Positions 1 through 64,000 of a stretch of DNA of 64,000 nucleotides are shown piece by piece (position 1 is the stretch's first letter; each line of letters begins with the position of its first letter). A program made the translations under genes and the position numbers. Below the pieces are notes generated by a model, which had not been told where the DNA came from, did no database searches, and saw only the letters and a program-made list of their open reading frames with translations. This stretch comes from an uncultured Chitinophagaceae bacterium. Its GTDB lineage: Bacteria; Bacteroidota; Bacteroidia; Chitinophagales; Chitinophagaceae. The DNA lies in the NCBI GenBank assembly GCA_903830285.1, contig CAIKTE010000116.1:1-64000 (forward strand), written 5' to 3'.

Positions 1-419
1 ATTCCAAATCAATCCAACAGGCTTGCTTAGTTTTAATTTTTGAGATTTTAAAGCTTTTAATGCTTGGCGTTTAGTCACAAGGCAGAGTTTTAAGGTTTTC
101 GGCGTTGCCTCAAGGTAAAGAATGCTCCGCAGCTAAAAAAGAAAAGAATTTATCCAGTCACAAAACCCACTTAACATAACGCAATTACATTATAAGATGT
201 TTTAATATTCTTTTTAGCATATCAGAAGAATAGACAAATTGACCTTTTAGTTAAGGAATAAACCGATTTTTCCCTCATTTACCCCTTAATCATCTATGAA
301 GTATATAAGGCTTATATAAGGAGTATGCGCCATGTTGACATTTAACTCTCTTACTGTGCTGTATTCTGTTCGTCGTAGTTAAGGAATCGCAAAACCGGAT
401 AAATTGTATTATTCAGTTT
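1..419. other. Non-coding left edge
   Basis: All three forward frames entering from the left edge close within the first 80 bases or so, and no plausible gene was found on either strand. I see no tRNA-like fold, terminator or strong repeat here. The stretch is simply AT-rich DNA downstream of the Lgt-family gene on the minus strand. Confidence 0.6.
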
Positions 420-1694
420 TTATTTTTTTGACTGCTTTAGTTTTGGGGCATACCAATACAAAATAATTCCTGCAATGAATAGTCCTAAAGAGATCAGTTC
501 TGCCTGGGTTGGTTGAAACGGTAATCCGTTATATTTTGTATTTACCCGGATCTTTTCGATGCTGAATCTTTCTAACCCATTAAGGATAAGATATACAGCA
601 AATAATCTTCCCGGAACCTTAAAACGCTTTCTAAATGACCAAATAATGGCAAATAAGATCAAACAGACTATGGTTTCATAGAATGGTGTAGGAAAGACTG
701 AAATTGGCAAATAATGACAATAATTCCCTTGACAACCGGCTAAAGACAATCCTTCATTTACTACGTTATGGGGATAATTGTAGCCGAATAGCCAGTTCGG
801 TAAACCCAAAAATGGCTGTACATGTAAGGAATGAACACTGGATGTAGCGAATTGCTCAGCGTAAAAGCCTGTATTGTTTTGCAAGGCATTTGTATACATT
901 TCTGGTGTAGCTGCCAGCAATTTACCCTGCGGATCGCTGACGAATGCACTGTTTAATATGCCCCAATCGCCATCACCGGCAACCTGGCAACCAATTCTGC
1001 CCGTTGCATAAGCCAGCATTAAACCCGGTGCATTGGCATCACATAAATGAACAAAAGGAATTTGATATTTTCTGGAATAGAAATACAATGCAAGAGCTGC
1101 ACAGATCAATCCGCCATAAAACGTTAGTCCGCTAAATGAGATCAGTGCCTCTCCCGGATTTTTGATAAAATCGTCCCAATTCTCAAGATTGTGGAACACT
1201 TTAGCACCTGCAAATCCAAATAAAGCAGCAAATACAACAACATCACCTACCCTGTCCTGTGGCCAGATCCGGATCGTCCGCTGCTCAGGTTTTGCCAATT
1301 TCTGCTTGTATTTTTCCCACCATTTGAGTCCTGCGAATACCAGACCCAACAATATGCCAAATAAAAGATTTCCCTGAGAAGAAAGAATATAGGATTGAGG
1401 ATCATTTAATGCATTGGGTGTGATAAATGCACCGATGATCTTGAATCCCATTACAAATCCCAAAACAAAATTAATGAGCAGATCAGTAACAGATGCAGTT
1501 CCTCCAACAACGATGGACTGTTCGGTATACACCAGTAATCCTAATGATTGTTTCCTGCGAAGTTCCAGCGTCAGTATCCAAGCGGCAAGAATAAAGGAAA
1601 TGGCAACAAAAAAACCAAATGAATTGATCAGTCGCAGCCAAGGCAGATCAACATGAAAAATATCTTTAAAAGCATAGTATAGATTAGGATACAT
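420..1694 (-). CDS. lgt: Prolipoprotein diacylglyceryl transferase family protein (Lgt-like, long form)
   Basis: Lgt moves a diacylglyceryl group from phosphatidylglycerol to the lipobox cysteine of prelipoproteins in the inner membrane. The 424-residue product has several hydrophobic segments, a GLTFYGG motif near residue 190, the Lgt signature region GRIGCQVAGDGDWG near residue 232, and a C-terminal PTPFYE ... ERFSIEKIRVN block. It is much longer than the usual 260-300 residues: extra sequence lies around residues 115-145 and 250-320. The Asn that normally follows GRIG is Cys here. Long Lgt-like proteins of this kind occur in Bacteroidota, so it may be the working enzyme or a divergent paralogue. 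It stands alone, downstream of the bacilliredoxin gene and separated from it by a terminator. ATG start; family assignment is firm, exact activity less so. Confidence 0.85.
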   Translation of the reverse strand: MYPNLYYAFKDIFHVDLPWLRLINSFGFFVAISFILAAWILTLELRRKQSLGLLVYTEQSIVVGGTASVTDLLINFVLGFVMGFKIIGAFITPNALNDPQSYILSSQGNLLFGILLGLVFAGLKWWEKYKQKLAKPEQRTIRIWPQDRVGDVVVFAALFGFAGAKVFHNLENWDDFIKNPGEALISFSGLTFYGGLICAALALYFYSRKYQIPFVHLCDANAPGLMLAYATGRIGCQVAGDGDWGILNSAFVSDPQGKLLAATPEMYTNALQNNTGFYAEQFATSSVHSLHVQPFLGLPNWLFGYNYPHNVVNEGLSLAGCQGNYCHYLPISVFPTPFYETIVCLILFAIIWSFRKRFKVPGRLFAVYLILNGLERFSIEKIRVNTKYNGLPFQPTQAELISLGLFIAGIILYWYAPKLKQSKK

Positions 1695-1794
1695 ATCCGC
1701 TGTTTTCGTTAATAAAAGCCTGCAATGTTAATCAGAAAAATGCACATCGAAATGAGAAATATGGTAATCCTTTAAACAGCAAATTAAACACATT

Positions 1795-1822
1795 AAAAAG
1801 CCCCGCTTGATGCGAGGCTTTT
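1795..1822 (-). terminator. Rho-independent terminator after the bacilliredoxin gene
   Basis: A GC-rich stem, AAAAGCCcCGC / GCGaGGCTTTT with a TTGAT loop, lies just downstream of the bacilliredoxin stop. Read on the minus strand it is followed by a run of T. The other strand also has a short T run, so it may work both ways. Confidence 0.8.
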
Positions 1823-1859
1823 ATACTAACTAACACACCCTAAAACAATGTTTATTTGC

Positions 1860-2276
1860 TTAATTGCAGAACTTATTAAACTCGTTTATTAAATGCTGGG
1901 CGATTACCTGTGCAGGTCTTCCTTCAATTTGATGCCTTTCTACCATACTTACCAATGCTCCATCTTTAAATAAAGCAATAGCCGGAGATGATGGCGGATA
2001 AGGTAATAAATGCTCTCTCACTTTTTTAACTGCATCAGTATCAAATCCGGCAAAACTGGTCGCTAACCTGTCGGGACGCTTTACAGCATTATGTACAGCC
2101 ATTAAAACACCTGGTCTGCAAGTTCCTGCTGCACAACCGCAAACAGAATTGATCACCACCAAAGTGGTACCTTCTTTTTGTAAGACAGCATCTACTTCTT
2201 CAGAGGTTAACATTTCTTCAAAGCCGCTTTCAGTTAACTCAGCTTTCATGGGTACTACTATTTCTTCTGGATACAT
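1860..2276 (-). CDS. BrxA/BrxB family bacilliredoxin
   Basis: Bacilliredoxins remove bacillithiol from mixed disulfides on cytosolic proteins, or act as general thiol-disulfide oxidoreductases. The 138-residue product matches the BrxA/BrxB (YphP/YqiW, formerly DUF1094) family in length. The CGC active-site motif is at residues 46-48, preceded by a VVINSV strand, and a further Cys is at residue 53 in GTCRPG. The conserved FKDG segment comes near the C-terminus. The gene is monocistronic: a terminator follows it and the divergent Hsp20 gene lies 218 bp upstream. The shared spacer probably carries promoters for two stress-related genes. ATG start. Confidence 0.9.
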   Translation of the reverse strand: MYPEEIVVPMKAELTESGFEEMLTSEEVDAVLQKEGTTLVVINSVCGCAAGTCRPGVLMAVHNAVKRPDRLATSFAGFDTDAVKKVREHLLPYPPSSPAIALFKDGALVSMVERHQIEGRPAQVIAQHLINEFNKFCN

Positions 2277-2494
2277 TTTTTCAGATTGTTTTTTGAATTG
2301 ATTGAAGCAAAATTATAGGAAATCTTCAAACGAAATGAAAATGAAAATCAGACATGCTGTCTTTTATCGCTAATCGAAAATGCCATATTGTCGGTACTTA
2401 ATTAGAAAATTAGTAATTATGGCTTATAAAATAGTGATGGTACAGCATTTGAAAAATGATTTTGAAAATTAAGTAAAAATAAAACCTAATCATT

Positions 2495-2923
2495 ATGACA
2501 CTCATTAAACACAATCCAAAAGCTTACAGTAACTTATTTGATGAACTTTTCAATGCTTTCCCGGCAAATTGGGGAAAAGATGCAGAATCTAACTGGTCAA
2601 CTGTACCCGTTAATATTCACGAAACGGAAGAAGGTTATCATCTGGAATTAAATGCGCCAGGCAGAAACAAAGAAGATTTTAAGATCGATGTTGAAAACGG
2701 CCTATTAACCATCAGTTTTGAAAAGAAAGTAGAAACTGAATCCAAGGATTATAAAACGATCCGTCGGGAATTCAGTTACACAAATTTCAAACGTAGTTTT
2801 TCTGTAGATGAAAAAATCAATGCAGAAGCCATTCAGGCCAGGTACGAAAATGGAGTCTTGAAATTATTATTACCTAAAAAAGATGAAGTGAAAATTGCAG
2901 CAAAGCAAATCACCATTCAATAA
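2495..2923 (+). CDS. Hsp20/alpha-crystallin family small heat-shock protein
   Basis: An ATP-independent holdase that binds unfolding proteins in the cytosol. The 142-residue product has a short N-terminal arm (about 1-30), then the alpha-crystallin domain with the NAPG turn near residue 55, an FEKK strand, and the hallmark ENGVLKLLLPK near residues 118-128. The C-terminal tail is short and lacks a clear I-x-I motif. It is a single gene between the divergent bacilliredoxin gene and a strong terminator. No Shine-Dalgarno site is seen before the ATG, which is normal for Bacteroidota. Confidence 0.95.
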   Translation: MTLIKHNPKAYSNLFDELFNAFPANWGKDAESNWSTVPVNIHETEEGYHLELNAPGRNKEDFKIDVENGLLTISFEKKVETESKDYKTIRREFSYTNFKRSFSVDEKINAEAIQARYENGVLKLLLPKKDEVKIAAKQITIQ

Positions 2924-2948
2924 TTCTCATATAGCAGTTGGTTTTGGT

Positions 2949-2979
2949 AATACCCCGCATTTTTATGCGGGGTATTTTT
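2949..2979 (+). terminator. Rho-independent terminator after the Hsp20 gene
   Basis: A perfect stem TACCCCGCAT / ATGCGGGGTA closes a TTTT loop and is followed by TTTTTA on the plus strand, 25 bp after the stop codon. Confidence 0.9.
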
Positions 2980-3047
2980 ATGTAAACAAATAAATTCAGC
3001 AGCGATGTAATAATTTGTGCAGCATTGCTACCAATAATATCAGGTAT

Positions 3048-3920
3048 ATGAAAACAATAATGAAACAATTTCTCTTTGCAATCACAGCTTTACTCGCTGT
3101 TGCAACGCTATCTGCACAAACAACGAAAGAAAAAACATTATTGTGGAAGATCAGTGGCAAAGGAATTCAGCATCCCTCCTATATTTTCGGGACTTTTCAT
3201 TTGTTATGTGCTGACGATTTCAAAATTCCTGATACAGTTCTTTCCGTTATTCATCAATCCAAGCAGCTCTTTTTTGAAATAAAGATGGATGACCCGGACA
3301 TTACAAAAAAAATGATGAAAACCATCCAGATGAAAGATGGTCATCAGTTAAAAGATTTTATCAGCATGAAAGATTATGATTTTGTCAGTACCATCTTTCA
3401 AAATAAGACACAGATACCATTACAATTTGTTGCGAATTATAAACCGGTAATTTTAGTGTCACTTTTATATCCATCTATGCTGGGCTGCAGTCCTGTTGCT
3501 TTTGAAAAAGAAATTGAAAAGATGGCTGCAAAAGATTCACTTCCCATTTATGGATTGGAAACGATTGAATTTCAAATTTCGATCTTCGATACAATTCCAT
3601 ACAATGAACAAGCTAGAATGCTGATAAAATCAGTATTGAATTTTGATGATTCCAAAAAAGAACTCTCAGAAATGATCAATATGTATCAGAAAAAAGATAT
3701 TACAGCCATGCAAGCCAGCATCGGCTCTGATAAGGATTTTGGAAAGTATGAAACGATATTATTGAATAAGCGCAATGAAAATTGGATTCCGGTTATCTCA
3801 AAAGCTGTTCTGGAAAAGACAAGTTTTTTTGCTGTTGGTGCCGGTCATTTGGGCGGCAACAATGGAGTACTTAATTTATTAAGGAAGAATGGATTTACTG
3901 TAAGTCCGGTTAAATATTAA
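3048..3920 (+). CDS. TraB/GumN family exported protein
   Basis: Members of the TraB/GumN family (related to Tiki-type proteases) are mostly uncharacterised envelope proteins. The family shows here in GTFHLL near the N-terminus, conserved acidic positions after it, and the C-terminal GAGHLGG motif followed by LLRKNGFTV. I chose the ATG at 3048 because it gives a clean signal peptide (MKTIMKQF, a hydrophobic stretch, cleavage after SAQ); an upstream TTG at 3015 in the same frame adds only a charged, non-conserved lead. A second ATG at 3060 is also possible. The sigma-factor gene starts 10 bp downstream, so the three genes from here to 5072 look like one transcription unit. Catalytic activity is not established. 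Confidence 0.85.
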   Translation: MKTIMKQFLFAITALLAVATLSAQTTKEKTLLWKISGKGIQHPSYIFGTFHLLCADDFKIPDTVLSVIHQSKQLFFEIKMDDPDITKKMMKTIQMKDGHQLKDFISMKDYDFVSTIFQNKTQIPLQFVANYKPVILVSLLYPSMLGCSPVAFEKEIEKMAAKDSLPIYGLETIEFQISIFDTIPYNEQARMLIKSVLNFDDSKKELSEMINMYQKKDITAMQASIGSDKDFGKYETILLNKRNENWIPVISKAVLEKTSFFAVGAGHLGGNNGVLNLLRKNGFTVSPVKY

Positions 3921-3930
3921 TACCTATTGC

Positions 3931-4422
3931 ATGCCAGTAGAGCAGGAATTTATAACGCTTCTAAACAAAAATCAAAACATCATTCATAAAGTGTGTGCGA
4001 TTTATATGGACACACTGGCTGATAAAGAAGATCTGTTCCAGGAAGTTACATTACAGGCATGGAAATCATTTGCAACATTCAGGGGTGAATCACAATTTTC
4101 TACATGGTTATACCGTGTTGCATTGAATACGGCTATTACTTTTTTCAGGAAAGAAAAGAAACAGCCGCAAGTGATCAACACCGAAGTTTTTCCTGAACCG
4201 GTTCAACAAAGCCCTTTTTTGGAAGAACAAACAAAAGCCATGTATAAGGCGATTGCTGAATTATCCAAGATCGATAAAGCATTGGTGATGCTGTATATAG
4301 AAGATTATAGTTATCACGATATTGGCGAGATACTGGGCATCACTCCTAACAATGTTGCAGTAAAAATGATCAGACTCAAATCCAAATTGAAAGAATCAAC
4401 ACAAAAACATTATCAGTTCTAA
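3931..4422 (+). CDS. ECF-type RNA polymerase sigma factor
   Basis: A 163-residue sigma-70 family protein. Region 2 (about 5-75) contains DKEDLFQEVTLQAW and the STWLYRVALNTAITFFRK promoter-melting segment. Region 4 (about 105-158) contains the helix-turn-helix YSYHDIGEILGITPNNVAVKM-like stretch. It would direct RNA polymerase to a small regulon. It sits between a TraB/GumN gene and, 11 bp downstream, a gene for a small membrane protein in the place where an anti-sigma factor is expected. It is not of the SusCD-associated subtype found at 59.5 kb. ATG start at 3931. Confidence 0.9.
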   Translation: MPVEQEFITLLNKNQNIIHKVCAIYMDTLADKEDLFQEVTLQAWKSFATFRGESQFSTWLYRVALNTAITFFRKEKKQPQVINTEVFPEPVQQSPFLEEQTKAMYKAIAELSKIDKALVMLYIEDYSYHDIGEILGITPNNVAVKMIRLKSKLKESTQKHYQF

Positions 4423-4433
4423 AATAAAATAAT

Positions 4434-5072
4434 ATGGAATTAGATGAACTGAAATATCAACTGAATAAAAGATTAGATGCAGATCAACCAAAATCAACAT
4501 CCGAACTTTCTTTATTGCTGAAGAAAGCAGCAACATCAGTTATTCATAAACTACAAAGAAGTTTGTGGATCGACATGGCTGCCAATATTTTGGTATTGCT
4601 AATATTTATTTGGCAGGCTTTATTCAATAAGCTTTGGTCATTACGTATCTACTTCGGAACATTCATTATATTTTCTGTTATTGCTTTAGTTGTTTTAATT
4701 TATTTGATCAGGAAAATTGAAGTATTCAATAATACTGTTTTGCCGGTAAAGCAAAATCTCGAGCAGGTATATAAGATCATCAACTTTTATAAGATCATTT
4801 GTTTTCGTGCTACCATGATATTTATTCCGCTATGTATCATTTATGCTTTGTCGTTGGGTTATCTAGAAGGCAAGAGCGGAACTTCTGTTGATTATTCAAT
4901 GATCGTTCAGAAATTAGGGTCGAAGATCTGGATGGTTGTTGCAGGAATTGTTTTATACCTGTCTATAATTGGTGTAGGTGGTTACTATTTTACCAGATGG
5001 TTTCTGGACAGATTATATGGTCAATATCTGATCAAATTAAAATCCTTGATTGAAGAATTGGATACAGAATAA
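4434..5072 (+). CDS. Membrane protein, possible anti-sigma factor
   Basis: I do not recognise the family. The 212-residue product has a charged cytosolic N-terminus (about 1-40) and then four hydrophobic segments (about 44-62, 70-92, 124-144 and 164-188), with a charged C-terminal tail ending LKSLIEELDTE. The gene starts 11 bp after the ECF sigma gene and probably shares its transcript. The layout (sigma factor followed by membrane protein with a soluble N-terminal segment) fits a membrane anti-sigma factor, but no zinc-binding HxxxCxxC motif is visible, so that role is inference only. Confidence 0.7.
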   Translation: MELDELKYQLNKRLDADQPKSTSELSLLLKKAATSVIHKLQRSLWIDMAANILVLLIFIWQALFNKLWSLRIYFGTFIIFSVIALVVLIYLIRKIEVFNNTVLPVKQNLEQVYKIINFYKIICFRATMIFIPLCIIYALSLGYLEGKSGTSVDYSMIVQKLGSKIWMVVAGIVLYLSIIGVGGYYFTRWFLDRLYGQYLIKLKSLIEELDTE

Positions 5073-5490
5073 TCCAAGGAAATATTATACGCTAACTATC
5101 GTACAGAGAATGAGCTATTTTTAAATAAATAATCCGTCTCGATAATTCTTTTAAAAATTACATGAGACGGACTATTATATAAAAAAAGGTACGGATTGCC
5201 TGTAGCAGCTAATGTTTTCTCAGAAGGGTTATTAGCTTTGCAAAGTAATGATACCATTTTGAGCACACTACTATACGGGATATTGGATAGCTCAGGCATA
5301 GGATAAACAATGGTTTTTACTAAAGGATGCTTGGATATTGTTCTTAAACAATATTGGATTTTCTATTGTATTTCAAATGTATAATACAATAACTGTACAT
5401 TATATCATGGCAATGATTTTTAAATCAGTTTTTAATGTAAAAACTAAGCCTTAAGCATTTTTTAAGCAGAATTGAATTGTTGTAATTGAA
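5073..5490. other. Intergenic region between convergent units, with an imperfect hairpin
   Basis: AT-rich, with no convincing gene. A 67-codon open frame on the minus strand (5096-5299) has no recognisable features. Arms TCCGTCTC (5133-5140) and GAGACGGA (5164-5171), with A/T-rich flanks that partly extend the pairing, could form a hairpin with a 23-base loop after the membrane-protein gene. Confidence 0.4.
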
Positions 5491-6921
5491 TTATCTTAAA
5501 TAACCCAATATTTTCAACATACTTTGTGCAGTTTGTTCTTTAGCATATACCCAATCGATCAGCTTTCCATTCTTATCATATTCAACAATGATATGTTTGG
5601 GAGATGGTATTAAACAATGTTTGATACCTCCATAGCCACTGATCTGATCCTGATACGCGCCTGTATGAAAGAAGCCCACATATAATGGTTCTTTGTTGAT
5701 AGGATCAGTGCCATTATTGTTGTTGGCCAGTTTAGGCAGGAATACTTCATTGATGTGTTCTTCACTATCGTAATAATCATGACTGTCGCAGGTAATACCT
5801 CCCAATACCACACGATGATATTCATTTTCCCATTTATTGATCGGTAACATCAAAAACTTTTCGCCAATTCCCCAGGTATCAGGAAGTGTAGTGATAAATG
5901 ATGAATCGATCATGTACCAACACTCACGATCATTCTGATTCTTTTGTCCGGTTACACTGTAAATATGTGCCATGCTCTCTCCCACTGTAAAACTGCCGAA
6001 CTCTGTATAAATATTAGGCATCGGAACTTTTGCTTTCTTGCAAGCCTTCTTGATATTACTAACGATCTCGTTGATCATGAACTGATAATCATATTCAAAT
6101 CCCAAAGAGTGTTTGATCGGAAATCCACCGCCGATATTGATTGAATCCAATTCAGGGCATATCTTTTTCAACTGACAATAAAGATTCAACACTTTATTCA
6201 ATTCACTCCAGTAATACACATCATCCTTGATACCCTTGTTCAAAAAGATGTGCAACATCTTCAACTGAAATTTATCTTCATAGCCTTCTATCTCATCCAC
6301 ATAAAACTCAAGGATATCTTTGGCTCTGAAACCAAGACGTGAAGTATAAAAAGGAAAACTGGGTTCTTCTTCAGCTGCTACACGAATGCCTAATTTAAAT
6401 GGCACTTTCGCATTTCGCTTATATGCTTTTAATTCATCTTTATTATCCAGAATAGGAATAACATTCTTAAACCCGGTATTGATTAATTTGGTGATCCTGG
6501 TTGTATAAGATCTTTGTTTGTAACCGTTGCAGATGATGAAAATATCCTTATTGATCTTTCTTCTTTCATACAAGCGATTAATGATCTCAATATCGTATGC
6601 AAATGATGTTTCCAGATGAACGTCATGCGCCAGGGCTTCCTCCACCACAAAACTGAAATGCGAACTCTTCGTGCAATAACAATAAAAATACTTGCCTTCG
6701 TACTTATGTTTTTTGATAGCATCAGCAAACATCTTCTTTGCCTTTTTGATCTGCATACCGATCTTAGGTAAGTAGGTAAGCTTCATGGGTGTGCCATGTT
6801 TGTCTATCAGGGCTTTCAGATCAAGTCCATTAAATTCTAAATAACCATCATCGTTAACTTCAAATCCTTCCTGCGGGAAGTGAAAGGTTTGATTGACAAG
6901 CGAAGTGTAGCTGTTGTTCAT
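5491..6921 (-). CDS. speA: Arginine decarboxylase (PLP, alanine-racemase/type III fold)
   Basis: Decarboxylates arginine to agmatine, the first step from arginine to polyamines. The 476-residue product is a PLP type III decarboxylase. The lysine in CYCTKSSHF (Lys85) is the likely Schiff-base residue. The glycine-rich NIGGGFP near 275 would bind the PLP phosphate, CDSHDYY near 378 holds the conserved Cys-Asp pair, and GAYQDQISGYGG lies near the C-terminus. It is shorter than the E. coli enzyme (about 650) and matches the compact Bacteroidota form. A related diamine or carboxynorspermidine decarboxylase cannot be wholly excluded. Monocistronic, just downstream of rplT but separated from it by a terminator. 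ATG start. Confidence 0.8.
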   Translation of the reverse strand: MNNSYTSLVNQTFHFPQEGFEVNDDGYLEFNGLDLKALIDKHGTPMKLTYLPKIGMQIKKAKKMFADAIKKHKYEGKYFYCYCTKSSHFSFVVEEALAHDVHLETSFAYDIEIINRLYERRKINKDIFIICNGYKQRSYTTRITKLINTGFKNVIPILDNKDELKAYKRNAKVPFKLGIRVAAEEEPSFPFYTSRLGFRAKDILEFYVDEIEGYEDKFQLKMLHIFLNKGIKDDVYYWSELNKVLNLYCQLKKICPELDSINIGGGFPIKHSLGFEYDYQFMINEIVSNIKKACKKAKVPMPNIYTEFGSFTVGESMAHIYSVTGQKNQNDRECWYMIDSSFITTLPDTWGIGEKFLMLPINKWENEYHRVVLGGITCDSHDYYDSEEHINEVFLPKLANNNNGTDPINKEPLYVGFFHTGAYQDQISGYGGIKHCLIPSPKHIIVEYDKNGKLIDWVYAKEQTAQSMLKILGYLR

Positions 6922-6991
6922 TTAAGAACTTAATTTAGTGGATGAGTAAAGTTTGAAATCGGGCACAAAAATAGTAGTTTGTTCAATCCAT

Positions 6992-7026
6992 AAAATAAAA
7001 AAAGTCGGAGCAGCTTACTCCGACTT
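6992..7026 (-). terminator. Rho-independent terminator after rplT
   Basis: A perfect AAGTCGGAG / CTCCGACTT stem with a CAGCTTA loop, followed on the minus strand by a long T run, lies 28 bp past the rplT stop codon. Confidence 0.9.
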
Positions 7027-7053
7027 AATATTTATGATTTTACAAGAAGAAAT

Positions 7054-7398
7054 CTATTTTACAGAATCCACTAAAGCTTTGAAGCTTTCGGGGTTGTTCA
7101 TGGCCAGATCAGCCAATACTTTTCTGTTCAATTCAATTCCTTTTGCATTTAATTTATTGATGAACTCACTGTAAGTTAAACCTTCTGCTCTAACTGCAGC
7201 GTTGATACGAACGATCCACAACTGACGATATTCCCTTTTCTTCAGTTTACGACCTACATAAGCATAAGTCAAACCTTTTTCAACAATATTTTTGGCAACT
7301 GTATAAACGTTTTTACGTTTACCATAATAACCTTTGGCTTGCTCAAGAACTCTCTTTCTTCTTGCTCTCGATGCAACTGCATTTTTTGAACGTGGCAT
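7054..7398 (-). CDS. rplT: 50S ribosomal protein L20
   Basis: L20 binds 23S rRNA early in assembly of the large subunit. The 114-residue product has the normal length, the basic N-terminus [16 protein letters not shown], the [16 protein letters not shown] segment and the C-terminal block ending in FKALVDSVK. It is second in the rpmI-rplT pair, with a 93-bp spacer containing a short C/G-rich repeat. A strong terminator follows. ATG start. Confidence 0.98.
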
Positions 7399-7460
7399 AA
7401 TTAATATTTTTTATTTCAGATTTGAGAATTAAAATCTCAACGAAATGATGATTTAATTTT

Positions 7461-7490
7461 TTGTCATTCCCCCTTTAGGGGATTAAGGGG
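7461..7490. repeat. C/G-run micro-repeat in the rpmI-rplT spacer
   Basis: The string CCCCCTTTAGGGGATTAAGG, with another GG after it, contains the small palindrome CCCCTTTAGGGG. It looks like one of the short palindromic insertions scattered through Bacteroidota genomes. It lies between the L35 and L20 genes without touching either frame. Confidence 0.5.
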
Positions 7491-7491
7491 T

Positions 7492-7689
7492 TTACTTCAA
7501 ACGCAATAAACGCATAACAAAATCTTTGTTAGGGGCACCAACAATACCTTTTTGGCGCATTACACGTTTGCGTTTCTTTGATTTCTTTGTTAAAATGTGG
7601 CGTTTGAAAGCCTTTTGGAAGGTGATTTCTCCGGTACCGGTCACCTTGAAGCGCTTCTTTGCGCTGCTGTTTGTTTTTACTTTTGGCAT
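7492..7689 (-). CDS. rpmI: 50S ribosomal protein L35
   Basis: A 65-residue basic ribosomal protein starting [20 protein letters not shown] and ending MRLLRLK, the standard size of L35. The frame is open 17 codons further upstream, but the start at 7689 is fixed by the conserved MPKxKT N-terminus. It precedes rplT, as in most bacteria. A 291-bp spacer with a terminator separates it from infC upstream. Confidence 0.97.
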
Positions 7690-7980
7690 AAATAATCTTG
7701 ATAAGATTACACCCTGCTGGCGGTATTCACAGGAATACACTTGTTGAGCCTTGCGGGAAATGTCCGAATTTTTCGGGCTGCAAAGATAAGGGCTACACTT
7801 TAATTTGCAAGGGCTGTAGCAAAGTTTTTTAATGTGCTCAGCACCAGCATTTTATGGCTGCATTAGTTGCCTTCACTTCTTCCAGTGGAAGAACTGCACA
7901 CTTGTACTTTTTAGCTTGATGGATCAATTAAATAAAAACACCCCGCAAAAATGCAGGGTGTCTCATATTATACGGATCAT
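7690..7980 (-). promoter_or_regulatory. infC-rpmI spacer, probable leader/promoter region of rpmI-rplT
   Basis: In many bacteria infC, rpmI and rplT are tightly co-transcribed. Here 291 non-coding bases and a terminator lie between infC and rpmI. The stretch includes the self-complementary TTCTTCCAGTGGAAGAA (about 7877-7893). It probably carries the rpmI-rplT promoter and might hold an autoregulatory L20 leader, but I cannot fold it reliably by eye. Confidence 0.45.
7931..7961 (-). terminator. Rho-independent terminator after infC
   Basis: Stem ACACCCcGCA / TGCaGGGTGT with an AAAA loop. Read on the minus strand it is followed by a T run (TTTTTATT). It lies 20 bp past the infC stop, so it should end, or attenuate, thrS-infC transcription before rpmI. 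Confidence 0.85.
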
Positions 7981-8574
7981 TTATGCTTCTTTTTTCTTCT
8001 TCGTTGTCTTAGGTGTCAACATCAGGAACATTCTCTTTCCTTCTAATTTCGGTAAGGCTTCCGGCTGACCAACTTCTGCCAGTCTTTCGGCAAATTTCAA
8101 TAAGACCAGTTCCCCTCTTTCCTTAAATTGGATGGCACGTCCTTTAAACTGTACGTAAGCTTTTACTTTATTACCATCTTTCAAGAAATTCTCGGCATGT
8201 TTTGCCTTAAAATCAAAGTCATGATCATCAGTGCCTGGTGTAAAACGAATTTCTTTCACTTCGCTTTGCTTGGCATTGGCCTTCATTTCCTTTTCCTTCT
8301 TCTTTTTCTCGTACAGGAATTTTTTATAATCGATCACTTTACAAACAGGAGGATCAGCATTAGGAGATATCTCCACTAAGTCCATTTCCTGTTGTTGTGC
8401 AATTTTTAAAGCTTCATGTGTAGGATAAATACCAACGGTAACATTTTCTCCAACTAAACGCACTTGCAAAGCACGTACTCTTTCATTGATCTTGTGTTCC
8501 GGTTCTTGTTGTCTCTGAAATCTGGGGTTAAACCTTCCTCCGCCCCCGCTTCCACCTCTAAATGGTAATGCCAT
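7981..8574 (-). CDS. infC: Translation initiation factor IF-3
   Basis: IF-3 binds the 30S subunit, keeps subunits apart and proofreads the initiator tRNA. The 197-residue product has an extra Gly/Arg-rich N-terminal tail (about 1-25, FRGGSGGGGRFNPRFQ) before the standard start of the family at HKINERVRA. The IF3-N domain contains ALKIAQQQEMDLVEISPNADPPVCK, followed by a lysine-rich linker and the IF3-C domain with KEIRFTPGTDDHD and KAYVQFKGR. The start is a plain ATG rather than the AUU used for autoregulation in enterobacteria. It lies 50 bp downstream of thrS. Confidence 0.97.
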   Translation of the reverse strand: MALPFRGGSGGGGRFNPRFQRQQEPEHKINERVRALQVRLVGENVTVGIYPTHEALKIAQQQEMDLVEISPNADPPVCKVIDYKKFLYEKKKKEKEMKANAKQSEVKEIRFTPGTDDHDFDFKAKHAENFLKDGNKVKAYVQFKGRAIQFKERGELVLLKFAERLAEVGQPEALPKLEGKRMFLMLTPKTTKKKKEA

Positions 8575-8624
8575 TAATACTTGTTTGGTTAAAAATTTAT
8601 TTGTTAAAAATAATAAGAATTTAT

Positions 8625-10562
8625 CTATTCTGTTGTTTTACGTTCTTTTATTTCGTCGACGATAGTATTCATGAATTCTTCCAATAATTGAACTCCCAAA
8701 TCACCTTTACCCTGTCTGCGGACAGAAAGCTTCGCATCTTCCATCTCTTTTTCCCCAAGAATTAACATATAAGGTACACGGCTTAATTCGGCTTCTCTTA
8801 TTTTACGACCGATCTTTTCATTACGATCATCAATTTCTACTCTCACAGATTCTCTGCGAAGGCTTGCTTTGATCTCTTTTGCATAATCGATATACTTATC
8901 ACTGATCGGCAATATTTTCACCTGTACCGGGGCTAACCAAACAGGGAATTTACCTGCATAATGTTCCAATAAAAATCCGATGAAACGCTCATGCGTTCCC
9001 AAAGGCGCACGATGAATGATCAATGGAACATCAGTATCATTTTGTTGAGTTGTATAAGCTAATTTGAATTTACGTCCCGAATTGAAATCCACCTGATTAG
9101 TGGCCAATGTAAATTCTTTTCCAATAGTACTCCATATTTGGACATCAATCTTTGGTCCGTAAAACGCAGCTTCATCATGCACTTCAACAAAAGGTGTATT
9201 GGTATCGATCAAAACCTGACGAACCATAGTTTCAGTTTCTTTCCATAATTCGGGTTCATTTACATATTTCTGCCCTAATTTCTCAGGAGAATGTAATGAT
9301 AAACGCATCACGTATTTATCAATTCCAAAGATCTTGAAATACTTCAAATACATATCATTCACAGCTTTGAACTCCTGAAAGAACTGATCTTTTGTACAAT
9401 AGATATGCGCATCATTCATGTGCAAACAACGCACACGCATCAACCCGAACAGTTCACCGCTCTGTTCATATCTGTAACAGGTTCCATATTCAGCCAGGCG
9501 ATAAGGAAGGTCCTTATAACTTTTGGGTTCAGCATCATAGATCTTATGGTGATGCGGGCAGTTCATGGCTTTCAGATAATACTTTTCCCCATCCATTTCC
9601 ATAGGAGGAAACATGCTATCTGCATAATAAGGAAGATGACCGCTAGTGATATACAAATTCTCTTTGGCAATATGCGGTGTAACCACACGCTTATAACCTG
9701 CTGCTTCCTCTGTTTCCTTTGCTAATTTTTCCAATTCTTCAATGATCACGGTTCCGTTCGGTAACCATAAAGGCAAACCGGGACCAACATCATCATCCAT
9801 GGTAAATATACCCAGCTCTTTTCCTAATTTCCGGTGATCACGTTTCTTGGCTTCTTCCAACATAGCCAGATATTCGTCCAGTTCTTTTTGATTAGGAAAT
9901 GTGATCCCGTATAAGCGAGTTAATTGTTTATTTTTTTCATCTCCTTTCCAATAAGCCCCTGCAATATTGGTCAGTTTAATGGCTTTAATGAAATTGGTAT
10001 TGGGAATATGTGGCCCGCGACAGAGATCAGTAAAATTACCCTGTGTATAAAAAGTGATCTCCCCATCTGTCAGATTACCTAGCAGATCAAGTTTGTATTC
10101 ATCCCCTTTTTCTTCAAAATATTTGAGCGCTTCAGGTTTTGTGATCTCTTTTCTGATATAAGTATTCGCTTTCTTTGCCAATTCATTCATCTTCTTCTCC
10201 AAGATGGCCAGATCTTCTTCCACTAATTTTCTATCGCCCAAGTCCATATCATAATAAAAGCCTTTCTCCAAAGCGGGTCCTACCCAGAATTTCACGCCGG
10301 GAAAAACAGATTCAACAGCTTCCGCCATTAAATGCGCAGAAGAATGCCAGAAAGTATTCTTACCCTCTGCATCATCCCATGTCAATAATTTTAAGGAAGC
10401 ATCTGTATGTATAGGACGGGAAGCGTCCCATACTGTAGCATTTACTGAAGCTGCTAAAACTTTTCTTGCCAGTCCTTCGCTGATAGATTTAGCAATATCT
10501 AATGCAGTAACCCCATTTTCAAATTGTTTTACTGCTCCGTCCGGAAAACTAATGTTGATCAT
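8625..10562 (-). CDS. thrS: Threonine-tRNA ligase
   Basis: Charges tRNA-Thr in the cytosol and edits mischarged serine. The 645 residues follow the family order: TGS domain (1-60), the editing domain with the HSSAHLMAEAVE motif near residue 75, a class II catalytic core with the zinc-binding MNCPHHH near residue 335, and motif 3 at PLGTHERFIGFLLEHYAGKF near 520. The anticodon-binding domain follows at about 545-640. It heads the thrS-infC unit. ATG start; the divergent gene at 10701 begins 138 bp upstream. Confidence 0.98.
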   Translation of the reverse strand: MINISFPDGAVKQFENGVTALDIAKSISEGLARKVLAASVNATVWDASRPIHTDASLKLLTWDDAEGKNTFWHSSAHLMAEAVESVFPGVKFWVGPALEKGFYYDMDLGDRKLVEEDLAILEKKMNELAKKANTYIRKEITKPEALKYFEEKGDEYKLDLLGNLTDGEITFYTQGNFTDLCRGPHIPNTNFIKAIKLTNIAGAYWKGDEKNKQLTRLYGITFPNQKELDEYLAMLEEAKKRDHRKLGKELGIFTMDDDVGPGLPLWLPNGTVIIEELEKLAKETEEAAGYKRVVTPHIAKENLYITSGHLPYYADSMFPPMEMDGEKYYLKAMNCPHHHKIYDAEPKSYKDLPYRLAEYGTCYRYEQSGELFGLMRVRCLHMNDAHIYCTKDQFFQEFKAVNDMYLKYFKIFGIDKYVMRLSLHSPEKLGQKYVNEPELWKETETMVRQVLIDTNTPFVEVHDEAAFYGPKIDVQIWSTIGKEFTLATNQVDFNSGRKFKLAYTTQQNDTDVPLIIHRAPLGTHERFIGFLLEHYAGKFPVWLAPVQVKILPISDKYIDYAKEIKASLRRESVRVEIDDRNEKIGRKIREAELSRVPYMLILGEKEMEDAKLSVRRQGKGDLGVQLLEEFMNTIVDEIKERKTTE

Positions 10563-10700
10563 ATAATTCTTCTCAAATCAAAAATAAAGTGCAAAAGTAA
10601 CAATTCCATCGCAGAGAATCACTTAAGAACGAATATTCATTTCAAAAACCTTAACGCTTCTTTATAAGCGTTCTACAATCAGCAAGCTTAGTTTTGTTGA

Positions 10701-11888
10701 ATGAGATTGACATTTACGTTTCTGTTAGTTTTCATGTTCTCCTCTTTTACGCATGCACAAAAGCTTACAGGCATTTGGAGGGGTTATTTTGTGCAACAGG
10801 ATTATAATCCTTTAAGCGGTGAATTCGTTGAGGATAAATACAAATATGAGATTCAAATCAATCAACTTAGCAATAATGCATTAGAAGGAGTCACTTACTC
10901 TTATAAAACCACTGTCTTTTACGGTAAAGCCTCTATTCACGGTATTTTTAAGGCAGAGACTAAAAATATATTACTCAAGGAAACAAAAATGCTGGATCTC
11001 AAAATGAGCGGACAATCCGTTGCCTGCTTAATGACCTGCTATCTAGATTATTCTAAATCAGGAAAAGTAGAAATGCTTTCAGGGTCTTATACCAGTCAAA
11101 ATTCTGAACAAAAAACAGATTGCGGAAGTGGATCTATCTATCTGGAAAAAGTGAAAACTACAGATTTTGAAAAAGAGCCTTTCTTATTAAACAAAGCCAA
11201 CTCAAAACCAGGTTCGACGAATTCTAAAAAAGATACGCTTTCTAAGAAGCCTCCTGTAAAAACAACTGAAAAAAAGCCTAGTTCTACAGCCAATACAAAA
11301 ACAGCGCCTCCAAAGACTGTAAATGGCGCCAAACCAACCATCCAAACAGGTAAACCGGCAGTTAAGCCCGGTGCTGAAGCATTTATTGTTCCTAAAACAC
11401 ACCCGACGAAAAAGGACAGTGTTATTTCACAAAAAACAGCACCTATTGCGGCAGATACGATCAGGAAACAGGAAAACCCGATCACTAGAAATATTATTAG
11501 TCCCGTTCCAAAAGTCTTGATGGAAAGATCAAATAGTTTGGTCAGAACTATTCAGATAGATGAAAAGCAGGTTCAGATCGACTATTATGATAACGGAGAA
11601 ATTGATAATGATACGATAACGGTTTATCATAACAACGAACTCGCGATCAACCACGGCAGATTAAGCGATAAGCCTATCACTTTAAAAATACAATTGGATG
11701 AAGCACATCCCCTTCATGAGATCATTACTGTTGCTGACAATCTCGGAGACATTCCGCCAAACACTGCATTGATGGTCATCACAACGCCCAACAGAAAAAG
11801 ATATGAAGTGTTCATTACTTCAGATGAAAAAACAAATGCAAAGGTCATTTTAGAGTATAAGCCCAAAGAAGCAGTTAAAGTTCATTAG
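10701..11888 (+). CDS. Secreted protein of unknown function with low-complexity linker
   Basis: No family recognised. The 395-residue product has a signal peptide (hydrophobic 3-18, cleavage near THAQ) and an N-terminal domain (about 20-155) opening LTGIWRGYF, which recalls small lipocalin-like or beta-rich domains. A Pro/Lys/Thr-rich linker follows (about 165-260), and then a C-terminal beta-rich domain (about 265-395) with DYYDNGEIDNDTITVYHNN. The domain-linker-domain plan suggests two exported modules. The 3' end overlaps the convergent DUF3347 gene by 14 bp. Confidence 0.75.
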   Translation: MRLTFTFLLVFMFSSFTHAQKLTGIWRGYFVQQDYNPLSGEFVEDKYKYEIQINQLSNNALEGVTYSYKTTVFYGKASIHGIFKAETKNILLKETKMLDLKMSGQSVACLMTCYLDYSKSGKVEMLSGSYTSQNSEQKTDCGSGSIYLEKVKTTDFEKEPFLLNKANSKPGSTNSKKDTLSKKPPVKTTEKKPSSTANTKTAPPKTVNGAKPTIQTGKPAVKPGAEAFIVPKTHPTKKDSVISQKTAPIAADTIRKQENPITRNIISPVPKVLMERSNSLVRTIQIDEKQVQIDYYDNGEIDNDTITVYHNNELAINHGRLSDKPITLKIQLDEAHPLHEIITVADNLGDIPPNTALMVITTPNRKRYEVFITSDEKTNAKVILEYKPKEAVKVH

Positions 11889-12465
11889 TCAACTTCTTTC
11901 TGAAATCTATCGTATCTGTTATTACAGCGCATCCGGGCATTTTCTTTGGTGAGTATGGATTTATTGCCTCAGCTGAATTACTTAACCAACTGGCGCCTGT
12001 ATTTTCAAAAGCAGTTGAGCAAAGAAACCGATATACGGGCTCCTTATCGTATTGAACAGCCCTGATAAGGTCAAACAACTGTTCGCTTAAGGTATAAAAA
12101 GATTTACGCTTATTCTCTATTGTATTCTCTCCCAATAAGCCCTGCAATTCACCAGACATGTTTTCTGCAGTTGTTTTTGCAAATTCAACGACATTACTAT
12201 CAGCTCTTAGTTGCCCAAAATGTAAACTATCGGCATCTGTCATTAAAGCCCTTGAATATTTATTGATCATGCTGTCATTCTCAGAGGTAAAATTGTCCTT
12301 TACACTATAATAATCACTCATCAGATTGGCAAATTCTTCATTAAATCCGGGGTTGTGGCTGATGTATTTTGGTGGGCTGGTTGGTTCATTTGTCTGACCT
12401 TTTTTATCCCCGCAACTATATGCTGTCAGGACTGTAAGTAAAGCACAAACAAATAATTTTTTCAT
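11875..12465 (-). CDS. DUF3347 domain lipoprotein
   Basis: A 196-residue predicted lipoprotein (signal 1-17, acceptor Cys18 in AYSC). The mature part resembles DUF3347: a helical body around YYSVKDNF, then FYTLSEQLFDLI, and the family's end motif GASWLSNSAEAINPYSPKKM with a nearby Cys (PGC). DUF3347 proteins are often found with copper/heavy-metal efflux genes of the Cus type, but no such genes are visible nearby, so a metal role is only a family-based guess. ATG start; tail-to-tail overlap with the preceding gene. Confidence 0.75.
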   Translation of the reverse strand: MKKLFVCALLTVLTAYSCGDKKGQTNEPTSPPKYISHNPGFNEEFANLMSDYYSVKDNFTSENDSMINKYSRALMTDADSLHFGQLRADSNVVEFAKTTAENMSGELQGLLGENTIENKRKSFYTLSEQLFDLIRAVQYDKEPVYRFLCSTAFENTGASWLSNSAEAINPYSPKKMPGCAVITDTIDFRKKLTNEL

Positions 12466-12546
12466 ATAATGTCAATTGTTTCTCAAAAGTAAAACAAAAA
12501 ATGCTGCTCATCCAATTACCTTTGCAGCGAAAAATTTTAGAAAATT

Positions 12547-14523
12547 ATGTTGATTGGTTTACAGAATCTCACATTTGAATTTGGTTCAAGATTAATAGTT
12601 GAAGATGCAACCTGGCATATTAATCCCGGAGAAAGAATTGGATTGATCGGATATAACGGAACAGGAAAATCTACCCTGCTCAAGGTTTTGGTGGGAGAAT
12701 ACCTTCCTGCCAAGGGCTCAGTTGAAAAAGGCAGAGACACAACAATTGGCTATCTGCATCAAGACCTGTTGAGTTTTGATACCAATGATTCTATCCTCGA
12801 AGTGGCCATGGGCGCTTTTGAAAAAGTGAAACAACTGGAAAAGGAAATCGAATTATTGGGAATGGAACTGGAAGAAACTTCTGATGAAAAGCTCTTGCAC
12901 GATTATTCCGATAAACTGCACGAATTGGAAATGCTTGGCGGATATACTATTCATCACCGTACCGAAGAAGTTTTGCAGGGATTAGGTTTTGCCAATGAGG
13001 ATCTGACTAGGCCCTATAAAGAATTCAGTGGTGGATGGAGAATGCGTGTGCTCTTGGCAAAGATGATCTTACAGCAACCCGATGTTTTGTTGATGGATGA
13101 ACCTACCAATCACCTGGATCTTCCTTCCATCGAATGGTTGGAAAAATATTTAAGGCATTATCAGGGAAGTGTCGTGATCGTTAGTCACGATAAATTCTTC
13201 CTGAACCGAATGGTGAATAAGATCGTTGAATTGTATCAGCAGCAACTGCATATTTATATCGGTGATTATGAATATTATGAGCGCGAAAAAGAAGTAAGAG
13301 TAGAGTTGCAACAAAAAGCTTACGAAAATCAACAGGATTATATCCGTCAGCAGGAAAAGTTCGTGGAACGCTTCAAAGCAAAAGCCAGTAAGGCCGCAGC
13401 TGCACAAAGTGTGATGAAACGCCTGGATAAGATAGAGCGTATTGAAAATGCAGAAATAGAAAGGCCCAATATAAAAATTAATTTTCAGGTAGATAAACAA
13501 CCCGGCAGGATCATTTGCGAACTGAAACATATTTCTAAAAGTTTCGGCAATATTGAAATATTAAGGAACACAAGTATTGAAATTGATCGCGGCGATAAGA
13601 TCGCTTTGATAGGTGCCAACGGAAAAGGGAAATCAACCCTGTTAAGAATTGTTGCAGGTACCGAAAAGTATGAAGGACTTAGAAACTGGGGACATAATGT
13701 TGAAGAAAGTTTTTATGCGCAACATCAGTTAGAAGCATTGAATGTTAACAATACTATTCTGGATGAAATGAAAGAATGCGGTAGTAAAAAAACCGAATTG
13801 GAATTACGCAGTTTGATGGGATGCTTTTTATTCAGTGGTGATGATACCGATAAAAGAATTAAAGTATTGAGCGGTGGAGAAAAAGCGCGAGTTGCATTGG
13901 CAAAAGTAATTGTTAGTAAAAGCAATTTTTTATTGTTGGATGAACCAACGAATCACCTCGATATGCATTCTGTTGAGTTATTGGCTGATGCATTGAATAA
14001 ATATGAAGGCAGCTTTTTATTGGTAAGCCATGATCGTTTCTTTATTTCCAAAACAGCCAATAAGATCTGGGAAATTGTTGACCATGAGATCAAAGAATTT
14101 AAAGGCACTTATTTAGAATGGGTCGAATGGAAAGAAAGAATGGCGAAGCACCAGTCTTCTAAAAAAAAAGAGCAGGATAATCTAGCGAAAGCACAGGAAC
14201 AGGTAAATAAAGCGCAGGAACTTGTTGCGGCCCCGGTTACAAAAAATAACCCCAATGCTCCCATCAATATAGAAAGAGAGCATAAAAAGGAATTGCAAAA
14301 ATTGCAAAGACAATTTCAAAAAGTAGAAGAAGATATAGCTAGATTCAATCTGCAAAAAACACAGATAGAATCTGATCTTTCAAATCCTGACAGTTATAAA
14401 GAAGCTAATAAATTTTCTCAATTGGAAAAGAGTTACAGCGCTGTTCAGGAACAATTAAAAACAGCCAATGCTCAATACGAGCAACTATTTGAGAAGATCA
14501 TGGAATTGGAAAATAATCTGTAA
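12547..14523 (+). CDS. ABC-F family ATPase (Uup/EttA-like)
   Basis: ABC-F proteins have two fused ATPase domains and no membrane part, and act on the ribosome. The 658-residue product shows Walker A at 35-43 (GYNGTGKST) and about 357-365 (GANGKGKST), signature motifs FSGGWRMR (about 160) and LSGGEKAR (about 441), and two DEPTNHLD Walker B motifs. The charged interdomain linker is near 245-300. The C-terminus (about 535-658) is a long coiled coil, as in Uup, which binds DNA or rRNA. Whether this one gives antibiotic protection or serves general translation cannot be told from sequence. Its last bases are duplicated about 300 bp downstream. ATG start. Confidence 0.93.
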   Translation: MLIGLQNLTFEFGSRLIVEDATWHINPGERIGLIGYNGTGKSTLLKVLVGEYLPAKGSVEKGRDTTIGYLHQDLLSFDTNDSILEVAMGAFEKVKQLEKEIELLGMELEETSDEKLLHDYSDKLHELEMLGGYTIHHRTEEVLQGLGFANEDLTRPYKEFSGGWRMRVLLAKMILQQPDVLLMDEPTNHLDLPSIEWLEKYLRHYQGSVVIVSHDKFFLNRMVNKIVELYQQQLHIYIGDYEYYEREKEVRVELQQKAYENQQDYIRQQEKFVERFKAKASKAAAAQSVMKRLDKIERIENAEIERPNIKINFQVDKQPGRIICELKHISKSFGNIEILRNTSIEIDRGDKIALIGANGKGKSTLLRIVAGTEKYEGLRNWGHNVEESFYAQHQLEALNVNNTILDEMKECGSKKTELELRSLMGCFLFSGDDTDKRIKVLSGGEKARVALAKVIVSKSNFLLLDEPTNHLDMHSVELLADALNKYEGSFLLVSHDRFFISKTANKIWEIVDHEIKEFKGTYLEWVEWKERMAKHQSSKKKEQDNLAKAQEQVNKAQELVAAPVTKNNPNAPINIEREHKKELQKLQRQFQKVEEDIARFNLQKTQIESDLSNPDSYKEANKFSQLEKSYSAVQEQLKTANAQYEQLFEKIMELENNL

Positions 14524-14562
14524 GCAAAACTAAAGTTGATCACCTATACTTTTGCGCAGTTG
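14491..14562. repeat. Direct repeat, copy A (ABC-F 3' end plus remnant of neighbour gene end)
   Basis: This segment covers the last codons of the ABC-F gene and about 40 bases past them. It closely matches 14798-14875. Read on the minus strand, the part after the ABC-F stop encodes VINFSFAY, nearly the C-terminus (VIDFSFAY) of the protein at 14825-15808, but with an in-frame stop just before it. It is therefore a decayed copy of that gene's end. Confidence 0.75.
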
Positions 14563-14824
14563 ATATTTTAACCATATGTATGTAATCTTAATAGTGCAAA
14601 ATTGCTACCTTGTGCTAGATTCATATATGCTGCTTCAATAGCTGCATATTTCTCCAATTTTTTTCTTCCGGTTTCATTCTAATATAATCAACGATAGAGC
14701 AGGGATAGTCCACGAAATGGTGGACTATCCCTGCTCTATGTTAGAAGAAAGTAACAGGTATCTAAGGCTTTAATATGACTAATGTAAGGAGATGACTAAG
14801 AAGATCATAGAACTGGAAAAATAA
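14524..14824. other. Spacer between ABC-F and the convergent gene: duplication and hairpin
   Basis: The 301-bp spacer holds no gene. It contains the tail of repeat copy A, a perfect 20-bp hairpin, and the ABC-F-like half of repeat copy B (MTKKIIELEK followed by a stop, compare EKIMELENNL at the true ABC-F end). Confidence 0.7.
14694..14739. repeat. Perfect 20-bp inverted repeat with 6-base loop
   Basis: ATAGAGCAGGGATAGTCCAC (14694-14713) pairs perfectly with 14720-14739 around the loop GAAATG. Neither strand has a T run after it, so it is not a standard intrinsic terminator, although it sits where two convergent genes end. Confidence 0.9.
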
Positions 14825-14875
14825 TCAGTAAGCAAAACTAAAGTCGATCACATATTCTTTTTTCTGTGCAGGGAT
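14798..14875. repeat. Direct repeat, copy B (ABC-F end remnant plus true neighbour gene end)
   Basis: The counterpart of 14491-14562. The first half is a fragment of the ABC-F 3' end out of context. The second half is the genuine 3' end of the minus-strand gene at 14825. Matches include TAAGCAAAACTAAAG and GATCA shared by both copies. Confidence 0.75.
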
Positions 14876-15808
14876 CATTGAATTGACTCTTGATAATTCC
14901 ATTAATGAAATGATCATCGTTTTCCGTTTAGATCTGTCAACATCTTCAAACCGTACAAAAGCTATTTTACGTAAACAGGGATATTTATAAGGAACATTAT
15001 AATACACATATTCATTGCTTAATCCCGAACGGAGATTACTGAATGTTACATCATATTCCGTTCTGGCATTCATTAATCCGTCAAAGCCTGATTTTGTATA
15101 ATGAATAAAAGTAGTATCATTTGCAATTGATTTGCCATTGCATAAATAACCGGGAATATCTGTTGGACAACCAGATGAAATACTTTCAAAAAAAGTTAAT
15201 GTTTTCTTTACATTATTAATGAATTTGAATCCCCCATAAGGTTCATTCTTCATGATCCAATTATAATAAAAAGGCCTGCCGCTGTAAACCTGCAATACAA
15301 CACGATAACCATCCCTTTTGATCACTTTTGTGATCTGCGTAGAAATATTATAATGAAAGAACCCACTGTGTAATGCATAACATATTTTATTCTCTTTGAT
15401 GATCTCCCCTCCCTCTCCCCAATCGTGCGGAAGAACAACAGCTTTTTTATTCATTGCCTTTGAGATCTTTGTTGTAAGAGAACTTAAAGCTTCTGTTGCA
15501 TCTTCTATATTTGAAAATTCTCCAAAAAAGTATTCAACATAAAAAGTACTGTCCTGCACATATCTAGCGGAGGTAGCACCCGGTAATGGAATTTTATCTT
15601 GATAGATCTCTGACCTGAGATGGACAGAATCTGTCTTGCTCAATAATTTCCCTTTGATATGCAGGAATTTAAAGGGTGCATCATTCAGCACATATAAGAG
15701 ATTGTAAGTAAAAGGGTCTTTCTTTTTGGTCAGGTCAAATGCAAATGTTTGAGCAAACAATTGAGCGCATACACAGGAGAACATAAATAGACCTGTCAGC
15801 TTTTTCAT
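14825..15808 (-). CDS. Exported protein of unknown function
   Basis: No family recognised. The 327-residue product has a signal peptide (1-19, ending LFAQ) and no further membrane segment, so it is probably periplasmic or outer-membrane associated. Features: aromatic-rich strands throughout, a DWGEGGEI segment near residue 130, two close cysteines in SGCPTDIPGYLC near 215-225, and a C-terminal aromatic end DFSFAY. The 3' end lies inside a duplicated segment shared with the end of the ABC-F gene. Transcribed in the same direction as the Hut genes upstream, but about 75 bp away. ATG start. Confidence 0.75.
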   Translation of the reverse strand: MKKLTGLFMFSCVCAQLFAQTFAFDLTKKKDPFTYNLLYVLNDAPFKFLHIKGKLLSKTDSVHLRSEIYQDKIPLPGATSARYVQDSTFYVEYFFGEFSNIEDATEALSSLTTKISKAMNKKAVVLPHDWGEGGEIIKENKICYALHSGFFHYNISTQITKVIKRDGYRVVLQVYSGRPFYYNWIMKNEPYGGFKFINNVKKTLTFFESISSGCPTDIPGYLCNGKSIANDTTFIHYTKSGFDGLMNARTEYDVTFSNLRSGLSNEYVYYNVPYKYPCLRKIAFVRFEDVDRSKRKTMIISLMELSRVNSMIPAQKKEYVIDFSFAY

Positions 15809-15885
15809 CTTGTAAAATAGCGGTTAGTGTTGGTTGTGTTAAAGCGTTGAAACTACAAAAATTGTTTCAATTAAGCACTGCCCTT

Positions 15886-16947
15886 TTACCCGTTTAATTG
15901 CATCAGGATCGCTTTTGCAAAATCACTCACCAGATAACTGATCAGTTTTCCTGTCGAATGGTCTTCTCTCCCGTCGGATAAATGCGTTGCTCCTTCACAG
16001 ATATGCAAATAAGCCGGTTTGCTGTCTGAAGCAACAAAATTGAGATATTGTCTGGCATGATTGGCTGTAATACCAACAGGTGTAGTGGCACTGCTTAATG
16101 TATGTTCAATGGCATCAAGGTCTAATTCAATTCCGCAAAGTGTGTCGTCTGTAAAACCTGTTGCATGTGCAACGGATTGTATAAAATTCCTTTTTTCATG
16201 TAGAAAGATGTCTTCAAATGTGATACAATCCACAAATGGATTATTAACGATATCGATCCATGTATTTTGTGTGATATAGTTTTCGTGTAGGCCAATCACA
16301 CAATATTTTTCGAGATACCCGTCTTCTTCCGCATACCTGAAAGCATTGCCGCTATGTCTTCCTTCCATTGGGCGATAATCTGCATGCGCATCTAAGTTGA
16401 TCGCATTGATCTGTGCTATTTCAATCACGCCTGCTTTATGCCAGCCCTTTGCCGCGCCTTTGATGCAGGGATATGCATTATTATGTCCGCCTCCGATAAC
16501 GATGGGCAATTTTCTGTTTTGTGTAATGATATGGATCAATTGTTCCACTTCATCATCGATCGCATTTACTGCATGGCGATGCGCATCGATCCTTTCATCA
16601 TAATGAGGAGCATTGGATTCTATTACTTTTTCCAGATCTGAAAAATCAAAATGACCTAGTAATAAGATCTCACTGCCGTCAAAAAAATCATTGCTTTGAA
16701 TATTCAAAAATGCTTTCAGGAAAGAAAGCCAGGCACTGTCTGCACCACCTATTCCCAAGTTGGCTTTGATACCGATATCTTCCGGCACGCCTACCAAAAC
16801 AAATTTTGCATTTGATTTTCTTATAGAACTTTCAATATCCTCAGCATTTTCAATGATCTGCAAACGCTCCCCTAGTTTGGTCTCAAAACGACGAACCTTG
16901 GTGACAGATAATATATCCTCTTTATTATAAATTTTCAAATGTTTCAT
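15886..16947 (-). CDS. hutG: Formimidoylglutamase (arginase/ureohydrolase family)
   Basis: Hydrolyses N-formimidoyl-L-glutamate to glutamate and formamide, the last step of one histidine-degradation route. The 353-residue protein carries the binuclear-manganese motifs of the ureohydrolase family: GGGHNN near 152, NLDAHADYRP near 188 (Asp-His-Asp) and ELDLDAIE near 273. The gene starts 21 bp after imidazolonepropionase, which points to the Hut role. Agmatinase is the main alternative, given the arginine decarboxylase at 5.5-6.9 kb, but the neighbour argues for HutG. ATG start. Confidence 0.8.
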   Translation of the reverse strand: MKHLKIYNKEDILSVTKVRRFETKLGERLQIIENAEDIESSIRKSNAKFVLVGVPEDIGIKANLGIGGADSAWLSFLKAFLNIQSNDFFDGSEILLLGHFDFSDLEKVIESNAPHYDERIDAHRHAVNAIDDEVEQLIHIITQNRKLPIVIGGGHNNAYPCIKGAAKGWHKAGVIEIAQINAINLDAHADYRPMEGRHSGNAFRYAEEDGYLEKYCVIGLHENYITQNTWIDIVNNPFVDCITFEDIFLHEKRNFIQSVAHATGFTDDTLCGIELDLDAIEHTLSSATTPVGITANHARQYLNFVASDSKPAYLHICEGATHLSDGREDHSTGKLISYLVSDFAKAILMQLNG

Positions 16948-16968
16948 ATAGCCTAAAATTAATCTACT

Positions 16969-18207
16969 TTATTCATTTATAAAATTTCCATTAATCATTA
17001 CTTTGTCGATCAAATTACTACCAAATGCATAAGTAAGGTAAGCTAAAGAAGGAATAGGTTTTGTGAAAATAAGATTTGCCTTTTTGCCAACCGTAATACT
17101 TCCTGTTGTCTCGCCCAATCCCATGGCGTACGCAGCATTGATAGTGGCTGCATTAATCACTTCTTCAGGCAACATCTTCATTTGAATAGCACTCATGGCA
17201 ACTACAAGGTTCATATTTCCGCTGGGCGAAGAACCGGGATTATAATCAGAAGCCAAGGCAATGGCACAACCTGCATCGATCAGTTTTCTAGCAGGCTGAA
17301 ATGGCATTCGTAAAAAGAATGCGGCAGTTGGAAGCAATGTGCCGATGCTGTTTGATTTTGCTAGCATTTCAATTTCCCTGTCATCGATCGTTTCTAAATG
17401 ATCAACACTGATTGCATTTACATTCGTTCCAACTGTAACACCGCCACTTGAAAATTGATTGGCATGGATCTTTGCTTTTAGCCCAAATTTCATACCTGCC
17501 CTGCAAATTGCTGTTGCTTCTTCTACATTAAAAAATCCTTCTTCGCAAAACACATCAATATAATCGGCTAAATTTTCTATTGCAATGACCGGAAGCATAT
17601 CTTGAATGATCAAATCGATATAGCCCTGATGATCGTTGATAAATTCAGCAGGATATGTATGTGCACCCAAAAAAGTACTGCGGACAGGAATGGGAGATCT
17701 TTCTTTGATCCGTTTAATTACGCGTAGCATCTTCAATTCTGCCTCTGTCGTTAATCCATACCCACTTTTGATCTCAATAGCCCCTGTTCCTAATTGGATC
17801 AATTCATTCAATCTTTTAAAAGCGCTTTGAAATAAATTTTCTTCGGATGCTTCCTGTACTGCTTTTGCTGAATTTAAAATGCCACCACCTTTTGCTGCGA
17901 TTTCTTGGTAGCTTAATCCTTTTAACTTATCTACAAACTCATTTTCTCTGCTGGCTGCATAAACAAGATGTGTATGACTGTCGCACCAGGTTGGTAATAC
18001 AAATTGCCCTTCAGCATCCACAACACTGGTTGATTGCATATCGATAGACAGCTCCTGCATCAAGCCATAAGCGCTGATCAATCCATCTTCCACAACCAAA
18101 TATGCATTTTCTAAAACAGGTAGTTCTGCCAATTCTTTACCACGCAGTATTCGGGTCTCTGTACGAACATTCAGCAGTTGCTTTATATTGATGATGACAA
18201 GTTTCAT
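16969..18207 (-). CDS. hutI: Imidazolonepropionase
   Basis: Opens the ring of 4-imidazolone-5-propionate to give N-formimidoylglutamate. A 412-residue amidohydrolase-superfamily enzyme: the metal-binding DSHTHL near residue 75, GGGILNSAKAVQEA, IEIKSGYGL near 143, the second histidine region KIHANQFSSGGV near 248, and ASDYNPGSSPSG near 320. It forms a two-gene unit with hutG downstream. No hutH or hutU is present in this window. The 269-bp region upstream is shared with the divergent arginine-deiminase-like gene. ATG start. Confidence 0.95.
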   Translation of the reverse strand: MKLVIINIKQLLNVRTETRILRGKELAELPVLENAYLVVEDGLISAYGLMQELSIDMQSTSVVDAEGQFVLPTWCDSHTHLVYAASRENEFVDKLKGLSYQEIAAKGGGILNSAKAVQEASEENLFQSAFKRLNELIQLGTGAIEIKSGYGLTTEAELKMLRVIKRIKERSPIPVRSTFLGAHTYPAEFINDHQGYIDLIIQDMLPVIAIENLADYIDVFCEEGFFNVEEATAICRAGMKFGLKAKIHANQFSSGGVTVGTNVNAISVDHLETIDDREIEMLAKSNSIGTLLPTAAFFLRMPFQPARKLIDAGCAIALASDYNPGSSPSGNMNLVVAMSAIQMKMLPEEVINAATINAAYAMGLGETTGSITVGKKANLIFTKPIPSLAYLTYAFGSNLIDKVMINGNFINE

Positions 18208-18476
18208 TCCCGTGATGATTATATCTCAAATGTAAACTTTCTATTTTCGAATTTGATTACTATGAACAGAAAATTCAATGTGTGGCTCTCTCAATGTATT
18301 TGCCGAAAAATTGTAACTTGCTATACGAACATGAAAACAGTAATAAGTATAACAGCATCACCGTGTCATTTTTCATGGATGTATCGCGGATTGAATTCAA
18401 TGCCCGATCATTAAGTTTTGGCTTTTACCCGTCTTTCGTTTACAGTTATCATTAAATTAATCTGACAAATATTTGT

Positions 18477-19928
18477 ATGAGTAGTATACAACATAGCCTT
18501 TTCGTGAATTCAGAAATAGGCACATTAAAACGTTTATTGGTGCATAGTCCCGATAGCGGCCTTGGCAAAGTGGTTCCATCTAAAGCGCAGGACTGGTTAT
18601 TTGAAGACATCGTACATCTTGACACGATCCGCAAAGATGAATATGATTATTACACTAAGATCCTGCTGTATTTTTTAGATCCTGCAAAAATAAAAGGCAA
18701 GCTTGCATCAATTGATGCATCTGAAAACAAGAGAAATTTTTATAAACCCGAGCATGACGATTTCTTTCGATCAGATAAAGTGATCGAATTGCAATGGCTG
18801 CTCTCTGATATTTTAGTGGATGAATCCATCAAATCAAAATTAGTGGCATCTGTTTGTGCCATTGAAGGTTGTACTTATGTTACCCAGAAAGAATTATTGT
18901 CGTACAACAATATTGAATTAGCGAAGACCTTTATTTCGGGATCGAATATGGAGAAGAATTTATTGTTTGCTCCAATCCCCAATTTTATTTTCACCAGAGA
19001 TATCGGTATCACCATCAAGAATTATGTATTGCTGAATAAGCCGGCAAAAAAAGCCAGAACAAGAGAAGCTTTACTAGCCAAGTATATATTCTTTAATCAT
19101 TCTTTTTTCAGTGAATACAAAGACAATATCATTGAATTATCAGATTCCCATTTCAGTTTTTTATTGCCCAAAGAAGATGATGATAAAAAGATCACACTGG
19201 AAGGTGGCGATATCATGGTAGTAAGCGATCGTCATTTATTGGTAGGCATCAGTGAAAGAACCTCTTCTGAAGCAGCCGCAAAGATCACGAGTACCGTGTT
19301 TGAAAAAGGAATCATGGACAAAGTGACCATCATACGCATTCCCAAGAAACGCGATTATATGCATATCGATACCGTGTTCACGCAAGTGAAGAAAAATGTT
19401 TGGGTGATGCTCGGTAATTTTTCACGCAAAGCAGTAAAGCACGAAGATGTTGATGCTGTTGAACGTGCATTGGAAATAAAGAAAGAAGAGAAAATAAAGA
19501 TCCTCCAGTTTCATAAAAAACATCCTGAAAGTCCCGATAGCTTTGAAAGTCTTGAGGATCTGTTGTACGACATCAGCGTAGTAGACCTGCATTGTAAGGA
19601 AGAAATAAAATTCATCTTTTCCGGCAATAATGAATTCCCCTATAATGCCAGAGAACAATGGACCGATTCATGCAATTTATTAGCATTAAAGGAAGGTGTT
19701 GTTTTGGGTTATGACAGAAATGATAAAACTTCAGAAGCCTTTAAGGAAGCAGGTTTCAAAGTTGTTTACGGAAAAGACCTGATACAACAATTTGAAGATG
19801 GCAGTATCACTGCTGAAGAAATAAAAGACACGCTGATATTAATGCCTTCTGCAGAATTATCAAGAGCCAGAGGCGGGTTTCATTGCATGAGCATGCCTAT
19901 TTTACGAGAATCTATCGTTAATCATTAA
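18477..19928 (+). CDS. Arginine deiminase-like guanidine-modifying enzyme
   Basis: A member of the ADI/amidinotransferase superfamily, expected to hydrolyse arginine to citrulline and ammonia in the cytosol. The 483-residue product opens like an ADI (IGTLKRLLVHSPD). It keeps FTRDIGI near 178, LEGGDIMV near 242 (catalytic acid region), HIDTVFTQ near 297 (catalytic His-x-Asp) and the nucleophile Cys in RGGFHCMSMPILRE near the end. It is 60-80 residues longer than classical ADI, with extra charged sequence around 320-365. It lies 8 bp upstream of a CtlX-like gene in the same operon. True ADI activity is likely but an amidinotransferase cannot be excluded. Confidence 0.8.
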   Translation: MSSIQHSLFVNSEIGTLKRLLVHSPDSGLGKVVPSKAQDWLFEDIVHLDTIRKDEYDYYTKILLYFLDPAKIKGKLASIDASENKRNFYKPEHDDFFRSDKVIELQWLLSDILVDESIKSKLVASVCAIEGCTYVTQKELLSYNNIELAKTFISGSNMEKNLLFAPIPNFIFTRDIGITIKNYVLLNKPAKKARTREALLAKYIFFNHSFFSEYKDNIIELSDSHFSFLLPKEDDDKKITLEGGDIMVVSDRHLLVGISERTSSEAAAKITSTVFEKGIMDKVTIIRIPKKRDYMHIDTVFTQVKKNVWVMLGNFSRKAVKHEDVDAVERALEIKKEEKIKILQFHKKHPESPDSFESLEDLLYDISVVDLHCKEEIKFIFSGNNEFPYNAREQWTDSCNLLALKEGVVLGYDRNDKTSEAFKEAGFKVVYGKDLIQQFEDGSITAEEIKDTLILMPSAELSRARGGFHCMSMPILRESIVNH

Positions 19929-19936
19929 AAGCTTTT

Positions 19937-20851
19937 ATGCAAAACAGTTCTCACCTATTGATGATACGACCGGTACGTTTTGAATACAATGAACAAACTG
20001 CTGTCAATAACAGTTTTCAGATCCCTGTTAAAGATGATCATATTGCAGCTAAAGCAATGCAAGAGTTTGATGCGTTTGTATCTGTGCTAACCAAGAACGG
20101 GATTGATGTTACTGTTGTGGAAGACAGTCTAGATCCTCATACGCCTGATTCTGTTTTCCCGAATAACTGGATATCCTTTCACGAAGACGGAAGCATCTGT
20201 CTATACCCAATGTTTGCCGAAAACAGAAGATCAGAACGCAAACAACATGTATTGGACATTATTGGCGAAAAGTTTAGCATACAACACATGATCGATCTGA
20301 GCAAGTATGAAGATGAAAATGTTTTTCTGGAAGGAACAGGAAGTATGGTGCTAGATAGAGATAAGAAAATTGCATATGCTTGCTTGTCCACAAGAACCGA
20401 TCAAAAACTCCTGGAGAAATTCTGTGAACTATTTAACTATACACCTGTTTCATTTATTGCAGTGGATGCCGCAAAACAGCCCATTTATCACAGCAATGTA
20501 CTGATGTGTATGGCGGATGAATATGCTGTGATATGTCTGGATTCGATCGCAGATCCTGCCCAAAGGAAAACAGTAATGGATAAGATCATCTCAAGCGGAA
20601 AAGAGATCATTGACATCAGCTTTGACCAGATGAATCATTTTGCAGGAAATATGCTGCAGGTTAAAAACAATGCAGGTGAAAAGCTGTTGGTCATGTCAAC
20701 ACAAGCTTATAATAGTCTTAGAACTGATCAGTTAAATAGACTTCTGTCTTTTAATAAGATCATTCATTCTACTATTACAAATATTGAAACCAATGGCGGC
20801 GGAAGTGCCAGATGTATGATGGCAGAAATATTTTTACCATTGAAATCCTGA
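19937..20851 (+). CDS. ctlX: CtlX-like citrulline utilisation hydrolase
   Basis: CtlX is a member of the ADI/PAD superfamily linked to citrulline use in Francisella. The 304-residue protein has the compact superfamily fold: DSVFPNNWISFHEDG near 71 (substrate-binding Asn/Asp region), FLEGTGSMVLDR near 136, the catalytic His in YHSNVLMCMA near 187 and the C-terminal nucleophile in NGGGSARCMMAE near 285. It is co-transcribed with the ADI-like gene, so citrulline made by the first enzyme may be the substrate of the second. Biochemistry in this lineage is not established. Confidence 0.85.
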   Translation: MQNSSHLLMIRPVRFEYNEQTAVNNSFQIPVKDDHIAAKAMQEFDAFVSVLTKNGIDVTVVEDSLDPHTPDSVFPNNWISFHEDGSICLYPMFAENRRSERKQHVLDIIGEKFSIQHMIDLSKYEDENVFLEGTGSMVLDRDKKIAYACLSTRTDQKLLEKFCELFNYTPVSFIAVDAAKQPIYHSNVLMCMADEYAVICLDSIADPAQRKTVMDKIISSGKEIIDISFDQMNHFAGNMLQVKNNAGEKLLVMSTQAYNSLRTDQLNRLLSFNKIIHSTITNIETNGGGSARCMMAEIFLPLKS

Positions 20852-20866
20852 TGAACGAAATGTTTT

Positions 20867-21009
20867 GTCATGCTGAGGCTCTCGAAGCATGTTGAACGGA
20901 AAGTAAAGTTAATTGAATTCACCCTTCGAGTGCCTCAGGGTTGACATCTCGGTTTACAAGGAAACATCTCGTTTCAAATGATGACTGTCACACTGGGGTT
21001 CTCGAAGCC
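20867..21009. repeat. Cluster of three short intergenic repeats (family A)
   Basis: Three copies of a roughly 25-bp element: TGTCATGCTGAGGCTCTCGA at 20867, an inverted copy ACCCTTCGAGTGCCTCAGGG at 20921, and TGTCACACTGGGGTTCTCGA at 20986. They lie between convergent genes. Related copies occur at 22.8 kb. The alternating orientation would allow hairpins. Confidence 0.8.
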
Positions 21010-21024
21010 TTTATTTATTTGTGA

Positions 21025-21813
21025 TTATGCAACAGCCAAAGTCTTTGCAATCATTTCAGTAATGTGATTTTCTCTGTACCTGATCGCATGATTTAATTTA
21101 TCCATTGCCTTACTCAGATCCTTTTGAATATCGATCTCAGCAGATAAATGGATCTGCTTTTGAGCGATCGTTTCTTTGATCACTTGCAGATCATGCCAAT
21201 GACCGATCGATTCCTGTAACTTATTGTAGAGTGAAAATTGAGAACCTCTATTTGTTTCCTCTTCTTCCGCTATCCAGTTCGTTGCATAGATCCACTGTTT
21301 GATGATCTTACGGAGTTCATGCCAATCATCTGAAATGGATCGCTTATGCAGCCTCTTTTCGATCTTAGCGTTCAATTCAATGATATATTGTTCAGGCAAT
21401 ATCTTATTGGTTGTATGAATAAACTTACTGCATCTCTCTATCACTTCTTTCAGATCAGATTCATAAGAGGATGCTTGTTGATGAAATCGGTCGATCATTC
21501 TTTTCATCTTTTCTTCAGGAAAATAAGTTTGTGCAAGCTGTGTCAATTGATGACCGTTCAACCATTGCAGCAATAACTGATACTCTCTGATTTCACCTGC
21601 CTGCAAAAAGACCGTATTCAATAAAAAGCTTGTCTTTTTGAATTTATCTTTTGAATAAATGGTCTTCAGGAATTTGATAATAGATTTTAGTTTCTTTAAT
21701 TCCACCCTGAAATCATGCAAAGGGGTTTCTGCTCCGGTTAACTCAAAATCGTGCAGGTAATTGAACAAATTTTTTATGCGAAGTGCAAAATATCGTTGCA
21801 AAGAAGAATGCAT
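21025..21813 (-). CDS. CHAD domain protein
   Basis: CHAD (conserved histidine alpha-helical domain) proteins bind polyphosphate or associate with it. The 262-residue product is helical and charged, with the family pattern LHDFRVELKKLKSIIKFLKTI near residues 32-52 and the repeated HELRKIIKQW helix near 168, each with conserved His and Lys/Arg. No CYTH (triphosphate tunnel) domain is attached and none is encoded next to it. No signal peptide, so cytosolic. Monocistronic. ATG start. Confidence 0.85.
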   Translation of the reverse strand: MHSSLQRYFALRIKNLFNYLHDFELTGAETPLHDFRVELKKLKSIIKFLKTIYSKDKFKKTSFLLNTVFLQAGEIREYQLLLQWLNGHQLTQLAQTYFPEEKMKRMIDRFHQQASSYESDLKEVIERCSKFIHTTNKILPEQYIIELNAKIEKRLHKRSISDDWHELRKIIKQWIYATNWIAEEEETNRGSQFSLYNKLQESIGHWHDLQVIKETIAQKQIHLSAEIDIQKDLSKAMDKLNHAIRYRENHITEMIAKTLAVA

Positions 21814-21888
21814 AATTATAGAAGAATGCTGCGATGACCATTCTTTCCCAAATTTACCAACTTATCAATTCCTTAGATGAACTTAATG

Positions 21889-22788
21889 TTAAGCTTTAAA
21901 CTGTTCTGGGAAGGTTAACCTGATCCCTTCTTCAAAACTAACTGCTGCATAACCCAAAACCCGGATAGCTTTATCGATCTTTAATCCTGATCGCTTAGAA
22001 CGTTTTACGGGTTCAGGAAAGCTTTCTGAATTCACCATTTCGATCAGTGACCTGTCCAGTTTCAAAACATCTGCCACCAATACGGCCATTTGATAAGGAG
22101 AAATGATATCCTTTCCTGCTAAATGAAAATCGCCCGCGGCAGAGTACAATATGATCGATTCAATACCCTTACAGATGTCCTGAACAAAACTGGGGGTTCG
22201 CCATTGATCATTCACCACTTTGATCGGTTTATGCTGTTCTAAATGATTCTTCACCCAATGCAGAAAACTAGGACGCATTCCCTCCCATGCTGCTCCATAC
22301 ATAAATACAGGTCTAACAATACTGTAATTCAAACCGCTTTTTTTAACCAATGCCTCAGCCATTAGTTTTGATTCTCCATAAAAGTTCAAAGGTTCAGGTT
22401 GATCTTCTTCACTGTGCGGACCGTTTTCTCCGAAAATAAAATCAGTGGATGTATATATAAAATGCGGTGAAAAAGATCGGGCAGCACTTAACAGATTTTC
22501 GGTTGCATCTACATTGTTTACTAAACAAAGTTTTTTGTTGTTATTGCATTCATCAGGCTTGCTCATTGCTGCGGTATGAATGATAATATCCGGCTGATGT
22601 GATTGTAAACATTGATAGACTGCATCTTTATCGGTAAGATCCAATTCGGCGTATTCAAACTTTTTTGATAAAGGGATACGGCATCTTCCTCTTCCCGATG
22701 CGATCACGATATAACCCTTCGCTGCTAAGTATAAAGTAAGATGCTGTCCTAAGAAACCATTGGCACCCGTAATGAAAACTGTTTTCAT
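21889..22788 (-). CDS. RmlD-like NAD(P)-dependent sugar-nucleotide reductase
   Basis: An extended short-chain dehydrogenase of the dTDP-4-dehydrorhamnose reductase (RmlD) type. The 299 residues show the GANGFLGQH nucleotide-binding loop at the N-terminus, HTAAMSKPDEC near 71, and the Tyr-x-x-x-Lys pair in FYGESKLMAE near 130-137. SIVRPVFMYG and a WRTPSFVQDI motif follow. RmlD proper makes dTDP-rhamnose, but no rml neighbours are present, so the substrate is open. Isolated gene flanked on both sides by intergenic repeats. ATG start. Confidence 0.8.
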   Translation of the reverse strand: MKTVFITGANGFLGQHLTLYLAAKGYIVIASGRGRCRIPLSKKFEYAELDLTDKDAVYQCLQSHQPDIIIHTAAMSKPDECNNNKKLCLVNNVDATENLLSAARSFSPHFIYTSTDFIFGENGPHSEEDQPEPLNFYGESKLMAEALVKKSGLNYSIVRPVFMYGAAWEGMRPSFLHWVKNHLEQHKPIKVVNDQWRTPSFVQDICKGIESIILYSAAGDFHLAGKDIISPYQMAVLVADVLKLDRSLIEMVNSESFPEPVKRSKRSGLKIDKAIRVLGYAAVSFEEGIRLTFPEQFKA

Positions 22789-22817
22789 GAAATGAAGTTA
22801 TAATAAAAACCGAGCAG

Positions 22818-22921
22818 TGCTGTCACCCTGAGGCTCTCGAAGGGTGAATTCGATCACCGCATGTTTTTTGTACAACATGCTTCGAGAACCTCTCCAACGG
22901 AGTCCTTTGGACAGCATGACA
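22818..22921. repeat. Pair of family A intergenic repeats
   Basis: TGTCACCCTGAGGCTCTCGA at 22821 and an inverted partner, CATGCTTCGAGAACCTC, at 22877 with an inserted palindrome-like block TCCAACGGAGTCCTTTGGAC before AGCATGACA. The pair could form a long hairpin upstream of the RmlD-like gene. Confidence 0.75.
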
Positions 22922-22950
22922 ATCATTTCGTTAATAATTAGAAACGAACT

Positions 22951-23058
22951 TTCTTCCCGATGAACGAGGGATCTGCCCGGCAGTAGTACAAAAAATTAAG
23001 CAGATTCCTCCTGCGTCAGGAATGACAAAAAGCCAAGCATTAGTGCAAATGCTGAACA
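22951..23058. repeat. Family B intergenic repeat, copy 1
   Basis: Contains CTTCCCGATGAACGAGGGAT, AAGCAGATTCCTCCTGCGTC and GGAATGACA followed by GCCAAGCATTAGTGCAAATG. The same order of blocks recurs twice at 32.7-33.0 kb. The element ends just past the stop codon of the gene at 23068. Confidence 0.8.
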
Positions 23059-23067
23059 TAGATATCA

Positions 23068-23523
23068 TTAATGAAATGAACCATAGGTAAGATAAAATCC
23101 GAATGAGTAGCATGCAGAATAATATAAAAGATCATACACATAATATAGGAACTTTTGCTTCCTGGCACCTATTTTGAAAGTGAGTGCTGCTACCAATGAA
23201 ACATCTCTGACCATTGCATTGAGATGATATTGATCTGTGGTAAACGCCAATAATGAAGAAGACATGGGAAACTTATCACCTTCTTCATAATTACCGTCTT
23301 TATATTTATTTACCCAGCTTTGTTGCGGGTTAAACCATTGATCATTTGCATTCGGAAACTTTGCCTTGAACTTATAATAATGGTGCATTAAAGTTTCATT
23401 GAACCCGGTTGCTGAACCCGAAAGTGCGATCAGAGAGCCGGTCAGGATCTTATTCTTGTCAATCTTGTATTGTGCTGTTACCATCAAAGGCAACAGCAGC
23501 AAAAGAAGGAATAGGTTTTTCAT
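23068..23523 (-). CDS. Small exported protein of unknown function
   Basis: A 151-residue protein with a signal peptide (1-17, MVTAQ). The mature part has a small hydrophobic stretch (LTGSLIALSGSATGF), a polar aromatic-rich middle (QWFNPQQSWVNKYKDGNYEEGDKFP) and a C-terminal half rich in Tyr and hydrophobics (about 105-150), which may insert in or lie on a membrane. I do not recognise a family. It starts 4 bp after the gene at 23528, so the two are surely co-transcribed. Confidence 0.7.
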   Translation of the reverse strand: MKNLFLLLLLLPLMVTAQYKIDKNKILTGSLIALSGSATGFNETLMHHYYKFKAKFPNANDQWFNPQQSWVNKYKDGNYEEGDKFPMSSSLLAFTTDQYHLNAMVRDVSLVAALTFKIGARKQKFLYYVYDLLYYSACYSFGFYLTYGSFH

Positions 23524-23527
23524 TGGA

Positions 23528-23989
23528 CTAGCTTTTACTTTTTAAAATATTCCATAATCCAATGGTTACCTGAAATGTGTTGTTGAGTTGGCGAATTTCA
23601 ATACTGCATTTACCGGTTACATACAGCATTCCTATTGCAGGAACAAATTTGTTGATGAGGGTCTCATCGATATTACCTGTTTCCTGCTTAATTGTATTAT
23701 CATTCGTAAAAACAGAATAATAAACACCTGCTATAGGTACCAAGAAACTGTCGGGACTGAGATAAATCATTTTGCCAACTCTGGCGCCGAAGTAGCAGGG
23801 TTTGGCATCACTGAAACTTAGTATCTCACTGGCTTCTACCAGATATTGGCTACTGTGATAACCGATCCGCAGATCTGTTACCATTGTTTTGTCTGTACCG
23901 CTTCCTGCGGCAATACCGACATGCATTTGTGCCGGGACCGTTGTTGCACAGAAATATAGCAACAAGGTTAATAGAAACTTGTTTTTCAT
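23528..23989 (-). CDS. Small exported protein of unknown function
   Basis: A 153-residue protein with a signal peptide (1-20, TTVPAQ) and a mature part of short alternating strands with Gly/aromatic positions (HVGIAAGSGTD, GARVGKMIYL, GLWNILK). This looks like a small beta-barrel or a surface beta-rich protein, with two isolated cysteines. No recognised family. First gene of a pair with 23068-23523. Confidence 0.7.
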   Translation of the reverse strand: MKNKFLLTLLLYFCATTVPAQMHVGIAAGSGTDKTMVTDLRIGYHSSQYLVEASEILSFSDAKPCYFGARVGKMIYLSPDSFLVPIAGVYYSVFTNDNTIKQETGNIDETLINKFVPAIGMLYVTGKCSIEIRQLNNTFQVTIGLWNILKSKS

Positions 23990-24421
23990 AACAGAGGGGG
24001 GTTGTGTAAAAAAAAAACTTATTAAAATATTTTTACTATTGTTTTAAGGTAAGATCGAAATGAAGAAACTCGAGTACTTCTAACAGCCGATCCATTGACT
24101 GTGCAAATTTCAGGTCATTCAAATGCAATAAACCTAAAGGATGTTTTGAGTTTTAAGTAGTAACTCAATTATTTAAGAAGTAGTGTTAATCAAAGAAAAG
24201 AATCTTTGAATATATAAATTGGCTTATATCTTTTTATCTTAATTCTTTATTCATAATAAGACAGCAGGACTTTTCTTTTGATTAAACTACAAAACAATAA
24301 GTATTTATAATGTTGCGCTTACTACAAAACTAGTCATACCAAAAAATATTGATGCATGCACAGCAATAAAAAAGCTTCTGACATTTTTAAATGTCAGAAG
24401 CTTTGAAAAACTTATTTGCAA
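23990..24421. other. AT-rich intergenic region
   Basis: 432 bp without a gene. Apart from the terminator of the PorP/SprF gene at its right end and presumed promoter sequence for the gene pair to its left, I see no repeats or structured elements. Confidence 0.5.
24371..24404 (-). terminator. Terminator after the PorP/SprF gene
   Basis: A long perfect stem, AAAGCTTCTGACATTT / AAATGTCAGAAGCTTT, with T runs on the minus strand after it, 17 bp past the stop codon. It closes the adhesin-PorP/SprF unit. Confidence 0.85.
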
Positions 24422-25480
24422 TTAGTAATTCACCATTCCATACTTCCCTGATGAAGTTGACGTTTTCTTCCCAGCAAATTTCCATCCCAATGAAAACTCC
24501 ACACTGCTCACAGAATTATACACGGTTTTTACACTGGAGGTGACCACATCATAACTCATACCCACTACCCATTTCTTTCCTTCCAGAGCCAGGTATGGAT
24601 ACATTGCATCACCAAACCTGTTCCATAGACCCAGATTCACTGTTTCCAATGCATCGGAAACCACTTTTATTTTATACACTGCGCCTAAAGTATAAATGCT
24701 GTTGCCATATTGCGATTCATACATACCGCTGACATGTAGTTCTGAATGATCGGCAAAATAAAACTGCATGCCTGCCTGTACATTATACCGCGGATCTATC
24801 TGATATCGGTTATTGCTATACACTCCTTCCGTAGGGCTTGTTAAATGAAACATCGATACGCCGATATTCCATCCTAGTTTTTCAGTCATCCGCAAACTAT
24901 ACTGTGCACCTGCATTAATGTCCCAGTATTTATTGCTTTGCAATGCTACAGGATCATTCGATGGTATGCTTCTCTGAAAACCCATACTGCCAAACTGCGA
25001 TTGAAACTGAAACATATCCGGGTTCAATAAACGGTTGGCATAGGTTACAGATAATCCTGCACCCAGCATAGAATTACCTTCAGCATCCAGTGCCTGATTG
25101 TAAGCAAATGATCCCGTGAAATAATTATTCTGTAAAACGCCTCCGTTGGATTGATCGGCCAGCATCATTAATCCGAATGACAGATTATTATGATTGTTTG
25201 TTTTTTGCGAAGCCAATCTTTGTTCATAAGAAACGGTCTCCGTATTATAAGGCACTGTTCCTGTGCTTCCCCACCATTGTGAGCGCAGGTTCACCATCAA
25301 TCTTCCGTCATCCACACCCTTCCCTGTCAATGCAGGGTTAATGGTCATGGGTGAACTGAAGTATTGTGAAAAATGCGGGTCCTGTGCTTTACTGATCATA
25401 GGCATTGCCATGATCAATAACAGCATTGCACTGAGTATGAATTTATTTTTATTGCCGGTATATCTATTATTTGTTCTCAT
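24422..25480 (-). CDS. PorP/SprF family type IX secretion outer-membrane protein
   Basis: PorP/SprF proteins are outer-membrane beta-barrels of the type IX secretion system that attach or help export large adhesins. The 352-residue product has a signal peptide ending SKAQ near residue 33 and then the family's hallmark DPHFSQYFSSPMTINPALTG. Amphipathic strands continue to the C-terminal FSLGWKF segment. It lies 34 bp downstream of a giant adhesin with a type-B T9SS sorting domain; SprF genes typically pair with such partners, as with SprB in Flavobacterium. It is expected to serve that adhesin specifically. Confidence 0.92.
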   Translation of the reverse strand: MRTNNRYTGNKNKFILSAMLLLIMAMPMISKAQDPHFSQYFSSPMTINPALTGKGVDDGRLMVNLRSQWWGSTGTVPYNTETVSYEQRLASQKTNNHNNLSFGLMMLADQSNGGVLQNNYFTGSFAYNQALDAEGNSMLGAGLSVTYANRLLNPDMFQFQSQFGSMGFQRSIPSNDPVALQSNKYWDINAGAQYSLRMTEKLGWNIGVSMFHLTSPTEGVYSNNRYQIDPRYNVQAGMQFYFADHSELHVSGMYESQYGNSIYTLGAVYKIKVVSDALETVNLGLWNRFGDAMYPYLALEGKKWVVGMSYDVVTSSVKTVYNSVSSVEFSLGWKFAGKKTSTSSGKYGMVNY

Positions 25481-25514
25481 GATTTTTAGGTTTGTTGTTT
25501 GAGCAATTGATGGT

Positions 25515-28500
25515 TTAACGAAGCAATGTTACAGTACCTGATTTGGTGACATAAGTACCATTATTATCCACGGCCTCTGCTACCCATGTATAGGTATCAA
25601 TATGCTGCAATGCCCCGTTCCATTTTCCATCCCATCCCTGGGTTGGATCATTGGTCTCAAACATTTTCTTACCCCATCGATCATAGATCCTGTAGAACTT
25701 CAATTGTTTTATATTGATCAGATTCACATAGAGCACATCATTTACCCCATCACCATTCGGACTGAATACATTAGGTACATATAAATTCACATCAAATGCT
25801 CTTACCAATACATTATCAATAGTTGTACATCCCGATGCTGCCGTGATCTGAACGCTATAATCCGTTTCTGTCTTTATTCGTACAGTTGGATTAGCGATTG
25901 TTGCATTGGATAGTGCTGTGGCAGGTGACCATGAATATGCTACACCGAATGTTCTTGCCTGTAATGGTGTTGGGTTATTGATCACGGCGTCTACTCTTGG
26001 ATAACGAACACCTGCTGTAGAAGCTTCAACAGCAATGATCCTGATGGAACTGTCTGCTATGTTCGGACAGGCCTGTGGTATCACTTTTAGTTTAATACTG
26101 TAAGCACCAACACTGCTATAAGTGAATGCTGCATTACTGCCTGAACTGCTGTTACCGTTATTATCGCTCCATGCATAATTTACAGGACCGCTTGTACCAA
26201 CTGTTGACTGATTGGTGAGTGTGATCGGTTTATTTACACAATAGCTATCATTTACGAAACTTGCTTTTGGTGCAAACAATTGTGTTACTGTAATACTGTT
26301 ACCCGCAGCTGCCGAACATCCGGTCGTTGTATTGGTCACTGTAGCAGTGTAAACAGCAGGTACTGTAACGGTTAATTGATTAGCCGTTATTCCTGTAATA
26401 GCAGTTCCTCCCTTTGTCCATGCATAGCTATTACCACCGCTGGCTGTTAATACAATAGAACCTCCCGTACCGCAGATGATACTTCCTGCAGCAGCTGCTA
26501 TATTACCCGTAGGTAATGCATTTACCGTAAAGGCTGTTGTAACTGTACCGATGCCGGTAATGCTGTAACTGATGGTTATATTACCTGCAGCAATGCCTGT
26601 TACCTTACCTGCTGCATCAATGGTTGCTTTGGTCACATCACTGCTGCTCCAACTACCATTTGGCGTGGCATCAGCCAATGTTGTGGTAGATCCTGCGCAG
26701 ACATTGGTTGTTCCGGTGATTGGTGCAATGGCAACTACTGTTATCAATGTATTGATAGATGAACTGCAACCATTACTGTTCGTATAAGCATATGTAATAG
26801 TGGTTGTACCCGCTACAATACCGCTCACCACCCCTGTGGATGCATCGATCGTTGCTGCAGCTGTATTGGATGAACTCCATGTTCCGCCTGCTGTTGTATT
26901 AGCCAATGGTGAGGTAGAATTAACCAATACAGTTGATGAACCTGTTATAGCTGCTAATACCGGTAATGGGTTAACAGTTACTACTGCCGTTTGTGTGCTT
27001 ACACAAGTACTTAAACCTGATAAAGAGCAAGTAATAGTTGCTGTTCCCGCACTTACACCTGTTACTACTCCGGTATTCGCATCAACCGTTGCAACTGCCA
27101 GATTATCACTGCTCCATACTTTAAGTGGCAAGAAAAGTGGAAGAGGTGCAACGCTGCCCATTGTTTGGTCTGCTGTAACTAATGCTGTATTTGTTGAAAC
27201 AGAAAGGGTTTTTGGATTTGCTGTATGCAGCGTATCTGTTGGAACAGAAGCTGGTGCAATTGCGGTAAGTGTTGTTTGATTACCCACACATACAGATTTC
27301 GTTCCCTGTATCGGATTTAAAACCGGATATTGATAGACAGTTCCTGCAACGCCAACTTTTTGTGTGGTTACCCCTCCTGCAGAGGTCAAGACTACACTAT
27401 CGGCTTTATTACCTGCTGTGGCATTGGCTGCTAAGCGTACATAGACAGTTGTACTATTAACTGTTCCGCTGCTTTGATTTAAGGTAACCGTACCGCCATA
27501 ACCCGAACCTGCTGCTAATGAGACTTCAAAATTAGCAGGTGCCGTAACTAAAATATTATCTGTTAAGAAGGCACCTGAAACTGAGAACTGCTGGATCTTA
27601 GGACTCACTGAAGGAGAGCCCACACAAGTGGTCATTGTTCCACTTACGGTTCCCACTGTTATGGATCCTGTAATTTGAATACTTAGGGTTGTTGTGCTGC
27701 TACCCCCGGCATTGGTGGCTGTGATTGTATAATTGGTTGCCGGACTATAACCCGTAGGCGTTCCACTGATCTTACCATTGGTTGAATCAAAAGACAAACC
27801 TGCAGGTAAAGCAGGGCTGATACTATAACCCTGTTGACTCAAAGACAAGATCTGGTTACCCGCGTTACCACTTCCTAATGCCCAATATACATTGAATGCA
27901 TTATCTACTGCTACAGCTTGAGGATATTGCCAATTCTTTGATATGGTTGTTACTACAGCAGTTGGGGTTATTTTGCGTATCGTACCCGCACCATTTGCGA
28001 AGTCTGCCACATATAAATTACCCGCTGCATCAATAGCTAATCCGGTAGGGCTCGTAAATAATGCAGCAGTCCCAGTTCCATCCGTTTCACCTCTTGTTCC
28101 ACTTCCTGCAAATGTACTTACCACACCGGCTGCTGTTATTTGGCGAATCTTATTATTATTAGCATCTGCTACATACACATTACCTATTGCATCTACGGCT
28201 ATACCGGCAGGATGATTAAATGAAGCAGCCGCACCTGTAGCATCTACTGCACCGGGACTACCACTACCAGCCAATGTACTCATTATACCTGCAGCTGTAA
28301 TCTTGTATATTTTATGGTTATAACTGTCAGCAACATAAAGATTTCCTGCTGCGTCTACCGCTACGGCATCAGCATAAGCGAAAGAGGCAATAGTACTTAC
28401 CACGCCAGCACTAACCTTGCGAAGACTATTATTATTATGATCTGCAACAAATACATTGCCGGAAGCATCAATAACCACGCCTGTAGGGTAATTGAATTTA

Positions 28501-31500
28501 GCAGAAGCTACAGGACCGTCTGTGGATCCTCCGGATCCGGTTCCGGCAAAAGTGCTGACTGAACCGGCTGTGATCTTACGTAATTTGTAATTAGCCTGAT
28601 CTGCCACATAAACATTTCCTGAAGTATCAACGGCCAGTCCTGAGGGACTATTAAAAGTTGCGGATGAAGCCGGACCATCTAAACCATTGTTTGCATTAAT
28701 CCCCCCCAACCCAAATATACTTAGCACATTAGCTCCTTTTGCCAATACAGCTCCACCTGTATTCGTAAGGGTTAGTTGCGTAATCGCGGTACCCGGACTA
28801 TACACTTGTGTTCCAGTTACCCCATAAGTAATGGCCGGTGGGGTGTATAATACCGTTCCCCCTACCAACACATTGGCAGTAGGTGCTCCTGTGCTCGTTA
28901 AAGCAATTGTGCCATTATAAAAACCTGTTGCTGTTGAAGAAGCCAATCTGATATAAACAGTTGTGGAAGCGATGGTACCTGCAGCACCTACTGTAACGGA
29001 ACTGCTGAATGGACCGCTTGCACTGGTGCTTACTTCATAACCTGTTGGTGCTGTAACTAAAATACCCGCTAACATATAAACTCCCGACACTGTAAAATTA
29101 GCCGTTGAGGAGGCCGTACCTGCAGAAGTACTTAATGCAGATGATACTGCAGTTGATGCCGTGATATACGGACCTGAATAATAGGTTATTTGACTGTTCT
29201 GTACACTAGTCATATCGGCACTGAAAAGGGTTGAATTATATAAGGTTATTTCCTGAATATACCCATTCCAGAATTCAGTATTATTCACTTTAGCACCAAT
29301 GATTGCTGCATTATTACCAGTATTTGGTGAGTTGGCTAAAAGAAAGGATGAAGCTGTACCTGTTGGATTGATGTTTTGAGAGGCTAAAGCGGCACTTGGG
29401 GTATTGTTAAAATTACCTGTGGCAATGAATTGTGTATTTGAATTTACGCCTTGAATATCTACACCATACAATGTCATATCCACCAAATTGGTACTGGTTG
29501 ATCCAAGTCCTCTTCCTGCTGCACTTGATGCGCTTCCATAACCTACTACCCATTGCCAACCGGTATTATTGTTCAATTGTGCCACGCAGTTTAAAGTAGA
29601 AGGGTTACTGCCTGCAACGATCACAGAAGAAGGCATCGATAATGACTGTGCCCCTAAAAAGTTAACTGCAGGTTTCCCATTTAACCTTTCCACAACACCT
29701 GCTGCTACGATCCTTGGCTGACTGGCAGTTGTTGCCTGTACAGCATCATAACCTTTTCCACCTTGATCATACCAGGTAGCAACATAACCATTTCCCGTAC
29801 TTACAAAAGTCTTTAATGATGCCGTGTCTAAATCACCGCCCACTGTAAAACCGATGGCTTGTGTTGTATTGTCACTACTGCGGCGAACCAAGATTGCGTT
29901 ACCGCTATAGGAGGTACTTAATTTTCTTAAACTATAGGCTCCTGAAGAAGGAGTAGCGCTTGTAAGGGAAAGTTTATCAAGAGCATTAATAACAATTATA
30001 TTACGCAATACAGAAACGTTGTTATCATTAATATTTGGTGTCGCTAAATCTGGCATACCATCCCCATCCAGATCACCGATGGATACAGCTGAAGGACCGG
30101 AACTCGTTGTAAAATCTACTTTAGTAGCAAAACTGCCAATAGCAATACTGCCGCTGGTTGCCGTATTACGGAATATAGAAACGGTATTTGAATTATAATT
30201 TCCTACCACAAAATCGGGCTTACTATCAGCATCCAAATCACCGATAGCTACCGAAACAGGATTTGAACCTGTTGCAAAATCAACTTTGGCTGCAAAACTG
30301 CTGCTGCTGATTCCACTAGTTACTGTATTGCGGAGTACCGAGACAGTAGCCGCAGTTCGATTCGCTACTACCAAATCGGGTTTACCATCAGCATCCAAAT
30401 CACCGATGGCAACTGAATAAGGACCTGTACCTGTTGCAAAATCTATGTTTTCTGCAAAACTGCTGCTGGTAATAGTGCCACTTGTTGCCGTATTGCGCAA
30501 CACAGAAACAGTGTTATCCAAATAATTGGCTGACACCAGATCAAGTTTACCATCTCCATCTATATCGCCAATCGTTATTGACATTATCTGGTTACCCGCT
30601 GAAAAATCTACTTTAGTTGCAAAACTGCCGGTAGTAATACTGCCGCTGGTTGCTGTATTGCGGAATACTGAAACAGAAGCTGAAGAAGCTGCATTATGGT
30701 TAGCCACCGCCAAATCGAGTTTACCATCTCCATCTAGATCGCCAATGGCTACTGCATTGGGGTTTAAGCCTGTTGTAAAATTTACTTTAGCTGCAAAACT
30801 GCTGCTGCTGATTCCACTTGTTACCGTATTGCGGAATACAGAAACAGTGTTCTCTGAATAATTGACAACCGCCAAATCCGGTTTTCCATCTCCATCCAGA
30901 TCACCGATAGCTACAGCTGAGGGGGCAGCACCTGTGGCAAAAGTTACAGGACTTGCAAAACTGCCGGTTGTAATGCTTCCGCTGCTTGCCGTATTGCGGA
31001 AGATGGAAATAGAATTAGCAGCTCTATTTGCTACTACCAGATCAGGCAAGCCATCTCCATCCAGATCGCCGACGGCAAACGATGCGGGTGCAGTACCTGC
31101 TGTAAAATCTACTTTGGTCGCAAAATCTGCTGTGGAAATATTGGTCTTTGCCGGGCTATAAATAGGGTTAAAATTTTTAAGACTGTAACAAGCCAATTGA
31201 GTGCCTGTATTTAATTCCGTAATGGGTCCATAAGTTGCACCATTGGGTACAGTAACTGTTAAGCTGGTTGCTGTAGCTGCTGTTACATTTGCTTTGGTAG
31301 AACCAAAGAATACAATATTATTTGCTTTTGTTCCATTAAAGTTTGTACCTGTAATGGTTACGGCATCTCCTGGTTTGGCATTGCTTGGAGTGAAAGAAGT
31401 AATAGTTGGTGGAGGGAATGGGCCATCTTTTATAATCGAACCATTAAAAGCAACAGCATATCCCTGTGTGGCACTTATAAAATTTAAACCCAGTAACGCA

Positions 31501-32339
31501 CTACTAATTCCAGATGTTTGTGTTGTCCATGTAGTTCCCCCATTGATTGTTGTATTGATAGTACCAGCGTACCCCACAACCCAACCTTGTGTAGCACTCG
31601 TAAAATATATACCTGTAAAAGTAGCTGCAATGCTAGGTGTTTGAGATGTCCATGAAGTTCCTCCATTGTTTGTGGTAATGATAGTTCCGTTTCGACCAGC
31701 GACCCAACCCTGGGTAGCACTCGTAAAAAATACACTATATAATTCTTGGCCAGTTCCCGATGTTTGTGTAGTCCATGAAGTTCCTCCATTACTTGTAGTG
31801 AGAATAGTACCGCTTGAACCTACTACCCATCCTTGTGAGGCACTCGAAAAATAAATACTGTATAGGTCATTGAATGTGCCGGATGCTTGAACAGACCAAG
31901 TTGTTCCCCCATTAATTGTGGTTAAAATGGTTCCAAAAGCGCCCACCACCCAACCCTGAGTGGCACTCGTAAAATAAACACTTGAGTAATCTCGTCCATT
32001 GCCCGTTTGTGCAGTCCAAGTTGTTCCTCCATTACTTGTAGTGAGAATAGTACCGCTTGCGCCCACAGCCCAGCCCTGGGTGGAACTTGTAAAATATACA
32101 CTATTTAAATTATTACTAGTACCAGATGTTTGAGCTGTCCAAGTTGTTCCTCCATTACTTGTAGTGAGAATAGTACCACTTGCGCCCACCACCCAACCCT
32201 GTGTGGAACTTATAAAATATACACCATTTAATTGATTTGAAGTACCCGATGTTTGAGTAGTCCACACTTGGGCTTGCATACTTTGCGAAAATCCAGCACT
32301 TAAAATAATACTGAGGAAGAGTTTTGTAAAAAGCTTCAT
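25515..32339 (-). CDS. Giant multidomain adhesin with gliding-type T9SS sorting domain
   Basis: About 2274 residues. The start at 32339 (MKLFTKLF) gives a signal peptide ending MQAQ; eight more upstream codons are open. Approximate order: YCF48-like repeats (25-300); IPT/TIG domain (305-390); seven FG-GAP/VCBS repeats with DLDGDGKPDL-type calcium loops (415-780); a LamG/arabinofuranosidase-B-like region with YDQGGKGYDAVQA (790-1060); Ig-like modules; NHL repeats such as GLAVDTSGNVYVAD (1210-1490); a putative Ig and several BIG2-like repeats (1500-1950); PKD-like (2020-2100); and a type-B sorting domain with NVFSPNGDGVND near 2185 and DRWGKKMFE. The product should cross the outer membrane by T9SS and sit on the surface, for adhesion or glycan contact. 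It shares a transcript with PorP/SprF. Confidence 0.93.
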   Translation of the reverse strand: MKLFTKLFLSIILSAGFSQSMQAQVWTTQTSGTSNQLNGVYFISSTQGWVVGASGTILTTSNGGTTWTAQTSGTSNNLNSVYFTSSTQGWAVGASGTILTTSNGGTTWTAQTGNGRDYSSVYFTSATQGWVVGAFGTILTTINGGTTWSVQASGTFNDLYSIYFSSASQGWVVGSSGTILTTSNGGTSWTTQTSGTGQELYSVFFTSATQGWVAGRNGTIITTNNGGTSWTSQTPSIAATFTGIYFTSATQGWVVGYAGTINTTINGGTTWTTQTSGISSALLGLNFISATQGYAVAFNGSIIKDGPFPPPTITSFTPSNAKPGDAVTITGTNFNGTKANNIVFFGSTKANVTAATATSLTVTVPNGATYGPITELNTGTQLACYSLKNFNPIYSPAKTNISTADFATKVDFTAGTAPASFAVGDLDGDGLPDLVVANRAANSISIFRNTASSGSITTGSFASPVTFATGAAPSAVAIGDLDGDGKPDLAVVNYSENTVSVFRNTVTSGISSSSFAAKVNFTTGLNPNAVAIGDLDGDGKLDLAVANHNAASSASVSVFRNTATSGSITTGSFATKVDFSAGNQIMSITIGDIDGDGKLDLVSANYLDNTVSVLRNTATSGTITSSSFAENIDFATGTGPYSVAIGDLDADGKPDLVVANRTAATVSVLRNTVTSGISSSSFAAKVDFATGSNPVSVAIGDLDADSKPDFVVGNYNSNTVSIFRNTATSGSIAIGSFATKVDFTTSSGPSAVSIGDLDGDGMPDLATPNINDNNVSVLRNIIVINALDKLSLTSATPSSGAYSLRKLSTSYSGNAILVRRSSDNTTQAIGFTVGGDLDTASLKTFVSTGNGYVATWYDQGGKGYDAVQATTASQPRIVAAGVVERLNGKPAVNFLGAQSLSMPSSVIVAGSNPSTLNCVAQLNNNTGWQWVVGYGSASSAAGRGLGSTSTNLVDMTLYGVDIQGVNSNTQFIATGNFNNTPSAALASQNINPTGTASSFLLANSPNTGNNAAIIGAKVNNTEFWNGYIQEITLYNSTLFSADMTSVQNSQITYYSGPYITASTAVSSALSTSAGTASSTANFTVSGVYMLAGILVTAPTGYEVSTSASGPFSSSVTVGAAGTIASTTVYIRLASSTATGFYNGTIALTSTGAPTANVLVGGTVLYTPPAITYGVTGTQVYSPGTAITQLTLTNTGGAVLAKGANVLSIFGLGGINANNGLDGPASSATFNSPSGLAVDTSGNVYVADQANYKLRKITAGSVSTFAGTGSGGSTDGPVASAKFNYPTGVVIDASGNVFVADHNNNSLRKVSAGVVSTIASFAYADAVAVDAAGNLYVADSYNHKIYKITAAGIMSTLAGSGSPGAVDATGAAASFNHPAGIAVDAIGNVYVADANNNKIRQITAAGVVSTFAGSGTRGETDGTGTAALFTSPTGLAIDAAGNLYVADFANGAGTIRKITPTAVVTTISKNWQYPQAVAVDNAFNVYWALGSGNAGNQILSLSQQGYSISPALPAGLSFDSTNGKISGTPTGYSPATNYTITATNAGGSSTTTLSIQITGSITVGTVSGTMTTCVGSPSVSPKIQQFSVSGAFLTDNILVTAPANFEVSLAAGSGYGGTVTLNQSSGTVNSTTVYVRLAANATAGNKADSVVLTSAGGVTTQKVGVAGTVYQYPVLNPIQGTKSVCVGNQTTLTAIAPASVPTDTLHTANPKTLSVSTNTALVTADQTMGSVAPLPLFLPLKVWSSDNLAVATVDANTGVVTGVSAGTATITCSLSGLSTCVSTQTAVVTVNPLPVLAAITGSSTVLVNSTSPLANTTAGGTWSSSNTAAATIDASTGVVSGIVAGTTTITYAYTNSNGCSSSINTLITVVAIAPITGTTNVCAGSTTTLADATPNGSWSSSDVTKATIDAAGKVTGIAAGNITISYSITGIGTVTTAFTVNALPTGNIAAAAGSIICGTGGSIVLTASGGNSYAWTKGGTAITGITANQLTVTVPAVYTATVTNTTTGCSAAAGNSITVTQLFAPKASFVNDSYCVNKPITLTNQSTVGTSGPVNYAWSDNNGNSSSGSNAAFTYSSVGAYSIKLKVIPQACPNIADSSIRIIAVEASTAGVRYPRVDAVINNPTPLQARTFGVAYSWSPATALSNATIANPTVRIKTETDYSVQITAASGCTTIDNVLVRAFDVNLYVPNVFSPNGDGVNDVLYVNLINIKQLKFYRIYDRWGKKMFETNDPTQGWDGKWNGALQHIDTYTWVAEAVDNNGTYVTKSGTVTLLR
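30030..31090 (-). repeat. Seven FG-GAP/VCBS coding repeats (~165-bp period)
   Basis: Seven copies of a segment encoding IGDLDGDGKPDLAV-like loops, spaced about 165 bp, inside the adhesin gene. Neighbouring blocks encoding SGSITTGSFATKVDF are also reused almost unchanged, so the DNA itself is repetitive and could recombine. Confidence 0.85.
31430..32270 (-). repeat. YCF48-type coding repeats (~114-bp period)
   Basis: Six full units and one partial unit of about 38 residues with the core QGWVVGASGTILTTSNGG. They are highly similar at DNA level, which points to recent expansion or homogenisation in the 5' part of the adhesin gene. Confidence 0.85.
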
Positions 32340-32732
32340 AGAGGTTAGGTTTATTATGTACACAAAGGGTTATTATTTCAATGAAACAAGGTTTCAATGA
32401 AGGCTTTGCAGATGATAGTGGATGATTTTAAAAGGGGAGAAAATTGTCTGAACGCAGCGTTCCTTTCTTATGCTTAATATGAGAACAATAAGAAGACAGC
32501 TGTTTGGTTTAATCCTTTCCCTGATAATGTTATGACAATAATAATAAGAATATTAATAAAAACAAATAAAATGCAAAGATTTTTTCTACACTTAATAGAT
32601 TGATAAACTGACAGATAATATCATCCGATAAATGACAAATCTAATTGTGGTATAGCATTGTTGTAAAATAAATTAATAAGTCAACAATGTCTGAGGGAAC
32701 TGCTGGGTGAATGTATAATAGCCTAGAATAAT

Positions 32733-32858
32733 TGCAAATGCTGAATATTGCTGTCTTCCCGAGGCACGAGGGATCTGCTGAGCGAGAGCAATTTAAAAAC
32801 CAAGCAGATTCCTCCTGCGTCGGAATGACAGAAAGCCAAACATCAGTACAAATGCTGA
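32733..32858. repeat. Family B intergenic repeat, copy 2
   Basis: Block order as at 22951: GCAAATGCTGAATATTGCTG, TCTTCCCGAGGCACGAGGGA, AAGCAGATTCCTCCTGCGTC, GGAATGACA, GCCAAACATCAG. This is the least interrupted copy and serves as the reference unit. Confidence 0.85.
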
Positions 32859-33010
32859 GCAGTGCTGTCTTCCCGATCCCGATAAAATCGGGAAGGGAAC
32901 TGTTGGGCAGCAGTTCAAAACATTAGGCAGATTCCTGCCTACCGGCAGGCAGGCCTCCTGCGTCTCCGAAGCTGTCCTTTGGACGGAATGACATAAAGCC
33001 CGGCATCAGT
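32859..33010. repeat. Family B intergenic repeat, copy 3, with nested palindromic insertions
   Basis: Directly abuts copy 2. Compared with it, three short blocks appear inserted: TCCCGATAAAATCGGGA within the first conserved block, TGCCTACCGGCAGGCAGGCC inside GCAGATTCC/TCCTGCGTC, and TCCGAAGCTGTCCTTTGGAC between CGTC and GGAATGACA. Each is palindromic or partly so, about 17-20 bp. Confidence 0.8.
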
Positions 33011-33156
33011 ATTAACCCTGCAGCTTGCTTTAAAAGGTCTATTTATAAAAATTTGTTATAACCATTTTACCAAAAACACACTATACTATATTTGTATATG
33101 AGATGAGATGATCCTATGGAAAGGCTTTTACTTCGCTATATAAGGACTATCACTTC

Positions 33157-33200
33157 AACGGAGGATGAACGGAAGATGAACGGAGGATGAACGGAGGATG
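33157..33200 (+). repeat. Four-copy 11-bp tandem repeat
   Basis: AACGGAGGATG repeated four times without gaps, with one mismatch (GGAAG) in the second unit. Each unit ends in ATG preceded by a purine run, and each ATG frame hits TGA overlapping the next ATG (ATGA). Confidence 0.9.
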
Positions 33201-33236
33201 CAGCTATCAACACTATCTGACGAGTATATCAATCCT

Positions 33237-33527
33237 ATGGCAAGAATAAAAAACAATATGGTATTGCAGGGAACAAGCGGACAGCTGGGTAAGCAGTTGC
33301 TGTTAAAGCAATACGCTTATGGAGCCGTACTATCTAAATACCCCGACATGAGTTCTGTTCAACCCAGTGAAAAACAAAAAGAAGGATATGATAAGTTTAG
33401 AGATGCCGTGGCTTATGCACAATCCATTTTAAACGATACAAAGAAGAAAAAGGCTTATCAAAAAAAACTGAAGCCCGGACAAACAGTCTATCATTTTGCT
33501 ATCAAAGAATACCTGCAAAATCATTGA
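33237..33527 (+). CDS. Small basic protein of unknown function
   Basis: A 96-residue basic protein starting MARIKNNMVLQGTSGQLGKQ, a pattern I associate loosely with small Bacteroidota proteins of unknown role. The rest is helical and charged (FRDAVAYAQSILNDTKKKKAYQKKLK) and ends YHFAIKEYLQNH. There is no signal peptide or membrane segment. An in-frame ATG at 33198, at the end of the 11-bp tandem repeat, would add 13 residues; I prefer 33237 because the MARIKNN start looks conserved. It stands alone downstream of a repeat-rich region. Confidence 0.6.
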   Translation: MARIKNNMVLQGTSGQLGKQLLLKQYAYGAVLSKYPDMSSVQPSEKQKEGYDKFRDAVAYAQSILNDTKKKKAYQKKLKPGQTVYHFAIKEYLQNH

Positions 33528-33564
33528 CAAACTTTTCAGCTTCTTCAAAGACACCCTCTACAAA

Positions 33565-34662
33565 CTATTTAAGCTCCGTTTCTTTCATGAATACACGTAG
33601 GTAATTACCCCATATTTTAGGAAGAGAATGCGTTCCATGTCCCCTGGTTTCGGAACTGATGGGTAATAATATGTATTTCCCTTTTGCAACCTTCTGTATA
33701 GCTGTATCCAATACTTTTAATTCAGGAGGATTGATCTGATCATCTGCTGAATTGATGGCCAATAAAGGCGCTTTAATATTTTGGAGATAAGGCGCCGGGT
33801 TATATACTCGAGAAGCATCGAACTGATAGATCATATCATTTGCATCTTTGCCTTTGGCTGCATTGATCAGATATTTATCCAAAAATAATTCAGCACTGCT
33901 TTTAGTAGGTGCATCTTTCTGCCATTGCAAAGGAACACTTGACATGATCATCAGAATATCCAATGCATGCTTTAAGCCAACTGCAGGTTGCTGAACATAG
34001 TTACCATTATTCCATGTTGGATCTTCTTTAATGGCATCAATGATCATTTTACGAAGGATCCTGTTTCTTCCTGCAATTTCAATGGGCAGACTGGCCAAAG
34101 GAAGTAATGCATCCATAAAATCAGGATAACGATAAGCCCATACCCAGGTATGCATCCCTCCCATCGATGTACCCATGATCAATCTTGCATGCTGTATGTT
34201 TAAGTGTTTAGTTAGTAATAAATGATCGGCATCTACCATATCATCATAGGTATAAGCAGGAAATTTCATTCTTAATCCATCACTGGGTTTACTTGATCTG
34301 CCATGCCCGATGCCATCGGGTAAGATGATAAAATATTTAGCGGCATCTAAGATCTGCCCTGCTTTAAATAATTGTCCCGCGAAATTTTCTGTTAAGAAAT
34401 TCTCTCCGCTCCCACCTGTTCCATGCATGATCAATATGGCATTATCTATTTGTCCCTGTTGATTGATATGTGCTGTACCAACTGTATAATAATGCAGTCG
34501 CAAAGAATCAAGTATACTGCCATCATTGAATTTAAATTGCGGCACAACATATGTTCCTTCCTGATAAGGAACAGCTTTCTGAGAAAAAAGGGCTGTTGAA
34601 AAAAGAATACCCCATATCCATACAAAAATGATCTTGTTAATCTTCTTATTAAATAATTTCAT
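33565..34662 (-). CDS. Exported alpha/beta-fold hydrolase
   Basis: A 365-residue alpha/beta hydrolase with an N-terminal signal sequence (hydrophobic 9-25, LFSQ). The nucleophile elbow is GTSMGG near residue 165. The acid is likely in NSADDQINP near 305 and the catalytic His in RGHGTHS near 340. The layout and HGTGGSGENF oxyanion region resemble the homoserine O-acetyltransferase (MetX)-like branch, but the export signal argues against a methionine role, so an esterase or similar activity is likelier. Monocistronic; the gene to the right is divergent. Confidence 0.8.
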   Translation of the reverse strand: MKLFNKKINKIIFVWIWGILFSTALFSQKAVPYQEGTYVVPQFKFNDGSILDSLRLHYYTVGTAHINQQGQIDNAILIMHGTGGSGENFLTENFAGQLFKAGQILDAAKYFIILPDGIGHGRSSKPSDGLRMKFPAYTYDDMVDADHLLLTKHLNIQHARLIMGTSMGGMHTWVWAYRYPDFMDALLPLASLPIEIAGRNRILRKMIIDAIKEDPTWNNGNYVQQPAVGLKHALDILMIMSSVPLQWQKDAPTKSSAELFLDKYLINAAKGKDANDMIYQFDASRVYNPAPYLQNIKAPLLAINSADDQINPPELKVLDTAIQKVAKGKYILLPISSETRGHGTHSLPKIWGNYLRVFMKETELK

Positions 34663-34693
34663 GTGTTTAAGCTGTCTTTAAAATTAGCTTTAA

Positions 34694-34800
34694 ATTATTT
34701 TACCACAGTGGCCACAGTGTTTTTTCACAGAGTAACCGGAGTTTTACAATATGCTCTGCGAAACTCTGTGAATTACTCGTTTACTCTGTGGTTAAGTTAT
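34694..34800. repeat. Imperfect inverted repeat in divergent promoter region
   Basis: TACCACAGTGGCCACAGTG and CACAGAGTAACCGGAG on the left face AACTCTGTGAATTACTCG and TTTACTCTGTGGTTA on the right. The arms match loosely over about 30 bp. It has the look of the CACAGAG-type intergenic repeats found in Bacteroidota. Confidence 0.6.
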
Positions 34801-34900
34801 ATTAAATTTTGACAAAGTACTTATCAATTAAAAGGATGAAACATCTTATGCTGAAAATTAAACTTATTCTTGAGATATCTTTGCACACAATATTTAAATT

Positions 34901-35761
34901 ATGGAAGCAGCATTAAAGATCGGATGGATCGGTTTGGGTAATATGGGTAATCCCATGGCGAATAATTTATTAAATGCAGGTCTTGACCTGACAGTCTATA
35001 ACCGAACAAAGAATAAAGAAGAATCGCTCTTGCAAGCAGGTGCAAGATCAGCAAGCAGTCCGCAGGCATTGATGGATAGCTGTGATATTATAATCACTAT
35101 GCTGTCTGATGATGCAGCTGTCAAAGCGATATTTGAAGGCCCATCCGGTTTATTATCTTCAGCAAATTCCGGAAAGCTCATCATAGATATGAGTACAGTG
35201 GCACCAGCAACTTCACGTTATTTATCGGAAGCTTGCAATAAACATCAGCTCAATTTTTTAGATGCACCGGTTTCCGGAAGTGTGAAGCCTGCACAAGACG
35301 GCACACTGATCATACTTGTTGGCGGAACAGAAGAGAACTATGCAAAAGCAAAACCAATATTTGATATACTAGGTAAACTCTCGATACATTTAGGTCCAAC
35401 AGGTGCTGGCAGCTCTGCTAAACTGGCGATCAATTATTTACTGGGACTGAATCTTCAAGGGTTGGCAGAAACTGTTTTATTCGCTGAGCGTAATGGCATC
35501 AGCAAGGAAAATATGCTGACCATTATTAATGAAAGTGCTTGTGGCAATGGCATCTCTAAACTAAAGGCCACTTCTATCATCAACAATAGTTATCCTGCAG
35601 CATTTGCGTTGAAGCATTTGGTGAAGGATCTTAGACTTGCCGGTGAAGCAGGATTAAATGCTGCTTTGTTTAATCCATTGTTTGAATCCTTTCAAAAAGC
35701 ACAAGAGGAAGGATTGGGTAATGAAGATGTAATGGCTATCATTAAAAGTATAAACCAATAA
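34901..35761 (+). CDS. Beta-hydroxyacid dehydrogenase (3-hydroxyisobutyrate dehydrogenase family)
   Basis: Oxidises beta-hydroxyacids, or reduces the matching semialdehydes, with NAD(P). The 286-residue protein has GWIGLGNMGNPMANNLLNAG at the N-terminus (Rossmann loop plus family signature), then the substrate-binding DAPVSGSVKPAQDGTL near 122. The catalytic Lys lies in GSSAKLAINYLLG near 169-175. Substrate could be tartronate semialdehyde, hydroxyisobutyrate or succinic semialdehyde; the sequence does not decide. Single gene. ATG start. Confidence 0.9.
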   Translation: MEAALKIGWIGLGNMGNPMANNLLNAGLDLTVYNRTKNKEESLLQAGARSASSPQALMDSCDIIITMLSDDAAVKAIFEGPSGLLSSANSGKLIIDMSTVAPATSRYLSEACNKHQLNFLDAPVSGSVKPAQDGTLIILVGGTEENYAKAKPIFDILGKLSIHLGPTGAGSSAKLAINYLLGLNLQGLAETVLFAERNGISKENMLTIINESACGNGISKLKATSIINNSYPAAFALKHLVKDLRLAGEAGLNAALFNPLFESFQKAQEEGLGNEDVMAIIKSINQ

Positions 35762-35820
35762 TGAAGAAATGAACTAACTGTATCTGCATTCGCAGTTCAT
35801 CTTTTCATCGCATCATCAGT

Positions 35821-37251
35821 TTAGCTGTTTAATAAAGAAGGTTTCCTGTAATAAGTTTCCATGATCAATTCGCCAAAGATCGTATTGGCCCAGGCAAACC
35901 ATTTACGCGTAAATTTCTTGGGATCGTCTTTATGAAAAGACTCATGAATAAAACCAGTTCCTGCATGCGTAGCCACAAGAGAATCAATACATTTTTTGAT
36001 CTCATCATCATCATTACTCGTTAATGCGCGTACCACATTACTCATAGGCCAGATCATATTATTACCAGTATGCGGACTCCCCATTCCCTCTCCTGCTTTT
36101 CCTTTGTAATAAAATGGATTTTCAGATGACAGCAATAGTCTTCTCGTATTATGATAGATAGGATCAGTTAACGATACTGCATCCAAATAAGGAAGTGACA
36201 ATAATGAAGGAACATTGGTATCATCCATTAAATTAAAACTACCATAACCGTTCACCTCATAGGCATACACTTTCCCAAAATCAACATGAGTAGTAATGGC
36301 ATATTGTTTTAATGCAGTGTTGACTTCTTTTGCCAATTCATTACATTCATTCGCCAAAGCAGCGTCTTTAAAGATCTGCTGAATCATTTCTGCAGCCTGT
36401 TGCAATACTACAGCAGCAAAAAAGTTAGAAGGTATCAGATAAGAAAATACTGTAGCATCATCGCTGGGCCTGAATGTTGAACAGATCAATCCAACAGGTT
36501 TTACCGGATAACCATAGCCTGAGATAGGCACACCATCTGTTGCCCATGCAGTCTTTCTTTGAAAATGATAAGGCCCATTTCCTTCTTTACGCTGCTGTTC
36601 TTTAAAAGTCTTCACGGTTAATTGTATAGCTTCTTTCCATTGCATATCGAATGGGCTAATATCACCCGTAGTTTTCCAATATTTATATGCCAAACGTATA
36701 GGGTAACATAGTGAATCAATTTCCCATTTGCGTTCGTGGATACCCGGTTTCATATCAGTAATATCCGTTTCTTTCCATTCGCTGATCTTAGAACCGTCTT
36801 TATAAAAAGCGTTGGCGTAAGGATCCAGATGAATGCATTTTACCTGGCGGTTGATAACACCGGCGATCAGTTGCTGTAGTTTTTTATCTTTTTTGATCAA
36901 AGGTAAATAAGGCCATACCTGTGCAGTACTGTCCCGCAGCCACATCGCATCAATATCTCCTGTAATTACATAAGTATCAGGACGGCCGTCGTTCATAGAA
37001 AAATCAACAGTTGTATCTAATGTATTCGGGAAACAATTTTCAAATAACCATCCCAGTTCTTTATTTTTTACACCTGCTTTTATTTCAGCAATGACTGATT
37101 CCACAGCATCACTTGTAAAATGACGGGCTGCCAATGGAGGACGTTTGCTTTCATATTCCGTAAAATAACTAGCAAATATGTTTTCCCTTTTTAATAATAA
37201 AGCAGCAGTAAGTACACCTGTGGTTTTAATAAATTCTTTTCGGCTAGGCAT
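35821..37251 (-). CDS. GH125 exo-alpha-1,6-mannosidase
   Basis: GH125 enzymes are metal-independent exo-alpha-1,6-mannosidases. The 476-residue protein shows the family pattern: NTLDTTVDF near 77, TGDIDAMWLRDSTAQVWPYL near 96-115, HLDPYANAFY near 136, then ATDGVPISGYGYPVKPVGLICSTFRPSDD-like blocks (about 235-265) and the C-terminal GTGFIHESFHKDDP. An N-terminal SRKEFIKTTG plus hydrophobic stretch resembles a twin-arginine signal with Arg-Lys in place of Arg-Arg. It lies beyond the terminator of the glucan locus on the same strand and may belong to it loosely. Substrate would be alpha-mannan or N-glycan mannose. Confidence 0.88.
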   Translation of the reverse strand: MPSRKEFIKTTGVLTAALLLKRENIFASYFTEYESKRPPLAARHFTSDAVESVIAEIKAGVKNKELGWLFENCFPNTLDTTVDFSMNDGRPDTYVITGDIDAMWLRDSTAQVWPYLPLIKKDKKLQQLIAGVINRQVKCIHLDPYANAFYKDGSKISEWKETDITDMKPGIHERKWEIDSLCYPIRLAYKYWKTTGDISPFDMQWKEAIQLTVKTFKEQQRKEGNGPYHFQRKTAWATDGVPISGYGYPVKPVGLICSTFRPSDDATVFSYLIPSNFFAAVVLQQAAEMIQQIFKDAALANECNELAKEVNTALKQYAITTHVDFGKVYAYEVNGYGSFNLMDDTNVPSLLSLPYLDAVSLTDPIYHNTRRLLLSSENPFYYKGKAGEGMGSPHTGNNMIWPMSNVVRALTSNDDDEIKKCIDSLVATHAGTGFIHESFHKDDPKKFTRKWFAWANTIFGELIMETYYRKPSLLNS

Positions 37252-37351
37252 TTGATCTCTTAATTGAAGTTCATGTAAAAGGATAAGCTAATGTAAGTAA
37301 GATATACAAGATCCTTTCAAATGTATTACCGTTTATTTTATGATATAAAAT

Positions 37352-37384
37352 AAAAAACGCAGCCTCATCGAGACTGCGTTTTTA
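37352..37384 (-). terminator. Terminator at the end of the glucan-utilisation operon
   Basis: Stem AAAAACGCAG / CTGCGTTTTT, closed further by CTC/GAG around ATC, with T runs on the minus strand. It follows the GH3 stop and separates the operon from the GH125 gene. Confidence 0.85.
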
Positions 37385-37418
37385 TTTCTGATCATTTGCA
37401 ATTTATCTTTCGGTGCTG

Positions 37419-39704
37419 CTATTTCAGCAACTCAAAACTATTTTCTTTGGTATGGTCTGAACTGCCTCCAACAAAAACTTTAAATGTACCGGGTTCGTAT
37501 ACAAATTTCAGATCGTTATTATAGAACTTAAGATCTTCTGCTGTTACAGTAAAATGGACTTCTTTGCTTTCTCCTTTCTTCAAATATATTTTTTCAAATC
37601 CTTTTAATTCTTTTACCGGTCTGGTGATACTGGCTATCATATCTCGTATATATAATTGTACCGTTTCTGCGCCATCATAATTTCCGCTGTTGGTTACAGT
37701 TACTTTCACATCTAATTTTTCATTGGGCTTAATGGAAGCTCTATTCAATGAAATATCGCTGTATGAAAAGCTGGTATAACTCAATCCAAAACCAAATGCA
37801 TAGAGCGGGTCATTTGAAATGTCTAAATAATTAGAACGAAACTTTTCGAACCATTTGCCTTCACCTAAAGGACGACCTGTATTTTTATGATTGTAATAAA
37901 TGGGAACTTGTCCTACACTCTGCGGCCAGGTGGTAGATAATTTTCCTGATGGATTCACGGCACCAAACAATACATCAGCAACAGCATTGCCTGCTTCAGT
38001 TCCGCCATGCCATACATTGATGATGGCAGGAATATTTTCCTGTTCCCATTTAATGGCGAGTGGTCTTCCAGTAAATAAAACCAGTACAACAGGCTTTCCT
38101 GTTTTAACCAATGCCTGTAGCAGATCTTTTTGCGACTGAGGCAAACTGATATCAGAGCGACTGGAACTTTCACCCGTCATTTCTGCTGACTCTCCCATGG
38201 CAGCAACAATGATATCTGCATTAGCAGCAGCATCCAATGCTTCTTTAATTAGAACATCTGCAGGACGATCATCTCTTTCCAATGGTTTACCAAATACACT
38301 TACACGTGTTTCAAATTCTTTATCAGCAGAAATATTTGCACCTTTTGCATAGATGATCTTAGCACCGCTTCCCAGTACATTTTTCATACCGGCCAATAAA
38401 GAGATCGGTTTTGTATAATCTGCAGCCACAGCCCATGTACCCAACATATTTTCTTTACTGTTCGCTAATGGTCCAACCAAAGCAATACTGGCAGTCTTTT
38501 TCAAGGGCAATAACTGATCATTGTTTTTCAACAAAACAAAAGTTTGTGCAGCAACTTCGCGGGCTGTTTTTAAATTAGCATCTGTAAAGATCTCTGTCGC
38601 AGCCCTGTGTTCATCACAATATTTATACGGATCAGCAAACAATCCCAATTTATATTTTGCTTCGAGGATCAATTTGCAAGCCTGATTGATCTGCTCAATC
38701 GTAACTTTCCCTTCTTGCAATGATTTTTTTAATGTGGTCAGGAATCCTTCGCCTACCATATCCATATCAACACCAGCTTTCAATGCCAATGAAGAAACTG
38801 TTTGCAGGTCGCCTAAACCATGTGCCGTCATTTCATTGATACCTGTATAATCTGTTACCACAAAACCTTTGAACTTCCATTGATCTCGTAATACATCTGT
38901 CAATAAGAATTTATTGGCAGTTGCAGGAATTCCATCCACTTCATTGAATGAACTCATGATACTTCCTGCCCCGGCTTCTACTGCTGCTTTATAGGGCGCC
39001 AGATATTCGTTATACATTCTGGAGCGGCTCATGTCTGTTGTATTATAATCTCTACCCGCTTCAGCAGCACCATACATGGCATAATGTTTTACACAGGCCA
39101 TGATGGTATTATTTTTTGATAAGTCATCTCCCTGATAACCATGCACCATTGCCTTTGCAATTTGAGATCCCAGAAAAGCATCTTCACCACTACCCTCTGC
39201 AATGCGACCCCAGCGTGGATCACGAGCAATATCTACCATCGGAGAAAATGTCCAGCAAATACCATCGGCACTGGCTTCCTCTGCAGCAATATGCGCCGTT
39301 TTCTCAATTAATTTCATATCCCAACTGCATGACAAGGCCAATGGTATCGGGAACTCTGTCTGATACCCATGGATCACATCCATACCAAAGATCAACGGGA
39401 TCTTTAAACGACTTTCTTCCACAGCTACTTTTTGCACAGCTTTGATCTTTGCTACTGATTTGATATTGAATAAGCCGCCTACTTTTCCTTCACGGATCTT
39501 CGCACCAATGTCTGAATTAGATGCTTGCCCTGTTGTAATATCACCTGCACCGGGTAAATTCAGTTGACCTAATTTTTCGTCCAATGTCATTTTACTCATC
39601 AGGTTATCTACAAATGCATTCATCTTGGCATTTGTGTTTTGAGCCTGTACATTAATAGAAAGTACTGTTAGTATTAATGCAAAGAAGTTTCTACAAGATT
39701 TCAT
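37419..39704 (-). CDS. GH3 beta-glucosidase (BglX-like)
   Basis: A 761-residue GH3 enzyme that removes glucose from the non-reducing end of beta-gluco-oligosaccharides, probably in the periplasm. Signal peptide 1-21 (NVQAQ). The (beta/alpha)8 domain contains RDPRWGRIAEGSGEDAFL near 165-180, KHYAMYGAAEAGRDY near 210 and the nucleophile Asp in VVTDYTG near 283. The alpha/beta sandwich carries the likely acid/base region (GESAEMTGESSSRSD near 515), and a C-terminal Fn3-like domain ends the protein. It is the last gene of the locus, 15 bp after the GH43 gene. GH3 enzymes near GH144 genes often act on beta-1,2-linked oligosaccharides, but linkage is inference here. Confidence 0.92.
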   Translation of the reverse strand: MKSCRNFFALILTVLSINVQAQNTNAKMNAFVDNLMSKMTLDEKLGQLNLPGAGDITTGQASNSDIGAKIREGKVGGLFNIKSVAKIKAVQKVAVEESRLKIPLIFGMDVIHGYQTEFPIPLALSCSWDMKLIEKTAHIAAEEASADGICWTFSPMVDIARDPRWGRIAEGSGEDAFLGSQIAKAMVHGYQGDDLSKNNTIMACVKHYAMYGAAEAGRDYNTTDMSRSRMYNEYLAPYKAAVEAGAGSIMSSFNEVDGIPATANKFLLTDVLRDQWKFKGFVVTDYTGINEMTAHGLGDLQTVSSLALKAGVDMDMVGEGFLTTLKKSLQEGKVTIEQINQACKLILEAKYKLGLFADPYKYCDEHRAATEIFTDANLKTAREVAAQTFVLLKNNDQLLPLKKTASIALVGPLANSKENMLGTWAVAADYTKPISLLAGMKNVLGSGAKIIYAKGANISADKEFETRVSVFGKPLERDDRPADVLIKEALDAAANADIIVAAMGESAEMTGESSSRSDISLPQSQKDLLQALVKTGKPVVLVLFTGRPLAIKWEQENIPAIINVWHGGTEAGNAVADVLFGAVNPSGKLSTTWPQSVGQVPIYYNHKNTGRPLGEGKWFEKFRSNYLDISNDPLYAFGFGLSYTSFSYSDISLNRASIKPNEKLDVKVTVTNSGNYDGAETVQLYIRDMIASITRPVKELKGFEKIYLKKGESKEVHFTVTAEDLKFYNNDLKFVYEPGTFKVFVGGSSDHTKENSFELLK

Positions 39705-39719
39705 ATCTAAGGGTTTTAT

Positions 39720-41501
39720 TTATTCTGATTTGATCGTATTAATTTTTTCTGATACTCCGTTTTCATTGATGGCTTCGATACTGAAATAGTAAGGCATGTT
39801 CTTGTCCATTGCCTTGAACCAATATTCATTCGCATCATAGACCATGATGCAACTGTATAATTTATCAGGGGCTATGCCAAAATAAATATTGTAAGCATAG
39901 GCATCCGTTGATGGTGCCCATCTGATCCAAGCACTGCGTTTATCCTTTTCTGTCCGCAATACCATAAAGCTTTTTACTGCATTTGGTTTTGATCCATTCC
40001 CAATACCGAATATGCGCAAGCCACTGATGGCAAACTTTCCAGTTGGCATATGAATGTTTTCCAACTTGATAAATCTTGCCTGTACCGATTTTTCCAATTC
40101 AACATATTCATGCGGGATATCTGTTTTGTTATTGCTTTTATCAATTAAAATATTCCATATTTTCCCATCTACAGAATAGTACATTTTGTATTGATGATAG
40201 ATATTGGTTTGCTTTCCCAGAAATTCCACATCCTGATCAGCATAATTTATTTGAACAGCATGTACAGTTGAAAGATCGCCGAGATCAGTTTGTATCCATT
40301 CTCCTTTATCTGCTGTTGCAGCACTCCAGTATGTTTTGATATTTTCATCTACCGCATTATTGGCATGATAAGCACCCAATGTTGATGAAACGGTAACAGG
40401 CTTATTATAGTTCAGCAACATCCAACCTGTAAAATATCCTACCCCGGTAAAACCTCCCGCATTCGGAGAGGCTTTATCTGATTGGGGTTTCGGGGGGGAT
40501 GGAATATAGTGCGGATAATCTCCAAATGCAGTATTCGTGTACATCACATCATCCTTATCAAAACCGGCAGGCCAGATACCGATCCTTCTTTCAAAATTAT
40601 TTTTAACACAGATGCCGATCGTGCTCACATGCCAGTAATCATTATTGTTATCTGTAAATGTTGCGCCGTGCCCTGCACCTCTTGCAAAACCACCTGGCTT
40701 GAATGATAAAGGGTCTGATTGTGATTTAAATGAACTACCAATGGGTTTATCACTCACAGCAACACCATCAGCGTATCCACTCATCTCAGTTCCGGGTGCC
40801 CCGTATTGCAGATAATATTTACCGTTGTGTTTTGTCATCCAGGAACCTTCTATGAAACCATCTAAAAAAGTATTATCCATATGTTCGCCGAACCTTTGCC
40901 AGCCATACCTTTCGGGCTCCAGTAAATAAGTTTCAACTCTTGTACCGATTGGTTTGAATGTTTTTCTGTTCAATTCAATTCCATATAAAGGGTAACGGTT
41001 ACTGCTTCCATTATACATGTAAAATCTGCCATCATCGTCAGTAAAAAATGCAGGGTCCCATCCACCGATCTCAAATGAATCAACCAATGGTTTCCATTCA
41101 TTCGCTTTTGGATTCGTACTCATCCAAAGGGTAAATTTATTTGTGTAAGTAGACCCAAAAACGATCATCGTGTCACCCACAATACCCACTGCCGGTGCAC
41201 ACAATTCATCATATCCTTCATTCCAGGGACGCAGGAATTTCTTTGAAACGAATTTCCAGTTCAACATATCACTGCTCCACCAATAACCCCATTGATTGGT
41301 GCTGAATAAATAATAATCATTCTTGTAATTTACGATTACAGGATCTGCAGTTGCACGGTGTTTACCCCATTCGGTGAAATTTGGGATAGGTGTATAACCA
41401 TAATCAATATTGATAGGGTTACAATATGTTTTTTGTTGTGCTAATAGATCAGTAGAACTGATCAATAAAATGAATACAAAAAGACAAAGTAACTGTTTCA
41501 T
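39720..41501 (-). CDS. GH43-like glycosidase with discoidin-type carbohydrate-binding domain
   Basis: About 593 residues. The start at 41501 (MKQLLCLF) gives a clean signal peptide (SSTDLLAQ) and leaves a 7-bp gap from the preceding gene; the upstream open start would overlap it. The five-bladed propeller shows the inverting triad region: HRATADPVIV (general base Asp), GGWDPAFFTDDDGRFYMYNG (second Asp) and FIEGSWMTKHNGKYYLQYG (acid Glu). A discoidin (F5/8C) module follows (about 370-490; WIQTDLGDLSTVHAVQI), then an Fn3-like module to the end. GH43 enzymes act on arabinan, xylan or beta-galactan, so its role in a glucan operon is unclear; it may strip side chains. Confidence 0.85.
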   Translation of the reverse strand: MKQLLCLFVFILLISSTDLLAQQKTYCNPINIDYGYTPIPNFTEWGKHRATADPVIVNYKNDYYLFSTNQWGYWWSSDMLNWKFVSKKFLRPWNEGYDELCAPAVGIVGDTMIVFGSTYTNKFTLWMSTNPKANEWKPLVDSFEIGGWDPAFFTDDDGRFYMYNGSSNRYPLYGIELNRKTFKPIGTRVETYLLEPERYGWQRFGEHMDNTFLDGFIEGSWMTKHNGKYYLQYGAPGTEMSGYADGVAVSDKPIGSSFKSQSDPLSFKPGGFARGAGHGATFTDNNNDYWHVSTIGICVKNNFERRIGIWPAGFDKDDVMYTNTAFGDYPHYIPSPPKPQSDKASPNAGGFTGVGYFTGWMLLNYNKPVTVSSTLGAYHANNAVDENIKTYWSAATADKGEWIQTDLGDLSTVHAVQINYADQDVEFLGKQTNIYHQYKMYYSVDGKIWNILIDKSNNKTDIPHEYVELEKSVQARFIKLENIHMPTGKFAISGLRIFGIGNGSKPNAVKSFMVLRTEKDKRSAWIRWAPSTDAYAYNIYFGIAPDKLYSCIMVYDANEYWFKAMDKNMPYYFSIEAINENGVSEKINTIKSE

Positions 41502-41508
41502 ATAAAGT

Positions 41509-42912
41509 CTATTTCTTGATGTATGAACTTTCAAATCCTAATTTTTGTAAGCCATTCTTAATTTCGGGACAACTCATGAATAGCTTCCATAACAAACCTG
41601 TTCGATAATTTTCTATCATAACAATAATGGGTCCCTGATCAATGGCCAGATGCGATTTTGCGTACCAGTTTTTTGTTTCACTGAATCCGTCTACAAAACC
41701 ATAAGGGCTCCAGATCTTATCTCCCAGATCATAATAAAAATGTTTGAGTGCTTTCATTGAATATTCAGGAGTGTAAGGGAAAGAAGCTAAAGCAGCAGTT
41801 GGCTGTATCACAGACCTGTCTACTTCCGGACAATGTGCTACATAACCTTTATAACTATCTCCTGCTGTTAAACCCCAGCAATTTTCGCCGTATCCTTTAT
41901 AATGTTTAGGATTTTCGATGCAATAAGCACGATTGATCAATGTGTGATTCTTGGTCTGCATCGCATAATCAATTCCATGATCATCTTTCAATGCATTAGG
42001 GTCAATCCCCATAAATGTATATTGTTCAAAGAACAAGGGTCCACCCTTCTCAAAATTTCCAAGCGGCAATTCAATACCATAATATTCCTTTCCGTTTCTC
42101 CAACTCGAGCTTTTTACCCATGAATTTTCGTATAGTTCTTTTGAGATAGAATGATAAGGCGATGATGCTGCCACGATATAAGTGATCAAAGCTTCATCCC
42201 ATCCATATACCGGGAAATTCATATTAAAATCATTGGCAGGACTCCAATGCCAATACAATAATTTGTTTTCACCTTTACTATGCCAGTTCCAATCGGCAGC
42301 ATCCCAGATCTGCTCTACCCTTTTCCTAAAATACTTTTCTTCAATCGTATTACCGTTAAAATATTGTCTTGCTGAAAGCAGTCCCATCATTAAATACGAT
42401 GTCTCCACAATATCAGCACCATCATCCAATCTTCCGAAAGGAATTGTTTTGCCGGTTGCTCCATTCATGAAATGCGGATAGATCCCATGATAACAATCTG
42501 CTTTTACTAAAAAATCAACCATCTTGATGAGACGCCTGATAGCAGTATCTCTATCGATCCATTTTCTTTCTGTTGCTACAATGATTGACATGATCCCAAA
42601 GCCAGAACCTCCGATCGCACAAGCTTCTTCCCCAAAACTTGACTTACTTAAATTAGGTTCATCATCAGCCTCATTGATATAATCCCAATAATATACTGCT
42701 TTCACAGTATTGCTTCTTTCTCTTGCCAACCCGCTTACAGGATGTCCATAATGCCAGAAATAACGGAAGGTTTGTTTTTGAACAATATCAAGCAAAGCAG
42801 AATCTGAAATATTTTTAATGATGCCAACCGCAGGAATGGAATTTTTTCTTTGTGCTGTTATAGGAAGCACAAAAGAAACAGAGATCAGTATAAAAAATAT
42901 TCTTCGAAACAT
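41509..42912 (-). CDS. GH144-family endo-beta-1,2-glucanase-like protein, copy 1
   Basis: A 467-residue exported protein (signal 1-20, PITAQ) of the 'putative glucoamylase' PF10091 family. Characterised members from Chitinophaga are endo-beta-1,2-glucanases, CAZy GH144. Family hallmarks: DIVQKQTFRYFW near 42, GGSGFGIMSIIVATERKWI, PHFMNGATGKTIPFGRLDDGADIVETSYL (acidic cluster) and NCWGLTAGDSYKGY near 350. Compared with the next gene it has about 17 extra residues (YYWDYINEADDEPNL) before GGSGFG. It begins 1 bp after the stop of copy 2, so the two are translationally close. Secreted to the periplasm. Confidence 0.85.
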   Translation of the reverse strand: MFRRIFFILISVSFVLPITAQRKNSIPAVGIIKNISDSALLDIVQKQTFRYFWHYGHPVSGLARERSNTVKAVYYWDYINEADDEPNLSKSSFGEEACAIGGSGFGIMSIIVATERKWIDRDTAIRRLIKMVDFLVKADCYHGIYPHFMNGATGKTIPFGRLDDGADIVETSYLMMGLLSARQYFNGNTIEEKYFRKRVEQIWDAADWNWHSKGENKLLYWHWSPANDFNMNFPVYGWDEALITYIVAASSPYHSISKELYENSWVKSSSWRNGKEYYGIELPLGNFEKGGPLFFEQYTFMGIDPNALKDDHGIDYAMQTKNHTLINRAYCIENPKHYKGYGENCWGLTAGDSYKGYVAHCPEVDRSVIQPTAALASFPYTPEYSMKALKHFYYDLGDKIWSPYGFVDGFSETKNWYAKSHLAIDQGPIIVMIENYRTGLLWKLFMSCPEIKNGLQKLGFESSYIKK

Positions 42913-42913
42913 T

Positions 42914-44236
42914 TTATTTGGTTTGATAATCGAAACCTAATTTATTCAAGCCTTTTTTTATTTCCGGGCAGCTCATGAATAGTTTCCATAATAAACCTGA
43001 CCTGTAATTTTCTATCATCACGATCTCCGGTCCCTGATCAATAGCCAGATAGGATTTTGCATACCAGTTTTTGGATTCATTGAATGCATCTATAAAACCA
43101 TATTTTCCCCATAATTTATCGCCTAAGTCAAAATAAAAATGCCTCAATGCTTTCATTGAGAATTCAGGTGCATAAGGGAATGCCGACAATGCTGCTGTCG
43201 GAGATATGGTACCATGATCATTGGTTGGCGAATGTGCATCATATCCGGTATAGGTGTCGCTGGCTGTTAATCCCCAGCAGTTCTCTCCATATCCCTTAAA
43301 CTTTTTAGGATTATCTATGCAGTATGCATGATTGATCAATGTGTGATTTTTATTCTGCAGCCAGTAATCGGCATATTGGTCTTTCAAACCGTGCGGATTC
43401 AAACCTAAGAAAGAATAGTGAGAAAAAAATAAAGGCCCTCCATAATCAAAACCTAATGGCAATTCATATCCATAAAAGGTCTTCCCATTTTTAAAGAAAC
43501 TTCCTTGCGCCCAGCCTTTATGATATACCGCACTGCTTACCGGATAACGCTCAGCTGATGCTGCCAGTATATACATGATCAAACATTCATTAAATCCATG
43601 TACCGGAAAATTCATCGCCCATCCGTTATTAGGACTCCAGTGCCAATACAAAACTTCTTCTCCTTTTGTAAACCAGTTCCATTCAATTTCATCCCACATC
43701 CAGCCGATCCTGTTTCTCAGTTCTGTTTCAGTTTTATTGTTTGCATTAAAATATTGCCGGGCACATAATAAGCCTTCAAATAAATATGAGGTTTCAACCA
43801 GATCTGCTCCGTCATCTTTTCTTCCGAATGGAATGGTCTTTCCTGTTGCACCATTCATCCAATGCGGAAATGCACCGTGATAGGAATTTGCTTTTTCAAG
43901 GAATAGCATCATTTTTAATAAATGCTTTGCTGCAGAATCTCTGGTGATCCATTTTCTTTCTGTTGCAACAATAATACTCATCACACCAAATCCTGTTCCT
44001 CCGGTTGTTACAACCTCATCACCATAACCAAATGTTGCATTACTTCTTTCTCTGGCCATGCCACTGATTGGATGTGCAAAGTCCCAGAAATATCTGAATG
44101 TTTGTTTTTGAACGATATCCAATAATTGATCATCAGATAAATCATTTTGAATACTGCTCTTATTTTGTGCAATCGTAGTTGCATATAAAAACAGAACTGT
44201 AACAATGGTTAGAAGAAGTTTATTTACTCTAATCAT
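42914..44236 (-). CDS. GH144-family endo-beta-1,2-glucanase-like protein, copy 2
   Basis: A 440-residue paralogue of copy 1 with a signal peptide ending TIAQ. It shares DIVQKQTFRYFWDFAHPISG, GGTGFGVMSIIVATERKWI, PFGRKDDGADLVETSYLFEG and ENCWGLTASDTYTGYDAH. It lacks the short insertion of copy 1 and is the most compact of the three. The acidic cluster in DDGADLVETS is intact, so it should be active. Located 39 bp after the GH30 gene in the operon. Confidence 0.85.
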   Translation of the reverse strand: MIRVNKLLLTIVTVLFLYATTIAQNKSSIQNDLSDDQLLDIVQKQTFRYFWDFAHPISGMARERSNATFGYGDEVVTTGGTGFGVMSIIVATERKWITRDSAAKHLLKMMLFLEKANSYHGAFPHWMNGATGKTIPFGRKDDGADLVETSYLFEGLLCARQYFNANNKTETELRNRIGWMWDEIEWNWFTKGEEVLYWHWSPNNGWAMNFPVHGFNECLIMYILAASAERYPVSSAVYHKGWAQGSFFKNGKTFYGYELPLGFDYGGPLFFSHYSFLGLNPHGLKDQYADYWLQNKNHTLINHAYCIDNPKKFKGYGENCWGLTASDTYTGYDAHSPTNDHGTISPTAALSAFPYAPEFSMKALRHFYFDLGDKLWGKYGFIDAFNESKNWYAKSYLAIDQGPEIVMIENYRSGLLWKLFMSCPEIKKGLNKLGFDYQTK

Positions 44237-44275
44237 ATTTCAATGAATTATTTTTTAAACAATACATTTATGATG

Positions 44276-45745
44276 TTACCAGATATAAGTGCCAACACCA
44301 CCTCCTGTTAATGCTGTTGTTACCCATTTACCATTTATTCGAATATTAAAAGATGCAGCATTGGTTCCATCATTTTCAACTATTAAAACTTTTTGCCCTG
44401 AGGGGGTTAAGAATGCAACGGCATTCAAATTGCCGGAATTACTACTGTAGATCCTTACAGAGCCAGCAGGAACAAATTTCGAAGCATGTGCAACTATATA
44501 ATATCCAACATTTCTCGTAATGGTTAAACCGATCGTTAATGCACCTTTGCAGGTATTACAACCACCAACAGTATGCGGTCCAAAACTTGGATCGTTGGCT
44601 AAATTCCATTCCAATGCATTGCGACTCCAGTTTCGCATTGAACCGATGATCACATTCTTTAAATGCCACATTAGATCGCCGCCAAAATTTCCTGTTGAAG
44701 CAGTGTATTGTTCCGTAAAATATACTTGCTTGGCCGGATATAAATTATGTACTGTTGATAATGCACTGATATCTCCTGCATACAAATGAAATGCAGAACC
44801 GTTTACAAATGCAGCAGCAGCCGCATCGCTTAATATGGTTGTTGGATATGTGGGTTGATCGCAGTTATGATCGTACACAATTATTTTTGTTGTTATTCCG
44901 GCCGACTGAAATGCAGGACCAAGATTATTTTTAATGAAATTAGCTTCTTGTATTGCGGATAAAACCATACTTGGATTATTTCCTGGATTCAATGGTTCGT
45001 TTTGAGGAGTGATGGCATCAATGGTAATTCCCTGTGCCTTCATTGCCTGAATATATTTTACAAAATACTGAGCATACACATTATAATATTGTGTTTGCAA
45101 ACCTCCGCCGATAGAACTGTTATTGTCTTTCATCCAAACAGGTGGTGACCATGGTGAACCCAGGATCTTTATGTTGGGATTGATCGCAATGATCTGTTTT
45201 AATAAAGGGATCAAATCAGTCATATCATTATTCAAACTGAAATTTGCAAGAGTAGGATCCGTTTGTCCGTTCGGCATATCATCATAACTAAAAACAGTTG
45301 CATTCAGGTCAGATGCACCGATACTTATTCGCAAATAACTGATGCCGATCGAAGTGGAAGATGTTCCAAATAATTCCTGCAAAAGATTTGCTTTATCCGA
45401 ACTGCTTAATTGATTGATCACAAATGCGCTTCCTCCCGTTAATGTAAAACCAAAGCCATCGATGGTTTGAAACGTTTGTGTTGAATCAACATCGATAAAG
45501 GGATTACTGTTTGCAACCGTACCAAAAGAAAGAATACCTGATTGCTTTTGCAAAAGAACAGATTGATCATTTGAAGTATACCAAAAATCAACATTGTTTA
45601 CAAGTACCGGAGGTATTACAGGTGTAACCGGAGTTATAGGAGTAGTGCTATCGTTATTAGGTTTTGAGCAATTGGCATTAGCCAATCCAACTGAAATAAA
45701 AATAACTAAGAAAAATAATTTTTGTTTGATATTATTGATGTTCAT
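44276..45745 (-). CDS. GH30 glucanase (possible endo-beta-1,6-glucanase)
   Basis: A 489-residue GH30 enzyme. After the signal and a Pro/Thr linker (PITPVTPVIPPV) come IDGFGFTLTGGSAFVINQL near 94, ILGSPWSPPVWMKDN near 195, the acid/base Glu in AITPQNEPLNPGNN near 246 and the nucleophile in QVYFTEQYT near 345, then a C-terminal beta-sandwich. Cys26 might carry lipid (ANANC), but the residue before it is unusual. The closest known activities are glucosylceramidase-like and beta-1,6-glucanase (GH30_3); the latter fits a glucan locus. Sits between GH144 copies 3 and 2. Confidence 0.85.
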   Translation of the reverse strand: MNINNIKQKLFFLVIFISVGLANANCSKPNNDSTTPITPVTPVIPPVLVNNVDFWYTSNDQSVLLQKQSGILSFGTVANSNPFIDVDSTQTFQTIDGFGFTLTGGSAFVINQLSSSDKANLLQELFGTSSTSIGISYLRISIGASDLNATVFSYDDMPNGQTDPTLANFSLNNDMTDLIPLLKQIIAINPNIKILGSPWSPPVWMKDNNSSIGGGLQTQYYNVYAQYFVKYIQAMKAQGITIDAITPQNEPLNPGNNPSMVLSAIQEANFIKNNLGPAFQSAGITTKIIVYDHNCDQPTYPTTILSDAAAAAFVNGSAFHLYAGDISALSTVHNLYPAKQVYFTEQYTASTGNFGGDLMWHLKNVIIGSMRNWSRNALEWNLANDPSFGPHTVGGCNTCKGALTIGLTITRNVGYYIVAHASKFVPAGSVRIYSSNSGNLNAVAFLTPSGQKVLIVENDGTNAASFNIRINGKWVTTALTGGGVGTYIW

Positions 45746-45763
45746 AATTCTAAATTTTTCTTT

Positions 45764-47446
45764 TTACAAATACGGTGCTGTGAACCCTAACTCTTTCATT
45801 CCTGTTTTTATTTCAGGGCAGCTTGTGAATAGATTCCATAGCAATCCTGTTCTGTAATTTTCGATCATAATGATCTGAGGTCCCTGATCTATTGCCAGAT
45901 AAGAAGAAGCAAACCATAGATTATTTAAACTGAATGCATCCACAAAACCATAGTTGCCCCATATCTTATTTCCCAATTTGTAATAAAAGAATTTCAATGC
46001 ATTCATTGATTGTACAGGCGTATACGGCATAGATGATATCGCGGCTGTTGCTGCAATCACACTAACATCGTTTGTTGGTGAACTTGCAGTATATCCTCCG
46101 GAAATATCGCTAGCTGTTAATCCCCAGCATGTATTACTGTATCCAAAATAACCTTTAGGATTTGCTACACAATAATTATAATTGATCTGAGTATGCGCAG
46201 TATTTTGTGTTTGATAATTAGCATATGCATCACTTAATCCTGTGGGATTGATCCCTAAGAAAGAATAATGCGCAAAGAATAACGGGCCGCCATAGGACTG
46301 CCCCAAAGGCAAAACAGTATTATAATAAGTTGCGCCGTTTTTTATCGCACCGCTATTGGCCCATCCTTTATCATACACATCTTTTGCAATGGCATGGGTT
46401 GTTGATGAAGCAGCTAAAACATAAGTGATCAATGCTTCATTCCAGCCACTTACTGGAATGCTCCAGATATCTGCCGTTGCAGTATAGGAAGGATTGTATT
46501 GCCAGTAAATGGCTTTTTGAGAGCCGTTCTGTGTAAACCAATTCCAGTCAACTGTATTCCAGATCGAATTGATACTATCTCGTAATTTCATTTCATTGGC
46601 ATCAGTACCGCTATTGAAATACTGTCTGGCGCAAAGTAATCCCTGCAATAAATAAGATGTCTCCACAATATCAGCGCCGTTATTATTTCCGAATGCAACA
46701 GTAGCACCTGTAGAACCGTTGATCCAATGCGAAAATGCGCCATGCCATCTTTGGCATTTAGTAGTCAGAAAATTAGTGATCGTGTTCAATCTTGTCACAG
46801 CATCTGTTCTGGTTATGAATCCTCTGTTTGCTGCTACGATCATGGACATGATACCAAATCCCGAACCACCGGAAGTAACCACATTATTATCACCATTATT
46901 TCTTTCCAATGCCATCCCGCATACAGGATGACCAAAGTCCCAGAAATATTTGAATGTTTGTTTTTGAACCAGGTCAAGCAGAGCACTATCTGATATCTGT
47001 GTGAATTTATCGGATGAATCGATCTTTGTATTGAATGCAATACTGGTTCCGCTAGTAAGCGATCCTCCTGCTGCCGATTTTAATGTAGTTGCAACAGATG
47101 CTATGTATTTATTAAGAAAGCTTAATGCAGAAGACGGTTGCAATAATAGGATACTGTCACCACTTTGGTAAGAAACAGTACATGCAATTGTGGCTCCGGA
47201 TACAGCATCATTCAACAAAATATTTCCGCTTACTGATTGCCGATTGATCGCTGTTGAGAACTGAAATTTAAGAATAGGACTTGTACCGATATTATAAGCA
47301 TTTGTTGGGGATATGATCCCGTCAACACTATACGATGTCATCGTAAAATTAGAGGGCGCAACAATAGGCTGTGTTGTATCTGAAGATTTATTACAACCTG
47401 CAAATACAATCATTAATAAATATGCACAACAAATTTTCGCTCTCAT
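45764..47446 (-). CDS. GH144-family glucanase-like lipoprotein with N-terminal Ig-like domain, copy 3
   Basis: A 560-residue protein made as a lipoprotein (lipobox FAGC, Cys18). An N-terminal bacterial Ig-like (Big_5-type) domain covers about 32-145, and the GH144 catalytic domain follows from SDSALLDLVQKQTFKYFWDF near 155. It keeps GGSGFGIMSMIVAANRGFI, a GADIVETSYLLQG acidic cluster and NTCWGLTASDISGGY. Unlike copies 1 and 2 it is anchored by lipid and carries a spacer domain, which suits a surface endo-enzyme that makes the first cuts. Starts 11 bp after the FG-GAP/ASPIC gene. Confidence 0.86.
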   Translation of the reverse strand: MRAKICCAYLLMIVFAGCNKSSDTTQPIVAPSNFTMTSYSVDGIISPTNAYNIGTSPILKFQFSTAINRQSVSGNILLNDAVSGATIACTVSYQSGDSILLLQPSSALSFLNKYIASVATTLKSAAGGSLTSGTSIAFNTKIDSSDKFTQISDSALLDLVQKQTFKYFWDFGHPVCGMALERNNGDNNVVTSGGSGFGIMSMIVAANRGFITRTDAVTRLNTITNFLTTKCQRWHGAFSHWINGSTGATVAFGNNNGADIVETSYLLQGLLCARQYFNSGTDANEMKLRDSINSIWNTVDWNWFTQNGSQKAIYWQYNPSYTATADIWSIPVSGWNEALITYVLAASSTTHAIAKDVYDKGWANSGAIKNGATYYNTVLPLGQSYGGPLFFAHYSFLGINPTGLSDAYANYQTQNTAHTQINYNYCVANPKGYFGYSNTCWGLTASDISGGYTASSPTNDVSVIAATAAISSMPYTPVQSMNALKFFYYKLGNKIWGNYGFVDAFSLNNLWFASSYLAIDQGPQIIMIENYRTGLLWNLFTSCPEIKTGMKELGFTAPYL

Positions 47447-47457
47447 CAGACAACCAT

Positions 47458-50400
47458 TTATTTTGATATTCCGTAAAATTCAATTCCCGCATTATTCTTC
47501 GCAACCATTAATACGTTACCATATTTTGCAGTGTGTATCCATTTCAAATCCCTCGCCTGTCCTTTTGTATCGATCACTTTCGTTTTATCCATACTGATCT
47601 TATTCTTCGATGCCGTAATATCAAATGTTGTTACAGCAGCAGCATCGTATGAACCTTCATAAGGGATCACATCCAGAAAATTTCCGGCTGATATATAGTT
47701 ATTGGTATTCGGGATCTTCTGGAAAGAGAATATGGGTGATAGTTGTTGATCAAAAGGAAGGTCCTGCTTTTTGAAATTTCCTCTCCCGTCATTGATAAAA
47801 CAAGCGGAACCTAATGTTTCGGCTTTAAGTTCAATATAATCTTTAAACAGATCGAAGAACATATACTGAACTGTTTTTCCGGCAACTTCACTATAAGTTA
47901 AATAGTGTTTTTTCAATACCGGTAATGCCTGCTCTAATTCATCTTTAGGTAAGAATGTATATTCCTTGCCATCAATAGTATAGCACATGATCTGTTCTAA
48001 AGTAGAATTAAAATCAAAATCTTTTACATACAATTTTAGTGGTCCATTTTTTCCTGCCCATAGTTTAGAATTATGTCCCCAGTTGCCTGCCAATATATCC
48101 GGATACCCATCACCATTCACATCTGTTACAAACAGACCCTGCCATAATCCTGTAGAATTAGGGATCTCTGTTTGTACAAATTTCCCTTTGTGATTCATGA
48201 ATATTTTTAATCCCATCCATTCTCCGGTTACAATCAGATCGGGCCATCCGTCATTATTCAGATCTGTAAATGAAGCAGAGGTAACCATACCCAGTTGCAT
48301 CAGGTTCATCGTTTTCATATCTGCGATATCAAACTTTCCCTTGCCATCATTGATATACAGATAAGAGTTTTGCGGCAGTCCATATTTTTGCTGATCTGTA
48401 AACATTCCAATAAAAACATCCAGGTCACCGTCATGATCGATATCTGCGACTGCAATGCATGATTTATTCCAGAATTCCTGTTGAAATGCTTTTGCAGATA
48501 AACTAAAATGTCCTTTCCCATCATTGATATAAAGTCTGTCGGAATTGGCGATACCATTAGACGGGATTTCATTTCCTCCACCCACTACCCATAGATCAGG
48601 AAAACCATCCCCATTCGCATCAAAGAAAATGGCATCTACATCTTCGCATATTCTAAACCTGTTGAATAATGCAGTATCTGATGAAATGAAATTTCCAGTG
48701 GGTTGCTGTATCATGAGTGCACCGGGCTGTCCTTTTGCGCCGCATACATAAAAATCTTCCAACCCATCTTTATTAACATCTCCTACTGCGATCTTAGGAC
48801 CACGTGTACTTTCTTTATGAGGGATCAGATATTGCAAATTGAAATCATTGAAATCATTTTCCTGATGTTTCCAATCGCATTTGATCTGATCAGTAATATT
48901 TACCAATGTTTCTTTTTTAGGAGGGAAGAAACTATTATAATCAAAATTACCTGCAGCATCTTTCTGAGATACCGTTAATTGTTTATTGATCGCAACATTT
49001 TTTAAGACCTGATATTTCTGATTAGGCCATACGATCAAAACACTATCAATATTCTTTGTTGTATCTAACCCAAAATGAAGTTTTGTTTCTGTTGAAGATT
49101 GAAAACCTCTGGTAAGCATTAATTCTTCATACTGCATTTTATCTTTTGTGAACAGATATGCTTTCGAACCAATTCCAAATTTATTATATCCATCGCCTTT
49201 AAAATTTATGGTAAGATGATTTTTATTTTGTGAATTATTTTTAAAGATGAGGGCTTTAGAATTAAGTGCATTCACTATCAAATCTAAATTGCCGGTATTA
49301 TTTAAATCAGCATAAGTTGCTCCGTTATAAAATCCTTTCTTATCAAATCCCCAATCTTTTCCAATATCATGAAACTGCCCGTTGCCATCGCCTTTATACA
49401 TAAAACAATAAGAACTTCCTTCAGGCATTTTATCTACTGTTACATCATCATATTTACTGGATGCATTTCTGTTTATTTGTGCTGCCAAACTTGAAACAAA
49501 ACGTATATAATCCAAGTCCACAGGCCGTTTTAAAATTCCGCTTGTAATAAAAAGATCTTTATTCCCATCATTATCAAAGTCGGCCATCAAAGGACTCCAA
49601 CTCCAATCAGTTGCCGATACGCCTGCTATCAATCCTATATCGCTAAAGCTTTTTCCGCTACCGTTATTTCTCTGTAAACAATTTCTAGAGAACTGAGGTT
49701 GATATCCATTATGCGTTATTTTAAAATCATAGATATCGCTGTGCTCATCACTTCCATATGTTTTTAAAGTTTTTTCATCAGGCGGAAGCATATCAACAGT
49801 AACTACATCCAATTGTCCATCGTTATTAAAATCGGCAATATCATTACCCATGCTGAAACGTGAATAATGATTAAAATGTTTAGCACCGCTTTCTGTAAAT
49901 GTGCCATCGCCATTATTAATATAATAATAATCGTTTTCGTGAAAATCATTTCCAATATAAATATCATCCCAACCATCATTATTCAGATCAGCAACAGCTA
50001 ATCCCAAACCATAACCAAGACTACTTTGATTGATACCTGCTTCTTTAGAAACGTTTGTAAATTTTCCGGTGGTCTTGATATCATTTCTAAATAAATAATC
50101 ACCTGCATTAGGGTCGAAACCTCTGCGGTGACTTGTATCTACAATATTTTGGTAAGGTTGCTGCGATTCATTCAAAATAAAACAATCCAAATAACCATCG
50201 TGATTATAATCGAAGAAAGCGGTTTGTACAGTATAACCCGAAAAATCTAACCCGTATTTAGCAGCACTTTCAGTAAAAGTACCATCCCCATTATTTATAA
50301 AAAGCTCGTTGTGTCCGTTTAATCCATAAGCATTGTTTATTGAAGAAACATAAATGTCTAACAATCCATCGCCGTTTATATCTGCCATTGTAGAACCTGT

Positions 50401-50742
50401 GCACCAGTCTGCAGTGCCCGCCACGCCTGCTTTATCGGTAATATCTTCAAACTGATAATTCCCCTTATTCAAATACAATTTATTATGGCCTTTACTGTTA
50501 CCGGTAAAATAAATATCCGGTAACCCGTCATTATTTATATCGCCAACAGATACACCACCGCCATTGTAATAATAGAGATAATATAAAATGCCGAAACCTT
50601 TTTTATTCTCTAAATTGTTTTCAAAATTGATATTTGTTTTGGAAGAAGACAAACTTGTAAACCCCCTGTCTGATTGCTTACAGGAAATAAAAAATAGGCC
50701 TATAAAAAGATACACACTAAAAAATATTTTCGCTTTAACCAT
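47458..50742 (-). CDS. Large FG-GAP/VCBS and ASPIC/UnbV lipoprotein (CRTAC1-like)
   Basis: A 1094-residue lipoprotein (lipobox FISC, Cys21). It is filled with FG-GAP/VCBS calcium-binding blades such as GDINNDGLPDIYFTGN, DINGDGLLDIYVSS and DLNNDGWDDIYIGND. In the middle is an ASPIC/UnbV domain (about 515-590; GIGSKAYLFTKDK ... LHFGLDTTKNIDSVLIVWPN), then a second run of blades (DVNKDGLEDFYVCG, DIDHDGDLDVFIG, DLNNDGWPDLIVTG). Proteins of this build are common in Bacteroidota next to SusCD and are thought to be surface-exposed, but no function is proven. It lies between a heptaheme cytochrome and the glycosidases, 11-50 bp from each. Confidence 0.88.
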   Translation of the reverse strand: MVKAKIFFSVYLFIGLFFISCKQSDRGFTSLSSSKTNINFENNLENKKGFGILYYLYYYNGGGVSVGDINNDGLPDIYFTGNSKGHNKLYLNKGNYQFEDITDKAGVAGTADWCTGSTMADINGDGLLDIYVSSINNAYGLNGHNELFINNGDGTFTESAAKYGLDFSGYTVQTAFFDYNHDGYLDCFILNESQQPYQNIVDTSHRRGFDPNAGDYLFRNDIKTTGKFTNVSKEAGINQSSLGYGLGLAVADLNNDGWDDIYIGNDFHENDYYYINNGDGTFTESGAKHFNHYSRFSMGNDIADFNNDGQLDVVTVDMLPPDEKTLKTYGSDEHSDIYDFKITHNGYQPQFSRNCLQRNNGSGKSFSDIGLIAGVSATDWSWSPLMADFDNDGNKDLFITSGILKRPVDLDYIRFVSSLAAQINRNASSKYDDVTVDKMPEGSSYCFMYKGDGNGQFHDIGKDWGFDKKGFYNGATYADLNNTGNLDLIVNALNSKALIFKNNSQNKNHLTINFKGDGYNKFGIGSKAYLFTKDKMQYEELMLTRGFQSSTETKLHFGLDTTKNIDSVLIVWPNQKYQVLKNVAINKQLTVSQKDAAGNFDYNSFFPPKKETLVNITDQIKCDWKHQENDFNDFNLQYLIPHKESTRGPKIAVGDVNKDGLEDFYVCGAKGQPGALMIQQPTGNFISSDTALFNRFRICEDVDAIFFDANGDGFPDLWVVGGGNEIPSNGIANSDRLYINDGKGHFSLSAKAFQQEFWNKSCIAVADIDHDGDLDVFIGMFTDQQKYGLPQNSYLYINDGKGKFDIADMKTMNLMQLGMVTSASFTDLNNDGWPDLIVTGEWMGLKIFMNHKGKFVQTEIPNSTGLWQGLFVTDVNGDGYPDILAGNWGHNSKLWAGKNGPLKLYVKDFDFNSTLEQIMCYTIDGKEYTFLPKDELEQALPVLKKHYLTYSEVAGKTVQYMFFDLFKDYIELKAETLGSACFINDGRGNFKKQDLPFDQQLSPIFSFQKIPNTNNYISAGNFLDVIPYEGSYDAAAVTTFDITASKNKISMDKTKVIDTKGQARDLKWIHTAKYGNVLMVAKNNAGIEFYGISK

Positions 50743-50790
50743 ATATTACAATTAACGTTTATCAAATTTATTTTGAAGATGCTACACCTA

Positions 50791-52017
50791 TTACTGTTTG
50801 TTTTGTAACAGATATTTTTTTGTTTCTTCCGGATATACAGAAATAAAATGCGAACGCATAGTCGCTGATGTTGGCAGATCATCGCCCTGCAATAAAACCA
50901 TGATGGCTTTAGAAGGTAATTCAGGCATGTGGCAATCAATACAATTTTGAACTATCTTATTTCCAACCTGTGCTTTTTCCTTACAAAAGTTACCATTTTT
51001 TTCTGAATGACAAGTCATACAACGCTGAGAAAATACTGTTAATTTACCCGTTTCATTTTCATGAGAATTATGACAGGTATTACAGGTCATTTGACTCTTG
51101 ATAAAGCATTTACTGGCTATCAATCTGCCATACGAATTGCCATGCACATCAATATCTTCAACAGCTTTATTGGTTGTGTCCATCGTGAAGAAATCTGACA
51201 GCTTATCTCCCGCACTAAAACTAAAAGAAGGTTTAGATTTAGTTAATTTACCCCCATGACATAACCTGCAGTTTTCCAGGCTTTGTTCTCTTGTAAATAA
51301 TTTTGGATCGATGATATATCTCCCCTTCTTTTCATTGGGATTTTTTTGATGAAAATCTACGTGCTGTGCTGCCGGACCATGACATCTTTCGCAATCCACT
51401 CCGTATACGATCTTTGTTTTAGAGAAATCTTCTCTAATTGAATCTTCAGAGGATGTTTTTTCAAAGAAAGTGCTATGACATTCTAAACATCGGGAAGTTA
51501 TGGGCCTGTTAAAAACAACTTTATTGGAATATCCCGGACTATTGGACCATTGATGTGCCGAAGTAAAATAAGTGAGCGGTAATTGAAATAAATTATTCTT
51601 TCTCCAGAACAAAAATGTTTGCCCGCGTTTGCCTGAACCTACAGTGATATCAAAAGGCTGAGCCATTTTTTCAGTTCCATTGATATAGGCCACCTGATAA
51701 AAAAGATCTCCTCTTTTCTCTGCAGCTACATACACGTTGGGTTTAAATGAGAATGTATTTTGTCCCACTGCAAAACTGCCTTTAATATTTTTTTGATCTG
51801 ATCTTTGTGAAGTAAGAAAATGCGCTGTTTGTACATGCGAATCATAGATCGCTTTATGACAATTGATACAGGTTGAAGAACCTGCATATTGTTCATATTT
51901 TATTCCGGACTTAACCTTTTTTGATTCCCGGTCAATACATGTAATAAATAAAAAAATACAGGGAATCAGGACGAAAAAAATCTGTATAGATCGCCTGAAT
52001 TGTATTATTCTAAACAT
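50791..52017 (-). CDS. Heptaheme c-type cytochrome
   Basis: An exported electron carrier with seven CxxCH heme-binding motifs: CINCH (50-54), CLECH (177-181), CERCH (209-213), CRLCH (250-254), CNTCH (312-316), CMTCH (333-337) and CIDCH (359-363), in a protein of about 408 residues. The N-terminal hydrophobic segment ends FITC, a weak lipobox (Thr at -1), so it may be lipid-anchored. I chose the ATG at 52017 over an in-frame TTG three codons upstream. Spacing recalls cytochrome c554-like proteins; extra His residues can serve as distal ligands. First gene after an internal terminator in the glucan locus; the ASPIC lipoprotein starts 48 bp further on. Redox partner unknown. Confidence 0.9.
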   Translation of the reverse strand: MFRIIQFRRSIQIFFVLIPCIFLFITCIDRESKKVKSGIKYEQYAGSSTCINCHKAIYDSHVQTAHFLTSQRSDQKNIKGSFAVGQNTFSFKPNVYVAAEKRGDLFYQVAYINGTEKMAQPFDITVGSGKRGQTFLFWRKNNLFQLPLTYFTSAHQWSNSPGYSNKVVFNRPITSRCLECHSTFFEKTSSEDSIREDFSKTKIVYGVDCERCHGPAAQHVDFHQKNPNEKKGRYIIDPKLFTREQSLENCRLCHGGKLTKSKPSFSFSAGDKLSDFFTMDTTNKAVEDIDVHGNSYGRLIASKCFIKSQMTCNTCHNSHENETGKLTVFSQRCMTCHSEKNGNFCKEKAQVGNKIVQNCIDCHMPELPSKAIMVLLQGDDLPTSATMRSHFISVYPEETKKYLLQNKQ

Positions 52018-52069
52018 AAGCAGCAATTGAATGCAAGAGATACTTTAGGGCTCAATAAATACGATATAA

Positions 52070-52105
52070 AAAAAAGAAGGGCTGAAAAATTGCTTCAGCC
52101 CTCTT
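52070..52105 (-). terminator. Terminator between the SusCD-LamG and cytochrome-glycosidase parts
   Basis: Stem AGGGCTGAA / TTCAGCCCT, extended by AAGA/TCTT, loop AAATTGC. On the minus strand it is followed by a long T run. It lies about 40 bp past the LamG gene stop and splits the locus into two possible transcripts. Confidence 0.85.
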
Positions 52106-52145
52106 GATCACACTAAACTGTCAATCTAAGATCCAAAACAAACCT

Positions 52146-53003
52146 TTATTTCTTGCTATTGAATAATGCTAAAACATCAGAAGCTGACAATGCTGTACCA
52201 TACAATCTGAATTGATCAATTTGACCATCCAGATTTCCCATCCAGGTATTTGCATCATGTGCTTGTTGACCGGGTCCACCAACTGTAAAGCCGTTAGCTC
52301 CTGAGAAATCAACTGCACCCAATGGTCCTCCTACTTTATCTGTATGGAACAGTACTCCGTCAATATAAGCCAGCAAAATAGAGTTACTGGATGTATAGGT
52401 AAATGCCAGATGATGCCAGGTACCATCCAGAACTTTAGGCATCCTGTCTTCAGTGGTAGTATGTTTTGTATATTCAACCCATTGGTCCATTACATAAAAT
52501 TTGCCTGCAGCCAATGCTGTTGTACTTGGATTACCGGCATCTTCAAACTCAAAGAAGAGTTTTAAATTGGTCCAGCTATAACCTGAATTATTTAATGCAA
52601 AAGCATAATTCGTTCCGCTTCCAGCTGCCTGTGGTGTCTTTTTGATCCAGAAAGCCACTGTAAAAGCTGTTGTTGTTGAAGTGAAGTCGTTAGCTGACGG
52701 ATATTGAATAAAACCGGTTCCACCGCTACCCTGATAACTATTACCAGAAATTCCTCCGGTAACAAAAGTTCCGGAGCCATTTACTACTCCAAAATTTGCT
52801 TTGATACTATCTACCGCAGCCATCGATTTATTGGCAGTTGTTCCGTCATAAGCCGCATAAAATTTAAGCGGACCTCCGGGAAGGCTCGCATCTTGAGGAT
52901 AGTCACCTAACGCAGGTCTGTCCATTTTTTGACAACCGGTTATGATCGTGCCCAAAACCAAGATGGAAAGGGCAGCTTGAGTTGCTTTGTTTATAAAATT
53001 CAT
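52146..53003 (-). CDS. LamG/concanavalin-like lipoprotein in the SusE position
   Basis: A 285-residue lipoprotein (lipobox ITGC, Cys24) with one LamG/concanavalin-like jelly-roll domain (about 85-280): TAFTVAFWIKK near 118, DGTWHHLAFTYTSSNSILLAYIDG near 200 and DGQIDQFRLYGTALSASDV at the end are typical strands. Its place right after SusD is where surface glycan-binding proteins (SusE/F or SGBP) are found, so it probably binds the polysaccharide at the surface. About 75 bp separates it from susD. A terminator follows. Confidence 0.87.
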   Translation of the reverse strand: MNFINKATQAALSILVLGTIITGCQKMDRPALGDYPQDASLPGGPLKFYAAYDGTTANKSMAAVDSIKANFGVVNGSGTFVTGGISGNSYQGSGGTGFIQYPSANDFTSTTTAFTVAFWIKKTPQAAGSGTNYAFALNNSGYSWTNLKLFFEFEDAGNPSTTALAAGKFYVMDQWVEYTKHTTTEDRMPKVLDGTWHHLAFTYTSSNSILLAYIDGVLFHTDKVGGPLGAVDFSGANGFTVGGPGQQAHDANTWMGNLDGQIDQFRLYGTALSASDVLALFNSKK

Positions 53004-53079
53004 GACAAATTATTTATGGGTGAAAAGAAGTTTAAACTCTTTGCCTGTTTGTTACAACAGGCAAAGAGTATTTGCTGTT

Positions 53080-54654
53080 TTAATAATTAGGATTTTGTAC
53101 TAATACACCTCCTGACAAATTGATGGCAGGCTGTGGAATAGGATACAAAGCATTTTTACTCTGATAGCCTAAGCTTCCCAATGCAGATGGTGCATCGATA
53201 CCGTCAGTAGCAGGTGTCCACCTTACTAAATCATAGAATCGAACTCCCTCCATTGCAAATTCCCATCTTCTTTCTTTCTTGATCGCTGTTCTCATTTGAG
53301 CCTGATTCGTAAATGGTATAGCAGGTAAAACCGCATTACCACCTCTTGCTCTGGCCCTAATTAATTCCAAATTTTTAGCAGCTGTTGCACCATCACCTAA
53401 TTCATTGCTTGCTTCAGCCAACATTAATATCACATCAGCATAACGCAGGATCCTGTGATTGATCCAATCAGCACCACCATTACTATTTATTTTTCCGGTA
53501 TACTGTCTCATAGAAGGATCAGAATATAATTTCTTATTCCAATACGGCTGATCCAAAGATGCACCCGGAGCATATGGAGGAAGTGTTGCACCATAACCGC
53601 CCTGAGCAGGTCCGCCATCAAATTGGCCTGAATATAAAATGGTCATGGATTTTCTTGGATCTGTTGAATCCCATGCATTTTGCAGCACCTGTGTAGGAAC
53701 ATTCCATCCCCAACCTAAATTCCATGCAACAGTTGCACCACCTTGTCTTATATTTTGAGATGTACCCCAACCGTCTTGTCCATTATCATTTGTACCGTTA
53801 GCACCACAATTAGCCTGCATTTCAAATATGGATTCTACACCGTTTTTACCGGCACCATTCAAACCGTCTTTCCAAATATCTGTAAAGTTGGATGCGAGTC
53901 CATATTGTCCGGAACCAATCACTGTATTACAAAGAGAAACCACTTTAGCCCATTGTTGTCTGAACAAATAGGTTTGTGCCCATAATGTATTGGCAGCACC
54001 ACTGGTTAATCTGCCGGGATATCTATTAGTTCCTCCAACCTGCCAATTCAAAGGCAACATGGTTGAAGCAGCACTTAGATCAGCATCAATTTGAGCGTAT
54101 AAGTCAGCGATCGTTGCTTTTGGTTTATTACCTGCAGCTGCATTGGTATAATAGAAATTGATCAGCGGAACCTGACCATAAGCTTTTACCAATTCAAAGA
54201 AAGAATAAGCTCTGAAGAAATGAGCTTCTCCAATATTTCTTACGGAAGCAGGATCTGTAACTTTTAATGAATCTGCCCAATACAGTTCCTTGTTACATAA
54301 ATTAATCATGTAAAAATGATCATTCCAGTAAGTATCGGTTGCCCAATCATCTTTGGTGTATTGGAATGTTTCAAACTCAGTATTGATCTCTGCACCATCG
54401 GTCGTACTACTTCCTTTCTGTGCATCGTCATCTCTGATACTGTGAAAATCTATCCAGGGCAAAGAAGAGAATCCTGCATATCCTCTAAGTGTATTATATA
54501 GACCTAAACTTTGAGCCTCTAAAGCCCCCTGATTTAAGTCGTTAAGCGTTGCAGTTAAGGGTTGCCTATCAAGAAATTTACTGCAACCCGCTATTGTTAG
54601 AAAAAAGGTAGCTACCAGTAGTAAGCTCCCAAAAGTTTTAATATTTTTTTTCAT
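53080..54654 (-). CDS. SusD/RagB family outer-membrane glycan-binding lipoprotein
   Basis: SusD proteins cap the SusC barrel and deliver glycans. About 524 residues; the start at 54654 (MKKNIKTF) places the lipobox IAGC with Cys24, followed by SKFLDRQPL, a typical SusD opening. The TPR-like helices show NIGEAHFFRAYSFFELVKAYGQVPL near 140, and the C-terminal family block RRWEFAMEGVRFYDLVRW is near 470, with YPIPQPAINLSGG at the end. Four extra codons upstream (from 54666) are open. Downstream partner of the SusC gene, whose stop is at 54678. Confidence 0.96.
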   Translation of the reverse strand: MKKNIKTFGSLLLVATFFLTIAGCSKFLDRQPLTATLNDLNQGALEAQSLGLYNTLRGYAGFSSLPWIDFHSIRDDDAQKGSSTTDGAEINTEFETFQYTKDDWATDTYWNDHFYMINLCNKELYWADSLKVTDPASVRNIGEAHFFRAYSFFELVKAYGQVPLINFYYTNAAAGNKPKATIADLYAQIDADLSAASTMLPLNWQVGGTNRYPGRLTSGAANTLWAQTYLFRQQWAKVVSLCNTVIGSGQYGLASNFTDIWKDGLNGAGKNGVESIFEMQANCGANGTNDNGQDGWGTSQNIRQGGATVAWNLGWGWNVPTQVLQNAWDSTDPRKSMTILYSGQFDGGPAQGGYGATLPPYAPGASLDQPYWNKKLYSDPSMRQYTGKINSNGGADWINHRILRYADVILMLAEASNELGDGATAAKNLELIRARARGGNAVLPAIPFTNQAQMRTAIKKERRWEFAMEGVRFYDLVRWTPATDGIDAPSALGSLGYQSKNALYPIPQPAINLSGGVLVQNPNY

Positions 54655-54677
54655 ATAATGGTTCATTTAAAATATTA

Positions 54678-57600
54678 TTAAAATGTTACATTCAGACCGA
54701 AGGTTGTAACCATTGGTATGGCACCACCTCCATTATCATATCCGAATGCAGTAGCATCACCACCATATTCAGGACTATAGCCATTATTATGTTTCCATGT
54801 CTTTAAGTTCTGAATATTAGCAAATAACCGCAGGTTTGTAACTTTACATTTTGCTAATATTTTTGGATCAAGTGTATACCCTAATTGAAGATTTCTGATT
54901 CTGAAATAACTTCCATCTTCAATATTGTAGGTAGATCCATTATAGTTAATTCTGTCTGCCTGACTAATGATCGGTTCCCAATTAGAGGTACCGGCACCAT
55001 GCCATCTGCTGTTTTTGAATGCAGCATAGTTTACTCTCTGGAAAGGAGATTCAAGAGATCCCCAAGTTCTGAAGATACTGTTGCCATAAACACCACCTAC
55101 GTCAATACCCAATGTGAATCTCTTATAGGTAAGATTGATGGAACCACCATACATGAACTTAGGTGTTGGATTTCCGATTACTGATCTGTCATCAGAAGTT
55201 ACAGCACCATCAGGGCCTGTTCCACCCGGACCGGCGATATCTTTGAATTTAAAATCACCGGGTCTGTATGCTCCGATTGATGAAGCGATCGGTGAACCCA
55301 AGATATCAGCATAGGATTGATATAAACCAGCTACGGTATAACCATAGAAAGAACCGATAGGTTGTCCAACCATTGTTCTGCTTTCTGCACTACCATTATT
55401 CTGGAAGGCTCTGCTTAAGAAGCCGGTAGGAAGATCACTGGCTAAGCTTACCACTGTATTTTTCATGAATGTGATATTGCCGCCAATTTGCAGAGAGAAA
55501 TCTTTGTTTATTTTTTGATTCCATGTGGCAGCTAATTCTTCACCCGTGTTCTTTAAACTACCACCATTGATCAATTCATTCTGTAAACCCTGTGCTGATC
55601 TGTCAACATAGGTCATCAGGTCGTTGGTCACTTTATTGTAATAGTTGAATTCAAAATGTAAACGGTTATTGAATGCATTACCTTCTATGCCAATTTCAGA
55701 AGCATTTACAGTTTCCCATTTTAAATTAGGGTTGGCAATATAGGACTGCTGAGCAGCAGAAAAAATATTGGTTCCGAAAATAGCATTGATCCCTGTATTC
55801 AAATTAGGATATGACGGATATGGAAGTGGTGTTCCATCCAAATAAGAAGCGGTTTGATTACCCAGCACACCAATAGAACCTTTCAATTTCAGATAATCAA
55901 ATGCTTTTTGATTTTTCATGAAATCTTCTTTACTGATCTCCCATCCTGCACCTAAAGCCCAGAATAACTGGTTACGATTTTGAGCAGGGATCTGAGAAGA
56001 TGCATCATTACGTAAAGAAGCATTTAAATAGTATTTGCTTTTGTAATTATATAAAATACGACCTAATGCAGAGACTGTTGAATATTCACTTTGAGCAGAA
56101 TTGGTATTGGTTGGATCCACTACACCCCAAGGACCTGAACTTACATACCAGAATCTTGGATCGTTAGGTATAGGTAAACTTGCAGCGTCTGTTCCCTGTT
56201 TCAAAGCAGTTTGTCTGCCAAAATAGCCACTGTAATAAGTTGTAAAACCACCTAAAGCAGTAAAGCTATGGTCGCCCAATACTCTCTTGAAAGTCAGCAT
56301 ATAATCTTGCTGATATTTTTTCCAGTCATTTACATTTTCAGTAAATGCTGTTTGTGAAGAAGATAGATAAGGCGTATTGTTCATCGGATTAAATGCATAA
56401 TACATTGGTGTATAATGACGTTTATCCTGCGTACTTACATCCCCATACAAAGTTGCTTTGAAGTTAAAATACTTTGCAAAATTCACATCTATATAAACAC
56501 TACCTACATATCTGTTCTCATAATCTTTTGTTCTATCCCATTCGTTTTGTAATTGTAACAATGGGTTAACCACACCTGCAGATTGTAATGCAACATCTAG
56601 TCCTGAATAAATACTTTGTGGTCCGCTAATACCTGTATAAGGGTCTGCCACTGTAAATGTTTGGGGTATAGCAGATACCTGTGGCATTACTTTTCTTGCT
56701 TGATCTAATATCTGGGTTGCATCATAAGGGTTATGTGTTCTGGTGGTATTAAAATTAACGCCCAGTTTAATGCCTTTAGTCACTTTAAATTCATCACTTA
56801 ATGATAGGATGATCTTGCTTAATTCTTGATTTTTCACGATCCCCTGATCAGAAATATAACTGGCACCAAAATTGAATTTGTTCTTTTCTGTTGTTCCTGC
56901 AATACTTAAACCGGTATTGCTGAAATTACCAACTCTTGTAACAGCATCGATCCAATCTGTATTGGCAGTTAAAGCCGAATAGTCAGGAGTAGCAACACCG
57001 TTGTTTGCATTTTCTTCAGCAAATAAAGTACTGAATTGTGCAGCATTGGACATTTGAATTTTATCAACCAATTTCTTAAATCCATAAGAAGTATTGAAGT
57101 TGATAGTAGTTTGTCCGGCTTTAGCTTTCTTTGTAGTGATCGCGATCACCCCGGTAGCACCTTTCACACCAAATATCGCCAATGAAGAAGGATCTTTCAA
57201 TATTTCGATTGATTCTATATCATTGGGGTTCAAATAATCGATATTATCATTAAATATACCGTCCACTACATATAAAGGATGTACCTGTCCGATACTTACT
57301 GTACCGCGGATACGAATATCCGGAGCAGCTCCGGGAGTTCCGTTATTTACAACAGATAAACCTGCAACCTTACCTTGTAAAGAGGCCACAGGGTTTGTGT
57401 TGGGTCTGTCGGCAACTTCTTTTCCCTGCACTTTAACGATAGAACCGGTCAAATCTCTTTTATTAGCAGAGCCATAACCGATCACAACTACCTGATCCAG
57501 TACTTTTTCAGATTCCTTTAATGTAACAATATTCAAATCTTTTTTGCCGCCGATCGCAACTTCTTTCTGATCATAACCAACAGAGGAAATCACTAATGTG

Positions 57601-58115
57601 GCGTTATCGGGAGCAACAATAGAAAAATAACCGTTCACATCGGCTGATGTAACAACAGCAGTTCCTTTTACTCTAACTGTTGCCGCAGGAACCGGTTCGC
57701 CATTAGATCCAAGCACTCTACCCGTTACTTTTATATCAGCAATGATGTTATCTTTTGAGGATAAGACGATCAGTTTGTGTCCCAGTTCTTTATACGTAAG
57801 ATTGGTACCCGCAAAAATGCTGTTCAATACGTCTGTTACCAGCGCATTTTCAACATTCACATCTATTTTAGGGTTAGTCATTGAAATGGCATCATCGTTA
57901 TACAAAAAACGATAACTGCTTTTTTTCTCAATTTGAAGCAATACTTTTTTAAGTTCTACAGAATTTAATTTAAGGCTAACTTTTGATTGAGCCAACCCTT
58001 TCGCGGAGACTTGAACTAGCGAAATGAGTAGTATGGCAATGGTTAGTTTCATAAACAGCAATACTTTAAGAATGCCCGTTTTGATAAATGCATTCTCAGG
58101 TTTAGATTTTTTCAT
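54678..58115 (-). CDS. SusC/RagA TonB-dependent transporter with STN signalling domain
   Basis: A 1145-residue outer-membrane importer for oligosaccharides. Order: signal peptide (about 1-45, VSAKGLAQ); STN domain (about 50-115, LKKVLLQIEKKSSYRFLY), which receives the signal from FecR-type anti-sigma proteins; carboxypeptidase-D-like domain (about 128-205, VRVKGTAVVTSADVNGYFSI); a plug with VVVIGYGSANKRDLTGSI and GVKGATGVIAITTKK; then a 22-strand barrel ending in FGLNVTF. The STN domain, with fecR and sigma genes directly upstream, shows regulation by trans-envelope signalling rather than a hybrid two-component sensor. Confidence 0.97.
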   Translation of the reverse strand: MKKSKPENAFIKTGILKVLLFMKLTIAILLISLVQVSAKGLAQSKVSLKLNSVELKKVLLQIEKKSSYRFLYNDDAISMTNPKIDVNVENALVTDVLNSIFAGTNLTYKELGHKLIVLSSKDNIIADIKVTGRVLGSNGEPVPAATVRVKGTAVVTSADVNGYFSIVAPDNATLVISSVGYDQKEVAIGGKKDLNIVTLKESEKVLDQVVVIGYGSANKRDLTGSIVKVQGKEVADRPNTNPVASLQGKVAGLSVVNNGTPGAAPDIRIRGTVSIGQVHPLYVVDGIFNDNIDYLNPNDIESIEILKDPSSLAIFGVKGATGVIAITTKKAKAGQTTINFNTSYGFKKLVDKIQMSNAAQFSTLFAEENANNGVATPDYSALTANTDWIDAVTRVGNFSNTGLSIAGTTEKNKFNFGASYISDQGIVKNQELSKIILSLSDEFKVTKGIKLGVNFNTTRTHNPYDATQILDQARKVMPQVSAIPQTFTVADPYTGISGPQSIYSGLDVALQSAGVVNPLLQLQNEWDRTKDYENRYVGSVYIDVNFAKYFNFKATLYGDVSTQDKRHYTPMYYAFNPMNNTPYLSSSQTAFTENVNDWKKYQQDYMLTFKRVLGDHSFTALGGFTTYYSGYFGRQTALKQGTDAASLPIPNDPRFWYVSSGPWGVVDPTNTNSAQSEYSTVSALGRILYNYKSKYYLNASLRNDASSQIPAQNRNQLFWALGAGWEISKEDFMKNQKAFDYLKLKGSIGVLGNQTASYLDGTPLPYPSYPNLNTGINAIFGTNIFSAAQQSYIANPNLKWETVNASEIGIEGNAFNNRLHFEFNYYNKVTNDLMTYVDRSAQGLQNELINGGSLKNTGEELAATWNQKINKDFSLQIGGNITFMKNTVVSLASDLPTGFLSRAFQNNGSAESRTMVGQPIGSFYGYTVAGLYQSYADILGSPIASSIGAYRPGDFKFKDIAGPGGTGPDGAVTSDDRSVIGNPTPKFMYGGSINLTYKRFTLGIDVGGVYGNSIFRTWGSLESPFQRVNYAAFKNSRWHGAGTSNWEPIISQADRINYNGSTYNIEDGSYFRIRNLQLGYTLDPKILAKCKVTNLRLFANIQNLKTWKHNNGYSPEYGGDATAFGYDNGGGAIPMVTTFGLNVTF

Positions 58116-58198
58116 ACTTTTATTATCTAAGGTTAAGTAAATAAGAAAAACTTGAATTCCTTGGTCGGGTTCATACTAGTTTTTCCATTAATCCTTGG

Positions 58199-58231
58199 CG
58201 GGAAATGTTTGCTCATTTCCCGTTTTTTTTT
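58199..58231 (+). terminator. Plus-strand-oriented terminator-like hairpin between fecR and susC
   Basis: CGGGAAATG / CATTTCCCG with a TTTGCT loop is followed by nine T on the plus strand. Genes on both sides run on the minus strand, where no T run follows. It might end antisense transcription or act as an RNA structure in the susC leader. Confidence 0.55.
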
Positions 58232-58274
58232 AGCATCGTTAGTCAGTTAGTTTTGTTATTTTATCATATTTGTT

Positions 58275-59423
58275 TTATTTGGTGATTGTAATGGCATTTT
58301 TATTAATCGAAAAATTGAATTTAGTGGTGTATTGTAAGGCAGATAAGGCCTGATCAACAGTTTCCGTTTCAAAAGAACCGGTCAAATGCTCCTGTTTCAG
58401 ACGTTCATCCTGAATATTGATCTTTACTCCATACCATTTTTCCATTTTGGAAGCAACGTCTTCAAAAGATTCACTCCTGAATTCAAGTTTATTTTCGATC
58501 CAGGATGTTTCGATAATAATGGTACTATCTGTTAATTTATGGGTGATATGTCCAATAGTAACCGTTGGCTCGATCAATTCAGTTCTGTGTTTTACTTTTT
58601 TATTGGCCACCGGTTCATCGGTAACGATATTCCCGTTAAGCAAAGTCAGCTTTTCATTGGGGCTCAGATAGATCTTTTCTTTAGGTCTGTCTTTCAGTGT
58701 CACTTCGATCCTTCCTCTGAGCAAGCTTGTTTCTGTTTTCCTTTCATTTGGGTAACATCTTACATTGAAAGCAGTTCCCAATACTTTAATATCCATTTTC
58801 TGGGTATGGATCACGAAAGGCTTTTCCGGATTTTTAGTAACATCAAAAAATGCTTCCCCTATTAGATTTACTTCTCTTAATTCAATTCCGAAGATGTCAT
58901 TATTGTAGGTTAGTTTACTGCCTGCATTCAGCCAAACCTTAGTGCCGTCAGGTAAAACAAGATTGGTCTTGCTGCCATTCTTAGTCGTGATCTCGCTGGT
59001 TTTTGTAGGCGATGCCGGAGAACTCTGAATATTGCTCAGATTAAGCAATAATAAAACAACTGCTGCAATGGATACAACAGCAGCACTGATCTGCAGTACT
59101 TTTTTATTGATCCTTTTTAGGGAAAATAGAGGTAAATTTTTATCTGCTCCGCTAATCAAATGCTCATCTCCATCAGTTGAATCTTCAATCAATAATCCCT
59201 CTTTCTGCATTCTGAGAGACAGTTCCTGGTATTTATATTCAGCATATTGTCGATCCTGAATGTGTTGTGACTTCCAAAGGTCCTCCATGATTTCCAAGGA
59301 ATAGGCTTGAACAGGTTCTTTTTTCAGGAGAAGTTCTAATTCATCAGATTCAGAAATTGTCATTTCGTTAGAAAGCTTTCGGGACATTAATTCCCAAATT
59401 CTATCGGTTCCTGTGTTTTCCAT
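58275..59423 (-). CDS. FecR-family anti-sigma factor
   Basis: An inner-membrane protein that holds the ECF sigma factor and relays the SusC/STN signal. About 382 residues. The start at 59423 (MENTGTDRIWELMSRKLSNE) is preferred over a GTG six codons upstream. Cytosolic part about 1-95; membrane helix about 105-125 (ISAAVVSIAAVVLLLLNL); periplasmic FecR domain with TTKNGSKTNLVLPDGTKVWL and LIGEAFFDVTKNPEKPF; C-terminal DUF4974-like domain with EDVASKMEKWYGVKI and VDQALSALQYTTKFNF. It sits between the sigma and susC genes, as is standard for these switches. Confidence 0.95.
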   Translation of the reverse strand: MENTGTDRIWELMSRKLSNEMTISESDELELLLKKEPVQAYSLEIMEDLWKSQHIQDRQYAEYKYQELSLRMQKEGLLIEDSTDGDEHLISGADKNLPLFSLKRINKKVLQISAAVVSIAAVVLLLLNLSNIQSSPASPTKTSEITTKNGSKTNLVLPDGTKVWLNAGSKLTYNNDIFGIELREVNLIGEAFFDVTKNPEKPFVIHTQKMDIKVLGTAFNVRCYPNERKTETSLLRGRIEVTLKDRPKEKIYLSPNEKLTLLNGNIVTDEPVANKKVKHRTELIEPTVTIGHITHKLTDSTIIIETSWIENKLEFRSESFEDVASKMEKWYGVKINIQDERLKQEHLTGSFETETVDQALSALQYTTKFNFSINKNAITITK

Positions 59424-59484
59424 GAGTATTGGTAAGGACACATAAGTTAAGAAAATCTACTAAAGGAAAGTTAAAATATTTTTC

Positions 59485-60072
59485 CTATTGCTTATTTGGA
59501 GGGAAATTGAATTCCTTTTTGAGGTCGAAGTTGATGGCATTACCGATCTTTTTAACCGCGATAGCCATTTGATTATCAATCGTTTTGACTGAAATATTAA
59601 GTAGATCTGCTATTTCCTTGTACTTTAATCCATCTTCCTTTACCAGTTTAAAGATCACTTTGCACCTGGGTGGAAGCATGGCAATGGCTGAATTGATGCG
59701 GTTGATCACTTCAGAAGTCATCATCATTTGTTCCGGGTTATATGAAATACTGGCGAGTGATAAGCTCATTTCATCCAATGAAACGACGTCTTTCCTGAAA
59801 TGACGTGACAAATAATTGAAAGAAGTGTTTTTAGTACTGATATATAGATAGAGTTTGAAATTATCTACATTGATCAGGCTATTCCTGTTTTGCCAAACTT
59901 TCATAAATACATCAGATACCACTTCTTCCGCCAATTCTTTATTCTTCAGTATCGATTGTGCAAATTGAACGAGTGCAGGCATAAATGCGACATACAACTG
60001 ACCAAAAGCAGCCTGATCATTGTGGATAGCAATTTTTCTTTGTAAGTCCTTTATTTCTTCTTTCGCAAGCAT
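59485..60072 (-). CDS. ECF sigma factor of the SusCD-associated type
   Basis: A 195-residue sigma-70 family protein: region 2 (about 20-90) with ELAEEVVSDVFMKVWQNR and NFKLYLYISTKNTSFNYL, region 4 (about 120-175) with a LPPRCKVIFKLVKEDGLKYK block and helix-turn-helix YKEIADLLNISVKTIDNQM. I start it at the ATG 60072 rather than a TTG one codon earlier. It is the first gene of the glucan locus and should be held inactive by FecR until SusC detects substrate. Confidence 0.95.
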   Translation of the reverse strand: MLAKEEIKDLQRKIAIHNDQAAFGQLYVAFMPALVQFAQSILKNKELAEEVVSDVFMKVWQNRNSLINVDNFKLYLYISTKNTSFNYLSRHFRKDVVSLDEMSLSLASISYNPEQMMMTSEVINRINSAIAMLPPRCKVIFKLVKEDGLKYKEIADLLNISVKTIDNQMAIAVKKIGNAINFDLKKEFNFPPNKQ

Positions 60073-60288
60073 CAACTCGTTATAAGAGAATCTAAATGAT
60101 AGATAAAGTTTCTAAGTTTGTATCGATTGTCTTGATCATCCCTATTTATACAAAGAGAAATAAAAAAAACAATTAGCTGCATGTTTAGGAAATATATTTA
60201 TCAACTATATATAATTATATGATTGATAAATATAGTCAGCGCTTCTCAAATACATACTAAAAATTTAACTGACTGGATAATTAATAAA

Positions 60289-61281
60289 TTATTTTGATAC
60301 AATTATCAGGGCCAATCCTAGTATATATAAGATCAACATCAGATTCAAGATCAGTTTAGTTCCTTTTGGCCCATTATCGAATTCTTTCCATACATATATT
60401 CCCCAAATGGCTGCAACAACTGTTGCACCCTGACCTAAACCATAAGAAACAGCCGGCCCCGCTTTACCTGAAGCAATGATGTTTAACGACATTCCAATGC
60501 ACCAGATCAGTCCGCCAAAGATCCCGATCAGATGATCTTTCGCTTTCCCTTTAAAATAATCTGCAAAAGAAACAGCTGCTCCCATAAATGGTTTTTTCAT
60601 TTGAATGGAATTAAAGACAAAACTGCTTAATACAATTCCAATGGCGAAAAACACTAGTGCTGTATAGGGTGTTAATTTCCCGGCTTCAGGATGCACAAAA
60701 TCTTTTGCCATTGAATCAGCCACATATTTATAAAATAGTCCCATTAGACAACCGCTGATCACAGAAAGTATCAATCCCTTTTTGGAAACATTTGCTGTTG
60801 ATCGCAATTTCTGATAGGCTTTTGCATTGAGAAAAATAGCAACCGCTATCAATACCACACCGCTAAAGATCAAAACAGGATTTCCCTGCGGATTGGAAAT
60901 ATAATTTACAATAACTCCTAATACCAATGCGATACCGATACCAACCGGAAAGGCAACAGACATTCCTGCGATCGCGATTGCTGCTACCAATAAAATATTG
61001 GCAAGATTAAAAACAACACCGCCGATCAATGCCATTTGAATATTATCATGACCGGCTTGCTGCATATCATCCCAAAAAGCACGGCCCCCAATTCCATTAC
61101 TGCCCAATGTAAAAGCAAGTAATAATGTGGTCAGTAAAATACCAAAACCATAATCCCAATAAAATAATTCGAATCGCCATTCTTTATTGGTAAGCTTTGT
61201 TGTATTAGCCCATGAGCCCCAACAGAACATGGTGATCACACAAAATAAAATGGCTAGGCTGTAATTTTCTACAATGAACAT
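60289..61281 (-). CDS. GRP/ureide-permease-like sugar or nucleoside transporter
   Basis: A 330-residue inner-membrane protein with about ten hydrophobic helices in the drug/metabolite transporter fold. FCVITMFCWGSWANTTKL opens the protein, as in the glucose/ribose porter (GRP) and ureide permease families. Other conserved blocks: GMSVAFPVGIGIALVLGVIV near 107, ISGCLMGLFYKY near 177 and SYGLGQGATVVAAIWGIYVWKEF near 280. It lies 10 bp downstream of a ribokinase gene, so ribose or a nucleoside is the likely cargo. Often labelled 'multidrug DMT permease', which is less specific than the context suggests. Confidence 0.82.
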   Translation of the reverse strand: MFIVENYSLAILFCVITMFCWGSWANTTKLTNKEWRFELFYWDYGFGILLTTLLLAFTLGSNGIGGRAFWDDMQQAGHDNIQMALIGGVVFNLANILLVAAIAIAGMSVAFPVGIGIALVLGVIVNYISNPQGNPVLIFSGVVLIAVAIFLNAKAYQKLRSTANVSKKGLILSVISGCLMGLFYKYVADSMAKDFVHPEAGKLTPYTALVFFAIGIVLSSFVFNSIQMKKPFMGAAVSFADYFKGKAKDHLIGIFGGLIWCIGMSLNIIASGKAGPAVSYGLGQGATVVAAIWGIYVWKEFDNGPKGTKLILNLMLILYILGLALIIVSK

Positions 61282-61291
61282 ATGCTTGATT

Positions 61292-62197
61292 TTATGATTT
61301 GATCAAAACTTCATTTCTATATGGAACGGATGCCTGAGCTCCCATTCTTGTTACAGATATAGACGCAGCAGTTACTGCAAATTCAATGGCTTCCTTCCAG
61401 TCCATATTCTCAGTAAGAGCAACGGTTAAAGCACCGCTGAATGTATCGCCGGCTGCAGTAGTATCGATTGCATTTACTACGGGCGCATTTACTCTGAATG
61501 ATTGCAGCTTATTTTTAAAATAAGCACCCTGCTTACCCAATGTGATGATCACATTTTCGACAGCCTTGTTTAATAATATATCAGCAGCTTTCTCTGCCGA
61601 ATTATCATCGGACACTTCGATACCCGTAAGTATGGCAGCTTCTGTTTCATTGGGTGTTACTAAAAACAATCCATTCAATAATTCATTACTTAAATGCTGT
61701 GCGGGTGCAGGGTTTAAGATCAGCTTTTGATGATTTGCTTTTGCGATCTTTGCAATGGATTCTATCGTATCCATGGGTATTTCTAATTGCATCAAAATGA
61801 TCGCTGCTTCATTTAAGTTTTTTAACTTATCAATATCACGCATCAATAAATTAGCATTCGAACCCGGTGCAACTACTATACAATTTTCGCCGGCAGCATT
61901 TACCATGATCAATGCAACACCGGAAGGATTTTGATCATCCATAAATACATATTCGATATTCATGTTTTCTTTTTGATATCCTTCGACAATTTGTTTACCG
62001 AAAATATCATTGCCCAATTTGGCAACAAAGCTCAGATCGCCGCCAAGCCTTGCAATAGCTACGGCCTGATTGGCGCCTTTACCACCCGGATTCATTAAGA
62101 AATGACCGCCCAATAAAGTTTCGCCGGGCAAGGGATGTTTATCGGCTTTCACGACCATATCCATTGTTGCACTTCCGATCACAAATATTTTTTTCAT
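61292..62197 (-). CDS. rbsK: Ribokinase (PfkB family)
   Basis: Phosphorylates ribose at O5 using ATP. The 301-residue protein has both PfkB signatures: the N-terminal GGKGANQAVAIARLGG near 38-53 and the C-terminal DTTAAGDTFSGAL near 245, where the second Asp of AAGD is the catalytic base. NPAPAQ near 172 and TPNETEAAILTG near 187 are also typical of ribokinase. It precedes the transporter gene by 10 bp; together they form a sugar uptake-and-activation pair. ATG start. Confidence 0.93.
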   Translation of the reverse strand: MKKIFVIGSATMDMVVKADKHPLPGETLLGGHFLMNPGGKGANQAVAIARLGGDLSFVAKLGNDIFGKQIVEGYQKENMNIEYVFMDDQNPSGVALIMVNAAGENCIVVAPGSNANLLMRDIDKLKNLNEAAIILMQLEIPMDTIESIAKIAKANHQKLILNPAPAQHLSNELLNGLFLVTPNETEAAILTGIEVSDDNSAEKAADILLNKAVENVIITLGKQGAYFKNKLQSFRVNAPVVNAIDTTAAGDTFSGALTVALTENMDWKEAIEFAVTAASISVTRMGAQASVPYRNEVLIKS

Positions 62198-62639
62198 ACC
62201 AGATTTTATTTTTTGTTTTTATTTTTTTTATGGCAACACTTGAAGCAATAGCATCTAGATCTTACCTACTGCAAAGGTTTTACAGACATCAGTATACGAA
62301 CCTAAACTTATCTTTTGCTTCGCTTCATTTTAAAATATCATTGCATAATGCTTTAATTCGATGTTAGTAAGATTGCAATTCAGAATCACCATTAAATCTA
62401 AGAAATTTTATTGCAGCCAGCATTGAAACTTATGATGTTGGCACTGTCGCCGTATTCAAATTCTGACAGCAGCATTAAGGAATGAAATATTTTGCGAGAT
62501 CCTTGTTTCCCGCATCGGTTATCAACACTTTAAAAACTTAATTTTCCCAAATCAGATAATTAAATAAATTTACCCTGCATATATAACATACCGCTGCGAA
62601 TATCTATTCTTAGTGTATCGTTTAACAAAACACATGCAG

Positions 62640-62670
62640 GCCTTGTTTCGAAAGAAACAGGGCTGTTTTA
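62640..62670 (+). terminator. Orphan terminator-like hairpin 1
   Basis: GCCTTGTTTC / GAAACAGGGC closes a GAAA tetraloop (ten pairs, one G-T) and is followed by TGTTTTATTA. No coding gene precedes it on this strand. Confidence 0.65.
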
Positions 62671-62807
62671 TTAATATCTCCTTAAACTGGATTAAAAAAA
62701 CTTTAAAATCATTGTAACTGAGAGCGGTTGAAATATATAAGTCATATGATTGCTTTTATTGCCCTATGACCTATTGAAAAACCAAAGATCCTACAATCTT
62801 AACAGGT

Positions 62808-62842
62808 AAAAGCCTTATTCATCAGAATAAGGCTTTTATTTT
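62808..62842 (+). terminator. Orphan terminator-like hairpin 2
   Basis: A perfect 13-bp stem AAAAGCCTTATTC / GAATAAGGCTTTT with loop ATCA, followed by ATTTTAT on the plus strand. It lies about 138 bp before the flavoprotein start and has no coding gene before it. Confidence 0.75.
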
Positions 62843-62979
62843 ATCGTTCGGTTCTCATCTTCGAATTGCAGTTTTTTATGAGAAATATCATGTTCGAATG
62901 TAACTAACATCACACAAGAGCGATTCACTCCCATTGAACTTTGTGCCCTGATCATTCCCATTTTACTTAAATATTTTTT

Positions 62980-64000
62980 ATGAAAAGATTGGTGATATTA
63001 GGTGCAGGTACAGCAGGAACCATGATGGCAAATCATCTGCATCATAAACTCAACAGAAAAGAATGGACTATTGATATTGTGGATGAAAGAACAGAACATC
63101 ATTATCAACCGGGCTATTTATTTCTTCCCTTCGATATCTATCAACCGGAAGATATCATTAAATCTATCCGGGATTTTATTCCTTCAGACGTCAATTTGAT
63201 CACAAAGAAAATTGACCGTATCGTTGCCACAGATAATTATATTCAAATGGCAGGCGGTGATCAGTTACAGTATGATCTGCTCATCATTGCCACGGGTGCC
63301 AAGATAGCTCCTGAAGAAACAGAAGGAATGAATGGCGCAGAGTGGCAACATTCTGTTTTTGATTTTTATACTTTTGAAGGTGCTTTAGCACTGCGCAATA
63401 AACTGCGTGATTGGCAGGGAGGAAACCTCGTGATACATATCACTGAGATGCCGATCAAATGTCCCGTAGCTCCATTAGAATTTGCATTCTTGGCCGACTC
63501 TTATTTTAAACATAAAAAAATACGCGATAAAGTAAACATTACTTATGTTACTCCTTTAAGCGGTGCATTTACAAAACCAAAATCTACTGCTGCATTGGAG
63601 CATTTGTTGGAAGAAAAGAACATTGCCATTGAAAGTGACTTTGCCATTTCAGAAGTTGACAATGAAAATAAAACCATTGTTGATTATGGCGGAAAAGCAA
63701 TCCCTTTCGATCTCTTGGTCACAGTACCAACAAACAAAGGCGATGCATTAATGGAAAGATCAGACCTGGGTGATGAACTAAATTATGTTCCCACCAATAA
63801 AGAAACATTACAGTCAAAAGCGCATGCCAATATTTTCGTGATCGGCGATGCAACGAATGTACCTGCTTCGAAAGCGGGCTCTGTTGCACACTTTGAAGCG
63901 GATATTCTTACAGAAAATATTCTTCACTTTATAAAAGAGGAAACGCTTTCAGCAACATTTGACGGACATGCCAATTGTTTTATTGAAACAGGAAACAGCA
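62980..64000 (+). CDS. Sulfide:quinone oxidoreductase-like FAD flavoprotein (3' truncated by window)
   Basis: 340 residues are visible; the frame is still open at the right edge. The N-terminus MKRLVILGAGTAGTMMANHL is an FAD-binding Rossmann loop. HHYQPGYLFLPF near 40, LLIIATGAKIAPEE near 100, MPIKCPVAPLEFAFL near 152 (with the Cys expected in SQR-type enzymes) and IFVIGDATNVPASKAGSVAHFEA near 286 match sulfide:quinone oxidoreductases and related flavoproteins. SQR oxidises sulfide at the membrane and passes electrons to quinone. The last part, with any C-terminal membrane-binding helices, is missing. Start at the ATG that directly precedes the FAD loop. Confidence 0.85.
   Translation, partial: MKRLVILGAGTAGTMMANHLHHKLNRKEWTIDIVDERTEHHYQPGYLFLPFDIYQPEDIIKSIRDFIPSDVNLITKKIDRIVATDNYIQMAGGDQLQYDLLIIATGAKIAPEETEGMNGAEWQHSVFDFYTFEGALALRNKLRDWQGGNLVIHITEMPIKCPVAPLEFAFLADSYFKHKKIRDKVNITYVTPLSGAFTKPKSTAALEHLLEEKNIAIESDFAISEVDNENKTIVDYGGKAIPFDLLVTVPTNKGDALMERSDLGDELNYVPTNKETLQSKAHANIFVIGDATNVPASKAGSVAHFEADILTENILHFIKEETLSATFDGHANCFIETGNS

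Follow-up and report, generated by a model that had tools for sequence, protein, structure and literature searches.

Loci for glycan uptake are usually viewed as machinery that binds, cuts and imports its substrate, and the question raised here is why one such locus, from a Chitinophagaceae genome, includes a gene for a multiheme c-type cytochrome. The locus lies in the window, the whole 64,000-nucleotide stretch of DNA that was analyzed, and is of the ECF-FecR-SusC-SusD-LamG/glycosidase type (Table 1). Adjoining SusC and SusD genes, glycosidases and a regulator mark it as a SusCD-type polysaccharide-utilization locus, with its ECF, FecR, SusC, SusD, LamG lipoprotein and glycosidase genes in order on one strand as in loci under ECF/FecR control. 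In contrast to those loci, it adds a conserved multiheme cytochrome, an ASPIC protein and a hairpin after the SusCD-LamG genes. An initial, sequence-only reading had counted six glycosidase genes with short spacers, and this was correct because Pfam recognized three Glycoamylase-domain (PF10091) enzymes, a GH30, a GH43 and a GH3, with spacers of 1 to 48 bp and a single 26-bp overlap between the cytochrome and GH3 genes; the GH125 gene beyond may or may not be part of the locus. For the Glycoamylase enzymes, Pfam PF10091 alone matched, with no NCBIfam match; on that basis they are putative GH144 enzymes, and β-1,2-glucan is their presumed substrate.

Table 1 Features of the cytochrome-containing glucan locus and its flank in the window.
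Feature	Position	Strand	Basis
ECF sigma factor	59485..60075	(-)	Pfam Sigma70_r2, Sigma70_r4_2; many relatives with same position
FecR-type anti-sigma factor	58275..59441	(-)	Pfam FecR, FecR_C
SusC-type TonB-dependent transporter	54678..58115	(-)	Pfam Plug, CarbopepD_reg_2; STN 28.0 bits versus cut-off 28.4
SusD lipoprotein	53080..54666	(-)	Pfam SusD_RagB, SusD-like_3
LamG (Laminin_G_3) lipoprotein, putative glycan-binding	52146..53003	(-)	Pfam; lipobox residue counts in homologues
Terminator-like hairpin, LamG/cytochrome gap	52077..52103	(-)	11 pairs then T run
Heptaheme c-type cytochrome, N-terminal signal anchor, OcwA/MccA-like predicted fold	50791..52026	(-)	7 CxxCH; AlphaFold; VIA
FG-GAP/ASPIC (CRTAC1-like) lipoprotein	47458..50742	(-)	Pfam; structure model; PDB match
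Glycoamylase-domain (PF10091, GH144-like) enzyme with Big_5	45764..47446	(-)	Pfam
GH30	44276..45745	(-)	Pfam; top NCBIfam model endo-1,6-beta-glucanase BT3312, 379.5 bits versus cut-off 700
Glycoamylase-domain enzyme	42914..44236	(-)	Pfam
Glycoamylase-domain enzyme	41509..42912	(-)	Pfam
GH43 with F5/8 type C domain	39720..41534	(-)	Pfam
GH3 beta-glucosidase	37419..39704	(-)	Pfam; BglX model above its cut-off
GH125	35821..37251	(-)	Pfam; 167 bp past GH3

The cytochrome gene starts at a TTG codon and encodes 411 residues; the reading frame assigned to it initially was right, but the start given then, position 52017, is an internal ATG of this longer frame. Seven CxxCH motifs, beginning at residues 53, 180, 212, 253, 315, 336 and 362, bear out the earlier count in an exported protein, and shuffling the protein's residues 20,000 times never gave more than two. 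All 119 readable homologues fetched likewise have seven. They come from 120 fetched loci, one of which (L179) was left out when the ORF picker missed its cytochrome; the list of 127 matches (E up to 9e-59) also included the window itself and six loci left unfetched. Membership of the DmsE/GSU2203 decaheme families was rejected on NCBIfam scores far under the cut-off. Kinship to MccSep, a multiheme selenoprotein, was rejected too (E 0.34 as a single sequence, and absent from the profile search). The literature searched held no description of such a cytochrome in a glucan locus. A second cytochrome, on contig C16, has neighbors that show no clear redox context by Pfam except an aldehyde dehydrogenase.

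Does the cytochrome belong to the locus? A close SusD orthologue is present in 48 of the genomes counted, which are related and not independent, and in 45 of these the cytochrome gene lies within 2 kb, against a rough chance expectation of 2.1 of 48. The SusD of the locus is present in 60 of the 61 genomes with the cytochrome clade, all six relocated cases included, and in 57 of 333 other genomes (15 near-identical rows were collapsed ahead of tree building; ten of these are clade members, absent from the 50 counted first and added back in the 60). By genus labels, the genomes with both clade and locus represent 24 genera. In 64 rows, the cytochrome gene stands beside LamG on the same strand in 45, is inverted in 7, lies among the GH genes in 6 and is relocated in 6; according to the tree, a single origin of the main arrangement is possible. 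The association is not due to chance and looks real and long-lived, and the suggested tie of a redox gene to a glycan locus stands, the neighborhood being conserved in relatives. A more distant SusD of the same kind occurs in 69 genomes, 49 of which have no heptaheme match among the matches listed; the cytochrome is therefore not essential for glucan uptake. That many genomes have such a locus without it would suit a passenger gene, carried along by long linkage through descent with no function in glucan use, but its retention in the genome despite inversion or relocation, and its near-complete co-occurrence with the locus SusD, make this very unlikely.

The predicted structure points to a known multiheme family. 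A Foldseek search with the AlphaFold model (pLDDT 92.3) placed it in the c554/NrfA/MccA/OcwA fold family (E 1e-10), whose common fold is predicted to extend through most of the protein. The closest similarity was to OcwA of Thermincola potens (PDB 6i5b; VIA Z 18.3, rmsd 3.7, 308 of 411 residues), followed by the S-layer undecaheme protein 6qvm (Z 12.9), MccA (Z 10.4) and NrfA (Z only about 6). As in OcwA and MccA, a beta region is inserted after the first heme motif. In 70 cytochrome sequences (every second one of 139 plus that of the window, with the acidobacterial L080 left out), just five non-motif histidines are invariant for seven hemes; invariant distal histidines are likewise fewer than hemes in OcwA and the c554/NrfA/MccA proteins, and an open, catalytic heme in the cytochrome is therefore plausible. 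In the alignment, the second motif (C180-H184) pairs with the second one of c554 and with a motif of OcwA; in both of those proteins the open heme of the active site is heme 2 (PMC6703420). OcwA differs in having nine hemes, including a second open one (heme 5), whereas the window's cytochrome has seven and is not OcwA proper; it also differs in that the present protein is from Bacteroidota, has an N-terminal anchor and is placed in a glycan locus. Cys307 is invariant in the same 70 sequences; the idea that it is left over from heme 5 of OcwA was rejected, as the motif spacing does not fit.

None of 68 cytochrome sequences has Gly, Ser or Ala just before the near-invariant N-terminal cysteine, versus 78 of 82 for SusD, 53 of 56 for LamG and 45 of 51 for ASPIC homologues of these loci; for the GH30 enzymes of such loci the count is 20 of 46, so that they too often lack such a residue. 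The surface location proposed in the sequence-only reading is not supported by these counts. The cytochrome does not have the normal lipobox found in SusD, LamG and ASPIC, and appears to be a periplasmic protein with a signal anchor, inside the cell envelope and not a surface wire; atypical lipoprotein processing in the host phylum may also explain the odd N-terminus. The gene 48 bp downstream does encode the expected 1094-residue FG-GAP/ASPIC lipoprotein, with Pfam matches to FG-GAP_3 (10 stretches) and UnbV_ASPIC (E 7.7e-20), and its N-terminus (...FFISC) is a normal lipobox, as in surface lipoproteins. The best PDB match of its model (pLDDT 85.9) was murine CRTAC1 (9etn; TM 0.72, normalized by target). 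It is thus a CRTAC1/ASPIC family member by its repeats, UnbV_ASPIC domain and fold, differing in additional FG-GAP repeats past the ASPIC domain and in being a bacterial lipoprotein.

The two genes had been read as a pair, which holds as a neighborhood but not as a fixed pairing. They adjoin on one strand in 35 loci, where the median gap is 8 bp. Among 59 complete loci (ten incomplete ones left out), ASPIC is missing from 6 that have the cytochrome, and the cytochrome from 11 that have ASPIC, numbers that show separability and not frequency because the cytochrome-less loci were picked for having no cytochrome nearby. A surface redox module of both proteins for extracellular electron transfer, as first imagined, would agree with this adjacency, with the ASPIC lipobox and with the nearest solved fold, OcwA, a cell-surface terminal reductase (PMC6703420). 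Yet the abnormal cytochrome lipobox and the non-obligate pairing weigh against it, and we judge it improbable. The genome also gave no match to MtrB/PioB (PF11854) or NapC/NrfH, so that an extracellular electron path finds no support there, but these absences are weak evidence because each model matches just 1 of 14 control genomes, that of MtrB/PioB below cut-off, and the assembly is in 384 contigs.

No dedicated electron partner was recognized in the window's locus; the genome as a whole has three COX1 matches, two NrfD-like ones and one cytochrome-assembly protein. A dehydrogenase such as glucoside 3-dehydrogenase, of the 3-keto pathway, might oxidize imported oligosaccharides in the periplasm and pass electrons through the cytochrome to oxidases. 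Such an electron sink accords with COX1, with ten 3keto-disac_hyd matches in the genome, which we take to be linked to the 3-keto pathway, and with a GFO/IDH/MocA gene that ends one relative's locus (L132). However, none of the ten is on the window's contig and the 30 neighbor proteins run through Pfam included no GMC or PQQ dehydrogenase, leaving this rather unlikely. Six of the 13 loci with a vanadium-haloperoxidase/PAP2-like gene have it right beside ASPIC (L054, L114, L145, L147, L153 and L179), and one such gene is near three ASPIC genes on contig C62 of the same genome, as might be expected if the cytochrome worked with these enzymes on peroxide or other reactive species. That role is distinctly unlikely: just two of these loci are of the LamG type, the window's locus has no haloperoxidase-like gene, and three of four such proteins run through Pfam fall under the cut-off.

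The sequence-only reading did not notice that the 119-bp gap between LamG and the cytochrome (128 bp to the ATG) contains a terminator-like hairpin, which divides the SusCD-LamG genes from the cytochrome-ASPIC-glycosidase segment. Strong hairpins were found in 28 of 41 LamG-cytochrome gaps of relatives, versus 0 of 35 cytochrome-ASPIC gaps and 0 of 95 SusC-SusD gaps. The position of the window's hairpin, ahead of the cytochrome, suggests that expression is uneven along the locus. A sigma-70 promoter scan was uninformative (52 found versus 51.4 in shuffles).

Our preferred reading, held tentatively and at somewhat less than even confidence, is that the cytochrome is an accessory, signal-anchored periplasmic multiheme oxidoreductase of a SusCD glucan-uptake locus in Chitinophagaceae. 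The genes, their conservation, the predicted fold match, the atypical anchor and the hairpin are its observed basis. The protein would most likely face the periplasm and belong to the c554/NrfA/MccA/OcwA lineage; one open heme or more, that of the second motif among them, would serve as the reaction site. With the glucan locus turned on, the protein would act on a small redox-active molecule encountered in the periplasm as glucan is imported, and would trade electrons with the aerobic respiratory chain. ASPIC would be a separate surface lipoprotein, probably for binding or scaffolding rather than electron transfer. A more specific version, in which the locus has its own open-heme, possibly Cys307-ligated periplasmic cytochrome that reduces or oxidizes something glucan-bound or glucan-released, seems unlikely.

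Cytochrome genes have been linked to carbohydrate use by context elsewhere: Verrucomicrobia have Planctomycete-specific cytochromes (PSCyt domains), some with carbohydrate-binding modules, near glycan or sulfatase genes (PMC5615132). By description, those domains and modules set them apart from the cytochrome of the window, which provides a concrete, testable gene set for the question they share. Because the cytochrome has been kept with one locus type in 24 genera despite inversion and relocation, our results suggest a link between redox chemistry and glycan use where cytochrome and locus are kept together. If the locus does have its own heme enzyme, many Chitinophagaceae would have a redox step built into their use of glycans.

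The gene content that the sequence-only reading had described for this locus is borne out. The cytochrome carries seven CxxCH motifs (at most two in shuffles of the same residues), the ASPIC lipoprotein contains a UnbV_ASPIC domain and ten FG-GAP stretches, and their neighbors encode an ECF sigma factor, FecR, SusC, SusD, LamG, and glycosidases. The nearest named relatives of the cytochrome, at 90 and 70% identity, are from Chitinophagaceae MAGs.

Coordinates of features in the window and in loci read from other contigs (L handles)
Feature	Location	Strand	Description
Cytochrome	50791-52026	-	411 aa
ASPIC lipoprotein	47458-50742	-	1094 aa
Hairpin	52103-52077		terminator-like, between LamG and cytochrome
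Open frame	25515-32363	-	2282 aa
Vanadium-haloperoxidase/PAP2-like genes	L114:4629-5951; L147:10657-11982; L054:10827-12164		adjoin ASPIC; two of the three inside LamG-type glucan loci
Own-genome contig C62	L206:1387-16780		SusCD, three tandem ASPIC genes; GH65-like and haloperoxidase/PAP2-like genes near
Own-genome contig C74	L207:8551-13763; L208:1151-4510		ASPIC, then hydrazine-synthase-alpha-domain and propeller/peroxidase-like genes
Own-genome contig C16	L209:3891-6128		second cytochrome, 745 aa, eight CxxCH, TPR/HEAT repeats

At E ≤1e-10, the cytochrome had a match in 185 of 394 genomes from the same family, a count that takes in a longer type (usually some 600-700 aa) set apart afterwards. 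Loci were read for 120 of the 127 stronger matches listed (E ≤9e-59), and all 119 readable ones among them have exactly seven motifs. By the first, single-sequence annotation, which gives lower bounds, SusD lay within 2 kb of the cytochrome in at least 58, ASPIC in at least 50, and LamG in at least 47 of these 119 loci, and no SusC/D, ASPIC, GH144, or GH30 was seen within 9 kb in 34. Improved models showed the order ECF-FecR-SusC-SusD-LamG-cytochrome-ASPIC-glycosidases again in many genomes; the SusCD and glycosidase neighborhood that the sequence-only reading proposed to look for in relatives recurs. Nine cytochrome matches (phylum sample, G706, G608, G556, G560, and G725; family, G084, G337, G106, and G206) carry a single stop codon within the aligned stretch, which may reflect alignment running beyond the true end.

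When the locus SusD was taken as the starting point, it was identified at E ≤1e-100 in 117/394 genomes. Forty-eight score ≥608 bits, and in 45 of these the cytochrome lies no more than 2 kb away (on the same strand in 40); chance expectation, from rough first-look SusD counts and the sizes of genomes that are related to each other, is 2.1/48. In the three exceptions, the cytochrome is 3.5 kb off, the locus is split across contigs (G337), or a cytochrome-less locus (L211) coexists with a cytochrome elsewhere (L091) in the same genome, G163. Conversely, all 50 genomes with their own row in the LamG-type cytochrome clade have the locus SusD, as do 60/61 once the window's genome is added along with ten represented by the named copies into which their rows were merged; the sole miss is G038, whose contig stops beside LamG (L105). 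The locus SusD occurs in 57 of the remaining 333 genomes, two of which (G122 and G128) have a partial cytochrome match on its contig.

The 56 LamG-type rows all grouped in one set of 65 (SH-aLRT 95) in a tree built from 142 cytochromes. A further tree, which combined 64 of these rows with six from the outgroup, contains 45 canonical placements (same strand, beside LamG), 7 inverted, 6 among glycosidase genes (one clade), and 6 outside the locus, with a 42-row clade that is canonical throughout. The remaining placements branch close to the base and the outgroup rows nest weakly among them, which leaves the polarity of change uncertain. The locus SusD is present in each of the six genomes whose cytochrome has been relocated, and the five such loci read lack the cytochrome (L211, L212, L217, L229, and L230).

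Strong hairpins are present in 28/41 relatives' LamG-cytochrome gaps (0.4/41 in shuffles), 24 with at least four T behind and 9/41 gaps having the strict terminator form. They were found in 0/35 cytochrome-ASPIC and 0/95 SusC-SusD gaps, which are shorter, and hairpins occur in 14/70 SusD-LamG (3 with T), 11/49 FecR-SusC (0 with T), and 5/19 LamG-ASPIC gaps. We read the hairpin as closing the SusCD-LamG segment, a putative attenuator more than a cytochrome marker.

Pfam gave weak Cytochrome_C554 and C7 matches for the cytochrome. Its AlphaFold model is good (pLDDT 92.3), and OcwA is the top structural match (Z 18.3 over 308 residues, rmsd 3.7), followed by an S-layer undecaheme cytochrome and MccA; scores for NrfA entries are about 6, a level where chance matches are common, and OcwA alone fell below E 0.001 in Foldseek. 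The OcwA paper (PMC6703420) describes hemes 2 and 5 as open and a beta-sheet domain as common to MccA; our model has a beta region at 91-162. The cytochrome's second motif corresponds in alignment to motif two of c554 and to an OcwA motif. Across 70 homologs, the only invariant non-motif histidines are His 69, 222, 295, 322, and 393, and Cys307 is invariant as well; we infer that five hemes would be bis-His, one possibly Cys-ligated, and one open.

The N-terminus is a hydrophobic helix ending in a Cys kept in 68/70 rows, preceded by Gln (17), Arg (16), Thr (12), Lys (10), Asn (4), or others (9), and by Gly, Ser, or Ala in 0/68. In the same loci, Gly/Ser/Ala precedes the Cys in 78/82 SusD, 53/56 LamG, 45/51 ASPIC, and 56/69 PF10091 proteins, and in just 20/46 GH30. 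The simplest reading of these residues is a signal anchor, with the cytochrome predicted to face the periplasm. This near-invariant Cys, residue 30 in the window's protein, fits no heme motif and is not part of a normal lipobox. The window's own genome has two cytochrome-assembly, two NrfD-like, and three COX1 matches, and none to the MtrB and NapC/NrfH models, each of which finds only 1/14 control genomes.

The ASPIC model (pLDDT 85.9) matches murine CRTAC1 (9etn; TM 0.72 by target, 0.38 by query), and a haloperoxidase-like gene adjoins ASPIC in six loci. On C74, ASPIC is followed by a hydrazine synthase alpha middle-domain protein and by a protein that combines a beta-propeller with a di-heme-peroxidase-like part; two ABC-type substrate-binding proteins lie farther along. 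Such an arrangement is described for HZS-like homologs in PMC12758564.

A further cytochrome clade lies in other SusCD loci, with GH16, GH5, GH3, or GH30 (L190, L192, and L196). In a different family belonging to the same class, an FG-GAP/ASPIC-like gene adjoins the cytochrome on the opposite strand in 4/6 short loci (L235, L237, L239, and L240; Pfam, run for L237, gave FG-GAP, the ASPIC part being cut off by the locus end). The phylum sample has the cytochrome at E ≤1e-50 in 20/395 genomes. Four planctomycete and acidobacterial relatives form one clade, and ASPIC lies no more than 9 kb away in three of them (L072, L074, and L075). The C16 cytochrome is 27% identical to the window's over 16-368. 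Literature matches listed, mostly outside subscription papers, held no description of this gene set, nor did the portions available of PMC12175321 or PMC3174227. PMC5615132 links planctomycete-type cytochromes with the use of carbohydrates on the basis of context.

A more divergent SusD (below 608 bits) occurs in 69 genomes, 49 of them without a heptaheme match among the matches listed. We read 19 of these 69 loci, picked since no cytochrome was listed beside them, and found none in 19/19 stretches; five are incomplete or without a recognized glycosidase (L215, L221, L222, L226, and L228), and L219 is without LamG. For 14 of the 19 genomes there is no heptaheme match among the matches listed; that of L228 has a cytochrome between GH30 genes on a different contig (L115). 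Among 59 complete loci, sampled in differing ways so that the counts are not frequencies, both genes are present in 39, the cytochrome alone in 6, ASPIC alone in 11, and neither in 3. The two genes are therefore separable, a fixed cytochrome-ASPIC pair is not supported, and the cytochrome is not essential to this kind of locus.
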